In this document: positions 1-64,000 of the stretch, piece by piece
How positions within the stretch are numbered: position 1 is the stretch's first letter
How the letters are laid out: each line of letters starts with the position of its first letter
Source: Lentinus brumalis
Lineage: Eukaryota > Basidiomycota > Agaricomycetes > Polyporales > Polyporaceae
NCBI GenBank assembly: GCA_001792895.1
Contig: MARA01000007.1
Location: 558,001 to 622,000 of the forward strand
Length of the DNA stretch: 64,000 nucleotides
Direction: 5' to 3'
Translations under genes and position numbers: made by a program
The notes under the pieces: model-generated
The model's input: only the letters and a program-made list of their open reading frames with translations
Database searches by the model: none
What the model was told of the DNA's origin: nothing

Positions 1-755
1 GCGTCGGTAACCATACTATCCCACGCAGATACTTACAAAGTTACAACGTGGTGTGAACTGCGCAACGGCTCTCGCTGTATCGGGTCGTTTCAACTCAGAA
101 TTGATGGAAAGCTAGTCCACGCAGTATGTCGAATCTGGAGTCAGACGAGTGACTAGTGGAGAAATAGGCGAAGATGCAAATCTTTGCAAGCATCTGCTGG
201 GATTTGCCTCATGCGCAATCTAGTCTTCCATGTGCCGTGTGCTCTGCGATCGCCAGTCTTTTGAGCTCATTTCGTTCGTAACTCAGTGCGGGATTGTCCA
301 CGACACGGGTGGAAAACAAGTCCACCGGCTGGCTGGGTTCCCACTGTCTTCCACTTTCACTCGCCTCGGGCAACAGCCTTTGGCGCGAAGTGCGGTTCGC
401 AGGCCCCCATGAGCAGCTGTATGCATCCCCAGTTCGCTGGAGCTTGGCAAGTTGACGCGGAGCCATGCGGGCGGGAGACCCGTGTTACGCAAACATCTTT
501 CGATCCTCGTTCATCTGCTAAGTTGCACACACCCGGCCTTCCCGTTTCTAGTGAGTTGTATGGTCATGCTCGTGCCGAGCGTCCCAAGGACGCGCGACAA
601 CATTCCTTCGCAAGTGCATATATGCGCGTACAAGCATAGCTTGCATCTGCTTTGCTGCAGTGCCACGCGAGTACCGCACCTTGTCCCTGCTCATGCTTTC
701 ATCTCTCATGACTCCGCGTAGCTGCAGCACACGGACTTATGGTATGCTTTCACAG
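1..755. other. Upstream region without a recognisable exon
   Basis: No convincing coding exon is seen on either strand. The BAR-SH3 gene that follows enters through a splice acceptor at 751-755 and lacks the first BAR helix, so an upstream exon is expected, yet nothing here encodes it. Either the leader intron is unusually long for this genome and the first exon lies outside the window, or the 5' end was lost by rearrangement. Confidence 0.5.
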
Positions 756-2981
756 ACTCGATATCGCGTCTGACGACTACCGCCACTACCTCCTGAAGAA
801 GAAGGTATGCGAGGCGCTCGACAACGAAGACAAGGTGCTCGCCCTCGACGCGCTTGGTGGGGTCATGATCAAACATGGCGAGGAGTTCGGCGAGGACTCA
901 GCGTACGGTCAATCGCTCGTGAGCTTTGGTCGCGCACACTGCAACATCGCGTCGCTCCAGGAGAGCTACGCGTTGACGCTCGAGGAGACGTACCTCACGG
1001 CCGTGCGCCAGAGCGAGGACGAGATCAAGGAGTATCAGGCCCAGAGGAAGAAGCTTGAGAGCAGGCGGTAAGTACGTGGTTAGCGCGGTCCTGTATCGTG
1101 CGCTGACATCTCGTGCTAGGTTGAGCTACGATGCCGCAGTGGCGAAGCTCGAGAAGCTGAAGACGGCGAAGAAGGTCCAGGAGAAGGACCGCGAAGAAGC
1201 GCAGGAGGAGTACGACAGCACGAAGTCCCGCTAGTACGTCCACTCTTTTCCCGCATATACTCAGCTTGTTCAACGGTACTCTGCAGCGAGGAGACTCTCC
1301 AAGATGTCCGGACGCGCATGTACTCGATCCAGGAGAACGAAGTCATCCAGCTACGCGAGCTCACAAACTTCCTGAATCTTGAGATCACCTTCGTCCAGTC
1401 ATATCTCGAGGAGCTGCAGAAGGTCAAGGCCGGATGGATTGACGAGTACGTGCTATACATATTTTCCGTCAGATGCGATGTTGACCGTGCATCAGGGAGA
1501 CCATGAAGAAGCTGGGAGCACCGAAGGCGCGGCCACCACCACGGCCGTCAGCCGCTTCCCGTGCAGGCTCTATACGATCCACGAAGTCCACGAAGTCCGC
1601 GAAGAAGGCTGCCGAGGATGAAGCCGATGAGTCAAGCGACGAGGAGCCGCCCCAGATGTCCCGCAAGAAGTCGCTCTCGCGCAAGAAGTCCGAGGTGGGC
1701 AGCAAGCCTCCCTCACGCCCAGCATCCCGTGCTTCTCGTAAGCGCTCCGACAGCACGGCAACGGTCGCGAGCGAGAAGGAAGACAAGAAGGAGAAGGATG
1801 CGAAGCCGGAGAAGGGCTCACATCGGCTCAGCGTCGTCGGCAGCTGGAGCGCGATGAGCTCGATGATGGGCCGCGGGAAGAAGGACAAGGAGAAGGAGAA
1901 AGAGAAGGACAAGGACAAGTTCGCGGAGCTCGACAGCGACCACAGCGAGACGGACGAGTTCGGCTTGTCGAAGAATCATAAGCGTGGGTCGTCAATCCCC
2001 AATCTTCCTCTTCCGTCCACGTCGCCCAAGATGCCCTTTGGTCTGCTCAAGTCGTCGTCGTCGAAGGGTGTTGACAAGGAGAAGGGCAGTATCAAGGATA
2101 GCCGCAAGCGCGTCGTTGCTCTGCACGACTTCGCTGCAGGCTCGACTGACGAGCTGAGCTTCAAGGCCGGGGACCAGATCGACGTCGTCAGTGAGGTCCT
2201 CGACGGCTGGTGGATGGGCGAGCTCGGCGGGAAGCGGGGTCTCTTCCCCACTACGTACACGGAGATCCTCAACTCCTCCTCGTCCTCACTACCATCCAAG
2301 CCGCCACTCCCGCAACGCCCGCCGTTGTCGCTCACGCGCAGTCTCGGTTTTGGTTCCACCAATGGCGGAAGCAAAGCTGCCTCACTGTCATCGCTCGAAG
2401 AGGGTGCCCATCCGTTTGGCGACCACAATGCGAGCAACGGGCGCGGGAAGAAGCGTTACGAGGAGAGCATTGACAGCAGCGTGCACATGAGCGACACGGA
2501 CGACGAGTCGAGCAGCCTCATGCAGGTGCAGCGCGTCAACGATACCTTCTCGTCCAAGTATATGACCGGTCTTCCCGAGCCGCTCTCTCCCGTTGCTCCC
2601 GCACCTGCGCCTTCCGCTGCGCCACCTGTCCCAGCACGCCGCGGCACGGAGTCCGGTACCGCATCCCCAGCCAAGAAGGCTCCTCCCCCGCCACCGCCGC
2701 GGCGCTCCACCCTCAGCCTCACCAGTTCCCCTGCGGTCACCCCTCCGGCGGTGCCCAGCCGGCCATCGACGATCCGCTCGCAGTCGTCCGCGTCGAGCTC
2801 GGCGTCGTACGTCACGGTCGCGAACACGGGCGTGTCGACCCCTGCGGACCCTGATGGGATCACGTACTCGCCGTTCGACAGCCCGAGGGACGAGAACACG
2901 CGCTTCGGGTGCGCCGAGTTCAAGCAGAACCCGTTCAAGCCGCAGGGGTTCTGCAATAACTGCTTCAAGACGCACTATTGA
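756..2981 (+). CDS. BAR-SH3 domain protein (5' end missing)
   Basis: Predicted membrane-curving, actin/endocytosis-type adaptor. I join 756-1067, 1120-1233, 1287-1445 and 1496-2981; introns of 52, 53 and 50 nt all have GT-AG ends and matching phases. The first three exons encode the second part of a BAR domain (HGEEFG, QSLVSFGRAHC, EYQAQRKKLESRR, RYEETLQDVR, then a coiled helix). Exon 4 has a Lys/Ser-rich linker, one SH3 domain at about 2108-2265 (ALHDF, DELSF, GDQIDV, GWWMGEL, GLFP), Pro-rich stretches at about 2590-2760 that could bind other SH3 domains, and a conserved-looking Cys-containing C-terminus (GFCNNCF). About 690 residues are visible. The N-terminal helix (roughly 40-60 residues) is absent. 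The M at 739 lies before the acceptor and is probably not the true start. Confidence 0.85.
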
Positions 2982-3905
2982 GGTGTAGGCCCTCACTATC
3001 TCTCCGCCGTGACTCGGCGGTCCTTGTATACTGACTACGCTGTACTATCAATGCTCCTCCGGCCCATGGTGCTATGCGCTGCCTGACGCTGTCGTAAATG
3101 CTCTTCATCTGACTCATCTATCTCGCACTTTCTAGTCATTTCACATCGCTCTCGGACATCGTTAACTTTGCAATACACGGCTTTTCACATGCACATGCCC
3201 GTAGGTCGTCCGGCACGTGTGATGAGAAGACAAGAAGAAGACGTCGAGGAGTCAGGCCTTCAGGCCTTACTGCAGTCCTGCCGCTGCCGCTGGAATAGTC
3301 CGTCAATCAAGTTCCAGTGTCTGGCGGAATGTGCTGCAACCTCGTTTCCGAACGAAAGTTAGCAAGTACTGTCGGACCCGGGCTCGCGTGATGCTGCAGC
3401 TGGTGAGTCAAGTCATGCTTCTTTCACCACTGGTCGGAAGCGCACCTCACCGCAGCACAGTTCGAGCACTCAACTTATAAGCTGGTACATCACCTCGAAC
3501 AGCATTGCGCACCCTCCTTTTGTAACAGTACATCAGCACTGTTCGTCCGGATCCCTCGCTGACCCTACGCCGTATATCAATCTTCGCGACGGCGATACCA
3601 CCCTCCACTGCTCACTTGGAGACGCGCATTGCACGAACGTGAGTCAGCGTCTTGTCAATGCAGTTACAGCCGTTTGCATAACGATAGGCCCCTCCGCACT
3701 GTTTACACACACTGCCGCTTGAGCGGACTTGGAAAAAGGATAAGTGATGAGTAAGTGAGTAGGGATGAGATGAAACGAGAAGCCTCAAAAGTACGAACTC
3801 CGCCACTAACCGACTGTATGTACACAGTTCGCGAGGGGCCTATCGTTATGCAAACAGCTGTAAAAGTGCCTGATGGTTTCATAGGCGCAATCCGCAGACG
3901 GTACA
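2982..3905. other. Intergenic region
   Basis: No supported gene. It holds the 3' untranslated region of the BAR-SH3 gene and the upstream region of the F-box-like gene. Short open frames here lack codon bias and recognisable motifs. Confidence 0.6.
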
Positions 3906-5136
3906 ATGTCGGCGGCACCTCCAAGTTCAACGGCTTCGCGGGACCTCCCGATTGAAATATGGGGGAACGTCTTCCGTTACGTGCGGGCGCATAGTCAGAA
4001 TCAGGCTGCACAGATGCCTCTGCTCTGCAGAGCCCTCCGGGCGGAGGCAGAATTCGTGCTGTATTACCAACCTCAGCTCACCTCCTTGCGCGCTGCACTG
4101 GTGTTCGCGGACACCGTCTCCGCGGCGCCGCACCTCGCGCGCTGGGTGCGCATAATTTCCTTCAGCCAATGGCCAGATCATCACGCTCCCATGTCTGCGA
4201 ACCGCTCCTGTGCGGAAACCAATGCGAACGACCGCTCTCCAGACACGCAGCTGTGCAAGTTGGTCGGACTGGGGCTCAAGAAGGTCATGAGACTCACCAC
4301 CATCCTCGTCCGCGACCACAAGGCGATGCGCACGATCGCAGCAGTCCTCGATGGGACGAACATCCGTGTGTTATACATCACGGGGGACCACCTCAACCTG
4401 GATAAGCCGACCGTTGCGTTTCTCAAGACTCAGCCGAGACTCAAAGAGCTGCGGCTGTACCACCGCGACGGACAGGACTTCGATAAGCTCGGCCTACGCC
4501 GTGTCCGAATTCTATCCTGCCCATACCGCTTTCTGTCTGGGATGAGTGCGGGCCATCGCCTCACCCATCTCAATGTGACATCCGTGATGCCTGAATACGA
4601 CATCGCTGGGATCATACGCGTCGTCGGTCCGCAGCTCATCAGCTTGCGCCTGGAGCAAAATGTCTGGAAGCAGCGAGGGCGGCTGTACCCGACCAACGGG
4701 CATGACTGGGACAGGTGTCCGATGCTCAGGTTCCTGCAGGTGCGTCATTGTCAGCCCCATGCAAATGTGAGTGAAAAGTCCTTCCCCGAACTCACTGCAG
4801 AGTACTGACTCTCGCATCGACTCCAGGTCATGTGTTATCTCAGTGATGCCGACGAACCTGTCGACGCGTGGAACCTCCCGCCAGCCCTGGAGGCCCTGGT
4901 GTGGTCTCCGGCGTGGACGCGTGCGCGCACGCATCACCTCTATCCCGACGAACGGAAGCGCGCCGAGATACGTCGGGGAGGTGGTCTTGCGAGCATCTGG
5001 CACACTCAGAAGCGTGATATACGAGTGGTCTGGAGAGTCGTACTACAAGACCTTTCTCTTGGCGTCGGGAGAGTGGAGGGAGATACCGACCGCTGCGGCA
5101 GAAGCGGACGACGAGGTGTGGAGGGATGTCCGGTGA
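3906..5136 (+). pseudogene. F-box-like protein, frameshifted C-terminus
   Basis: Paralogue of the intact gene at 8955-10459. Exon 1 is 3906-4766 and exon 2 starts at 4827 (60-nt intron). The N-terminus has an F-box-like segment (LPIEIWGNVFRYV, then LCRALRAEAE), followed by a leucine-rich body (LKELRLYHRDG, LRRVRILSCPY, LTHLNV, LISLRLEQNVW, GRLYPTNG). In exon 2 the frame opens with LPPALEALVWSPAWTR and reaches KRAEIRR; the homologous continuation (GEVVLRASGTLRSV...) lies in another frame after about 4974-4978. Compared with the paralogue, about 5 bases (2 modulo 3) are missing there. Without correction the protein runs on into unrelated sequence to 5354. Family role: substrate adaptor of an SCF ubiquitin ligase. 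It may still be expressed with an altered tail. Confidence 0.65.
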
Positions 5137-5396
5137 GAGGCGGTGGGTCGACAGGTCACAGGTGCTCAGGACCTCTCATTCTCGCCCCTACTTTTAGCAA
5201 CTCGTCTCCCGTACAACCAAAGCGTATAAATTTACCCTCGTCCCAACCTGAGAAGGGTCAGTCCGTTAGTATCACACCGTTCCCTTGGAACCTATACTCC
5301 AAAGCATCGGAGCGATCGTTTGATCAGGACTCAATGATACATGTAAAGCGGTGATCAAGCATAAACCATGTCCTACTCGTCTATTCATCTTTCTCC

Positions 5397-6546
5397 TCAT
5401 ATCGGCCAATCTTTGACATGCAGGTCAAAGATGTCTGGTAGCCTCTTGCACGTGTCCCGCTGCTGGACGCGGAACCCCTTGAGAACCTTGGCGGAGCATG
5501 TCTCACAGACTGCGTCCTCCTCAGGCTCCACCTCCTCCTCCCAGTACTCCGTGATCCAGTCGTCCCAGTCTCTGAAAGGATTTTTGAATGGAAAGTATGG
5601 CTCCGAGTTGTCTCCGTAGTCGCTAAGTAACTGGTTTATCGCGTTCTGGCAGTCCGCCTCCCCTGTGCAACCATTGGGAAGGATGAAGCGGGCGAACTCC
5701 GTCACAACCGCAACGGACGCCTCGTGTGCCAACCTGCGCATGCCTGTAATGCATAGTTCCAAGTCCTCCTCGCTGAGCCGCTCCCGACTTCCGTCTTCGC
5801 GTTCGAAGCCCTTCACGAGCTGCTTGGCATCCAGACAGCAGCAGACTGCCAGAGCACTAGGCAGGATGGTGTCGACCTGAGCGAGCCGGGCAATGTTGAC
5901 AACACCAATGGCAAAGACCATCGCCCCGTGAACACCCCATTCAACGGGAACTTGATTGTTGTTGTGGTCTTTCAACCACTTCTGTCGTGCGTCGAAGTCG
6001 GTGGGGAAACACTCCTTAAGGTACGAGAGCGACCGGTTGAATAGTGCATCGATCTGGTATTTGTGGCCCAGTCGCGCTTCAGCCGATATTTCGTGAAACG
6101 AAGGATTTTCTGCGACAAACTTTACGAGGCTATTGGGAGCTTTCAGTCTAAGCTAATGGCCAATGACAGCAGAGGCAGGCTTACGCGCTCTTCTTCGGGA
6201 GCAGGGCTCGAAGAATGTGTCGCAGATCTTCCGGGCTGTCTTCAAGATGGACGACTGGAAACTCCGCAGGTGTGGTGCTGGCTGAGGTGGAGGCAGGTTG
6301 CGGAAGGGAGAACATGTCCGCGAACACGGAAGAGTGATCCACGAGAACGCCTTTGTACACACGGAACTGCACGTTTCGCGCCACCAGGATGATCGTCCCG
6401 TCTTCGTACCAGAACTCTTCGTCCCGAACGAGCTCTGGCGCATCACCGCGTGCCTTCTTTGTTTGAGTCGCACTGACAACCTCAGTGTCATGTTCTAGCG
6501 GACGCTTGTTGGAAGCCGCGTTCGTGGCCTGAGACGACTCGGACAT
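5397..6546 (-). CDS. BTB/POZ domain protein (copy A)
   Basis: Two exons, 6546-6185 and 6129-5397, joined over a 55-nt intron (364 residues). The start at 6546 (MSESSQ) is chosen over an ATG 36 nt upstream because paralogues begin MSxx followed by basic residues. BTB core: RDEEFWYEDGTIILVA, VQFRVYKGVLVDHSSVF, FSLPQP, VVHLEDSPEDLRHILRALLP. The intron falls at the position shared by all copies in this window. Exon 2 has the family's second module (ARLGHKYQID, VVNIARL, EREDGSRERL) and a C-terminal CxxC motif (CETCSA) ending in LPDIF-L-V-DW. BTB proteins can act as CUL3 ubiquitin-ligase adaptors; the substrate is unknown. It lies head to head with copy B. Confidence 0.85.
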
Positions 6547-6918
6547 CCTACTAAGTAAATCGCAAGTTGAGTGAGAGTACACTATAGAGTCACATTGGCC
6601 GGAGACTTACTTTGGATAAACGAGGGTATCAGTGCGTGATGTAGTGACGAACGCTGTAGGCAAGCTGTAGGGACCGTTCTGCTGGCAGCAGTGGTTGCTT
6701 GCTTCATGCGAGCGCTTGCTGCCGCCAAAAGAGTGACAGACGCGTGACGTAACGCGACACATCACCCTTGGCTCAGCCTCTCTTGGCTTGCGATCTGCTT
6801 CACGTCGAGGACGACATCCCTCCAGAACAATCTCCAACCTACCTCATGTCTTACACAAACTAATTCGATTTGCTTTTAGGGTCTCTCTGAACACAGCGAG
6901 TCATTTTTCTCCGCTCCC

Positions 6919-8038
6919 ATGATGTCCGTTCGCGTTACACGAAAAAAGGTTCGTGACGATTCAGCAGCGGAGGAGGGGTCCCCGGTGCACAAGAAATCAC
7001 GAACGGTTGGTCTTCCGGAGGACACGGAGGATCCTATGCAGATGAAGAGGGATGGAGAGTTCTGGTTGGACGACGGCACGGTGATTTTGGTCACTCGCGA
7101 CGTCGAGTTCAGGGTCTACAGTGGTGTCCTGGCGACGCACTCCCGCGTCTTTTGGGAGCTCCTCAGCCAGGACAATCCCATACGCATAGTGCCTATTAAT
7201 GGCAAGAACGGCGTACCGTGTCCAGTTGTGACGCTCACCGACTCCGCGGAGGATCTGCGACATATTCTACGCGTGTATGTCCCTCGGAGGAACGTCAGGT
7301 ACGTCAGGTCTCACACAAATTCTTGTGGCAGTAACTCAGTCGCGTATGCACCTAGCGTGCTCGTTGCGGGGGACCCTTCCTTCGCTATGATCTCAGCCTA
7401 TATGCGGCTAGGGAAGAAATACAAGATGACTTCCCTGTACGAGCAGTCTCTCGACTTTCTCAAGATATACTATCCGACCACCCTCGAAGTCTGGTTGGAG
7501 GCTCCCGAATGGGACCCCAGAGGCTGGCCCAACTCATAGGCATTATCAACCTCGCTCGTCTCACCGGGGAGCTTGCCCTTCTCCCCGCTGCCTTCATATC
7601 CAGCACCACTCTGAGCAGTATCGCGCGCGGATTCACCAGAGAAGATGGTTCGCAGGAAACCCTCACCCCGAGGACTTGGACATCTGCTTCAGAACGAAGA
7701 CAGCGCTCCGAAAAGCGAGTATCAAAGTCCTTCTCGATACCTTGTCTCCGGTTGTGGCGCCCACTTGTGAGACTGCTGCGGCATGCAGGAAGGCTTTTCG
7801 AGGCGTTCTAGCTGGACTTCGATCCTTGGTGGATGACCTCATCGATCAGGATCCCTTCTCCAGTTATGCGAGGTATCTCGAAGACGGCGGACTCGAATTT
7901 GAAGTGTGCGCAGCTTGTCTGTCCATGACGGATACTCGGTGCCAGAATGGACGTCAGGAGATGTGGAACAGTCTTCCGGAGGTCCTCGGCATCAAAGTAT
8001 CCGGCTGGGGAGAGCAGATCGCCGCCGCTGCGGGCTAG
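6919..8038 (+). pseudogene. BTB/POZ protein (copy B), two frameshifts
   Basis: It opens like its paralogues (MSVRVTRKK, then KRDGEFWLDDGTVILVTRDV). A 57-nt intron at 7299-7355 sits at the family's conserved intron site. The coding frame breaks twice relative to intact copies. First, between about 7500 and 7530, where the frame meets a stop after GWPNS while the conserved GIINLARLTGELALLP continues in the next frame. Second, at about 7665-7670, where LTPEDLDICFRTK is split. Both are consistent with loss of one base. The rest, including CAACLS and MWNSLPEVLGIKVSGW, is well preserved, so decay is recent or the breaks are assembly errors. Confidence 0.75.
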
Positions 8039-8040
8039 GA

Positions 8041-8954
8041 GGTAAGGAAACATGCTACTTTTTCCGCTCGATGACTGAACTTTGGATCTCTGACTAGCTA
8101 TATCTTGCACGCCTCTGAGCTTGCCGCTCTCCGAACGAAGCGGACACTTCATGCCCGCGGGTATAGCCCCTTCTTGTAGAGGCCCGGACAGCACTAAAAT
8201 CTTGCTTCTTGCAAGGCGTCGTGTGCCACGCCGAGTTGTTATCCGTAGGTGAGTAATGCTGTCATAGCGTTCCGTGAAGCCACCTCAGAATCTTACAGCG
8301 GTAGTAACAGCGACGAGCAGGTCCGCGGGAAGTTACCGTACCCCGGTCTATATGCCCATCCCTATGTGACGTCATGGTAATCAATCTAATGCGTTCTACG
8401 GCTGTTGAGCCGCGTCTATGATCTCAAATACCAAGCCATTCCTTCACCCCGAGTTGCGGCAAGGTATGTGGCTCCTCTGAGCACTGACGCGCTGACGACT
8501 CCACAGCGCTGCATAGGCAGTACAACTGCGTCGTAATCTTGGACTTCCACGCAGCACAAGAACCACGTCTGACGATTCGATCTTGCTTCCGAAATGCTCT
8601 TTTACTATAATGCAGGACACTCATAGGACATACTGGCACGGTCATTGCCTCAAGCTGCGTCATATGACGACTCCATTCAATTCTGAAGAGTCAAGGTTTC
8701 GAAGGTACGTCGACTGATGTTCGACTGATAATCAGAACGAACTCAGAACGCCGCATACTTATCTCTCGAGCTGACCTCCAGCTGCACAGGAAGGCTGTGA
8801 ATGTCCGGTGTACGTTCGCGGACAGCTCCCACGTCGTTCTCACGGAGGAGCTTCCGGAAGTTGCTGCAGCAGCGGGCGCCCTAGGATCCTGTAGCGCCTC
8901 GACGCCTCGAGGCTCGCGCAATATAATCACGACCTCACGCCGCCGTCCGTCAGC
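8041..8954. other. Intergenic region
   Basis: No supported gene on either strand. It separates the decayed BTB copy B from the intact F-box-like gene and should contain the promoter of the latter. Confidence 0.5.
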
Positions 8955-10459
8955 ATGGAACCCACATATCCTGAAGGCACGGCGTCGCAGGTTGACGAGT
9001 CTGCGTTTACCGCGGTTGAAACACCCACCAGAGGCCGAATGTCCTTATGCACGAGCGACGACGGCGGACCTTGTGCACTCCAGGTGCGCACCTCTTCGCA
9101 TCGCTCTCGCTGGTACGGATCTGATCATCTTGTTTCTAAGGGTACTCCCAATCCAGATAGCGATGGCCGCCATGAGTGTCCCGAGACGTCTCATCGGCCC
9201 CTAGGACTCCCCATCGAGCTCTACCGGGCGATCTTCACACACGTCCATGCACTGAGCCTGGACGGTACCGCACGCCTTTCCCGTCTATGTCACTCCTTGC
9301 GGCTCGAAGCGGAAGACATTCTCTATCACACCCCACTCCTGAAATCCAAAGACTGCGCTGTGACGTTCGGCAAGACGGTCTCTGCATGCCCGAGGCGCGC
9401 GAACGCCGTGCGTGGTCTCGCTTTTGACACTTGGCGAGGCTGGGAGAAACGATCTGCCATTGATACGTACCGCTTCCGGCGTATGCTGCGAGAGCGTCGA
9501 CAAGTTATGGCGGAGGATCATGCTGAGCCGGAAGACTGGGAGGACGATATAGAGCTGGAATGGATGAAGGAGCTACGATCATCGCTGGCGCACCTACGCA
9601 GACTGTCCACCATCATCGTACAGCAGCCCGGCGCCCAACTTGTGGTCTTTCGTCTCCTCCGCGGCCTCGATGTCCCGCTCAGACGTCTCATCGGAACGCC
9701 TGTGGATATGGATCGTCACAAGATCTTCATCCAACAATTCCCTCAGCTAGAAGAGGTCCATCTGTACGGCGACAGGTCATCAATTGAGTTCTCGCGGCTT
9801 CCTAGCCTCCGCATCCTCTCGTGTCGGTCGTGCATACTCACTGGTGCACGGACCGGCATCACCCCCTGCCGAACCCTCACACACCTCAGTGTTGCGGAGG
9901 TGACCTCCGAGGACATCGACAAAATCGTGGACGTCCTCGGATCGCAGCTCGTCAGTCTGCGCCTGGAGCAGATGGTCTGGGACGAGCAGGGACGGCTGTA
10001 CCCCACAAACGGCCCCGCGTGGCGGAAGTGCAGTCGTCTGAAGTGCTTGCACGTTAGGCATCAAAATTGGCGTCACGATGTGAGCACCTGTTTGAGTCTC
10101 ACCGAGCGTTCAACCTGACTTTGCCCGTTGCTGACCCACGGTGGCGTCCGCTTTGTCAGATGACGCGGTACTTGCACGACGACCCCATCGACGCGAAAAA
10201 CCTCCCGCCCGCTCTGCAGACTCTTGTTTGGTCGCCGGCGTGGACGCGTGTGTTCACGTACCACATTTATCCAGATGATCAAAAGCGCGCGGACGTCCGA
10301 CGTTTTGCGGAGGCGGTTCTGCGTGGGTCGCGGACGCTCAGGACCGTTACAGTCGAATGGGCGGGGCGGGGATTCTACAAGTGCTACCTCACGCCTATGA
10401 AGCAGTACAAGGAAGGCGAGGCGTCGGAGATGGATGATGAGGATTGGACGCGTGCGTAG
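8955..10459 (+). CDS. F-box-like, leucine-rich protein
   Basis: Two exons, 8955-10079 and 10160-10459 (80-nt intron, phase 0), 474 residues. The first 75 or so residues are low-complexity and have no counterpart in the paralogue at 3906, so the true start could be downstream. An F-box-like segment follows (LGLPIELYRAIFTHV, LSRLCHSLRLEAEDILYH), then leucine-rich repeat-like stretches (LRRLSTIIV, LEEVHLYGD, LPSLRILSCRS, LTHLSVAEV, LVSLRLEQMVW, GRLYPTNGPAW). Exon 2 encodes LPPALQTLVWSPAWTR and an acidic end. Family role: SCF-type adaptor with the leucine-rich part binding substrate; the target is unknown. About 62% of exon 2 residues match the frameshifted sister gene by eye. Confidence 0.75.
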
Positions 10460-11486
10460 TGAGGCTGATCGTCTCACCCTGGTATTGTAGCGAGCGCGAG
10501 TAGTCCAGACATATCAAGCCTCGGCATAGACACCAGCAAGCTAGATCCCGGGGCCGAAAGCTCCTGTGATTTCTGTGTAACCCTTCCACAGCTTCACGAC
10601 TTGAACAGGGAAGCTCCGACACGTATCCGCCAATGGATCGACTTCATCGAGCACCCGTTGTGCGGATCGGACCTTCGCTCTGATCAGCACATTCTTTCGC
10701 TAGGTTCTTGATCCAGTCGAGCGATCTGACTCTCTGCGGCAGACATGTCTATAAGCAATTCGCAGTAGGTTAAGTCTCTGTGCAACACTCACGACTCGGA
10801 GGACGCGCAATGCGACACAAGTCATATGGAGAAGGTTCGTAGGCTGGTGCGGGGTCCAAATCATGCTGGCCATCACCGAGCGATCCAAAAGGACAGCGAG
10901 GCTGATGCAGTCCCAAGCATGAAGATTCTGGCCAGAACTGGATCCAGTCAAGGGATGTTTCGCGCCGCGCTGCGTTGGACAGGCGTGTACCCTTGTCGTT
11001 CGACGTCCAGGACAGTGGTGAAAATTCAAAGCACAATACTGTCTTCATTGACGCGTATCAGGTAGACACAATCACAGGGCACCTTCGAGCCGTGCAAGCC
11101 AGCCACATCATGGAGACCTAAACAACGCCGTACAAGACAGGAGCCAGAAATTAGCCTTGGAGACTGGACCGTCGTGAACGCACGCAACGACGTGACGTCA
11201 GAGCCAAAGTACGTTCAAAAGGACCATGTAATCGTCCGACCGCCCATCCAAAGTTCCGCGAGTATTGAACACATGGCACTTCCCCCTACAGATACAGTAC
11301 GTGAGTCAGTGGACGGATGATGACAAGATACCACGGCGAGACCATAGCCTCACCAGAGATGGTCCGACGATGTGCTTATTGCCGACGTCGTCGACAATAC
11401 GAAGATGATCTGTATGTTAAACTACCGTCAATGCTGTAATTATGGCGAAGCTGAATTATGTAGCATCCACTTACCAAGCAGGTCGC
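10460..11486. other. Intergenic region
   Basis: No supported gene. The 3' ends of the F-box-like gene (+) and BTB copy C (-) converge here. Open frames on both strands look random. Confidence 0.5.
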
Positions 11487-12580
11487 TCAACCGTCTGCAC
11501 CAGTGTCGGCGGACTCTATGGTCTCGGCGTCGAGGCCAAAAAAGCTGGGGAGTTCATCCCATACAAAGTCGCGTTGCTCGATGTCGTAATTCTCGAGCAA
11601 CAACCAACATTCACGGCAGAGAGACTCCTGAAGTTCACCTTTGTGAGCTTGAAGAACGGAGTCAAAGGGGTCCGGGTTCGATAATTCAACGACAGTAAGT
11701 TTGTTCAGGAAGTCGTATATCGTTTGCTGGCATTTGTGAGGGGTCGTGCATCCACCATTGTCCTTGGTCACGAACACGTAAAGAGTGGCTGCAGTACGTC
11801 TGGCCACTAGATTCCCCCTGGCTTCGAAGCAGAGCACGACGTCATCGAGGGGGAGCTGCTCCCACGAGCCATCTTCCCGCTGGAACCCCCTGAGGTTGTC
11901 CTTGCCAAGTGTGCAGCAGATGAGAAATGCGACGGGAAGCAGAGAGTGTTCCCCAGTCAGCCGAGCGAGGTTGATGACCCCGATTGCATGCTCCGCCTTG
12001 AAGGAAGGCGGCCAATATGGACGGCCACGCTGCAAGAACAAGTGATAGTCGTCTGTGTAGTACATCTTGAGGTAGTCAACGGAGTGCTCCACCAGCTGCG
12101 ATATCTGGTATTTGTGTCCAAGGCGAATGCTCGCAGATATGACGTCGAAGGAGGGATTATTGGGCACGAAGGGGCTGCGTGCCGCGTCAGAATGTATTGT
12201 GAGTGTCGCGGAGAAGATCATGAGACAGACCTTGAGTGGTTTTTCGGAATGCACGCTCGGAGGAGGTGTCTCAGGTCTTCGGGCGTGTATGTGACGTGTA
12301 CGACAGGATAGGGAGCCATCGCAGCTTCTGGGGGCTGAGGCAGGGAGAACATGTCCCTGAACACGGGGGAATGGTCCGCGAGGATGCCTTTGAAGACGCG
12401 GAACTCGACGTCGCGTTCAACCAGTATAACGGTACCGTCTTCGTACCAAAACTCCTCGTCTCTTTTCAGCCCCTCGCCCTCTTCCCTCTGACCAACATCT
12501 CCAGCAACGGTGTCGTCCTCGGGCTCCTGCGACACGGTCGATTCGTACCTTCCACGTTTCCTGGTTATGCGAGCGGACAT
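11487..12580 (-). CDS. BTB/POZ domain protein (copy C)
   Basis: Exons 12580-12231 and 12174-11487 with a 56-nt intron (345 residues). The start MSARITRKRGR is typical of this group: a short basic, nuclear-localisation-like head, then an acidic spacer. The BTB core reads KRDEEFWYEDGTVILVERDV, FRVFKGILADHSPVFRDMFS, PEDLRHLLRACIP. The second half contains SIRLGHKYQISQLVEHSVDY, HAIGVINLARLTGEHSLLPV, QREDGSWEQL and a C-terminal CRECWLL with W-DELPSFFGL. The donor GTCTGT is unusual, but the phase matches the paralogues. Predicted protein-interaction adaptor, possibly for CUL3. It is divergent from copy D across 216 bp. Confidence 0.88.
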
Positions 12581-12796
12581 GAGGGGTTCGCGGAAGCGGT
12601 AGCAAGGGCCGGAGACAGCTGGGAGACAGTCGCTGAGAACCAGTCGGACTCGGAGGAAGAGAGCAAGATGAGAGCCGGAAGCGCTTGCCGCCGCCTACGA
12701 CTGTACCACTACAACCTCCTCCGTCCGGCTCCTGTTCTGGCCGCCCTACATATCTGGCGAGAATTCAGAATCCAGCCAACATATCTCTCTCTCAGA
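12581..12796. promoter_or_regulatory. Short shared region between divergent BTB genes
   Basis: Only 216 bp separate the start codons of BTB copies C (-) and D (+), so both promoters must overlap here. Several pyrimidine-rich runs are present; no core element is clear enough to name. Co-regulation is an inference from spacing. Confidence 0.45.
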
Positions 12797-13853
12797 ATGA
12801 CCATCCTGCCGGACGCGCATCCTCGCAAACGTCAAAGACACGACGAGAGCAACGGCGCAGAACAGGGCGTGGAGATCGTAGAGAGGATCCGCGATGAGGA
12901 GTTCTGGTTTGAAGACGGCAGCATCATACTCGCTGCTCGCGATGTCGAATTTCGCTTATACAAAGGGCTTCTTGCCAACCATTCTCCTGTCTTCAAAGAC
13001 ATGTTCTCTCTACCGCAGCCTCCGCCCTCCGAGGGTGCACTGGAGTCACCGTGCCCCGTTGTCCACCTCGCCGATTCGCCGGAGGACGTCAGGTGTCTTC
13101 TACGAGTGTGCATGCCCGACACAAGCACGAAGTATGCCCGTCCTTGTACCGTCTGACATATATCTTCCCGTGCTAAGATTTCACCTTCACAGCCTGTTCG
13201 CGCACAAGGACCCGACCTACGAGTCCGTAGCCTCCGCGATACGACTGGGGCACAAATACCAGATTGCCCCGCTCGTCGAGCACGCCCTTGGCTACCTGAA
13301 GAAATACTACACGACCACCTGGAAGCCCCTGAAGTTGTGGGCTCCGCCGCGTTTCCGGCCTGTACACGCGATCGGAATCGTTAACCTCGCTCGCCTGGTC
13401 GGCTGCGACACTCTTCTCCCGACCGCTTTCATCGACTGCTGCCAGCTCGAGGGCGCGTTGGTCGGCGGTCTCCTCAATGCGGACGGCACCACAGAGCACC
13501 TCAGCGCGAGCGACCTCGCCCTGTGCTTCTCCGCCAGTATCTCTCTGGCCGGAGAATGCGTCGGGATGGAGATGTACATGCGTAGACCTGCCGTATCCCC
13601 CTCTTGTCGTCATCCTACTCAGTGCACGCGCACCTTCGAGAAGAAGCACGGTCCCGACGTCGACCTCGCGAAGCTATGCCGCCCGAACCCTTTCTACTAT
13701 TCCTTACACTCTGGGTATCTCAGTAGCCACGGCGCGGTCTGTGTGTCTTGCGCGATCATGCTGTCCCAGCGTGATGATAATGAGGGCAAGAAGCTCTGGA
13801 AGCGTCTCCCGTCCGTTATCTGTCTGTCCATAGAAGGTTGGCCCGGAAGTTAG
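12797..13853 (+). CDS. BTB/POZ domain protein (copy D)
   Basis: Exons 12797-13131 and 13193-13853 (61-nt intron), 331 residues. It starts MTILPDAHPRKRQR, the usual basic head. BTB core: RDEEFWFEDGSIILAARDV, FRLYKGLLANHSPVFKDMFS, DSPEDVRCLLRVCMP. Second half: SAIRLGHKYQIAPLVEHALGY, HAIGIVNLARLVGCDTLLPT, and the terminal module CVSCAIML, KKLWKRLPSVICLSIEGWPG. Most similar by eye to copy G at 38997, on the other side of the 21-kb element. Predicted adaptor protein of unknown target. Confidence 0.88.
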
Positions 13854-13856
13854 GTA

Positions 13857-14530
13857 GCAGCCTGAAAGTCTTATATGACCTAACTCGGTATTGACGCAGA
13901 CGAGCGACGTATCATTGTATGTGCATACGATCACCAATCGGCTGGGTTACTTCACTTGTACTCCTGAAGGTATCCCGAGTTACGCTACCGGCAGGGACAA
14001 CGCGAAGATGAGGTTCGCATTACAACACACTCAGAGCGATGCCTGGGATGGTTTGGGCGCACTTGACAGTCATTGGGCTCCATGAGTTGGTGTCTCGTCG
14101 TGACTGATATCGGGCACAACATATAATGCAACAGAAATCAATGCAAGGTGGACCACCTTGCTAGGCGCAACGCATGTGTGCACGATGGAATGTGTAGGTA
14201 CATATACCTGTCAATGACGGACCGAGGTCTCTACTATACTATGTATGTCTTGCTTCCATGAGAGCTTCGCGATGAGCACGAGTGGGAAAGACGGTGGCGG
14301 ACGACAGCAGCGCAAGAGGCTCCTCCAGACTGAACCGTCGCGGACAACGCGGAGGCACGAGCAAGCGGTCTATCAATACTCATTGGGGTTCGCAGTGCGC
14401 AGCATAAGGTAAAGATCACGAAAACTCCTCGAGATATCGTGCTAAGCGACTATGACACTACGTCAGCGGATCGTCGTCGTACTCAGAAGTGGCCTCGATG
14501 AATGAAGCAACGCACCAAGGGTTTGCCTGG
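13857..14530. other. Intergenic region between converging BTB genes
   Basis: No gene seen. The 3' ends of copy D (+) and copy E (-) face each other across this stretch. Confidence 0.5.
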
Positions 14531-15599
14531 TCAATCTTCGTCATGGTCAGAATCATCATCCCCCTGTGCCTCTAATCCAAAAACGGTAGGCAGCTGAGTC
14601 CAAATTTCCCTGAATTCTTCTTCGTCGAGTGTCCTCGCCAACCTCCAGCAGGCCGAGCACAGATTCGTCTTCAGGTGCTGGCTGTATCCGCGCAGTACAG
14701 AGCTGAACGAATCAGGGACCGCCCACTCGGAGGTTTTGAGTTTCGTTAGCACATCGCGCAGCACCTCTGCGCATCGGCGTCCTGGCTTGGTGCAACCTTC
14801 AGAGATTCGGACGAGATCGAACACGAAGGTAGTAGCTTCTGCACGCCTGGCGACAAGTCTTCCCCTGGCCGCAAAACAGAGTCCGATATCGTCGAGTGTG
14901 AGCTGCTCCCACGAGCCGTCTCCGCGCTGGAACCCTTTGACGATGTCCTTGTCAAGAGTGCAGCAAATGAGGAGAGCAAGCGGGAGGAGAGAGAGCTCCC
15001 CCGTCAGGTGGGCGAGGTTGATCACACCTATGGCATGCTCCGCTTTGAAGGAAGGCGGCCAGTATGGATGGCCACGCTGCGCAAAAGCAGCGTAGTCGTT
15101 TGTGTAGTACTTCTTGAGGTAGTCGATGGAGTGCTCCACCAGCTTCGCAATCTGGTACTTGTGTCCAAGGCGGACTGTGGCCGAAATCGCGTCGAAGGAT
15201 GGGTCCTCGGGTAGAAAGGGGCTGCATGCCGCGTCAATATGTTGTCGTTGTATGTGATATCATAATAACGAACCTGGGCTCAGCTTTGGGCATGTATACC
15301 CGTAGGAGGTGTCTCAGGTCCTCTGGTGCATCTGTGACGTGCACAACAGAACAAAGGGCCGTTGCGGCATCGGGTGGCTGAGGCAGCGAAAACATGTCCT
15401 TGAGGACAGGGGAATGGTCCGCGAGGATGCCTTTGAAGACGCGGAACTCGACGTCGCGTGCAACGAGCATGACATTACCGTCTTCGTACCAGAACTCCTC
15501 ATCCCTCTTCCTGTCAGCGCCTGTGCCTACTTGAGTGTCCGCTGCCTCCCGATCCTGAGAGTCGGGCCTTGCACGCTTCCGAGTGTTTTGTGCGGACAT
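14531..15599 (-). CDS. BTB/POZ domain protein (copy E)
   Basis: Exons 15599-15274 and 15221-14531 (52-nt intron), 338 residues. The start MSAQNTRKRAR is preferred to an in-frame Met 216 nt upstream because it matches copy C. BTB core: KRDEEFWYEDGNVMLVARDV, FKGILADHSPVLKDMFS, PEDLRHLLRVYMP. Second half: VRLGHKYQIAKLVEHSIDY, HAIGVINLAHLTGELSLLP, QRGDGSWEQLTLDDIGLCF, and CSACWRLARTL with W-QLPTVFGL, ending in an acidic run. Closest visible relative is copy C; the two probably arose by local duplication. Confidence 0.88.
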
Positions 15600-15888
15600 T
15601 GGGGTTGACAGAGAGTATGTCGGGTCCCGCACAGCAGGCTGAGGCAGAGAGGTGGTGGGCGAGGCGCAAGTAGTGAAGGCGCCGAAAGCTTGAGAGGAGG
15701 AGTCCTCATGCATCCACTTTGCTTTCAGTCTTTGTATACCTTTACACAACCGGTGACCAGATAAATGAACGACATTCGTCTCGGTGATATGTACTGTATG
15801 CGCGCTCCCCTCCAAGAGCTCTGGGTTCTAGCTATCTGCCACGCTGAACGAGTCGACTTCCGATGGACTCAATCCGAACCTGCGCAAC

Positions 15889-17018
15889 TTACAGGGTGTC
15901 CGCCAAACCCGGATCGAGCTCGTCCAGCACGCGGTGTAGCGACCGGACCTTCGCTCGAACCAACACGTTCTTCCGCTCCTGGCCCTCCCGGGCAGGGGGG
16001 AACGTGCACAGCGCCATGTCGGCCCAGTAGCCATACGTGACTGTGCGGTTGTTCACCTTCAAGTAGCTCCGATAACGGCCATTCACCCAAGAGATGTCCT
16101 CGGGACTGTCGGTTTGAGAATGCACTCCCGTGCCGCGCAGAGAGGCGTCAAGGTTCTGGGTCATGGACGACTTCTCGGGCGACTTGCACCAGTCGAAGAC
16201 GTCGCTGAGGTTGTGTGGGGAACCATCGATATGAAGGACGCCGGTCCTCTCGAAATCGGTCATCCTGGCAATCGGGTCGCCGCCGTCGGCGTGTAGCTGG
16301 GAGGAATTCGACTCCGCGAGTCCGAGGGGCACAGATAGCTCGAGTGAAAGAGACGGTTCCCGATCCGGTGCTGAATCTGTCGTGACTCTGCGTACGACGA
16401 TCCTGCTCGCAGGGTTAAGCGTGAAGATAGACCACATGTTGTGAAAACGCACCTGAATGAGACATCCTGCGCATAGATCAGCACAGGGTTGCCGGTACGC
16501 GTCGAGACGACGCTTCCGTCTGCCTGCTGAATGACCCCATCCGGGAGTGTCGACGCGAGCACGTCGCGCAAGTTCACCATCTCATCGGCGAACCCCGCCC
16601 ATCCCAACGGAGTTCGTAGGGACGGCATCGTGAGCTGATTACAGAGCCTGTGCAGCCTGTAGTACTGCGCGTCCGCGAGGAGGTAGCGACGGGCCGTCGT
16701 AACGCCCATCCCTCCGGGAATAGAGTCGGGCGTGAGAGGGAGGATCGGGTAGCCGCTGAGGTAGTCGACGATGAGCGCGAAGAGGGACGGGTTGCGATCG
16801 AGCCGCAGGACGCACTCGCGCGACTCCAGAAAGCCCGAGGTGAAGCAGTCGAGGAAGTGGTTGGGGGAGTCGAAGGAGATCTGACCGTGAGTGAGCTGGA
16901 ACTCTTCTCCACGTACGATAACGGTGTATACGTCGTTTTCGGGTGGAGGAGTCTGAGGTAGGCGAGGTACGCTGGTAAAAAGTGGAAGCTCCGTGGAGGT
17001 CTGATTGGGAGAGGGCAT
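15889..17018 (-). CDS. BTB/POZ protein of the T1 (KCTD-like) type
   Basis: Exons 17018-16453 and 16402-15889, 50-nt intron, 359 residues. Unlike the neighbouring BTB genes, the domain is of the potassium-channel-tetramerisation kind: YTVIVRGEEFQLTHGQI, DSPNHFLDCF, LRLDRNPSLFALIVDYLSGY, ARRYLLADAQYYRLHRLC. A region follows with WAGFADEMVNLRDVL and LPDGVI-ADGSVVS. The C-terminal half has low complexity plus a conserved patch (GRYRSYLKVNNRTVTYGYWAD) shared loosely with the gene at 42744-43928. These proteins usually oligomerise and some bind CUL3. Splicing was fixed by comparison with that second copy, which has an intron at the equivalent place. Confidence 0.8.
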
Positions 17019-17189
17019 TCTTGCTGGGGCACGAGGAGGGAGCTGTCAGCTCGTCGCTGGGAGGAGAGGATGAGTGTTAAGTTCACGTTGCGAAAAATGA
17101 TCATGGACCATGTGCGGCGGTAACGCTCGGCGTCATCAGACGCTACACAAACCGTAAGTACCGTGCATGAGGTTACGAGACGAACCTGG

Positions 17190-17484
17190 AGTCAGTGCTC
17201 GGCACGTACACCCCTAGGAGGCGTCTCAGGTCTTCAGGCCCGTCGCAGCTTCCGGGGGCTGAGGCAGCGAGAACATATCGTCGAAGACGGGGGAATGTTG
17301 CGCGATCTAGCCTTTAAAGACGCGGAACTCGACGTCGCACGCAACGAAAATGACATTACCGTCTGCAAACCAGAACTCCTCGTCCCTCTTCCTCTCTCCG
17401 GGTTCCCCTCCAGTGTTCAGTCTCCACTACCTCCCGCTCTTGCGAATCAAGTCGCGCACGCTTTCGATTAGCTCTTGCGGACAT
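17190..17484 (-). pseudogene. BTB/POZ relic, exon 1 only
   Basis: It opens like an intact copy (MSARANRKRARLDSQ) but is then frameshifted before the BTB core, which can still be read as RDEEFWFADGNVIFVACDV and FRVFKG. That frame hits a TAG, continues as HSPVFDDMFSLPQPPEAAT and stops again. No second exon is present; the 21-kb element lies immediately 5' of this relic, starting about 130 bp away. Non-functional. Confidence 0.75.
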
Positions 17485-17610
17485 CGAGCTTCCACAAAGA
17501 TGTATCCGCAGCAGCAGACCGGAGATATAGTTGTTACCGGGAGGTGGCAAAGTGATGGTCGGGACGAAGTCTTGCAGGCGCCAATCATAGCGTTCTCCGG
17601 ATTGTTATCT

Positions 17611-17617
17611 ACTTACC
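17611..17617. repeat. Target-site duplication, left copy (ACTTACC)
   Basis: A 7-bp direct repeat identical to 38838-38844. It lies directly outside the left inverted repeat of the 21-kb element. Perfect identity supports a genuine transposition. Confidence 0.8.
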
Positions 17618-17642
17618 TATGAGGGGATTTATGGGCCAAAAA
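17618..17642 (+). repeat. Left terminal inverted repeat of the 21-kb element
   Basis: It matches the reverse complement of 38813-38837 at 22 of 25 positions. The consensus starts TATGAGGSGMTTTATGGGMC and is followed by five A. Confidence 0.8.
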
Positions 17643-18316
17643 AGAATCTTTCGACGACTACTCACCCTGTTAACGGCATTTACCTTCTTATTTCCACACT
17701 TTCTCGTGTTCATTGCCTTTGGGCCCCTCTCATCCGGAGTTACTACCCTCAAGGTGTCTTAACTCCCAATTGTCCCCATGTGACGTTCCATGTCCAACTT
17801 CACTCGTCCTTGTCGTCTTCAGCTCCTTATCAGCGCCCTTCGCATAGCGGCAGAACATGGTAAAGCCGGACAATGTGGTGCAACGAAACTTGCGCTCCAA
17901 TTGTGGCTGAATACCATCCGAACCCTCCGTTGGAGCTGTTTTGGCTGTTCTCATCCTTCGTAACTGCCATTTGCATCCTTTTGATCCCGTTTGTTCCAGT
18001 GCGAGCGCAGTCACAGCAGATCGTTAAAGCGCTCTTGCTGACGTAACTCTTGGCGCCTATGCACCCCTGCCACCGATTTTATCCTCGTTTGTTTGCCTCT
18101 GTGACACCTTGTTCGAACATACTCACCTCCTCGCTTAACCTCTGGGCATGACGCCCGACCGGGAAGGTAACGGCTTGATCCGACACATAGTTGCTCCCGG
18201 GGTCCTTGGTATATAAGTGCTCCAGCATGGTCCGTAGTTCTCTTTTTTCTGCCTTCACTTGTCGACACCGCTCAACTCGCCCTGTGCACAGTCGCCTTCT
18301 CATACTCGTGCTCCCC

Positions 18317-21300
18317 ATGTCGTCTACCAACTACCCTCGCGGACCCTGCGCTCACTCTCAGTGTACTCAAGCCCTTGGGGGTTGCGCGGCTTTTGTGATA
18401 GTCGTCAACGACACCCTGCGCGAGGTGAGTCATACCGCGAAACTCTCCTTACCACATCACACTTCGCGTTGCTCATGTCGTGGGCCCATGCAGTATGCGC
18501 TCACGGCTGATGAACTTTGCTCAGCCTGCCTTCATCCATGGTTCAGCCATCGCGTCGGGGGAGTCGAACTGCAGGGCCGGTCTGCGCTGTTGCTCCGGGG
18601 TGGATGTGTGACTTTCCAGTGTGGTGGATTCGTCATGGTACGTTCTCTGTGCCATCTTGTCTGTTGTGTGTCACCCCTGAGCCAGTCGCGATTGCAGCCT
18701 GCCGAAGGAGGGCCGGCAAACTGGGACACGACATGTGCTTGCGGCGGCCCTCTGCGTGCGCATTCCATTCTTACGTCCAGCGCCAGTTCGGCATCCTCCA
18801 TGTCAGTGTGTAAAGTCTTTTCAACGCTCTTCATGTACTCATATTACACGTGCAGACCGAATCCGCAGGTTGCGCCAGTGCAATTTGTGACCACCCACCC
18901 GGCACCCTCCCCCATGCTCCCACCGGGCCCCAACGATTCTTTGGACGCGGCGGCGTTAGCCTCCGCCCCTCCCATTGAGGCCTATAGTCGTCTTCGAGAG
19001 GATGACGCCGGCTCCGCCTGGGATCGTTGCCGCGCCAGCGCAGTGCGACACCGCGTTGATACGTCATCTCAACGCAGCAACGTGTCACGTGTTCGATCGT
19101 CCACCTCGCGTGTCGCCACCCCCCGCCCTGCTGGCACTCCCACTGGAACGCTGGTGCATGGTGAGGCGCCAGGCCCCGTCGCGAGTCTCGAGGACCCTAC
19201 TGTCAAGGTATTTTCTGTCCTCATGATTCCCTTCCAGGTAGGTGATCAAGTATCATTGCGTCGGCCTATATACATCCTGCTCATCGTCTCTACGTCACAG
19301 CACCCTGCCACGGAAACACGGCGGGGCTCCTACCCGCGTACGGAGTTCGTTTGGACGCCAGAACAGTTCGACAAGATTGTTCATCAAGCACTCCTTTACA
19401 AGCTCGTTTTCACCGTCACCCTCGCGCGCGAAGGTCCGGTGTGGGTTAGCTTCCACGACCAGGTCATGGCTTTCTGCCGTCGCCAGCGCATCGACGTCCC
19501 TGGGTACGATCTCACCGTCGCTCCCCGTAGCCCCAGTTCGCTCCCGTTCGTGCTCCTCAAGAGTGCGAACAAGAAGAAGCCCCAAGGAGCCAAGGTGCAC
19601 TCGTTGTACGACGACCTCAATTGCACGAGCTTCACTGTCAACACTCTCCTCGCCACTAAGTTCCTCATCACCCCCCGTACCCCGGGGCGGAGGAAGAGTT
19701 TGCCCCACACCCCCTTCTGCGAATTGGTACGTCAACTTGTGGAGCATCGCCACTGTCGTCTCAAGCTCATGTTCATTAGCTCCTCGCCGCGGTGACCTCT
19801 CCGCTCACTTGATGCGGCCAGAGTTGTGGAGGGCGGACGAGCCTGGCATGCAGGACTATCTGCGCATCGCCGCGCCCAACGATCTCCATCCCTGCTTCCC
19901 GTCTCGTGTGATGTCGGTCGTCGGGCCTGACATCGTGCCCAAGTGCCGCATTGATTGCCCTACCGAGCGCCCTCGCTCCCCGACCCGTTCTCCGGTCGCC
20001 GGCCCTTCTGGCACTCAGCACGCCGGCTCGTCCTCCTCCCATTCCCCCACGTCGCCGTCATGGTCCGTCGAGCTCATGAACCCGCCTTCGCCGACCGTTG
20101 TGGCGTCTCCGGCTCACTCTGTGGTTGGATCCGCCGCCCCTTCGCTTTCGGCACTGCAGCTCTCCGGGCTCCTGGATAATGATGACTTCGCCTCGGCGAC
20201 CTCTACACCGTTGGGATCGCCTACGGAAGTTTGGCGAGACCTCCCGGCCCGAACGCCGAGTGCTGTGGCCGACGCTCCTCCATCCTCCACAGAGGTCACC
20301 CACGATTCATCCTCGATGGATACTGTTCTACCCACCGATCCACCCTCCGATCCGCAGGTGGACCCCGCGTCGGACATTGGAGGCGCCCCGGAGCCCGCAC
20401 GCCAGCCTGCTTCGCCGCTGGTGCCCGATCAGCCTGAGGCCAATCGCCCGTCGGGGCAGTCCCGGTGGTGAGCGGTCTGATCTCATCCCAGAGCGGCACG
20501 ATTACTCAGCTCACCGTGATGTCAGGTTCGGTATGGTAGGCGCAGTGCACGCAGTGCTCGGATGACCACTGGAGGTCGACCTCCGGCTCCAGTGCCGCGC
20601 CGAGGACGGAGTCGTCGGTCACGCGCTGCGGCAGAGGTGAGTCTTTCTCTTTGCCGCTCTCAACCAAGACGTGGCCACACATTCCTCTCTGCACACTCAG
20701 GTCGAGGATGACACGGACCGTGATTCGCCGAGTGCACCTCGGACTCTGGGGGATGCCGCGCTCATGGTGCGTTCTCGCTTGAGATCACTGACTCGGTCAC
20801 TCACACTCTGTCTTCACCAGAACACCAATACCACCCGACGGACCAGCGAGCGGTTGCGCGCTGTTGCCATCAGCGACGCAAACCCGGGCACAGGCACGGC
20901 GTCCCCGCCGGCGCGGGCTCCGGGTTACGATGTGACCGGCGTGGGCGCCGCCGTAGCACAGGTCGACTCTTCAGTCGGGGCGCCGCCGGAGGTACGTTGC
21001 CTCACGTCTCATCATGCGCAGGGCTTCCACGCTCATAGTGGTCGGATCAGGGGGATGAAGAAGAGCGCCCCACCAATCGTCGTCGCACACAAAGCCCTGT
21101 GTCGCTCGGGCTTCCGAACCTCGACGCACGCGTGAGTAGCCCTCCCCGATGTTGTTTCATTCTTTGTCTTAGTAATACATAATTGCAGAGTCCCCGGCCA
21201 CTTCGCTCGCTCCCTGACAACGCGGTGAAGGCATGGACAACCCGCGTCATATCCATGCTCGCGCCCGAAGGAGACTTCTCACACCCGATTCCCCACATCC

Positions 21301-22962
21301 GCGCTCCAAACTTGGAGATGGCGGCTGACATTCTGATTTTCCTTGTGGAGTGGTTGATCATCAAGCGGCCCTTGGGTCCGTCTCTGGTAGCGGAAGAGGA
21401 GTTCGGCGAGGCGTTCCGCGACCGCTTCCGTCATCAGGAGGCCGAGTGCACCTTGACAACACTGTCGCGGCTGATGCATCATGGGGCCGCACTAGACCTC
21501 CGAGTGTGAGTCTTACGTCTAGTCCCCGCCATTCTTCTTTGACACCTTCTTGAGCAGAGGCGACGCGATCGGCAGCAGTCCTCTGCGTTCTCTGCTTCGC
21601 CTGTGTGTGCAAAGGCTAGTTGGGGACGAGAGATACTGGAAGGCCGTTGGACGTTATCGATGTGTCCGCCCCGGCCCTAGCGGCGTGGTCGAACGTGAAA
21701 CGCACTTGACCTTGTGCGGGTACTTCGCGCTCTTGCAGATGGTATCCATTCACGTGGGGCCGCTGCCCATTTCTCCTATGGTCCTCCGCTATGCTATCGA
21801 AGGACGCGATGCGGCGTTGTCTTTTGATAGTATGTTTATACGCTTGATCGACCCGGATCTGTACGATCGCCTCGCGCCTTGGGACGAGTACGAATGGGGC
21901 ACTGCTCTGCCTTCCGACCCCAGCCACCCTCTCATCACGCTCATCTTCTCGGCTGGAGTCGATGTGAGTCCTCTTCGCCTATGTCATTCACGGCGACTGA
22001 CACGTGGCGTCTCCAGGTGAAGGTATTCAGCGACCCTCCTCGCCATGCAGAGCTGGAGTGGATGGAGAGGCACTTAGTGGCCCAGTCTGTGTTCGATGGC
22101 ACGGAACTCGCTTCGGATGCCAATGGCCTCCGCTCTTTCAGGCAGGGCATGCACATCGCTCTGGCCGGTGGTCGCACTCTCGATGAGGTGCGTATCCTCG
22201 CTTTCGTGTTCGGGTTCATGCTCATTTCGTCTCATCCCCCTTGCCCCAGTCATTCGCATACTCTTGTCGAGAGTACCTCGCCGTGATGTGCAGCGTTCGA
22301 TTGAATGATATCAGCCTCCTCATACGGCACATCGAATTCAAGTCGGCACTCGACCGTCGCGCCGCCGAACAGCAAAGCGCCCACTCCGAGGATATGCCCG
22401 ACTCCTCCTGGGATGCGATCTTCGAGGATGCTTTCAAGGAAAGAGTCAAGGCGTATCTGAAGGGACGTGGGCACCCCGATCACCCAGATGTTCGCGTTGT
22501 CGTGGGTGAAGACGTCTTCGTGCGTGACCGGGACGATCCTCTGCTCCTTGCCCGCCTTTTCTTGCAGATGATGTCCGGTTCAGATTTGGTGCCTCCTAAT
22601 GGTGATTGGAAACTGAAGGTGCGCTCTGCTTCCAGCTCCGTCACCTACCTTCTTCTGTGTCGCGGCATCAACTGATACGGGCTCATCAGATATATTTCCG
22701 ACATGTCGGGCGCCGTGGGCCTCTCCCGGAGGGAGCTAGCATTGGTCATATCCACCCGGTGAGCTACTGTCGTCTGAGCCGAGGCAGGTGCCGCTGCTGA
22801 ACAGTCGTACGGTAGATCAATGTCCATGCTTGCTTCTACGACTGCACCGTGACCGTCGACGAAGGCGTGCGCTATCTTCTGCGCGAGGACCACACGGGCC
22901 TTCTCTTCGATGTATGGTTCCATGGCGCTGTTCTGGACCCGCACGACTACAATCAGGTGTAG
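18317..22962 (+). CDS. HECT-like E3 ubiquitin ligase with Cys-rich N-terminus
   Basis: Intron-rich gene. Supported exons: 18317-18424, 18494-18637, 18698-18801, 18856-19207, 19301-19726, then a long Pro/Ser-rich exon to about 20467, several short exons to about 21510, and a tail of 21550(approx.)-21963, 22017-22187, 22250-22618, 22690-22758 and 22816-22962. The last five junctions are all in phase. The N-terminus has four Cys clusters (CAHSQC, LCSACLHPW, GGCVTFQCGG, TCACGG), perhaps zinc-binding. The C-terminal part resembles a HECT fold: an N-lobe-like LTLCGYFALLQMVSIHVGPL and FIRLIDPDLYDRLAPW, FLQMMSGSDLVPP before the C-lobe, then HACFYDC, where Cys after His-Ala recalls the HECT catalytic cysteine. 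Family role: ubiquitin transfer. The HECT assignment rests on these motifs; middle exons are uncertain. Confidence 0.6.
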
Positions 22963-23723
22963 ATGCAGCTTGGCGGCGGCCTCAGTATTGCATGGCGATT
23001 CGTGGTCCCATACGAGGGGCAGGGGCACGCGGTGGGGACACCGTCCACGCAACGGTGTGTGTGGGTGTGCGGTGTCTTTGAGGCTTCTTATGTAGCGCGT
23101 CGTATCTCCCTGTCTGCGATAATTCGGCACGTGGTGAATGGAATAAATGGCGGCCCTCTCGGGCCTCAGCCTTCTTGTACCCCTCTCCGCTCTCTCTAGA
23201 GCGATCTTGCCGTTGGGTCGTCCCGAGTAAGTCCACGTGTCTCAGAGCGCCCGTGAAGGGGCGCGGTTTGCACGTCGCCCAACGGTTGTCCCTCTTACTT
23301 TCCCCTTTGACCTCCCGCTTACAATGTCACCCTCTGTACACATGCCAACGAGCTTGAGTGCTTTCAACACGTCCAGACCTTGTCCCGCAACCGACATCCT
23401 GCCTCTCCCCTCCGAGTGTCAAGTTCTTCAACGGCACAAACACTTTCTCCCCGCCCCTGCCCCCTCACCGGGCGATGTTGGAGGCTATGTTCACGCTCCC
23501 TCCTCGGATGGTCGCGCATCAAAGCGGCCGCGACATTATCCCCCAACCTTCGCAGCTCTCCTCCCCTGGCGCACAAGTTCCTGCCCCAACTGTGTCCGGC
23601 GGGGAGGCCGGGAGGCAATCCGAAGGTCCTCCTCGCGCTGTCCCCAACTGTTCCAGAAGACATGCGGACCGTCAGGACGCATCGTCCCTCGGGCACGATG
23701 CGCACGCCAAGCACTACGTCCGT
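22963..23723. other. Spacer after the HECT-like gene
   Basis: It contains an AATAAA at about 23139, fitting a polyadenylation signal for the HECT-like gene. A Pro/Ser-rich open frame from 23358 runs into the tandem repeat, but coding status is unclear. Confidence 0.4.
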
Positions 23724-25042
23724 GGGAAGTCCATGGACACCTCGATAGTGAGTCTTGTTGGTCCCATCCTTCGGCCCAACTGAGCTGACGATCTGGATGT
23801 CAGGGCGGGTGTGCTTTGTCTGGGCCGTGTTGGCGGCCCTCCGGGGGTTCGGTATGTTGGGCTTAGCGTCGCTTTCACCGGGTGATCACTCACTTTCACC
23901 ACAGTGCCGTTCATGTGCCGCTCACACCGCTCATGTCTACTCGCATGACGCATGACGCATGAACGGGTGTTATGCGGACGCGCGAGGACGGGTACCGTGT
24001 GCCGTGTTGGTCATAGCTTCGGTCGAACTCTTCTCCGTGCACATTATTCCTCTATTTCGTCCTAGATGCGTCCTATGATATTCTTTGTCGTCACTCCTCG
24101 GCCACGTTCTGTCCTGGGAAGTCCATGGACACCTCGATAGTGAGTCTTGTTGGTCCCATCCTTCGGCCCAACTGAGCTGACGATCTGGATGTCAGGGCGG
24201 GTGTGCTTTGTCTGGGCCATGTTGGCGGCCCTCCGGGGGTTCGGTATGTTGGGCTTAGCGTCGCTTTCACCGGGTGATCACTCACTTTCACCACAGTGCC
24301 GTTCATGTGCCGCTCACACCGCTCATGTCTACTCGCATGACGCATGACGCATGAACGGGTGTTATGCGGACGCGCGAGGACGGGTACCGTGTGCCGTGTT
24401 GGTCATAGCTTCGGTCGAACTCTTCTCCGTGCACATTATTCCTCTATTTCGTCCTAGATGCGTCCTATGATATTCTTTGTCGTCACTCCTCGGCCACGTT
24501 CTGTCCTGGGAAGTCCATGGACACCTCGATAGTGAGTCTTGTTGGTCCCATCCTTCGGCCCAACTGAGCTGACGATCTGGATGTCAGGGCGGGTGTGCTT
24601 TGTCTGGGCCATGTTGGCGGCCCTCCGGGGGTTCGGTATGTTGGGCTTAGCGTCGCTTTCACCGGGTGATCACTCACTTTCACCACAGTGCCGTTCATGT
24701 GCCGCTCACACCGCTCATGTCTACTCGCATGACGCATGACGCATGAACGGGTGTTATGCGGACGCGCGAGGACGGGTACCGTGTGCCGTGTTGGTCATAG
24801 CTTCGGTCGAACTCTTCTCCGTGCACATTATTCCTCTATTTCGTCCTAGATGCGTCCTATGATATTCTTTGTCGTCACTCCTCGGCCACGTTCTGTCCTG
24901 GGAAGTCCATGGACACCTCAATAGTGAGTCTTGTTGGTCCCATCCTTCGGCCCAACTGAGCTGACGATCTGGATGTCAGGGCGGGTGTGCTTTGTCTGGG
25001 CCGTGTTTCTTTGTCGTCACTCCTCGGCCACGTTCTGTCCTG
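23724..25042. repeat. 392-bp tandem repeat, three copies plus an internally deleted fourth
   Basis: Copies start at 23724, 24116, 24508 and 24900 with almost no differences (for example GCCGTGTTGG against GCCATGTTGG). The fourth copy keeps the first 108 or so bases and then jumps to the last 36 or so (TTCTTTGTCGTCACTCCTCG onward). Very low divergence points to recent amplification or gene conversion. Small open frames on both strands recur in each copy and have no recognisable motif. Confidence 0.9.
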
Positions 25043-25304
25043 CCCCCTATGAATGTACTATCCTTCGCCCAGCACGTCTGTCCTGACATCTCGCGTGTCA
25101 TGGCCCTTTCTACTGAGTACCGTTCAATCCCGTGCCACATGGAAGTGGTGTTGCGCACCCGCTCATCCCGTGTGTGCCGCAACGACGCCTAGCTGGTGCG
25201 TCGATCTTCATGTGGTATCACGGTGATGCTAAGGTGCGACTATGTCGGCCTCTTCCTCGTCCGCGGCGCGATAGCGCCCGGCTCTAGCTCACTCTCTTTC
25301 GACC

Positions 25305-26324
25305 ATGTCATACTCGAACATTCCACCCTCCCGCATGCACCTGTATGCCGCTCGACGCCATACTCCCATCGCCACCGTGCCCGGATCCCGTCGAGCTCTT
25401 TCACCGGGGGCCTTCACTTGGACGGATGAAGAGGTGGAGGAGTTGCGAGCTTGGCGAGCTCATCGCCGGTCCCATGAAGCCGCGGTCGTCGTCTCTCGAC
25501 CTCCCGATCCAGGGAGTCAGGAAGAGCCGGAATATCTCAACGAAGTCCTCTCGACGGCGCAAGAGAGCGGGGTCAATTATTGGATCCCGGTTGAGGACGC
25601 CCACCTGGCGCGTACCGATCTCAATGCATGGGAGAACCAATTGGTACTAACTGGGGCACCCCTACTGGGTCTCCATCGAGCGCGTGTCCTGAGCTAGACC
25701 GCCTCAGTGGCATGGGTATCGTGCGCAAGGATGGTGTGGGCCGGACCTCCCCTCTTGCCCTCATGCCCGCCTTCTGTGTGCGCTTCTCGGGTTACTCAAT
25801 CGCCCATTCCGAGCACCAGGAGCAGTGGGAGTATGCAGATGAGCTCAACGTACGTCCATTTGTGTGCTCTCATGGGAATTCTTCAACGCAACTGGCCTTT
25901 CAGGTCGACTGGCCGTCGGGTCCTCTCGACGCGTCGTCTTGGCCATCCCTGCCGGAGCCGTGGCACCTGAGCTCATATCGCCTCCCGGTGCGCACGCGCG
26001 TTGCCTACGCGGAACTGTGCCGTATCTTCACGTTCTTTGGGAGCGCTCACCCCGAGGAGGACGCAGAGTGGCTCCAGGCCCGATGGGATGGCATCATGGA
26101 GGCGGTACGGCAGCACACATCGGCCCCCGACTACACGCCCGAAAACGCGTTGCAAAATGTGCTAGATTTCTGCCGCTCGCATCTTCCGGTGTGTCATTCA
26201 TCGATCTACGTTATCTCGTAGCACGGGCGACCTAACTGCGCACTCCAACTTCTAGGCAGACGCTTGGGAGGGAGCAGAGATCCGGCGCGGGGGTAACGGA
26301 GGTCCGGATTCGTTCTGGAGATGA
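25305..26324 (+). CDS. Unrecognised cargo protein, 270 residues
   Basis: I do not recognise the family. A clean model joins 25305-25643, 25730-25849, 25904-26188 and 26256-26324; all junctions are GT-AG and in phase 0. The protein starts MSYSNIPPSRMHLYAARRHT, then FTWTDEEVEELRAWRAHRR, a mid part with FCVRFSGYSIAHSEHQEQWE, and a helical acidic C-terminal half (RVAYAELCRIFTFFG, EEDAEWLQARWDGIMEAV, NALQNVLDFCRSHLP). No signal peptide or membrane segment. Consistent splicing and the absence of frameshifts suggest a real gene of the element. Function unknown. Confidence 0.6.
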
Positions 26325-26984
26325 GTGTGATACATCGTCGTGTGGCAGCATGCAATGTATGTCTCCAGCGCGCCATGAAATGTCATGTTCTCAATTGCAT
26401 GTGCCCAATTCCCCACAGCGTCTTGAAGCCTCGGCCTCGGCCGATGCGCTACTCCACCTCACCATGCCATTTTGCGTGCCTTGCTCTGCCTTTTCGTCGC
26501 GCGCTTGGTGGCTAATGTTTTGCCACTGACAGGTTCAGCCCGGCCCTGAACTCTGCCATCAGCATGGACACGGTAGGCCAGGAGTTTCACTGGTGAGACA
26601 TCTCCATAGCCCTCCTCCAACGGCACCCGCTCGTCTCTTCAGAAACCCGTGGTATTCTATGTTATAGCGTCCACAGGGGAGGCGCGCTTCGTTGGAGGCG
26701 TGTGGTCTTCCGTGTGCGGCTCGAAACTTCGATGAGATCCCATCGGTACGCAACATCCGGACATCATGCCCGCCCGAGAACTATTCCCGATATGGCTAGG
26801 TTGCCGTCCCAGGCCACGAGGCGCCCACCTCATTTTTTCAAGGGCGAATCCCGGCCTGACGAGCCCGATTTGTCGCGGTCCTCCGGGACCTCCCTGTTGC
26901 CATCCCGTGCCCCGATTCACCCTTCCTTCGCCCCTACACATACGTCCCACCACCTGTCCTGGACACCTCTTTCCGCGGCGCGCG
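26325..26984. other. Spacer inside the element
   Basis: Nothing recognisable; possibly 5' exons of the next gene, but no splice pattern stands out. Confidence 0.35.
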
Positions 26985-29283
26985 ATGAGTGAGCCGGCAC
27001 ATACCACCCCAATGTCAGACCTACCCCGTCCCGCCACCCGGCAAGAGCGCGCTGAGCGTCGAGCTCTTGCCGCGATGCAAAGACCACCCGGGGGCAGCAC
27101 ACGTCGCACGCGAAAGCGTAATCGAGGCACTGTGGCCGCTCCTGCGCCAGGCATGGGCGACCTCGTCACGGAGGTCGCAGAGCCAACCAGTAACATACCA
27201 GTGCATGTTCCCGCGGCCGGTGAGTACAACATCCCCCTTGACCTCGCTTCCACCTTGAGGCTTACTTGGGTATCAGGAGACGGGCACGGTGTAGCACCCA
27301 CAGTCGCGGACCCGATCGCGGCTCCCAGGACGCCAGAAGATGTGCAATTGGCCGACAGCGACGCAGCCTCGCCGCCGCGTACCATAACTGAACACCCTCG
27401 TGAGGGTTGCTCGGAGCCCGGGCGACTATCGGAGATGCATTTCGCGGGGATACGGTGTCAATCAGCAACGACGTAGCCATGGTCGTAGGTAAGCTTTGTG
27501 GTTCCGTCATCATGTCTGGTCAGTCATACTGTGCTGAGGGGGCCTCGACGCACTTAGGGAGCGCTACCGGCACTAGTTTGGTCTCCATTCGCGAGCCCAC
27601 TCAGGAAATGCGCCAGGGCGAGGTCGTTATGACGTTCACTGTGAGCTTCGCGCCATCACATGTATCCCGCCGTACGTTGCTCATCTTCATTCAGGCTGCA
27701 CAAGGGCCGGTGGACACCGTGCTCCTACAGGAACATGTCGCCCCGACCACGGAGGTATCTAGCGCACCCCGGTCACCGGCCGACCCCGCCGTAATCGCAC
27801 GGGCAAGATCACACGAGGTCTGTCTGAAATCCCCCACAGTTCGGCATCGTGGCTCACTCTGTCATAGGCGGCTGAGATTGTCGCCGCTCAAGATGCATCT
27901 CCAGAACATCTCATGGTGGCAGATGTTCCGTCAGCACACCCCGGAGAGAGACGGAGCGACTCTTATGGTGGCATCAACGGAGTACGTCCACTATTGGTTA
28001 TCGCCGCGGACACGTTCCAACGTTCTGTATGTTCGCCTCTGCAACAGGCAGACCTTGCCGCCTCGCCGAGGGCTGTTGCGCCATTCGGACGCGAAGGGAC
28101 AAGTGGTGAGTGTCGTAATATATCAGACCTGCGGGACGTGTATTCTGACATTGACCCATCCGACCCAGTGTACCCCATCCCGGGCATACGGCCCAGCGGG
28201 CATGCTCGCCCACCGTGCGGGAACCTCATGCTGGCACATCGCCATGCGCTGACGATGACCGTGTGTAGCCCCTCTCGTGATGATCCACGGCGACATGCTC
28301 ACATCTGGGTCTCCCATTGGTAGCGTGAAACCCGGGGACGTGACGGTGATCATAGGGGGCGCCCGCCGACCGCGGGCACCCGGATAGTCGTGTGTGCTCT
28401 CATCCCCCTCGCTCCGGAACTCCGTGCCTCCGCGCGACTCCCGAGGCTGGTCGTCTGGCCTCTCCCGTCGCAGGTGCCGCCTCGCCTCCTACCGGCACTC
28501 CGGGCTTTATATCGACTGCCTCGTCCACGGACGGTGAAATAAACGGTGTGTTCTACCTGTCATTGCATGAACCCGGCTTGACATATATCAGATGAGGATA
28601 CCCTCGCGTTCGACGAAGAGGAGGGCACCATCACAGGTGTGCCCGCTCGCACGGGTCGCAGGCGACGACGCTCCGCGGTGCCGACCGTCGTCGACAGTGA
28701 CGTTGCGGCGTATCTGGAGCATCGATTCCCCGGGAGGTTGAGGATGAGTCGTGAAATACGGGCTCGGTCGAAGTTGCAGACGGGGGCAGGCTACAAGAAC
28801 AACATCTTGATACGGCTTATCGTGAGCACTTTCATCGACCTGGCCCTCGGGACCCAGAATTCCGATGTCAAGTCGCGGGAGTGCGACTTTGGCGGTCAGT
28901 GGGTCACCGTCTCAACCGATGACGTTGTCCTCGTGTTCGGCATGGCGCTCACTACCTTCTCCACCACGCGCTCGCACGTTGAGATGTGCTACAGGGTGCG
29001 TCAGTGGATGATTGACAACCGGAGACATTGGGACGAGGGAGACGAGGATGGGGACGACCAACGGCTGTTCGAGATGCTTGAAGCGTACTGTACCGCGGGG
29101 GTTCTTCCTCCTATCACGGCTCCACAAGCGGTCACGCTCACAAGGGCACAGCGGGATGCTTTGTTGTGCGGTGGGCGCACGTTGTACACTTTGGCCGTGG
29201 GCTTCATGAACCGCATGAAAACGAAGGAGGGCGTCAGGACCAACCTGCTACCAATGCCAGTGGTGTATGAGCCGGAGTCGTAA
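26985..29283 (+). CDS. Unrecognised cargo gene with basic N-terminus (model uncertain)
   Basis: I do not recognise it. A start at 26985 gives MSEPAHTTPMSDLPRP followed by a strongly basic stretch (RQERAERRALAAMQR, RRTRKRNRG), which could bind nucleic acid or act as a nuclear signal. Several exons with weak boundaries follow. The last part, from about 28592 to 29283, is continuous and well formed: an acidic start (DEDTLAFDEEEG), GRRRRRSAVPTV, then SREIRARSKLQTGAGYKNN, FIDLALGTQNSDVK, DFGGQWVTVSTDDVVLVFGM and a helical end. Whether the front and back belong to one gene is not certain. Confidence 0.4.
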
Positions 29284-29562
29284 CGAATGTTGTATTGGGG
29301 ATGCGTGCTTGTCATTAGATCGGTGTGGAATACATCGTACTTACCTTCATAACCATCCCGTACTGAGCACGTCACTTTGTACCTTACTTCATTTACGCTA
29401 CACTTACTGCCCAACATGTGTCGATACAATGAGACCAAGAATGCAGTCAAATCTCAGTTACCTACGCGAAGCGACGTGTGGACAGAATGGGGTCGTAGGA
29501 CATGACAACAGCTACTCGGGGCTCTGCGATATGTGTCATGGGAATAGGAGGCGATGATTCGT

Positions 29563-32160
29563 CTAGTACGATGTCCTCCAGCTCACGGGGGTCGGGGTAT
29601 AAGTTGCATAGAGACGTGGGTCCTCCCACATGAGCTCCGGAATACGTTGTATTCCGAGGGCCGTCTTGACGGTGGCGGATATCCCATCCACCTCATCGCC
29701 TGCCTCATCTTGCTCGTCCATTGCGCCCCGGGCCTGCGTACCGCGGGATACCACTCTCCAGACGTCCCGCACCTCTTGCATGGCTCGCACATCCTCTGCC
29801 TCTGTGAATTCGCGAGCCTGATCTCTAAGGTGCTACAGCGAGTGAGATTAGCTACGACTGGTGTCCGTTCTGCGCGAGGACCTACATTGATGTCCACGAG
29901 TTGCCCCACCTGAACGAGCAACTCTCGGAATTGCTGTGTCTGATCCCGGGGCTCCGGGGTGCGAGCGTACTGTGTGATCTCCACGACTTGTCTTCGGAAC
30001 GAATCAATCGCCGCCACGGAGACGGCAGGGTGATCGCCAACCATGGCCCGCAGGAGCAGGAGCAGATCAACGATGTTTTGCGCGTACGGTCGGTCCTCGG
30101 TCCAGCCCGCAAGGCTGGCGCACAAAATAACGTTGTATACTCTCTCCTCGGGACCCCTAAATCCGTTGATGCATAGGGGGATCTGAGGCGAATTAGCAAC
30201 GAATGCATGGCGGCGAATTCGCCGGACTCACGGTGAGTTTATTCAATTTGCTCCCGCTGTCCTCCAGCCTGAGGTAATAGAGCAAGCTTGTGCTGCGCAC
30301 CGGCGTATGTGGCGTGGGCGGGACGAACATGTGGCGTGCAAAGAAGTATGCCCGACAAGTCGGCGCCGTGTGGAGGGTATGCATGTTGAGGGGAGAGACC
30401 ACGGAGAGCCAGCGCCCATGGCCAGCTTCGCGATGAAGGTGGGAGCCCGCGCCCAACCCATCGCGGTAAGCCCGAAATACGTTTCTTCGCAGCCCGCAAC
30501 GAAGCTCTGATCTGTTCGTACCACGAGTCAATGTGCGGGGATGCCACCCAACACTCTTCAGCCAGAGTGAACGACGACTTGGTTCCGGGCCCTCAGAGTA
30601 GACCGGAGATGTGGTGGCGCATGGGTACAAGGTGGCTAGGGTCTTCGACGTTTACAAGGATCCAGGTGACCCTAAAAACACTCCGAGGAGATTCAAAACG
30701 GCCTGCGTCGGCCTGGGGATGAGCTCTGCAAATGAACCGCCCACGTCCGGGGCGATTGTCAAGTGCGGCAAGCTCAACAACGCTTCGACCGGTTGCTCTC
30801 GGTGTGGATATGTTACGCCCGGCGGAGAGCATCACCTTACCCATGCCCTCAGTGTCGTCAAATCCCAGCCGCCCTCCAGCTCATCGATTTGATATCTGGT
30901 CGTACACGCCTGCATCCTGCGTCCTCCGGCATTGATGATGTCATGTGCGTTCTGCTCAACGCGGACAACCACAAAGTGACATGGTTGTGGTTCTCTCCAG
31001 CCCGGGACCGTCCACACGAAGTCGTCGGTATGTCCCGGTGAGATTATATTGCCCGAGTTTGAGCCCGAGCACCTAGAATTGGTGGGTTATCTCCCATTCT
31101 TCTAGTACGCCGGTCACGGATATACACAGCTCTACGCTCGCAGCAGCTTCCACTCGTCTCGGCTGACATGGCAGAACGTCCGCTCACGATGATACACACC
31201 GACCGTAAATGCCCGTCGAGGATCGGAGTCTCCCCACAATGCTGATTCCAGGCCGTCGTCTGGTTCGGATGTAGTGCCGGGCCTGCCCGCTGGTGGTAGG
31301 TGAGGGAGGGTGCCCCAATTGGAACCCATGTCATCCGGGCACTGTACCCCGACCGAGCGATAACTCCGGTGCCGTGTCACCGCCTGTACTGCTCGCCGGA
31401 TCTCCATCCAAGTCAGCAGAGGCCCATCCCACGCTGCCTGTGGACTCGTTCTTGTGAGTTCACCCTCAGAAGAGGCAGCATAATAAGCTCCGCGCACCTC
31501 GGGCACCTGGGGTCGCATCCATGTACGTAGACCGACGAGCCACTTGGACATGTCGGGAAATGGCCGGGCATCGAACGTGGTCGAATACTGTATCACCTCC
31601 TGGAACTTGCACCAAGCAGAATTGACTTCGAGCCATCTCTGCGGCCAGAACCATAGCAAAAGCCGAAGGATGTCATGCAGGGCGTGCCACACCGACGGCG
31701 GGAGGTGAAGATGCTGGGCGTCCACGCTGTGTATGTATGCCAGAGTTGTCTGCCATTGAGCCGGTCGATCCTCCGGACGTGACGGACCGACTCCTAAAGG
31801 TACCTGGGGGCGAGGTCAAACATACAGACCGCCGCGCCGATGCAAGAACTCACATTGATGATGCGCTGGCCCCGAGAGACTCGGAGGTAATAGTACAGCT
31901 CATCCGAAACAAAAGTGGCCGTCGTCGGATCCTTCGGACGCATGCTGGCATTGGGGAAATAGCGCGCGTATGTGTAGACGAGGAGAGGGGGACCTTCCCG
32001 GACCTCGGTGAGGACCGCAGAAGTAGAATCGTCGGAGAGACCATGCGTGAGACTAGGGACGCGCACAGATCGCGGTGAGGTGGGGGCACTGAGCGACAGC
32101 CCCTCCTCATAGCTCTTCCTCGGACGGTGCAAACACGTCGCTCATAACGGGGAGATCCAT
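29563..32160 (-). CDS. Unrecognised cargo gene, minus strand (model uncertain)
   Basis: Multi-exon minus-strand coding signal of unknown family. Best parts, in reading order: an acidic leader (MDLPVMSDVFAPSEEEL) near 32160, EVREGPPLLVYTYARYF to SDELYYYLRVSRGQRIIN (about 32080-31855), a Trp-rich block WHALHDILRLLLWFWPQRW (about 31700-31130), CINGFRGPEERVYNVILCA followed by NIVDLLLLLRAMVGDH (30170-29900), and a last exon ending PELMWEDPRLYATYTPTP at 29563. Alternating open frames bounded by GT-AG sites support a spliced gene. Order and orientation opposite to the neighbours suggest a separate cargo gene. Function unknown. Confidence 0.4.
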
Positions 32161-33369
32161 GAAGACGGCCTCAGACAATGGCCGAGGAGTGGTCGGCCAC
32201 CTGGCTCACGTAGTGCAACCTTGTGCGACGGGAAGGCGTACAAGGCGCCCGGAGTGGTTCCGGCGTCAAGAGATCGCGCACACGTGGCAAATGCTATTAC
32301 ATGGAGGACGACTCTACTCTACACACCGTCTACGTGACCTCATTCATACCACAGTCCATTCACCGGTTCTACTGGACACTCGGTAGACTGCAGACCTGGC
32401 GATATCTCATTCGTCCTGAGATAGACCGGCCGGCGACGTATGGCTTACGCTATCCGCTAACGCGCGCGCGAGGGACGGCACGGACTCCACCTCACCGCCA
32501 AAAATTTCGAGCAGCCTTGCGACCAGCTTCCTCCCTCCCGCGAAACACGGTGCGGCTGAAGCAGGAACCGAATGCGATCGCGGACCTCAATGAGTGGTGG
32601 AGGCCAGCGGTGGCCCGCGGATATGTGAAGACAAGAGGGGGCGCGTGCGAGCAAGCGAGACGACCGGACTCACCGAGCGAAGGGTGCGCAAGACCCCCGG
32701 GCGAGATCGCTATAGAACGGCGGGGCTACACGCCTACGTAAGTAAGTCATACACCGGGCGGGCACATACGCGGCGACTTACGCATGGGTGGCGACGTGTA
32801 GACGAAAATCTTCGCGAGAGCCCGTGAGGTGGTGCTCTTCGTGGTGGGGCTGGGCCGACTTCTGGAAAGTGAGACGTGTCAGAGTAGAGAAGATGGAGTG
32901 CACTGCCCGACCCACCTAAGGACGTCCGGACACAGGAAAGGTGTAGCACAGAGAACGACAATGGAGCAGCCGAGAACGGCGCGAACCCGCTGCGAGGCAG
33001 GGTAGAGTCGTAACGCGTATGGAACCAATGGAGCCCTGGCGGATCGCATGGCGGGCATTCCCCAAGACACCGGAGCGGGTCTCAACGAGGGGGATAGAGT
33101 CGGGAAGGACGCGTGATTGTGCCGAGGGCGCCCCCTCCTCCTTATATACGCGGCCGCCCATGAGCGCGGCGGAGTACGACAGCCGACCGGGCCCGACCAT
33201 TGGCGAGGCGGCGGAGACACAAAGCACAAACTCAGCCGCCACCCTCACCGTGCTCGTGCGCATCTCATTGTTCGGCCACGCTGGCTCGCCGTCGCAACGT
33301 ATCCCCAACGGTCAGCCCATCGTGCTACGCTCAGGAATGGTGAGCTTATGACAACAGACGAGCCCCAGA
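32161..33369. other. Spacer inside the element
   Basis: Open frames on both strands but no splicing or motif evidence. It probably contains the divergent promoters of the minus-strand cargo gene and the dioxygenase gene. Confidence 0.35.
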
Positions 33370-35293
33370 ATGGTGTTCAAAGCTGATGCGGTGGCGTGTC
33401 AGATTTATCCCCTGCCCGCGCGCCCCTCGCAGGAGGTGAGCATGGGCGCATTCGCCGCGAAAGAGCTTCGGGAGCAGCGAAAGTCCCGGAAACACGTCTC
33501 ACAGGTGGCGAGAGCGCGTGCTATGAAGAATCCGGAGGGTCCTCGACCACACACCGGTGAGTGCACCTGCACCCACCTGTTTCCCACCGACGTCAGAGCT
33601 CCGCAGGGCCTCATTCTCGCGCACACACCCGAGTCGAGAGGGAACGAGGTCGTGCGGCGGCGCTTGGTCATCTCTCCTCCCGCGTCAGCTCCTCCGCGCC
33701 CCGCCATCGGGGCCGTGAGCCCGTCTCGCCTACGGACGAGCGAACCCCCCTGCTCCGATTGGGTGCTTCGTACGACGTGCGCCCCGTGGGACTCGAGCGT
33801 CGCCCGGCGACACATGGGGTATGGAAGGACACGCTTGACGAGGCACAAAATGAAGCGATGCGACTGGCGAACGACTACTTGGCCCTCGCGCGCGACCGCG
33901 CGCGGGCCCTCCTCCCCGAGTATCGCGAAAGAGCACGAGTGCATTACGACTGGGACACGGCGATGGAAACATTCAGTCAGTTATCCGGAAACGACGAAGA
34001 CAGGTCAGTCACATCACGGGCTTTCTGCGTGCGGCCGGCGCATGGTTTGCTGATGTGGGCGAAAGAAGCCGGGAACCTTTGGGCTCGTCAACGTACGTGA
34101 CTCTACCGGGATATTTCTCCTCACTTTCTGAGACAGTACGACCGGTAGACCTTCGACGGCGTGGAATCGGCTCACTCGAGAGCAGCAGATAGTCGAGCTG
34201 AGCTTCGGAGCCACCCGGCAGGCTTGGAAAAGTGTTCAGCGCGCGAAGCTGCCCGAGAACACGGGTGAGTGGCTCCCCGACCCCGCTCATATGAAGCTGA
34301 CGTTACCACATAGTCCACTTGGAGAATTTCCGGTTGGTGGATGCCGTCTCCAAGAACTATCATAACGGGCCCAAGATCGTCAAGACCGTGCCCGTGGAGG
34401 AGACACGGCACACAGTTTTGCGGGGAGACCGACCGCGCGCCATCCGGAGTGCGGACGAATTTGATGTGGTCGTGCACCTCCCCGGCGCACTGCGAGGCAA
34501 GACATTGGTGAGTTGTACGGCGTTGTGTCTAAGTCGAAAGCGGCAATGGATGATGAGGGTACAGGACGACGTAACAGCAGCCGTGGAGGAATGGGGCCGA
34601 GTCGCAAAGCCCTCGCCAAAAGGAGCCAACGACATGGCCGATTGCTACAAACGAGAATACGATCTTGTTGGTCGCACGCGGCTGGCGACTCTCTGGCATC
34701 CGGTCGGACACAAGGTGAGATCACTCCGCGGGTGTCTCTTATGCATCGAACCTCACCCGAGACACTACGAAGCATGACCCCCCGTGGTGTGCGCCGATGT
34801 ACGCAAAACCGGCGCAAGTTACGAAGGTGCCTTCAAGCTGTTTGCGGAGCTCGACTTGGTGAACGCGTTCTGCACCACGGCCCTGCTCGCGATCGACCCT
34901 CTGCAATACGGTCTCTTGCGCCGAGTGTACGATTGGCGCCGCGAAACCTACAAGTCTCAGGTCGCGATCGCCGCCCTGGACAAGTACAACTTGTGGGAGG
35001 GACGGGAGATCATGTTCAATCGGTGGTCCCACCCGCACTGGGATCACAATGACCCTCATTATTCCTGGGCGTGCATCGTGTACTTCGGGAGCTTCACCGA
35101 AGCCCGGATGAAATTCCGACAGCTGAATGCGGAGGTGTGCCTGCGCCGCGGCGACGTCGTGTTTCTGCGCGGGCGAGACGTCTTGCACGAGGTCGCCGAT
35201 TGGGGCGACGGTCAGCGGCACTTTATGGTCTATTTTACTCATGAATCGCTTTGGAATGGTGCGGGGATAGAAAGCCGCGCTACACCGATGTAG
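33370..35293 (+). pseudogene. TET/JBP-like 2-oxoglutarate dioxygenase, one-base frameshift
   Basis: Well-supported exons: one ending at 34013, then 34137-34264, 34314-34507, 34565-34714 and 34773-35293; the region before about 33750 is unresolved. The last exon holds a double-stranded beta-helix core with the iron and 2-oxoglutarate ligands: HPHWDHND (His at 35036, Asp at 35042), a distal His in DVLHEV (about 35186) and Arg in GQRHFMVYFTHESLW (about 35216). The fold order and VYFTH ending resemble fungal TET/JBP enzymes that oxidise 5-methylcytosine. The exon opens HDPPWCAPMYAK and then must change frame at an A run (34805-34808, four A where five are needed) to continue TGASYEGAFKLFAELDLVN. 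The ligands are intact, so it could be a recent lesion or an assembly error. Confidence 0.6.
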
Positions 35294-36244
35294 ACTCGTG
35301 CAGTAGGGGGGGGGGGGCATCTGGGGTGCCCAATGTAATTTGTTTCAACTGGTGAATAGTAGCGGGTGGGAGCGCATGCATGAACGTTCGGACGAGACCC
35401 GCACAGGACGTGCTGGGTGGGAGTGACGACCAGGTGCCCCGGCAATACACTAACAATACGTCCAGAGACATCGTGATTGATATGCGACCAAATGCACTTG
35501 AAATGACCATGGTAAGAGCTCTCACACTGGGTGAATATATTTGTTCATCTCTACGGCAGGTTCTCCGAACGAATTGCCTGCGCCGGGGCTCGCTGGGCAC
35601 CGAACACTCCTCGCGAAACAAGATATGCTTCTGTCGCTGTGACAAGACATCGACCACGACGCCCGGCGGCCGTCTTGACCGGCCTCCAACCAGGGTAGGA
35701 GAGCAGCGATTCCGCTGAACAGGATCGGAGGGGGTAGAAGTGAGAAGCCCATAGTGTATACATGGACAGCAATATCTTGATGTACCGCATGTCTCCGACC
35801 ATGAAGAACGGGGATAGGTGCGCCGTGTCGTACTTAGCCGCATCAATGACACTCCAAGTCTGATCCTTTGACGAGCATCATTGAGGTGGAGGTCGTATAG
35901 CTCGCCTCGGGGGCTGTCGTCCATCCGCTTGGATGTCGCCCGACGCAGCCGTCGCGTCGCCGGCCCCGGAGTGCACTACTGTTCTACTGTGGCCCAGTGT
36001 GCCAAAAGTGTATGACCGTGCAACCATGCGGATCGGCGTCGAACACGAGTGGGTGGTAAAGAACAATTGAGCCAGAGAAACATGCGATGCGAGCGCGAGT
36101 CCCGGTGCATAGATACACTGCACGGGGCTGCGTCCCACGACGACTCGTAACTTAGCTTGTGAAGACACGTTCAGACGGGCCGGGCAACGAGTGAAGAGAA
36201 GGCATATGACATTGTAAAAGCGGAGTACATCGGAACACATACAA
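35294..36244. other. Spacer between dioxygenase and integrase genes
   Basis: The 3' ends of both genes converge here. It contains a long G run at about 35307-35318. No gene seen. Confidence 0.4.
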
Positions 36245-38050
36245 TCAGAAGTAGCGACGACAGTACAGCAGCGCGGCAGACCAGAGACGGCGACGCATCA
36301 ACATGTCGCGCGAACGCAAATCGAAATGATGAGCGAGGTGCGCGTTGAGGAGAGCGACTTGTGGGGGAGTGAGAGGGCAGCGAGGCGGGTCGCACGTTAC
36401 TTCGTGTAGCTCCTCGGGGCGCGAGGACGCGGCGAATGGATGAGACCGCTCCTCACTGGAACCAGGATTGTGCTCACGGTGGTGACGCATAAGGGTGGCA
36501 TCCTCCAGCGCCGCCCAATCCACACCATAGCTTGCCGGGTCGTCGACCGGTTCGTCGACGGGCTCTGGGCGCAAATCTAACCCGCGAGGGCCATGCCGCA
36601 CCATTCCGAACATGAACATCTCGCGAGGACTCGCCGCGCGCTCCCCACGGATGTGGAGGCGATGAGCATTCCAGCTCTCTGCCCAGTCAAGGGCGTCCTG
36701 ATTCAGCGCATGCAAGAACAAGTGATGAAGGAGCCACAGGTGCTCCGGACGGTCGGCATCGAGCTCGCAGTGTTGCTCGAGCTCGAGGAAGAAGGTCTTC
36801 CATTTGCCACCAAAGCCACTCGTGACATCGAACCACAGTCGTTCGATCCGGGTGTTGTGGACACTCCTGTAGAACAGTATGAGCGTGTGGCTAGGATAGG
36901 CAAGAACGACAGACTCACCGACCCCAGATATAGGACCCCCGACCCAGACCCCGCGTCGCTTCCATCCACTCGGCGACCCTGATGTTCTCGGTGCCGTGAT
37001 CACCGCGTACTCTACTGGGAACTCCATGGTGGCGCACGGTCTCCAAGAACAGAATGAGAACGGTTTCCGCGCGGTTGTTCGTGTGAACACGGATGCCCGT
37101 GACAAACCGGGAATGGCCATCGACGAAACAATGGGTGACAAACTTCCAGCGGATGAGGCCTACATGGCATAGAAGCAGTGAGTGTGCGAAAACTTGGAGA
37201 TGGGAGCGTGAGGAACGACGCACCGTGTTGTCCATCGTGATGAACCAAGGAGTTGGGTCCGGGGACTTGGTACTTCTTGCGCACGATGCGACGACGACCA
37301 AACACCGGGGGCGCACCATGGACTCGCAGGAATGACTCACGGATGCGGGCGTCGGGGACGCGGTGGCCGAGGGATGCCAGATGACCGCGAATCATGCGTC
37401 GTCCAAAGTGAGGGAAGACAGTGAGGGTGTGTGCCACGAGTGCATCCAAGGCGTGATCGGAGAGGGTGGAAACCGGAGCAGTGACGGATCGATGGTGACG
37501 AGTGGTAGAACCGTCGGGGTGATGAACATGAACGATGACGGGAGGACCAGGGTCGCGAAGACCGTGCTTGACGGCCTGCCTGCGAACATGTCGGGGAGAA
37601 CACTTCAGAAGGCGTGCCACGGCCGTAGGGCCGCGCATGGACAGAGCGTGCGCAAGAAAGGTGGGGTCGATATTTTTCATCGGATGACCGCGGCCGCCGG
37701 TTTTTACAATCTGCACGATGGGGAGAGACGGGGCGTCCGGGGGATCGATGGACTGGTGACAGGCCTGATCGAGGTCGGACACCATGCGCGCGACGCTATG
37801 TGCCAGAGTGTAAAACTCTCCCGGCGGGAAGACGGCGCGATGCTGGGAGGGAAGTTGAATGAAAGCCGGCATATAGGAGACATAATCGCTGACATACCTC
37901 TTCGGCGGATGCCCGTAATGCCAGAGCCTGTGCGCGAACTGCACGGAGTCGTGGGGCATCGCCGACCTGGGTGCGTAGAGCGGTGTTCACGCGCTGCCGC
38001 AACACAACGTAGGCGGCACGGATATTGTTCAAGGGGGTTGACGGCTCCAT
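36245..38050 (-). pseudogene. DDE integrase core-domain protein, frameshifted
   Basis: Exons 38050-37224, 37159-36919 and 36866-36245, introns of 64 and 52 nt. The N-terminal region is helical (MEPSTPLNNIRAAYVVLRQR, ALRASAEEVCQRLCLLYAGF). At about 37855-37863 the frame must shift by one base to continue LPSQHRAVFPPGEFYTLAHS. Next comes a helix-turn-helix-like part (LSMRGPTAVARLLKCSPRHV, FGRRMIRGHLASLGHRVP). The rve-type catalytic domain follows: VHHDGQHGLIRWKFVTHCFV with a candidate first Asp, VPSRVRGDHGTENI with the second, and HNTRIERLWFDVTSGFGGKW with a late acidic residue. The C-terminal tail includes GERAASPREMFMFGM. Family role: DNA strand transfer, here the likely transposase of the element. 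Confidence 0.7.
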
Positions 38051-38812
38051 CGAGCGCAGAAGGTGTGATGACGAGGACGAGATATGAAAGCAGCAGGTCG
38101 GAGAAGTAGGAAGAAGGGAAGACACCGGAGAGGCGTGAAATGAGTTTGCGAGACAGAGGCGGACGGGATTGTGGGTCGGGGGGATGGGAGAGACGGAGAT
38201 GTGAGCGGAGGACGTGGTGCAGAAGGGCGGTGCCAGGGGGCACGCAGAGGTCTGCGCACGGACCATCTCCGGCATATACACATGCCGGTTGCGGTGAACT
38301 GACGTATATGAAAGAGATGGGTAAGAGAGGATAATCATGAAGGAAGGAACATACCTCGACGGATGCACGGGCGGCTACGAGCCCCGCATGGAGAGGTGAA
38401 GTCGTGACAAACGCTAATGAAGGTAGATGATCCACGACAACATAGGATTGCGGCTGCGTGGTACGCGTCTCATGTTAGCCAAGGTCCCACAGATTAAACG
38501 GGCCCGGAGCTGCGTGGGGCAACATGAGACAGGTTCATCTTGGAAAAAACTGGTTAGAGAGAAGGCTTGGAATGGGGTGTCACTGATGGATGGGGCGCGT
38601 ACAGACGAGGCGAAACTGAGCTGTTGCACGCATGAGACCGACAATGTGGGAGAAACGAGGATGGCACGGCTCAGGGTCAGACGGTCGGAGATAGAGGCCG
38701 TTGTGTTTGGGTGGGCGCTGATAGGCCGGGGTGAACATGGATAAATGCGGACAAACACGGGTCAACGTCGACAAGCCGAGGTAAGCCCTCTACGCGGTGT
38801 AGATTTTGGGTA
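38051..38812. other. Right end region of the element
   Basis: No supported gene. It contains the upstream region of the integrase gene. Confidence 0.4.
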
Positions 38813-38837
38813 TTTTTGTCCCATAAAGCGCCTCATA
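38813..38837 (-). repeat. Right terminal inverted repeat of the 21-kb element
   Basis: Reverse complement of the left end with 3 mismatches in 25. Confidence 0.8.
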
Positions 38838-38844
38838 ACTTACC
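38838..38844. repeat. Target-site duplication, right copy (ACTTACC)
   Basis: Identical to 17611-17617 and directly adjacent to the right inverted repeat. Confidence 0.8.
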
Positions 38845-38996
38845 TGACTTACTTACGGTAGCGGTTCTTATTAGTCTGTTCTCTGTCCTCAGGCCGCTGC
38901 TTTCTACCTCTTGCACCCAGGCTTCATCTTCATGCATCCTCGCTGTGCTGCAGCCATCTAGCCAGCTCTACGCACGGTGACACGCTCGACGCTACG

Positions 38997-40061
38997 ATGT
39001 CGGAAGCTCGTCCACGAAAACGTCCGAGATCAGACGAGGATGGCGACCCAGTGCAGGATGGGGAAGCTCAAGCCACGACACACGATGAAGAATTCTGGTT
39101 CAATGATGGAAACATCATCCTCATTGCTGGTGATGTTGAGTTCCGCGTATATAAGGGGCTACTCGCCGATCATTCCCCCGTCTTCAAAGACATGTTCTCC
39201 CTCCCGCAGCCTCCGACCTCCGAAGGCGAACTCGCCGCATCGTGTCCGATCGTCCACCTCTCCGACTCCCCGGAGGAAGTGCGATGTCTGCTCCGCGTGT
39301 GCATGCCGAAGAGCCATACAAAGTACGTCCCGATCATCAGTACTTCACCCGTGTATCTATACTAAAATCGAACCTTCCACAGCCCGTACGCGCACGAGGA
39401 CCCGACCTACGAGTCCATAGCCTCCGCTATCCGGCTTGGGCACAAGTATCAGATTGCACCCCTCGTGGACCATGCCGTCGGCTACCTGAAGGAATACTAC
39501 ACGGACGACTACGCACAGTGGAAGAGCCACAAGATGCTGCCCCCTCCGCGTTTCGAGCCGGTGCACGCCATCGGAGTCATCAACCTCGCCCGTCTTGTCG
39601 GCTGCGAGACCCTCCTTCCCACCGCCATCATCCACTGCTGCCAGCTCGGGGGAGACGTGGTTCACGGCCTCCCGCTGGCGGATGGCACCACGGAGCACCT
39701 CAGCCCGGACGATCTTGACATGTGCGTCCATGCCGGCCTCCTGCTGGCGCGCGAGTGCGTCGGCGCTGCGCTTCGCGTGCGTTCTCCGGCCATATCAGCC
39801 TTCTGCCAGACACCTGTTCAGTGCGCACGCGCCATCACGGAGAAGCTGAACGACGCCAATGTCGACCTGAAGCAGCTGGTCTATCCGAACCCGTTCTACA
39901 GCTACGGATACCTGTTTGTAGGGATGAGCGGGCTGATATGCGGGGAGTGCTTCGTCATGCTCTGTCATCGCGACGTCGAAGGGCGCAAGGCACTTTGGGG
40001 ACGCTTGCCGGCGATTTTGGATCTGCCTATCGCGGGATGGCCAGGAGCTGCGAACTCGTAG
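38997..40061 (+). CDS. BTB/POZ domain protein (copy G)
   Basis: Exons 38997-39322 and 39383-40061, 60-nt intron, 334 residues. It starts MSEARPRKRPRSDED. BTB core: HDEEFWFNDGNIILIAGDV, FRVYKGLLADHSPVFKDMFS, DSPEEVRCLLRVCMP. The exon junction matches all other copies. Second half: SAIRLGHKYQIAPLVDHAVGY, HAIGVINLARLVGCETLLP, then CGECFVMLCHRD and W-RLPAILDLPIAGWPG. Nearly collinear with copy D at 12797, which suggests a duplication older than the element insertion. Predicted ubiquitin-ligase adaptor or transcription-linked scaffold. Confidence 0.88.
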
Positions 40062-40457
40062 TATGTCCCACTTGACCGCCCAAGATCATGCCTCCTTCGT
40101 CTCTGTGTACATCTCTGATGCTCGATCTATGCTTGTCTCCCTGATTTGTTCTCCCCTCAAGCCCTGTATTGCATACTTCGCAGTCGCAAATCTGTCACAT
40201 ACTTACACCCCTTTCCCTCCCGCTTTGCTGCTTTGCTCCTGTTCCAAATTGACATACCTGTCTCGCTTTATCGGAGTCTGTCACGTCGCATCAATTGGCG
40301 TTGACTTCCAAGTTGGAGTCGACGATATAATTTGTGACATTATTCACGTGTTGTGACAGAACGTGTCATCGGGGAGGCGAGTTGAAAGTTTCTTGAGCTT
40401 TCGCTCACTTGGTCCTCTTGCTCGTTCAGCTCTGCAATACTTTCCTGCTCTTTCAGG
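40062..40457. other. Intergenic region
   Basis: No gene. It carries the 3' end of copy G and the promoter of copy H, which are in tandem. Confidence 0.5.
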
Positions 40458-41583
40458 ATGTCCGAACCCATCAGGAAGAGGGTGAGGCGTGACTCCGATA
40501 CCGACCCCAGTAGCTGCGCGCCGCCACAGGAGATCCGCACCGATCAGCAAGTAGTTGACCGTGAAAGAGACCGGGAACTCTGGTATGAGGACGGCAACAT
40601 CTATCTTGTTGCTGGAAACACCGAGTTTCGCGTTTTCAAAGGGATACTAGCCGATCACTCGCCTGTCTTCAAGGACATGTTCTCGCTTCCACAACCTCCC
40701 AACCCCGCTCCACCGCAGGCTGGTGAAGCGTGTCCCGTGGTGTACTTAATGGACTCTCCGGAGGAGGTACGGCACTTGATCCGCGTATGTATTCCTAAGA
40801 CGGGCGCAAGGTATGTTTTGCGCTACTGCATGACGTGGCGTGTCTTGCTGATCATGATGTCCGGGTCTCAGCCGCTACGCTCCCCATGACCCGACGTACG
40901 ATGAGCTCGCGTCGCTGATACGCCTCGGACACAAATATCAGATGCCACACCTCGTTGACGACTCAATCAACTACCTCAAGAGGTACTTCACGGACGACTT
41001 CGACACGTATGCGAAACTTGATTCTCTTTGCCCTCCCAGATTCACGACATGCCATGCCGTTGGTGTCGTGAACCTCGCTCGTCTCACAGGTTGCATGCAG
41101 CTTCTTCCATCTGCCCTGCTCATGTGCTGCCTTATCGGCGATAAGGTCTTCAAGGGAGCCTTCCGGAGACGGGGTGAACAGCGCGAGCAGCTTCATCCCG
41201 ACGACCTCAAGCTATGTTACGTCGCGCGTACCGAGCTCTCAGCTGCTGCAGTAGCCATGATGCTCCGTATATTCAGGCCGCAATACGTGGACCGCTGCAA
41301 GCAGCCACCGACTTGTCAATCTGCCCTGATCAACCTCGTTTCACAACAGCACGAGCACGCCAACCGGATATGTACAACAAATCCGTTCATTCCCCGCCTG
41401 ACCCTCTACGAGCACCTGCGTGGTGTGCTTTGCCGGCGGTGTTTCGCGATGCTGGAGGAGCGCGATACATCTGAACGACGGACGATGTGGAAGAAGCTGC
41501 CCGAGCTCCTAGGCATCGTCGTGGATGGCTGGGCTGCCGACGACAATGCGGGTGAGGCGGCTCCGCAAACTGCCACAGCGTAA
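40458..41583 (+). CDS. BTB/POZ domain protein (copy H)
   Basis: Exons 40458-40810 and 40872-41583, 61-nt intron, 354 residues. It begins MSEPIRKRVRRDSDTD. BTB core: RDRELWYEDGNIYLVAGNT, FRVFKGILADHSPVFKDMFS, DSPEEVRHLIRVCIP. Second half: LIRLGHKYQMPHLVDDSINY, HAVGVVNLARLTGCMQLLP, and the terminal CRRCFAMLEERD with MWKKLPELLGIVVDGW. Tandem with copy G and same strand. The glycine-rich DGSREQL motif of other copies is reduced to RRGEQREQL. Function as for the family; substrate unknown. Confidence 0.88.
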
Positions 41584-42743
41584 TCGCGGTGAGTCTCACC
41601 AGCCATCTGAGCGCACGAGAACGCTGCTCACCTATCTTCCGGCAGTCAGCCAACTCCTTTCTCGGAAGACGTCTCGTGTCCCCATTCAGCCTCCTGATCT
41701 GAGCGTCGTTGAGCGCAAAACCGAGCGCGCCGTCATTATCCCATACGCTGGCTATCAGTTTCGTTCAGCTCGCTCATTCGACCCCAGGGACGCACTCGTC
41801 AAATCATTCTCCGTCCTTCCTTTCACTCCGCGATCTTGCCGTCTGCTCTTCTCAGCCGAAAGGTCTTACTCCATGCCCTCCTCGTATCGTATACCGTGAC
41901 GATCCTTTCCGAATATGTTGCGCCCACACTCAGTGTCGTCGACGACCATTCCTGAACACGGCCTACCACGCAATCATGATAGCATCGTGCCATGCCCACT
42001 GCCGGTATCACGGTTGGACCACCACTATAATATGCGCATCCCGTCGCTTCAGTAAACCCCACCTGTCCGTGCAGCCCGCAGTGCGGGACAACCCCTGACG
42101 ATCCAGCTCTTACCGGCCAGCAGTGATCGCCGTAGTGCGAGAGCGAACTGCTCGTGCGATCGGTCTCCCGTTGCAAATTAGCGTTCGGTCGGCTAGGAGG
42201 CCTGGCGTGTGGCGCACGTCGTACCCGTCCGGCTTTGATATGTCACGGAATCTCCATCAAGAGTTCTACTTCGTTTTGGAAGGGCGCCAGTGATGAACGA
42301 AGCTCGACAGCTGTGCCTCTTGCTTCGCCCACACGTCGATGTTCTCTTGCCCCCACTCTGATTGGATCATTCCTTCTACTGCAAGGATGTACATCCGGTA
42401 GTATGCGAACTCAACAAAAGAGGTTATCACACGTGTAGTAGCATACTGTTCTGATATCTTCCTTGGTCGCAGTCTTTGTCTGATGAGATGTCGTCGAACT
42501 TGGGTCGGGGAGGAGCGAGCGAGCGGTGAGTCGTGACCGCGCAGGCGTTGCAGACCATACCGTACGACTGCAGCAGTACACGTGGGAGAGGCCTATACTC
42601 AAGCACAGTGTCCTATGATATATGTTCCCAAATCAAACTCAAGCGGATCTCGGGGCCGGAACCGAGGAGTGAAGTACCAGTGCGCTCGTGGATCCCTTGG
42701 ATTTCATCTGGCAAGAAAAACGAAAGACATCTGCGGTATCGCA
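41584..42743. other. Intergenic region
   Basis: No gene recognised. The 3' ends of copy H (+) and the T1-type BTB gene (-) converge here. Confidence 0.5.
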
Positions 42744-43928
42744 CTAATGTAAGTCACGTCCGGAAGGGTCCTCTCTACTAAGACGAGACGAACTTCGAGA
42801 CTCACGTAGTACGTCAGTCAGGTCTGCAATCGCAGTCCAGCCAGGATACTTACCTGGAAGAGTACGCATTCTTGCTGAGATGAGCGTCGCGGTAGTGGTC
42901 TGACCGGACGGAGTGCCAGAGTCGACGGGGAGGTAGGCCAGGATCACCTCGTCGGCCCAGAATGTCCAGGCACGATGTGCACACTGGTATGAGTATGGAT
43001 ATGTGGCAAGGGCATGGGAAGTGCTCCAGTCGTGTTCTGAACCTCGTATGGGCGGGTGTAGCTCGGACAAGGCCTCACTTCGCTTTACAGAATCCATGCT
43101 GTATGATTCCCCGTCGACGTTCAATGATCCCTCGTCGAAGAATTTGTCCATGCGAAAACCAAGCGAATGCTCCGAGTCAGAGGCAGCATTGCTTGGAGCA
43201 GATGGCGTGTATGTGCGCGATGCGGCGGGCGAGATGGGATCTGACAACTCGACGAAGCGAGATGGCTCATAGGGACGGCTATACTGTGCAGCGAGCTGTG
43301 GGAGGGTTGTGTGCGTCACGACAATTCTGAAACGAACGGTTAGAAAGGCTTCATCCGTGGAATTGAAGATGATTCACTTCATCACCACATCCTGCGCATA
43401 TACAAACACAGGGAGCTCGCTCTCTTGAGACACGACAGAACCGTCCTCCCTCTTCACGATACCATCTGGAAGAGTGTTGTCCAAGACATCGCGTAGATTG
43501 ACGAAATCATTTGCGAGCCCCGCCCATGACAGGTCCACGGTAGGTGGAGGCATAGTGAGGAGATCGCAGAGCCCCTGAAGATTGTAGAACTGGGCGTCCA
43601 CGAGCAAGTAACGGAGAGCAGTCTCCATGTCAATCATTGCGGATATCGCGCGAGGTGACAGAGGCAGGACGGGGTATCCGCTGAGATAGTCCACCATGAT
43701 AGCGAACACCGCAGGATGACGATTGAGTAGTAGCGTGCGACTGCGAGCTTCTGAAAATTCGGAGCCGAAGCAGGCTGTAAAGTAGTTCGGCGAGTCGTAG
43801 GAGATCTGCGAATTGTTGAGGAAGAAGACTTCGCCGCGCACGTTGATGGTATAGCAGTCATTCGCATTGTTGATGCCGTCATTTCCGGCAGCCTTAGGGA
43901 TGTGCTCATGATAGTCCTCAACACTCAA
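42744..43928 (-). CDS. BTB/POZ protein of the T1 (KCTD-like) type, second copy
   Basis: Exon 1 ends at 43378 and exon 2 is 43326-42744 (51-nt intron); the junction reads AQDVVMK then IVVTHTT, aligning with the gene at 15889-17018. T1 domain: YTINVRGEVFFLNNSQI, DSPNYFTACFGSEF, LLLNRHPAVFAIMVDYLSGY, LRYLLVDAQFYNLQGLC, then WAGLANDFVNLRDVL, LPDGIV-EDGSVVS. No ATG precedes the domain in frame, so the start is unresolved: the open frame begins at a TTG near 43928 and a short upstream exon is likely. The second half is Ser/Pro-rich. Predicted oligomeric adaptor. Confidence 0.72.
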
Positions 43929-44147
43929 TCACTGTCCCCTCACTCCCTCCACTATGAAGTTCGGATACCTCCCTGTACCGCGACGCCCACCTCTCCTCCC
44001 CTCTTCGCTGTTGAGACGGGACATCGTGAAGAGCCAGAAAACGCAAAGCAGTAGAAGGTCGTAAGAGCAGGACCAGGTACGCTAAACGAATCGGCGTTGT
44101 GAGCTCCTCGTTCCACCCCGTACGTGCACCATCCCATACGTCCTCCC

Positions 44148-44216
44148 CCACCTGGCAACAGGCATCTCCTCCACCTGGCAACAGGCATCTCCCCCACCTG
44201 GCAACAGGTATCTCGC
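44148..44216. repeat. 23-bp tandem repeat, three copies
   Basis: Three adjacent units based on CCACCTGGCAACAGGCATCT with minor changes in the last. It lies upstream of the T1-type BTB gene on that gene's strand, so it might sit in its promoter. Confidence 0.85.
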
Positions 44217-46004
44217 CCACTGCAGTCTGTTCACCGTCTCCTGAAACCCCTATTCTATGTCTCTGATATTTACTGGGTGTTCCGGTGGCAACACCAGCCC
44301 ACTGATTTCTCCCACTGTATCCTGTCCACCGACTCGACCCCGTACAGTGTTGTATGAGTGGCTAGAGCACTAGGAACTGGGTGGATGGCATGGTCAACGA
44401 CCGGATGACGGTAGCGGCCCCTATGTCGAACTCATCTCGAGGACTCCCTCCTCACGGTTCGACCGACTCCGCCGCTCTGTGATCAACATGTATGACGACT
44501 GTCGATGAAGCACGACGGGGGCGGGGGCACACATACAACTGCACAGGTCCCCATGTCTCCGAGTCCACCCCTGTGTCGATCCCCTGCTCCTTGCGCTTCC
44601 TCCGATGTTAAGATGCTCAGGTGACATTCAGCTCGTCGGATAACCCTTTCAAGTTTCCTCCCGCCCAATTGAGGAGTAATCCTGTTGAACGTCTGCATGC
44701 AATGCTCGCGTACACCCTCCTCTATTCACTGTACTTACCTCGCACACCGTTTCGTAGGGAACACATATTGTCGTATGGTACGCACGCACATGCGTCTCCG
44801 ACTTACGAGTTACTACTACTTAGTGTTCCCGGTGTTGCGTCTGCCAGAAGAGTTGGACTCTCGAGTGCATGTCCCATATACAGATATGACGCATAACTAC
44901 TACTCGGCCTAGTTTCACGTAATTCCCGCCCACCCCATCCCCGCCGACAGTTTTGCTATCGCACTCGTTCTCTTCAGGCAGTGGTACATGATAGTACGCG
45001 CTAGCGATCAATCATGCGACGTTCATGTGGTACATGCGGGATAAAAGCAGTATGTGACGACGCTCCCAATGTCATACTATTGTATCAACCCACTGCCATC
45101 ATATGGTCAGAACTTGACTCGCGGTACTCAGCCCAAGTCCGCGAATCCCTCACGGTACATCACAGGTTTAACACCTCAAAGCCCACTATACTGGCTCTCG
45201 TGCGTTCACAGTCGGTCCCTCTTAGCAGTTCGGACCAGAGAGCTTCGTGCTCTTGTCGACTTGCCTCAGGTCCCTGGTCTGTGATCAGGCATGCGGCAAC
45301 GCTCGAGTGACCCGCAGCATAGTATACGAACACTTGCCATAAGTATGTGTGAGTGCTACTATGAGTCTGCAAGGGATATGGAAACTGGAGGTGCATCTAA
45401 GTGGTGGTCGTAGACGTCGCCGGCGCAAGTGTGCGGGCTGGCACACGTAACGTTGGTTGGCGCCTGAAAATACCTTCCTCCTCCTCCTCGCGATTGACGG
45501 TTGACAGGGGAGGCTCTGCGAAAGCATCAGTTCTCGTGGACTGTGATGCCAGCGTCGAACTCACCCGTCTGGTAATTTGTATGGCGATATCTACTGGATA
45601 CCGTGCTAAGGGCGGTGATCCCGTCGAGTCGGGAATAACTAGTAGTAGCGAGTTCAGAGGCGACTCGCCGGCAATCGCCGGAGCCATGCGCCTCCTCCTC
45701 CTATCTTCAACTTGCGCCAGTTTTCGCAGATTGGGAGTCTCATCGTTATGTTGTCTGCGGTGTGTCGAGGGCGCAAGAGAGTGTTGAACGGTTGCAAAAT
45801 CACGTAACTCCGGTCCGCACCGCCGTCATGATGCTGTCAAAGACGCGGTAAGTATCTTTCCAGTCCAATTAGCGGAGCGAGAACGCAACTGGAATTGCTT
45901 CCCGGCATGTGGATCTGTGGCAGGTACTCGAAAGAATCACTGATATGTACAACAGGGACAGTGGGGCCACCCTTCAAGCGTCAGGGTGCGATGTCTGGAC
46001 GGCC
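44217..46004. other. Intergenic region
   Basis: No supported gene in about 1.8 kb. Open frames are short and without motif on both strands. A weak BTB-like trace appears only at its right edge. Confidence 0.45.
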
Positions 46005-46649
46005 GAGGCTCAGGCTGGCTGAGAGAGAGAACATATCCTTGAAGACACGGTCGACCAGTCTCTCGCGTATCTCAGCAAGTACTTCCCCAACACGCTGGAC
46101 GATTTCCGCGAGCTCGAGGACTACGTGCCCCCAGACTTTGACGAGAAGGATGCTGTCTCCGTACTCAACCTCGCACGGCTGACGGGCGCCACCCCTCTTC
46201 TCCCGGTGCTCGTTCTCATCTGCTGTCGTTGCCTAAGCGGCTCCGATCTCGTAGACGGAGTGTGGCACTGCGACGGCTCGCACGATGCTCTATCGTCCAC
46301 CGACCTTGCATTCTGCATCGATGTCAAGGGCCTGCTCAGCCCGGCGTACATTGACCGCATCGCACGTAGGCTCCCTCCTGCACCCCTGGAGAAGTGCCTC
46401 AGCCCGGAGTCGCGCTATGCTGAAATGTGCCGCGTGGTGCAGGAGGGGATGCATCGCGCGGCACTGCGAATGGCGTGCAATCCGTTTGCGGGCTGATACC
46501 CCACCTCGGCCGAGAAGGAGAGCGTTTGCACCCATTGCTGGGCTGTGATGGGGAGACGGCGCGACGAAGGTTGGATGCGGCAAAATTGGGATAAGCTTCC
46601 AATCTTGAGTAGGATTGGTCAGATCGATGGCTGGGGCAAGACGGCGTAA
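46005..46649 (+). pseudogene. BTB/POZ relic, chimeric with an inverted fragment
   Basis: The plus strand carries only the second half of a BTB copy: DQSLAYLSKYFPNTLDDF, KDAVSVLNLARLTGATPLLP, DLAFCIDVKG, MACNPFAG. A TGA at 46494-46496 follows, yet the same frame continues recognisably to CTHCWAVMG, NWDKLPILSRIG-IDGW and stops at 46647-46649. Just 5', at about 46012-46050, is the reverse strand of an exon-1 fragment (VFKDMFSLS on the minus strand). Part of exon 1 was therefore inverted and joined to exon 2. The rest of exon 1 is lost. Not functional as a BTB protein. Confidence 0.7.
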
Positions 46650-46885
46650 GTTACTGCCAGGGTACGGTCGCACGTGGGTCGTTCCCTCGCATCACCTCAT
46701 GTATATCACAGAGCTCGTCGGGCTGCGGGGCACTGGGTCCCATGCATCAGAGGAACGGCGGCGGATGCGCGGAGAAGAGTACAGGACACGATAGGAGACT
46801 ACGCACGACTGTAAGCTATGATACCCGGAAGTTATGGTACGATTGTCCAAGGATATTTTTGAACCAGATGCGTCGGGTCCAACCG

Positions 46886-48111
46886 CTACGCCTCCCATCC
46901 GTCGACCTTGAGGCGAAAGACATCAGGGAGATCGTTCCAGAAACTACACCGTTCCCACAAGTCGCGCTCCTCGACCATCTCCAGGCAGTCCTGACACAAT
47001 GCCCACGGAGTTGGCGGGTTACCGCTTTCACCCTTCAAATTGACAAGGTGGACCCAGGATGTTGCAAAGCCCTCGTCGTAGAGCTTCTCGAGAACCGTGT
47101 CGAGCCTCGAAGCCTTCTGTGCCAACACTTTCAGGCAGCGACGCGAATCCGTGCAGATCTCGCTGACTTCCGGTTTGAAGATGCGCGCCAAGGCCATGCT
47201 CGCGGACCGGATGAGCTCGACTCTGCCGTCGAGGATGCGCTGAACGTCCTCGATTGCGACCCCTTCTCTGGAGCCGTCTTCGCGCACGCACCCCAGGAGA
47301 ACCCGAGATCCGGCGCGGGAGGCGTGGAGGAACGCGAGGGGAAGAATGGAGGTGGTTCCGGTCAGGTGAGCGATGTTGATGGCACGGAGAGCCTCGATGG
47401 GCTTCGGCTCGAGAGACGTGGAGCGACTGGACTCGCACCACTGCTTGAAGTCGTCTGTGTAGTACTCCGTGAGGTGTGTGAGTCCCTGGGTGACCAGCTG
47501 TTCGATCTGATATTTGTGCGCGAGGCCCACGACAGAGCAGACGGCGTCCATCGAGAGGCCGTCGGGAGGTTTACCGAAGCTGCATGGAGACAGGATTGAG
47601 GTGAATATCCGAACAGCAGTCCACGTGATTGTTGCTTACGCCAGATGTCCTTTTGTGGGGAATAGAGCTCGGAGAAGGTGCCGCAACTGCGACGGGAAGT
47701 CGGAGACGTAGACGTACGGGCATCCATCGATCTTGGGGACTTTCGGAGGCTGAGGGATGCTGAACAAGTCACGGAAGAACGCGGAGTGCTCGGCCAGTAT
47801 CCTCTTGTACACGCGGAAGCCGATGTCGCCGTATGCGATGAGGACGATGCTTCCGTCTTCAAACCAAAATTCCGGGTCGCGTTCGAGTTTCGCTGGCGCC
47901 CCGAAACGGATCGCAGGGGAAAGAAGGTAGGTCTCCCGGGACGGGTCGCTCACTGCGCGTCTCCGTTTAAGAGGTCTTTCGTTGGTAGCTCCAGGAACAG
48001 CGGCGAGTCGGCGCACCGCTAGACAAGAGTGAGCCTAAAGAAATTTGACGTGTCAACAAGTTGACATGGCAGTGACGTACCTTGTTCCTCGTTATGACAA
48101 TTCTTGCACAT
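46886..48111 (-). CDS. BTB/POZ domain protein (copy K), possible mini first exon
   Basis: Main exons 48018-47640 and 47579-46886 (60-nt intron). No ATG opens the first of these, but 48111-48081 can encode a 31-nt exon (MCKNCHNEEQ) that joins in phase over a 62-nt GTACGT...TAG intron, giving 367 residues. BTB core is divergent: ERDPEFWFEDGSIVLIAYGDI, FRVYKRILAEHSAFFRDLFS. The second half keeps VVGLAHKYQIEQLVTQGL, LRAINIAHLTGTTSILPLAF, VREDGSREGV and the terminal CQDCLEMVEERDLWER with W-DLPDVFRLKVDGW. Head to head with the truncated copy J. Confidence 0.78.
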
Positions 48112-49045
48112 TATAGTGTGTCATGTATTAGCGCAGCCCCATGATTGAGAGATTATGACAGCGCAAGGAGGAGGAGGAGGAGAAGAAGGAGGATGGTTGG
48201 CGGGCGAGTACCAATTTGGCGCCCTCTTCGCTGGCAACCGCGGCACAGCCGCTCGAACTTCTTTGTATTCACAAGGTGAAGTTTCAGCGACTACTTACCC
48301 TCTACCCCGGCACCCATTCTGTCTTACGGGACGAGTGGTCCTGATTATTGATGACCCCTCACCCAGGAGGATAAGCCAAGGCGACCGTACTTACACGGTA
48401 GCGTCGCAGTCGCAGGCTCGCGCCCCGTACGCAGCCCCGAAACGCGGCCATGCTGGATCAACCGTCACGACGTGGAAGGTACTGATTCTTCGATCAATTC
48501 TTGGCCGAGAATGGTCGCTACTTAGCTTACAAGAACTGCCTAGTCGCCCTACAGGTCAAACCCATGACTCTTTCAGCTTAGCATTTTTCCGTAGAAGAAA
48601 GTGCGCCAGAACAATATCTACCCCCCGCGTTGTGTGAGAACAGTGAGTTCGTGCTCCTTATTGTGCATGAAGATATGCGTGAGTGTCGGACATCTACGAG
48701 GGGCATGTTTGCCTCGAGTACTCAACGGCAGACAAATTGACGACGCCCGCCGCGTGCAGTCCCACAACAAGCGGGCGGACTTGCTTGATTTGGACCAAAG
48801 CAATTTGTCCCGCGACTGGCCGATGTCTCACCGTTCTTCTCGACCATATACAAATCCTTTTGTCCCTCAGATGTGGTCATATCTCGGATATGTCTGTCAT
48901 TGTTGGCTCGCCGACGGCACTGCCCCAGCGTCACCTGCCTGAGGCCTCCGCCAGCTACATAAGGTCAGACACAACGGAACTCAGCAACAGAGCGCGACAC
49001 ACTCCCCCCTCTTCCCCCCTGCCCCCAATTCTCAAACACAGCGCC
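48112..49045. other. Intergenic region between divergent BTB genes
   Basis: No gene recognised. It includes a short purine-rich run (about 48166-48195) and must hold promoters of copy K (-) and copy J (+). Confidence 0.45.
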
Positions 49046-49673
49046 ATGTCAGAGACGGTACGATCTACCTATCTTCTGAATGTTCATCCCCGACCTTACT
49101 TATATACAGGAGGCCGAGTTGCTCAACGAGGTCGAATACGACACAGAGTATATCGCCGATGTCGAGGTACAGGATGAAGAGTTCTGGATGCAAGACTCCG
49201 GCCTAGTCATAATTATCGCGGACGACACCAAGTTCCGGGTTCTCCGTTCGGTCTTGGAGCGTCACTCGATCATATTCGGACACCTCTTCACTCTTCCCCA
49301 GCCGACAGAGGACTCTTTCGAGGACGGTTGCCCTGTAGTGAGGCTGCACGAGAGTGCGGTCAACGTGAGACACATGCTGAAGGCCTTGATGCCCAACCTC
49401 GAAGCCAATATGTACGTGCACCGTGTTTCCTCCTCATCAGCGATCACTAAAGGCTCCCCAAGCTTCGAGCCGCCTCTACCGCCGACATACGAGATGGTGT
49501 CCGCGTGCATTCGCTTGGGGTACAAGTATGAGTCAGCAAAACTCTGCCAGCAGGGCGTTGCATTCCTTAAGAGCAAGTTCCCCACAAACTTTGACAACTG
49601 GTGCGACATCAGTGACAACGTCGCCCCGCCCGGATTCCATCCTATAGGAGGCGTCCTTGTAGACTTTTTATAA
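49046..49673 (+). pseudogene. BTB/POZ protein (copy J), C-terminally truncated
   Basis: Three exons, 49046-49057, 49110-49411 and 49463-49673, introns of 52 and 51 nt, 174 residues. It has the BTB core in divergent form (QDEEFWMQDSGLVIIIADDT, FRVLRSVLERHSIIF, LFTLPQP, VNVRHMLKALMP) and the start of the second module (SACIRLGYKYESAKLCQQGV). It stops at DNVAPPGFHPIGG plus eight residues, exactly where the conserved NLARL segment should begin; roughly 130-150 residues are missing. A GC-rich minisatellite starts about 150 bp downstream. It may be a short functional variant, but truncation is more likely. Confidence 0.65.
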
Positions 49674-49821
49674 CACTCTCCTGTACTGACTGTGCAATGC
49701 ACTGCAACACCCACTGTAGTAACTGGGGCTGTCCTTGCTGCAGAAACTACATTGCTCGACGACGTGTCTATCTACAGCTACTACAGTCCTACCCGCCACC
49801 CCGTGCTCGCCGTCCACTGCC

Positions 49822-50638
49822 CCTGCTCGTCGCGGTACTGGGCGTGCTCGCCGTCGCGGTCCGGGGCCTGCTCGTCGCGGTACTGGGCATGCTCGCCGTC
49901 GCGGTCCGGGCCTGCTCGTCGCGGTTCTCGGGTTGCTCGCCGTCGCGGTACTGGGCGTGCTCGTCGCGGTACTGCCCTTGCTCGTCGCCGCGGTCCGGGG
50001 CCTGCTCGTCGCGGTACTGGCCCTGCTCGCCGTCGCGGTCCTCGGCCTGCTCGTCGCGGTACTGGGCGTGCTCGTCGCGGTACTGGGCGTGCTCGCCGTC
50101 GCGGTCCGGGGCCTGCTCGTCGCGGTACTGGGCGTGCTCGTCGCGGTTCTCGGCCTCCTCGCCGTCGCGGTCCTCGGGTTGCTCGCCGTCGCGGTACTGG
50201 GCGTGCTCGTTGCGGTACTGCCCTTGCTCGTCGCCGCAGTCCGGGGCCTGCTCGTCGCGGTACTGGCCCTGCTCGCCGTCGCGGTCCTCGGCCTGCTCGT
50301 CGCGGTACTGGGCGTGCTCGTCGCGGTTCTCGGCCTCCTCGCCGTCGCGGTCCTCGGCCTGCCCGTCGCGGTACTTCGTCGCGGTACTGCCCTTGCTCGT
50401 CGCCGCGGTCCTCGGCCTGCTCGTCGCGGTACTGGGCCTGCTCGCCGTCGCGGTCCGGGGCCTGCTCGTCGCGGTACTGGGCGTGCTCGCCGTCGCGGTC
50501 CGGGGCCTGCTCGTCGCGGTTCTCGGGTTGCTCGCCGTCGCGGTACTGGGCGTGCTCGTCGCGGTACTGGGCGTGCTCGCCGTTGTGGTCCGGGGCGTGC
50601 TCGTCGCGGTTCTCGGCCTGCTCGTCGTCGTGGTCTCA
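49822..50638. repeat. GC-rich minisatellite of 21- and 24-bp units
   Basis: About 0.8 kb built from two alternating units, CTCGTCGCGGTACTGGGCSTG (21 nt) and CTCGCCGTCGCGGTCCGGGG plus four bases (24 nt), in varied order. Because both unit lengths are multiples of three, all three plus frames (315-342 codons) and one minus frame (292 codons) stay open across it. Translations are LVAVLGL-LAVAVRG, RRGTGRAR-RRGPGPA, a Cys/Ser frame, and acidic DEQAEDRDGEQGQYR on the minus strand. No evidence picks one as coding. Confidence 0.88.
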
Positions 50639-51754
50639 GAGCAGACTCTGCAAGTCAGATCAGTCAACGAGGGTACAAATAAAGACTTACGACAGGAAGA
50701 CCGCGATGCGTCTACTTTAGCTTGACGGAGCCCTCGACAGGGGTTCAGAGCAACTGGAACTTATGCATTGGCAGGTTGCGAGACCTCACGACACGTTGTC
50801 ATGATACATAGGAGCCGTATAGTACAGGTAATTGTACAGAGTGTAGCAAGAGACTGGGATGTACTACGTAGGCATGCAGCGGTACTCCATCTAGGGGCGG
50901 GCACAGGAACGGGGCATGGATGAAGGGCAGACGAAAAGATGCAGCATGGAGCAGAGAGGGAACATATGATAGTATGGGGGAATCGCCTGAACTTGCGGCG
51001 ACATGGGGAGGTGGAAGGTCTCAGAAAGTGAGGACGCACCATGTTCACCGCCCTTCATCCTCACTGCCGCTCTCCTCGACCTCTGAAGACACCTCAATCT
51101 CCACCTGCACGACTTCTACCTGCTGAGACAGCGGGTGAGAGTCCTGGCCATCGCTGGCTTGCGCTTTGTTCAAGTATGCATGCGCCTTGGCCTGGACGAC
51201 AGCCCATTTAGCTTCGAAGGAGTTGGCGATGGACATCTCCATACTGGCGTGTTCGTCAGCGTAGGCGATGAGACCTTCTCCCAGCTCATCACCGACTGCC
51301 TCTGTTGGGTGACCCTGTCGATGAGACCGGCGAAGGTTCCACCAGCGTGCTTGATGCTGAGTGGCCTCAATGACGCGTCGCATCTCCTCGTAGAGGAGGC
51401 GGACCTGTTCGTTCTACCTCGCAGAGCGAGCGCGGGCTTTCGCCCACTCAACACGAAGGGCTAAGGATGTCAAAGTATCATCAGCGATAGTATGGATGGG
51501 CAACTCGGATGTGATAAACGCACCGTCGCTCAGCCCAAAGTCATCACCGCCTTCTATAGCACCAGACTCGCCGCTGTACCAAATCCAGGACAGCGTCCTG
51601 CGGCCCTCCCCTACATACACTACCCCAGAGAGAGGGATGCCCACGGACACATCCCAGGTCTCTTCACCCATCGCGCGTACCCGCGTTTGCTCTGCAGCCT
51701 CCTCACGGGTGAGCGCACGCTCGTTCAGGCCAACAAGGTCCCCATCGACAGCTG

Positions 51755-52158
51755 CTGTTGTAAGTATAATACATTAAGTTATGGTAAAGGCCTGCGGGTG
51801 CTTATACATTATATTATGGTTGTGAGCCTTAATGCATTAGAGTTGCCCAGGGAAACCGGGGCTGCCCCGGGACCCTGCCCAAATAGGCAGCTGATATAAT
51901 AGCCAGGCCGGAAGGGGCGCTTTCTGGGCGCTTTTTTGGCTTTTTTGCTGTGCTATGCCTTCCAACCCCTCGGGGCTTGGGTGGCTGTGTTATACCAACC
52001 ATCTGGCGCTTTTTTCGTGCTTTCCTATCCCAATATGGCAACTTGGTGCTCATGGCTTGTTAGCCACTATTGCTCTGCCTCTAGCTCTCTCAAATCTTCA
52101 TCAATCCGCATGAAATTAGGCTCATTGAGTTCGCATTTTTACTCTCCACTTGATGGGC
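51755..52158 (+). repeat. Left arm of the nested inverted-repeat element
   Basis: Begins with three related subterminal motifs in a row: TAATACATTAAGTTATGG, TTATACATTATATTATGG and TTAATGCATTAGAGTTGC. Differs from the right arm at very few positions. Confidence 0.85.
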
Positions 52159-53543
52159 TTATTATAAACATTATAAAGCAATCATGGTTGTGGTATCTCT
52201 ACAATACTTGCATATTGCAGTCCCTGGCAGAAATTGATGGATCGTGGGGCTATATAGAATCAGTATAGCTGCCCACTATACTATATGCAAGCAAGAGTTA
52301 GTTTTGTTTGAGTGATATGAGATATATGCCAATCAGGCCATATACTGTGCCATTGCCATCCTATATCCTGTGTCCTGTATATCCAACACAGTACAGCAGA
52401 CTGGGCATCAGTAGCCCTCATATGCTCCTCATAGCTCTGGTAGTACTATAGTACTACTATAATAACATTGACAATGCTTGGCATTGCATGTGCAATTCGT
52501 AAATGCCATAATGGTTCATGTGAGATGTCTGCTTCAGTAATTAGCTCATATCTGCACTTTCATAAGTCAGAGCACCATGCTGCTTTTTGGAATCATTTAG
52601 TACCATTATTATCTTAACTTCCACCACTTTGCAGCCTTATCCGCCCACAGCATGTAGTTACAGCCCCTTATCAGTTCTGCCAAAAAGTCGGCAATATCTT
52701 CCTTATTTCTGGCCTGATAAGCAGATCTTCAACACTGAACAGGTCAGAGAAAGCAGTATTACAATAGTTGTGTTCGAAGTTTTTGGGGTGGGGAAAAAGT
52801 AGGGGAAGTTGCTACCAGCAGCCTGCAGGGTGGCATACTGCAAACTAAGGTATGTATCATGTTTCCCAACTGCTACACCTTTGGATGGCCATTATATGTA
52901 TCCATCATCAAGGGACATGTTCAAGGCATCAATAGAGTTATTTCTACAAGTGCTGTGGCTCCTAGATTCATGTCAAAGGGCCAAATATCACGCATACAAG
53001 AATTAAGACGCGTCTTACACGGGCGCTTATTTTACGATCTGGCTCATAGGCCAGGCCCAGGTCCGCCAATATTGATGAAATAAACTGTAGTATAAAGCTG
53101 TAAACATGCCCTTGCCGTTGGTAATACTTATATGCTTATCACCCAAGAGGATCTGGTGGAATAGACATGCTATTCCACATGGCTGATAACCCACTGCTAT
53201 GCTCACAAAAACTCCGATAAGAGATTCAATTCCTGAATCAGTGTGCATACACGTAAGCTTTCTAATGCACAAATTTGCAGATTCATTGAAGCATGTTGTC
53301 ACGTGCTATGCAAGAAATACTGGCATTCTACTCATGCAAAACAAAATCATGATTCAAAGCATCACAGAAGAGGGTACAGCCATATAATCTGCTCAACCCT
53401 GAAGGCATATCATACTGACCATCTATGCCAAGGCTTGGGGCAATGAGATCAGTGCTCATCAACCTATACAGGGTGGAGCTATCTGGTCTGTGCACAGTAT
53501 GAAGGATATGTGGATCTCTAGAGGTCACATGCTTGCCTATATA

Positions 53544-53950
53544 GGCCCATCAAGTGGAGAGTAAAAATGCGAACTCAATGAGCCTAATTTCATGCGGATT
53601 GATGAAGATTTGAGAGAGCTAGAGGCAGAGCAATAGTGGGCTAACAAGCCATGAGCACCAAGTTGCCATATTGGGATAGGAAAGCACGAAAAAAGCGCCA
53701 GATGGTTGGTATAACACAGCCACCCAAGCCCCGAGGGGTTGGAAGGGCATAGCACAGCAAAAAAGCCAAAAAAGCGCCCAGAAAGCACCCCTTCCGGCCT
53801 GGCTATTAGATCAGCTGCCTATTTGGGCAGGGTCCCGGGGCAGCCCCGGTTTCCCTGGGCAACTCTAATGCATTAAGGCTCACAACCATAATATAATGTA
53901 TAAGCACCCGCAGGCCTTTACCATAACTTAATGTATTAGACCTACAACAG
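53544..53950 (-). repeat. Right arm of the nested inverted-repeat element
   Basis: Reverse complement of the left arm, with a one-base length difference around 53639 (TTAGCCCACT against TTAGCCACT) and scattered substitutions at the outer end. Confidence 0.85.
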
Positions 53951-56900
53951 TTGGTGCCATCGAGCAGAGGGCGCAAGACTTCCTGCCACGCCCCTGGACT
54001 GCGCAGACGGTCGATGGCTTGTCGGGCACGACGATAGCGATCCGCGGCGTTCTTGACAGCCTGGTCGACGGAGCTCTGTAGCGAACGCACCTTGGTGTTG
54101 GGTACTTGACCAGTGACATTTGCGATCTTGTCCTGGTTGTAGCATGTGCGCATCCTGAGCGAGTGTCGCAGGTCCTCCAGTGCGTCGCAGGCATCAGCAT
54201 ATTGAAGCTCGTCCTCCATTCGCGGCAACTTCTCACCACAAACTTGCACGCGCTGCTCTGAAGGGAGGTCCGAGGGGAGAATGACGGAGAACGTCTCCAC
54301 GTCAAGCGCAGTGAGAGCTTTGGGGGGCGTAGATGAGGTGGCAGAAGTCTGAATGGCGGGCATGTATGCGGCCTGGAGCTGGCGGAACTTGCGGACTTTT
54401 CCGAGGAGCGTGGCGAGTCGCTTCTGCACCTTGATTCGCAGCATTGCACTGTCGGAGTCGTCGGCCTCCTTACGTTGCAGCGCAAGGTTTCTTCTGTTAC
54501 AACAATGTCAGCGGAGTTCGTCCCATAGCGTAAAAGAGAATGAACTCACTGAGCGGCCAGGATTTCCAGACCGAGCACAATGAACCCGCTTGGTCCTGCG
54601 TCAAGATCCGCCGCCCTGGAGTTCGCTGACTGGTGGTTCTCTTCGGCGAGTAGGCGTAGACGAACATCAGCTCGGGTGACACCTGGGGACAAGACGAATG
54701 AGGCACAGGTACAGAAATAGAGATAGGGAACGTACTTTTCTGCGGGATCGTGAACGGGCTGGGTGAGTTGCGTCGATCCTGCTCCCAAACCCGTACCATC
54801 TCCATCCATTTCTCCACCTCCTGAGGACGCTCTCGACGTAGCTTGCTGTCGAAAGCGTCGAAATCCTTCTTGTGATTTGCGGCCTCCGGGATCGCTTCCA
54901 CCAGCAGCTTTGTCAGCTGTTCTCCTGTTGAGAGTCACGTCAGCACGTCACTTGCAGGAGTTTGCACAGACACCAACCCAGATTCATAGTTTTCCTCCAG
55001 TTGTTGAAGCTGCAAAGGTCGTCCAAGGTCTCCTTGCGAGAGCCGGGTCCCATCTCCTTTGTGCTGGGCGCAGCTGGATTAAGCATCGACCAGAGCCGTT
55101 CCACGTGTTCGCCATCGAACCGCGCGGTGTAGGGGACGTAGTTGGGCGAGAACGCGCCTTGGCATTCCGGCTTGTGTGCACTGACGTGGAACTTTGGGAC
55201 TACGAAGACCCATGCGTCCTTGGGAAGGTCCAGCTTGATGTGGTCTGGGAACTCCACAGCGCGCTGGAAAAACCCTTTCTCGTGTTCGCATCCCACGTCA
55301 TAGGAGTCCATAATCCTGCGCACCCGGTGCCCTTCACTGACGATGCTACAAGGTAATCGATGTTCGCCCAGCTACGAACAGGTGAGTTAAGAACTTCCAG
55401 ACCACGAGAGAACGAACATACCGTTCGCCTTTCTGCAAGTCGCCCATTCCGTTGCCCAAGAAGAGCTCATGGCGACAGCTTATCGCAATGAGTCCAGTGG
55501 ATCGCAGCCCTTTAGAGCTACGAGTGAGCGCGTTGAGGAGGGCAGCGAATCCAGAACAAGTACGAATCTGGGCGACTACAGTTAGTCTCCGTAGCAATTG
55601 TGATAACCAACTGCACTCACGTCCTCTTGACTCGCCAGGGACATGACATAGTCACCATACGGTCCGTCGTCGACACAGTACGCGAGGCCAGGCCCCAGCC
55701 ACGGGTCTTCATGACTCCCGGTTCGGAGCCTGTTTTTGAGGCGGAAGTTTGCGTCTTGTGATATCATCAATTGATACAGCCATCTATACGGCGACACATT
55801 AGATATTGAGACGGGATGAGCAAACATATAACTTACGCGTCATCCATGCCCGCATTCTCCCAGTTGACAGGGAGGTTCACTCCTGGCTGCGGACATGCGC
55901 GGCACTTCATGGCCAGTCCTCCCTGTGCAGTGGTTCTGATGCCCCCAGAATCGTGACCGCGACCCGCCCTCTTTGCAAGCATGATGTGCCGCCATTGGCG
56001 TACCATCAGCGTCAAGGCCTGTGCGCAGTCCTGTAGTAGACGTCAGACAGAACGTTTAAACCCCTAGCCGCGCAGTAGAAACACTCACAGGAATTTTCTG
56101 GAGACCTGTGTTGTCGGTCGCCAGCTCGAGGGCCTTGTAGAAGTCGTAGACCGTGAGCTTCCCTTGGAGGTTCAACAGGTGGAACTGTTTCAGCACCAGG
56201 AAGGTGGCGCATGTTCGCGGGTCTGTTGCTGTTGCAGGCCACCAGCCTAACCTGAGGAAGAGCGTGCGTCGTTCTTCCTGGACGCACGAGCAGAATTGGA
56301 CGCTGACGACGTGAAGACCGTTGGAATGAACGACGGTGATGGCGGTGCGGCCTTCAGGACCGGGGCGGCCCGTCAGGCAACTGGTGCCGTCCAGGTGGGC
56401 TGGCCGAACGAAGAGGCCGAGGTCTCGTAGTGCGACGTTCCTGAAGAATGTCCCTTCCCATTGCTAGGCAAAATTGTGATCAGCGTGCGGACAGAGCTCA
56501 CTAGTGAAACGGACTATACCTGGACGCGATGCAGCGGGAGATGCGCATGTATCTCGACGATGCATTCCTGGCACAAGATATCGCCTCCTGTACACTCCCT
56601 GCAGCGGAACGTCGGTCCGGCCTTGTCACAGAGAGGACACTGCGTGATCAGGCGAGCCCAGCCACGACCTTCGAGGCGAAGGACCTCATCTAGGTATTGC
56701 TCGCGGTACGGAATCCAGGCCTTCAGAGGTTCATCCTGCCATCACGATGTGAGAACGTTGAGCCGAATGAGATTCGTAGCGAGAGACTCACGGATGCGGG
56801 GTAGCGTTTGGCACGTGTCTTGGCCACCACGGCCATGCCTTCCACGCCCTGGACGGTCTCCGCACCTGACGGCGGCGCGAGTGCATCATCCAGCACGTAC

Positions 56901-57307
56901 TGGGCAGCACCACCGCTCAAGGCCAGGTCCAACCCGGCCTCAGGAGGGTGCGCTTCATCGGTCCGGATGACGTGCTCCCTGATGAGTTCATTCTGCACGA
57001 GCAGACGACGACCATCCGCAGACCTGGACAGAATCTGGGCGGCAGCGGTGGGAGGTTCGTAGAAGCCGCCTTGTTGACGACCCTTCTTGGCTTTTTTGTT
57101 GGAGCGCGACGATGCAGACATGGGTTGGAGATGAACAAGGATGTACAGGCGATGAGGGGGAGAGGAAGAAGTCGATGAGGGTAGAGTAGAACGCACGCAG
57201 GGCCGGCTTATAACCTCTAAGTGCGGCAGAATCGCGCGGGACATCCATGTACACCTCGGAGGCTCCACGCCGCCTTCTGAAATGGGCCGCGCGCATGCAC
57301 ATGCCTG

Positions 57308-59039
57308 TCAAGGTTCGGGAAGGTTGGGAAAGTGAGGCTGGGGTTTACCCGCCTCCTCCAAGTCCGCCAGCAATTCATCGCACCAAGAGAAGTAGAGGAC
57401 GGACGTGCGGGTGCGTTCGTCCAGTTGGGCATCGAAGCGAGCCTTCTCGGCGGGGTCGGATTGCTCCCAGGTCTTCAGGGTTTGAAATCCTGCGTCGACC
57501 CAGCGCAGAAGCCCACCGGGGCAGAACTGTGTGAACAATAGACGAACTTCGCCCTCTTGGATTGGGACGTTCGCGTGCCGGGCGATTGCAGATGGGATGA
57601 AAGTGTTACCACCGGCGGGGAACTCCACGGCTAGTCGCAGGTCGAGCAAGATGATGTGACCCCCTTTTGTTGGATCGAAGCGTCCCAGGGCGGCGACGTG
57701 ACACCAGTTGATGGGGTCGTTTGCAAAGTCGGTGTGCTCGAAGGTCACGGAGTTCGGTCCGAAGTTAAAGTGCGCGGCGGGATAGATACTGTTTGGGAAG
57801 ATGATGGGCAAGGATGGATGACGGTTGTACAAGAGGAGCAATCTCCTCTTCATCTTCAAATGGACGCGAGGGCATACGGCGCTAGCATGGCTTGGAGATA
57901 TGAGCGGCGATGCGCAGATGGAGGCAAGGCATGCTGCACTCACAACTACCGAATCCCGCAATCCGTAGAATGTCCGGGTTCCGACAAAGAAACGCCAACG
58001 CCTTCGCATTGCGCTTGGAATTCGCGATGGCCCCAGGTCGCTACGACGGGGCGTGAGGCCGGGAGGGCATATGGGTGGTGGAATATGGCGTACCGTCGAA
58101 CCTCCGCCAAACGACGACCCCACCCCAGCAGTGGGATAGAGCCCGCGACTATGCACCTCCTGATTGTGCTTGAATCTGCACTCCCCGCGCGCCTTCTCCA
58201 TTGCGGCCGCAGCGCTCTCAATGACTTTGTCCCAGTCATCCGCACCGTCAGGAGGGCCCGCGAACAACGCTATGATACGGCCGTTCTTGTCGACGATGAC
58301 GAATCGGGAACTACGCGCCCGGTTCAGGGACATGGGATCGAAGGAGGATCAGAACCACGCACCGCCCATCCCACTTCTGAATATCGAAACCCGCCGCCAG
58401 CAGCCGTTCCATCGTCCAATATCTCTGTTCCCCTCGGTCCTGCCTACGCCCGTTGTATGCTCCACGTGCGATGTGAAGGGACTCGGCCTTGCCAGTGGTC
58501 TTCAGCACACCAGTGCCAGCGACGATCTGGCTGGTGGAGGACTTGACCTTGCGGTCGAATGGAGTCGCCGCTGCCTTCCTTTTCTTAGCACGTCGCTTCG
58601 TCTTGCCAGCCTTGGCATGGGTACGTTCTGTTTGGCGAGGGAGGGTTGCAGCCACACCACTGGAGCATGACGCAGATGGGTTCGTCGTGGTTGGGAGCGA
58701 GGGGTGGATGACGGGTAACTGCGAGACATCATTGAGCGTCGGGAAGTCGGGTAGAGGGCCAGGTTCAGCGCTGGAGAGGGTGGGCGACTGATATGGAGAA
58801 GGGAGAGGCGTGAGGGGCTCCAATTCCCACTTGTCATTGAATAGGTCGGGCTGTGCGAAGTGGGCATTGAGGGAAGCGCGTACGAGGTCGTCGACTTCGA
58901 GGTGAGACACGAGTACATTGCATGGCTGAGAGAAACCCGAGACGATGTCCTGGCCGGGGCGCGGTATGAGTTCAACTGCGTGCACGGAAGAAAAGTGAGA
59001 GGCGCAAGTGCGGGTAGCGGGCGACCATATGACTAGCAT
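57308..59039 (-). CDS. TET/JBP-like 2-oxoglutarate dioxygenase linked to the KDZ transposase
   Basis: Exon 1 is 59039-58363, joined over a 52-nt intron to an exon starting at 58310 (junction WDGR to SRFVIVD); two or so further introns lie between about 58180 and 57870; the last exon ends at 57308. The N-terminal part is low-complexity with a basic patch (KTKRRAKKRKAAATPFDRKV). GFDIQKWDGR, VDKNGRIIALFAGPP and GVGSSFGGGST follow. The catalytic core has FNFGPNSVTFEHTDFAND (His at about 57734, Asp at about 57728), LGRFDPTKGGHIILLDL, a distal His in RHANVPIQEGE (about 57576) and an Arg just after it. Such proteins accompany KDZ transposases in mushroom fungi and belong to the TET/JBP-type dioxygenases. 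No frameshift was seen. It may alter DNA methylation around its own element. Confidence 0.7.
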
Positions 59040-59050
59040 GACGGAGCAAG

Positions 59051-59460
59051 AGACGCGTCTACTCGTACCATAAACGCGGGTCCTCCATGTACCAAGGCCG
59101 TATGAACCCTTAAATGCGTCATGACGCGTTGGAACGCTAGAAACGCGCCAGGGAGGACGAAACGCGTCGAGGAGCACGAATCGTGATGAGGAGGATGGAC
59201 TCCGCGTCCCCGTAGTAACAGCCACCCTTGCAGAGCCGAGACACGTTGGATGGTCCTGAGAGGGGTCAAGGTGCCAGACCCGCAGACCACTACGAGCTCC
59301 CTGGCCACAGCAGACGCGTCCAGCTCAACCGCGGCATAGGCTAGGACAGCAGCCGGAGGATTGGACGCGTCTCGGAGTGTGGTGATGGAGTCTGCTCATG
59401 GTAGGACAGTGGGACGAGTTGCGAGAATCAAGACTCACCTGGATGGGATCGACACGCGTT
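59051..59460. promoter_or_regulatory. Cluster of six ACGCGT motifs upstream of the dioxygenase gene
   Basis: ACGCGT occurs at about 59053, 59124, 59162, 59314, 59365 and 59454, with extra near-matches (AAACGCG). ACGCGT is the core of the fungal MCB cell-cycle box, so it could drive S-phase expression; equally, it could be a subterminal transposase-binding repeat. Either reading is inference. Confidence 0.5.
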
Positions 59461-60738
59461 CTGGAGGTACTTGCGAGTGGTGCTGGTGAGGAGAGCAGTG
59501 TCAGCGACGAGTCAATGCATCGGGCAGCAAGGGAAGGGTCTCCATGAGAGTCCGCGAGGAGAGGGAGGGCAGTCTGGATCGTAGGGCCATAGGTTGACCC
59601 AGCGGCAGACATTCCTCCTGTGCACGCCGGACCCAGCATGGGGTAGAGGGAAGAAGAGGTGTGGGTCTAGTATGCTTACCTGTGGATAACATGGTATATG
59701 GCGTGAGTCAAGGAGGGCCGGGAATAACTGTGAGACTTCGGGGCGAGCCAACCCAACAAACACGGGGGCGTGACCTGATTTCTGCCTTATAAGGCTAGCC
59801 ACGGCACTAATAAGGCCAGCGGCAAGTGAGTGCACGAGCACCTTCTGCCCTCACGTACCCTGGCTCCAAATACTCTCCAGGTTATGAGGAGGATTGTACA
59901 CTACACAATTGCAACCTCTTGTAAGAGTCTGTCCTTGGAGCAATCGCCTGACTAGCATGCGAGGGCGAAACCGAGAACCCCGGACAGGCGCGTGTGTGGT
60001 CCAGCCAATCAGATGGCGTTAATGCGTCTCTCAGAAGGCGCTGGGGAGTCCCGACATATCTTGCGGACTCAAACATAACGGTTTCTCGGCGATGTAGCCT
60101 CTTCTGAACAGAGAGTTTGGGCTGGAAGTAATCCCAAGCACACAGGGCACGCCCACAAGGTTGGGCCGGCGATCCCGGATTCGTTGTTGCCTCAGCTTCG
60201 TGCTCTGGTAAGTCTGGCTGCGTGACTGTCCGTAGTTCTATTGATATTCGACGAAGTACGCAGGTCTCAGCCGCGACCATATACCGGAGCTCCATATTGA
60301 TTACACATGGTCAGTATATCAACGGGGGAGGCAACGTTCTACTCCTCCTTCCTATCCACGATGGTTCCCAAACTAATGCCCTAGCTGGATGATGTCGGAG
60401 GTTCCGGCGTCATCTATGTCGGGGCCATGTCGGGGCCTACATTCACCATTGCCCAGATCGGGACTGCTTGACTAGGCAACATAGAAACTCCGCATACAGC
60501 CCTGTTAGGTGTTCCTTCGCGGTCGCCGACTCGGCCTTGAGAATGCAAGGCTCACGCATGCCGCAGCCCTTGCCAAGGGATTCAACAGCGTGGTGTGTTT
60601 CTCTCTCGGGCTGATAAGTTACATTGCCTTCAGTTCACGCAGCTCGACACATTTGATCAGATCCTACAGACATCTGACGGCGGGGAGACTGTTCGAGTAC
60701 AGACAGGGAAGTACGGTGATTGCAATATCGAAGCGGCA
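59461..60738. other. Region without a supported gene
   Basis: A weak minus-strand coding-like stretch (MLVHSLAAGLISAVASLIRQ at about 59841, continuing with TYGPTIQTALPLLADSHGD) may be a gene fragment, but splicing and stop positions are unclear. The outer end of the KDZ element should lie in or near this region; its inverted repeats were not found by eye. Confidence 0.35.
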
Positions 60739-61517
60739 CTATGCGTCATCATCTGACTCCTCAGTGTCCGTAGGGAGAGCCTCTATTCTAAGTCTGTTCT
60801 CGCGCACCAACCGCTGCAATGGCAGCTCGCCGCAGCGAGCAGCTTCAACCCATGCCTCCACACCTCGCCATCGGACCTGGAGTTCCTCGGCTTGCATCAC
60901 CGCCAGTCGCGCCCCCCATCGCATGGCAACGTCAAGTAACTCGGCGTCTTGCCCTCCTAATTGGGCCATGCGTCGTTCCATAGCGGACCACGCCCGAACG
61001 CGTGCATGGAGTTCTCGCATGCCGGACTTGACTATCTCGTCCACCTCCTTCCCTGCCCAGTCTTGCCTCCTCTGAGCACCTGCGGAAATTGCCCAGGAGT
61101 ACTGTAATGATTCAAGTTTGACCACGAGGGGTTCCTCACTTCCGCGACGAGCCAGCAATTCCAGCGACCGCCGGTCCGGCATGCGGAACGTGTATGGAGG
61201 GTGTCGTAGCCCGAGCGCTGGCCCTGTCAGCTCCTGGCAAGCAAATGACATGACGAACGGCCTCGCCGCGTATGCGCGTAGGGCGTCAGGTATGATGATC
61301 TCGTCTAGGGTGGGAGTTGACGGTAGATTTTTCTGCACCTGGCGAGCTCGCGCAGCGCTTTGTGCGGCAAGACCCCTACACTCCTATAAGTAAGTATAAC
61401 ACCAAGATGAAAACGGGACACCTGCACGCACCGGGGAGACTGAGCATAGCGAGCCTTCTGCTCGCGCCTGGCCTGCTTTCGCTCGCCGTCGGTGTGATAC
61501 TTTGCAGTGCGACCCAT
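60739..61517 (-). CDS. Orphan protein with basic, bZIP-like head
   Basis: Exons 61517-61432 and 61375-60739, joined in phase over a 56-nt intron, 240 residues. The start is MGRTAKYHTDGERKQARREQ and the junction runs SPRGLAAQSAARARQ, giving an Arg/Ala-rich basic region reminiscent of a DNA-binding basic stretch. The rest is helical (MSFACQELTGPALGLRH, LHARVRAWSAMERRMAQLGG, MQAEELQVRWRGVEAWVEAA) and ends acidic. I recall similar orphan proteins as common in repeat-rich regions of agaricomycetes, but cannot name a family. No catalytic motif. Confidence 0.55.
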
Positions 61518-62006
61518 ACGAGGGAGGAGTGGGATGATCATCGGCAGAGGTGGTATTGACAACGTAATATAGCGAGGATACATGCAAGCGAGCCCGGAAC
61601 CAGGATGCGAAATATGTATGTATTGTACACGTACGTCTGTATCGTACCGTAGCATAGCGTGAGTCAGTCCCGCAAAACCACAGTTGACTCTGTATGTTGC
61701 GAAAGCCCTCGAATGCAAAGCTGGAAGGAGAGAAGGTACTGGGAGGCTGGAATGGACGATAACACTATGTTGTGCGACAGCGATCACCTTGTGGCCTACG
61801 AGGTACGCTGCCGTGCAGTGCGGAGGAAGGGTGCCTAGCCGTGGATCTCGCGGGAGCGAAGCCCCATGCGGAAGGCATCGAGGGCTTCTCGGAGAGAGTG
61901 ATAATATCCTACATGCCCGGAGCCCGGCGGGGGAAGCCACAGGTGGAGATCGTCGCTAGTTATTCTCGAGATTAGCTCTGGCTCGGAAACAAGATAGTGT
62001 CACATA
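61518..62006. other. Intergenic region
   Basis: No supported gene; upstream region of the orphan gene at 60739-61517 and 3' end of the next. Confidence 0.4.
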
Positions 62007-63136
62007 CTACCGCTCATCAAAAACCCAAGGGTTTTCCCCTTGAATAACAACGACATACCCTCGAGGATCCAGCCCTTGCGCTGGCGTAGGACTCCTCGCT
62101 TGATACGCAGCAGGAGCCCCGCGAATCGTGCGAAGGTGGGGAACAAGAGGGGCATCTTCGGCAGCCCAGCTGCCCGGAGGCGAGATGGGGCGAGTGGGAC
62201 CTTCCACGCCTCCGCTAGAGGAAGGTTCGCCGGCCGAGAGTTGCTCCCGGTCGGGAGAAGCGGCAGTCTGGAGGGCGGCGAGAAGGGGTGGCAGGGACCT
62301 GCCGAGAGTCGTCGTATACTCCCTCGCGGGCTTGCGACCCGGCACATACGTCTCCCAAGCTCCGTTAGTGTCGTCCGCGTCCAGCAGCTCGTCGATGCCG
62401 TGAGGAGAGCAATGAGGAGCAGAGCGATAATCGGGCTCGTCCTTGTCCGAGATATTCATGCGAGGCAACTCAGAACGAGCGAAACCCTGCAGCCACAGCT
62501 CAGTACTGATCGGGCGCATCACCGCTGATAACGGAATCTTTGCAATGATTCCCCCGATCTGCCATGCCTGCATGAGTCTCAGGCTGGCCTCGATATGGCT
62601 GCAGCACTTCTGGTAGAGACTACCCGGCACGCCGACGACGTTGCGAGCAATTTCTGACCTGGAAACTGTCAGTCACCGCCATAACTAATCAAAAAATCTC
62701 GAGCTTACCATAATGACGCGACAGCCGGACCATTCAGGCCCCGAAACACTGCGTAGCGAGGGCCGTGAGCCGCCGAGGCATCGCGACCAACTGTGAGCAT
62801 CATGGTGTAGAACCGGGCCTGGTAAGACTCTTCAAACCTAGGACGAGCAACGTCAACAATGAAGTCAAGACTAGCGGGTCGTCGCTTTGGGCGTACCAGT
62901 TATCCATGACATGCGGGGTTTCTTGCTGTATTACCTGGAGAATCAGCCTATTGAGGCCGCTGACCGGAGCCCCAATAGGCCCGATGCAGACCTTGCCCGT
63001 CTCGGCTGTGAACGGGTGTCAGCCACGCGTGCATGCAACGAAAAAGGAACATACCGAGGAAGTAGGCCTGCTTCTGCGACGTGGTCAACAATTCCCAGTC
63101 CGGGTCATCCGGCGTAGAGACAGGCGAGGCAGACAT
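62007..63136 (-). pseudogene. Orphan agaricomycete protein, frameshifted
   Basis: Reading order: exon 1 from 63136 (MSASPVSTPDDPDWELLTTS, QKQAYFLG), a middle exon (about 62940-62710) and a last exon ending at 62007 (VPGSLYQKCCSHIEASLRLM, STELWLQGFARSELPRM, GAWETYVPGRKPAREYTTTL, DPRGYVVVIQGENPWVF). In the middle exon the frame VIQQETPHVMDNWYAQSDDP must change by one base near 62872-62878 to continue SLDFIVDVARPRFEESYQ and MMLTVGRDASAAHGPRYAVF. No GT-AG intron explains the shift. The family is one I associate with repeat-rich agaricomycete regions; function unknown. Confidence 0.55.
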
Positions 63137-63541
63137 AGCCGCGGAGCTCCGTGCAAATTCAGCTGCCGAACTGTTGTGCGAGAGATGGTGTACAAGGAGC
63201 AGAGGCGTCGACCCAAGCCTGGCTGTAGAGAGGGATAGCACAGCGAGGGTATGAGTTCTCATCCCGGGTGTTAAGTACTGGTACTCACCGTAGCACTATC
63301 TCCGATACATCCTACAAAGGTGTGGTGTCCTGAGGGCATGAAGGAGTCGACGCTGTCAGGCCGGGACCATCCGTGGACCCGAAGAGAGCCAGGAGAGGCA
63401 GACGAGCTTGCATCTTGGTAGTTTTTGGATGGTACAATCCAGCGCTCCTGCTATGTATATGGGCGAAGGAGCGGGCATGTGGTCGCACGCCCTGCCCTGC
63501 CCCTCGTACTTCTCGTGTTCTCGTGTTCTCGCGTATTCCAA

Positions 63542-64000
63542 ATGCCGACTTCCTCAGCGAACCCTATCACCCAACGCGTGTCGCAGAAGATGAAGAAGAA
63601 GGACGGCACCAAGGCCGGCGACGATCCTACCGAAGGCGACGGTCGACGTTGGGCCAAAGGGGTAAAGTATCACTATCTCTCTGGGCGACTACTTCGGTGG
63701 CAAGACGCCCGCGACCTCGGCGAGATGTCCACGTTCTATTCCCGTGTCACCCTCCACTTCATCCGCACCTACACCTGGGAGCACGCCCTCGACGCCGAGG
63801 GTACAGGACCTCCCGAAGAAGCTTCTGAGGAGAACTTGGACGACGTTCTTAACGTTGTCGGTCTCTCGGCGGAGGAGATTTCCCGCCGCAATGTGGTGTA
63901 CCTGGATCTGCGCGGGGTATGTATGATCTTCGACCATATGTACCTCCCGTCTGTGCTCACACCCCGATCCCAATGTAGAAAATCCAGCGCTGGTTCCGGT
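63542..64000 (+). CDS. Orphan protein, partial at window edge
   Basis: It starts at 63542 (MPTSSANPITQRVSQK), is open to an intron donor at about 63919 and resumes at about 63979 (KIQRWF), where the window ends. Visible parts: KGVKYHYLSGRLLRWQDARD, STFYSRVTLHFIRTYTWEHA, an acidic stretch and GLSAEEISRRNVVYLDLRGK. Similar proteins with a conserved FY-KVT-LY-KYG layout recur beside KDZ-rich loci in agaricomycetes, from memory. Function unknown. Confidence 0.55.
   Translation, partial: MPTSSANPITQRVSQKMKKKDGTKAGDDPTEGDGRRWAKGVKYHYLSGRLLRWQDARDLGEMSTFYSRVTLHFIRTYTWEHALDAEGTGPPEEASEENLDDVLNVVGLSAEEISRRNVVYLDLRGVCMIFDHMYLPSVLTPRSQCRKSSAGSG

Follow-up and report, generated by a model that had tools for sequence, protein, structure and literature searches.

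A bounded transposon with an integrase gene, a TET/JBP-like dioxygenase gene and a HECT-like gene occupies 21.2 kb (positions 17618–38837) of the window, the whole 64,000-nucleotide stretch of Lentinus brumalis DNA analysed here (Table 1). Its inverted ends match at 22 of 25 positions. These ends, and the perfect 7-bp duplication ACTTACC on either side of them, had been claimed in a preliminary description of the locus and were found again at the same coordinates. BTB reading frames are present on both flanks, where three of the six ORFs tested match Pfam BTB, and to this extent the element does interrupt a BTB gene cluster, as had been proposed. One of these BTB ORFs has its start codon at 38997, ~150 bp downstream of where the insertion ends.

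Table 1. Positions of the transposon's ends, genes and repeats in the window
Feature	Position	Strand	Remarks
Target-site duplication, left copy (ACTTACC)	17611..17617	.	Perfect repeat of 38838-38844
Left terminal inverted repeat (TIR) TATGAGGGGATTTATGGGCCAAAAA	17618..17642	+	End type also on C55; on C22 and C83 with 3 mismatches
HECT-like gene, multi-exon, start to stop codon	18317..22962	+	Exons conserved with C55 copy; HECT-like region from ~21189
Tandem array, 3.3 copies of a 392-bp unit with 99% match	23718..25007	.	Absent from C55 copy
Gene B, no assigned role, approximate limits	25305..26200	+	Conserved with C55 copy, 35-50% aa by stretch
Gene C, no assigned role, approximate limits	28165..29283	+	Conserved with C55 copy
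Gene D, multi-exon, no assigned role	29480..32129	-	In window and C55 copies, partly in C53 copy
TET/JBP dioxygenase gene	33606..35293	+	Catalytic exon 34778-35293; start codon not fixed
Integrase/transposase gene, 4 exons	36245..38050	-	Exons 38050-37898, 37842-37224, 37159-36919, 36866-36245; GT..AG introns
Right TIR, inward reading (reverse complement) TATGAGGCGCTTTATGGGACAAAAA	38813..38837	-	Pairs with left TIR
Target-site duplication, right copy (ACTTACC)	38838..38844	.	Perfect repeat of 17611-17617

Ends, copies and insertion sites

Searching 53.4 Mb for the TIR pattern with up to three mismatches returned nine matches, versus none for a reversed control; the ends are therefore not a product of chance. 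Exact matches form two facing pairs 21–22 kb apart, one in the window and one on contig C55, both with the termini TATGAGG..CCTCATA. The C55 element is a second complete copy of 21,840 bp, colinear with that in the window and bordered by a 6-bp duplication (GGGCAC). Two further elements with both ends (C1 and C13) and a 2.1-kb deletion derivative (C66) have TATGACG ends and 6-bp duplications, and duplications of this length can be inferred across two contig pairs. Given that 6 bp is usual elsewhere in the family, the 7-bp duplication stands for the window copy, as an exception, but not as a family rule.

Seventeen integrase loci were obtained from 25 matches by excluding seven with E above 1e-9 and merging two pieces on C82. 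Both ends with their duplications were located on one contig at five of these loci (the window counted) and across contig pairs at two more, while one end was located at seven and no end at three. The possibility that the TIRs would be absent from other copies of the integrase, raised in the preliminary description, is contradicted by these counts, and a full-length copy with the same gene order and different flanks, of the kind it called for in related polypore genomes, exists in this genome on C55. Near-identical copies of the element are found in the genome with differing flanks; the family has recent copies in this one genome. Among the remaining ends, that of C110 consists of two tandem termini, the left end of C44 was not found within the 2 kb of sequence searched, and the right end of C93 was not found, the identity of C93 with C101 ending before it is reached. 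Close to the integrase on C82, a questionable sequence resembling a TIR faces in the wrong direction and was not counted.

An apparent empty site, TTATCT-ACTTACC-TGAGTT, is present on contig C60. It resembles the TTATCT-ACTTACC-TGACTT that had been suggested as the sequence to look for in sister strains, but it is a paralogous site of the same genome and not one of a sister strain. No match to a BTB gene was seen within the 3 kb searched around it.

For the cargo genes, 21 TET matches gave 19 loci once second pieces on C101 and C110 had been merged, and all 16 HECT-like and 16 gene C matches entered the locus counts. Within 36 kb, a TET gene was identified at 15 of the 17 integrase loci, a HECT-like gene at 10 and both at 9, with order and orientation kept in 8 of these 9. 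The earlier reservation that the three genes might never co-occur elsewhere can thus be set aside. Over the part inspected, the copy on C53/C22 lacks the 3' exons of the HECT-like gene. Match counts in the genome itself are lower bounds, intron-bearing genes being matched exon by exon, so that a missing HECT-like match may mean divergence. One of the loci counted as having both cargo genes, C82 at 467–501 kb, has its integrase and TET in different clades; this mismatch, with the spacing of 27 and 34 kb, suggests two overlapping elements. The clade comparison was made without C95, which has a short TET piece, and the TET piece of C101 is only 83 aa.

The integrase and the dioxygenase

The integrase, of 544 aa with no internal stop, keeps an intact DD34E triad (D254-D311-E346) and matches Pfam rva_4 (5.4e-60) and rve (4.8e-6), which supports the rve-like identity first given to it. 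On reading the sequence, C-x-x-C is absent upstream of D254. One integrase stretch (INT_4) is 87% identical; its row, and the pooled integrase row containing it, were kept out of the dN/dS set.

The TET/JBP-like identity is upheld by profile comparison, which matched NgTet1 of Naegleria (4.8e-8) and CcTET of Coprinopsis (2e-5), and at the sequence level this homology is significant; the single-sequence Pfam Tet_JBP match (6.4e-6) is under the curated cut-off. Like these two enzymes, the predicted protein has a catalytic core with HxD and a distal His. In exon numbering, the motifs are H87-x-D89 (H87-W88-D89), H137 and R147, and across 11 sequences H87, D89 and H137 are invariant and R147 nearly so. 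The C55 copy is 91% identical at the amino acid level, with a dN/dS of 0.03. Having HxD and not HxE, the element's protein is set apart from the PE type. It also differs from CcTET, in which Asp337 is reported to be essential for 5mC: Gly331 and Asp337 of CcTET align to Asp92 and Ala98 here, and the protein thus lacks the AG-type mark. The element shows no CpG depletion (observed/expected 1.05, versus 1.07 and 0.98 in the flanks), which leaves no sequence trace of methylation pressure.

Relation to known transposons

Judged from its sequence, the element is most likely a DNA transposon of the IS3EU/GingerRoot type. Its DD34E integrase, TA..TA termini with TIRs and mostly 6-bp duplications fit this superfamily; in addition, the DDE transposase has no HHCC finger and its first catalytic residue, D254, falls 100–300 residues from the N-terminus. 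In the sections of its description consulted, GingerRoot is a clubmoss transposon with presumed animal relatives, and has mostly TA..TA ends, 6-bp duplications and a DDE transposase without the HHCC finger (PMC10045372). The element shares all three traits, but GingerRoot is described in those sections without TET or HECT cargo.

IS3EU transposons with a TET gene are known from rust fungi and the truffle Tuber indicum, according to the main text of Kojima 2025 (PMC12730594). They too have TA..TA ends and 6-bp duplications, and their TET/JBP gene likewise sits between the transposase and an oppositely oriented second enzyme gene. This second gene encodes an alpha-kinase in the rust and Tuber elements, whereas the HECT-like gene occupies the matching position here. 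The ends of the rust elements are TAYGG..CCRTA with TIRs of more than 30 bp, in contrast to TATGA and 25 bp in the present case. A rust-type assignment was therefore rejected on the ends (TATGA, with a 22/25 TIR of 25 bp) and on the lack of an alpha-kinase near the integrase; Alpha_kinase has eight matches in the genome, none of them near an integrase locus. Seen beside the rust elements, with their alpha-kinase gene in the matching position, this suggests that a protein-modifying enzyme may have been acquired more than once by TET-bearing IS3EU elements.

From Polyporales, the same text reports only TET-bearing Kyakuja. These KDZ transposons of Agaricomycetes resemble the element in their mushroom hosts, their TET/JBP cargo and, for the window copy, their 7-bp duplications. 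However, Kyakuja has CA..TG ends without TIRs, and the TA..TA ends, TIRs and rva_4 transposase of the element led us to reject this assignment as well.

The joining of an rve-like integrase with a TET gene inside one bounded element had been put forward as novel. It is preceded by the published TET-bearing IS3EU transposons and is thus no novelty in its own right. The polypore setting does appear to be new, and so does the HECT-like partner, of which no earlier record was found in the literature searched; the words HECT, ubiquitin and integrase are absent from the main text of PMC12730594.

The HECT-like gene and possible roles of the cargo

Of the three identities originally claimed, that of a HECT-like E3 is the weakest supported: a predicted first-lobe fold speaks for it, but sequence searches gave no match. 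The five HECT-like homologues searched had no match to Pfam HECT at E up to 10, searches of the PDB with phmmer and with profiles returned only unrelated matches (E 0.72 or worse), and the 15 PF00632 matches in the genome include none at a transposon locus. For a structural model of the homologue P0014, of low confidence (mean pLDDT 38.7), each of the 27 best Foldseek matches was a HECT ligase, with the first lobe making up most of the matched part, and the VIA matches were also HECT. A HECT N-lobe fold can therefore be assigned provisionally from the model, with likeness to the NEDD4 family, AREL1 and HUWE1 in the predicted first lobe but with an identity of only 7–13% in the VIA rows. A full-length homologue from Polyporus arcularius, P0011, is 95% identical over the part searched, the search having scored only the 7,994 candidates with most shared words.

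We favour, with moderate confidence, a reading in which the integrase cuts and pastes an IS3EU/GingerRoot-type transposon and the TET/JBP-like and HECT-like genes form an anti-silencing kit. The integrase-like transposase would excise the element and reinsert it, joining the TATGA ends to the target with a stagger of 6–7 bp. The dioxygenase would oxidise methylated bases of the element or its surroundings, such that the element stays expressed. The HECT-like protein would ubiquitinate a protein of the host, most probably one that takes part in silencing or DNA methylation, and thereby bring about its removal; it is this joint anti-silencing role that we infer for the pair. Several results count against this reading: the failure of sequence searches to recognise HECT, the low confidence and mainly first-lobe coverage of the structural match, the C-lobe comparison described below, Ala98 in place of the CcTET Asp337, the undepleted CpG, the integrase loci with no HECT-like or TET match nearby, the missing 3' exons on C53/C22 and the clade mismatch at C82. 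A bolder form of the proposal, possible but clearly tentative, is that these elements constitute a polypore lineage of giant IS3EU-type transposons with a two-pronged counter-defence, in which a divergent TET/JBP would erase or rewrite DNA silencing marks and the first known transposon-borne HECT-fold ligase would destroy the host proteins that lay them. Resistance to DNA methylation is already attributed to the known fungal transposons with a TET/JBP gene, whose other cargo enzymes are without a worked-out role. In the present family the TET/JBP-like gene and the predicted ubiquitin ligase form a pair whose order is fixed and which is under selection, and this makes one question directly testable: whether a mobile element removes host silencing proteins besides their marks.

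Another, rather unlikely, explanation is that the HECT-derived protein is no longer a ligase and instead partners the transposase, binding DNA or playing a structural part by way of its Cys-rich N-terminus. Cys-rich motifs are indeed present there in the alignment consensus, though P0014 is without most of them, and the lack of a Pfam HECT match points the same way. So does the profile-profile comparison of the C-lobe with host HECTs, in which the score of 14.4 (probability 0.7%) was exceeded by at least 6 of 100 column shuffles; the active cysteine is thus only a candidate. However, Cys-Phe-Tyr-Asp-Cys was seen by eye near the C-terminus in all five homologues, out of six, whose sequence extends that far; His-x stands before it in four and Arg-x in one (P0016). 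Strong selection also acts on two exons of the C-terminal part (dN/dS 0.06–0.07).

Slightly less probable still, the HECT-like protein could act on the element's own proteins, limiting the transposase or dismantling the transposase-DNA complex, with the TET alone handling methylation. Some transposition complexes are dismantled by protein-remodelling systems, and the opposite orientation of the HECT-like and integrase genes, with the order kept at eight of the nine loci with both cargo genes, would suit such a relationship; no result, however, favours any particular ubiquitination target.

As to the nature of the element, a degenerate Polinton/Maverick or virus-like element that has retained its integrase is very improbable: Polintons, too, are ~20 kb long, have an integrase of the rve type and are flanked by 6-bp duplications, but the TIR here is only 25 bp, and an exon-by-exon Pfam scan of 46 element ORFs found rva_4 and Tet_JBP only, with no polymerase, capsid or packaging ATPase. 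A chance composite of an rve element and unrelated host genes, for which only the variable content speaks (no HECT-like exon near 7 and no TET near 2 of the 17 integrase loci, within 36 kb), is refuted by the common gene order inside common ends: in four elements the cargo genes lie between two ends bordered by direct duplications, those of the window and C55 aligning gene by gene. Purifying selection on the cargo, as measured by dN/dS for the TET/JBP-like and the HECT-like gene, also speaks against it.

The element also has genes with no assigned role. Gene B, with at least seven matches in the genome itself, had no significant match in a Pfam search. Gene C gave no Pfam match either, and its low-confidence model (mean pLDDT 41.7) no fold match, the best Foldseek E being 0.56. 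It has at least 16 own-genome matches, and a match to it lies within 36 kb of 11 of the 17 integrase loci; gene C probably also belongs to the core of the element.

Ends, copies and movement of the element

The terminal inverted repeats and the immediately flanking ACTTACC proposed in the preliminary description were borne out (Table). Within the window's own genome (53.4 Mb, 136 contigs), the repeat pattern was matched nine times with up to three mismatches, against none for the reversed pattern. A total of 17 integrase loci, reduced from 25 matches, were identified in this genome, and at five of them (the window and contigs C55, C13, C1 and C66) both ends and a direct duplication lie on a single contig. 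The C55 copy is a second complete element with the same gene order, colinear with the window copy at 67–75% DNA identity in aligned stretches of more than 300 bp. Exon-by-exon comparison of the two revealed six conserved genes: HECT-like (+), B (+), C (+), D (-), TET/JBP (+) and integrase (-). As predicted, the direct duplications differ between copies, but their length is 6 bp elsewhere, so that the 7-bp duplication of the window copy is the exception.

Table. Coordinates of the element ends and of other copies with both ends
Feature	Location	Size or orientation	Repeat match or duplication
Left TIR	window 17618-17642		22/25 inverted match to right TIR
Right TIR	window 38813-38837		22/25 inverted match to left TIR
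Second complete element	C55:584218-606057	21,840 bp; opposite orientation to window copy	same TIRs; GGGCAC (6 bp) on both sides
Element with both ends	C13:1029498-1055198		CCCTGG
Element with both ends	C1:163994-184887		CAAGGC
Deletion derivative with both TIRs (L036)	C66:341248-343385	2,138 bp	AGGCTC (6 bp)

Two further duplications were matched across inferred contig pairs, C87/C101 (GACAAC) and C53/C22 (GCGCAG). Among the remaining integrase loci, a single end was located at C44, C93, C45, C49, C95, C109 and C110, and no end for C126 or either C82 locus. The C66 derivative, which is 98.7% identical to the C44 locus across 1.5 kb, could be non-autonomous.

Near-identical copies at different flanks indicate recent movement. 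Outside the element C87 and C93 differ; inside it, 99.9% identity extends over 4,971 bp and ends within 1 base of its terminus. C45, C49, C95, C109 and C110, represented by the integrase-side end only, share 99.3–100% identity in the aligned stretches around the integrase, and the outermost TATGAGTGG is preceded by a different flank in each; in C110 the terminal 285 bp is present twice, in tandem. A check for an empty site with a single ACTTACC had been proposed for sister strains. An apparent empty paralogous site of this kind is present within the same genome: a 66-bp stretch at C60:2885207 matches, at 86%, the sequence obtained by joining the two flanks of the window insertion.

The copies also differ internally. 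In the window and C55 copies, gene C (window 28165-29283) separates HECT from TET. At C1, C13, C44, C93, C101 and C126 it is inverted with respect to TET and separates TET from integrase, a difference that reflects internal rearrangement of the element. The 3' exons of the HECT-like gene were not found in the stretch examined of the C53/C22 copy, where the 5' exons are kept. A tandem repeat at window 23718-25007 (392-bp unit, 3.3 copies, 99%) is absent from the C55 copy, and the C22/C83 stretch has repeats of its own, offset by ~250 bp. C22:14104-24103 and C83:61503-66502 are 99.86% identical across 5 kb within the element and share an identical 12-bp outer flank; this pair is either a duplicated region or a second haplotype of the assembly.

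Integrase, dioxygenase and class of the element

Four exons joined across GT..AG introns encode an integrase of 544 aa with no stop and a D254, D311, E346 triad, in which D311 and E346 are spaced by 34 residues. It matches Pfam rva_4 (5.4e-60) and, under the curated cut-off, rve (4.8e-6); no sequence match was obtained in PDB. A second set of rva_4 integrases, in several copies, occurs on C52, C58, C74, C97, C56, C98 and C65, with 35–40% identity to the window integrase in short stretches.

TET/JBP expansions were reportedly described by Iyer et al. in 2014. The element's dioxygenase matches Pfam Tet_JBP at 6.4e-6, under the curated cut-off, and a profile of 11 dioxygenase sequences, in which H87, D89 and H137 never vary and R147 hardly does, matches Naegleria NgTet1 (4.8e-8) and Coprinopsis CcTET (~2e-5). 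CcTET Gly331 and Asp337 align with Asp92 and Ala98 of the element's enzyme; according to PMC12730594, Asp337 is essential in CcTET for 5mC but not for 6mA.

The IS3EU/GingerRoot features tested, taken from PMC10045372, are all present, and the element most likely belongs to this class. According to PMC12730594, TET+ IS3EU elements are known from rusts and Tuber indicum, and in every such family TET is flanked by a transposase gene and an alpha-kinase gene that point in opposite directions; in the sections consulted, TET+ Kyakuja alone is reported from Polyporales. Our element has the same layout, but here the alpha-kinase position is filled by the HECT-like gene; the Alpha_kinase matches of the genome all lie away from the element's integrase loci. 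Ganoderma IS3EU repeats are mentioned in PMC8955403, in a passage that names no cargo. No joint report of a HECT gene and such a transposon was among the literature matches listed.

Association and possible roles of the cargo genes

The combination of integrase, HECT-like gene and dioxygenase claimed for the window recurs elsewhere. Within 36 kb, TET is found at 15 of the 17 integrase loci, a HECT-like exon at 10 and both at nine (window included), where the chance expectation is 2–2.5% per locus; the layout HECT(+), TET(+), integrase(-) is kept in eight of these nine. Across 14 loci, near-identical copies included, integrase and TET identities are correlated (r 0.74; 0 of 10,000 permutations as high), with C82 as the exception. 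For two Polyporus arcularius proteins, the TET protein P0002 and the HECT-like protein P0013, the contig given is 20,241 bp long, presumably one and the same contig. The matches in this species suggest that the element's host is a polypore.

Comparison of the window copy with C55 gave a dN/dS of 0.03 in the TET catalytic exon; three stretches of the integrase gave 0.07, 0.03 and 0.03, and three exons of the HECT-like gene 0.16, 0.06 and 0.07. In two more HECT exons dS is saturated and pN/pS is 0.16 and 0.23; the value for a second TET stretch is 0.21. Constraint is looser on genes B (dN/dS 0.24), D (0.13 and 0.29) and C (pN/pS 0.32, dS saturated).

Judging from what is known of the family and from the traces observed, the transposase would likely move the element via its TATGA ends with a 6–7 bp stagger. 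The TET/JBP protein would probably oxidise methylated bases in the element or close to it, and the HECT-like protein would probably ubiquitinate a host protein, most likely of the silencing machinery. CpG depletion was not found in the element, which is compatible with methylation pressure being present or absent alike.

The N-terminus of the HECT-like protein (window 18317-18840) contains repeated Cys/His-rich motifs, GPCxHxQC, CSACxHPWFSH and CACGGxLRAH, which may bind zinc. Equal-scoring HECT-like exon matches were also found at C35:1222540, C72:356805 and C76:309266, where none of the 17 integrase loci lies within 36 kb and a gene C match lies 7.4–7.5 kb from each; these may belong to another group of elements whose transposase is more distant.
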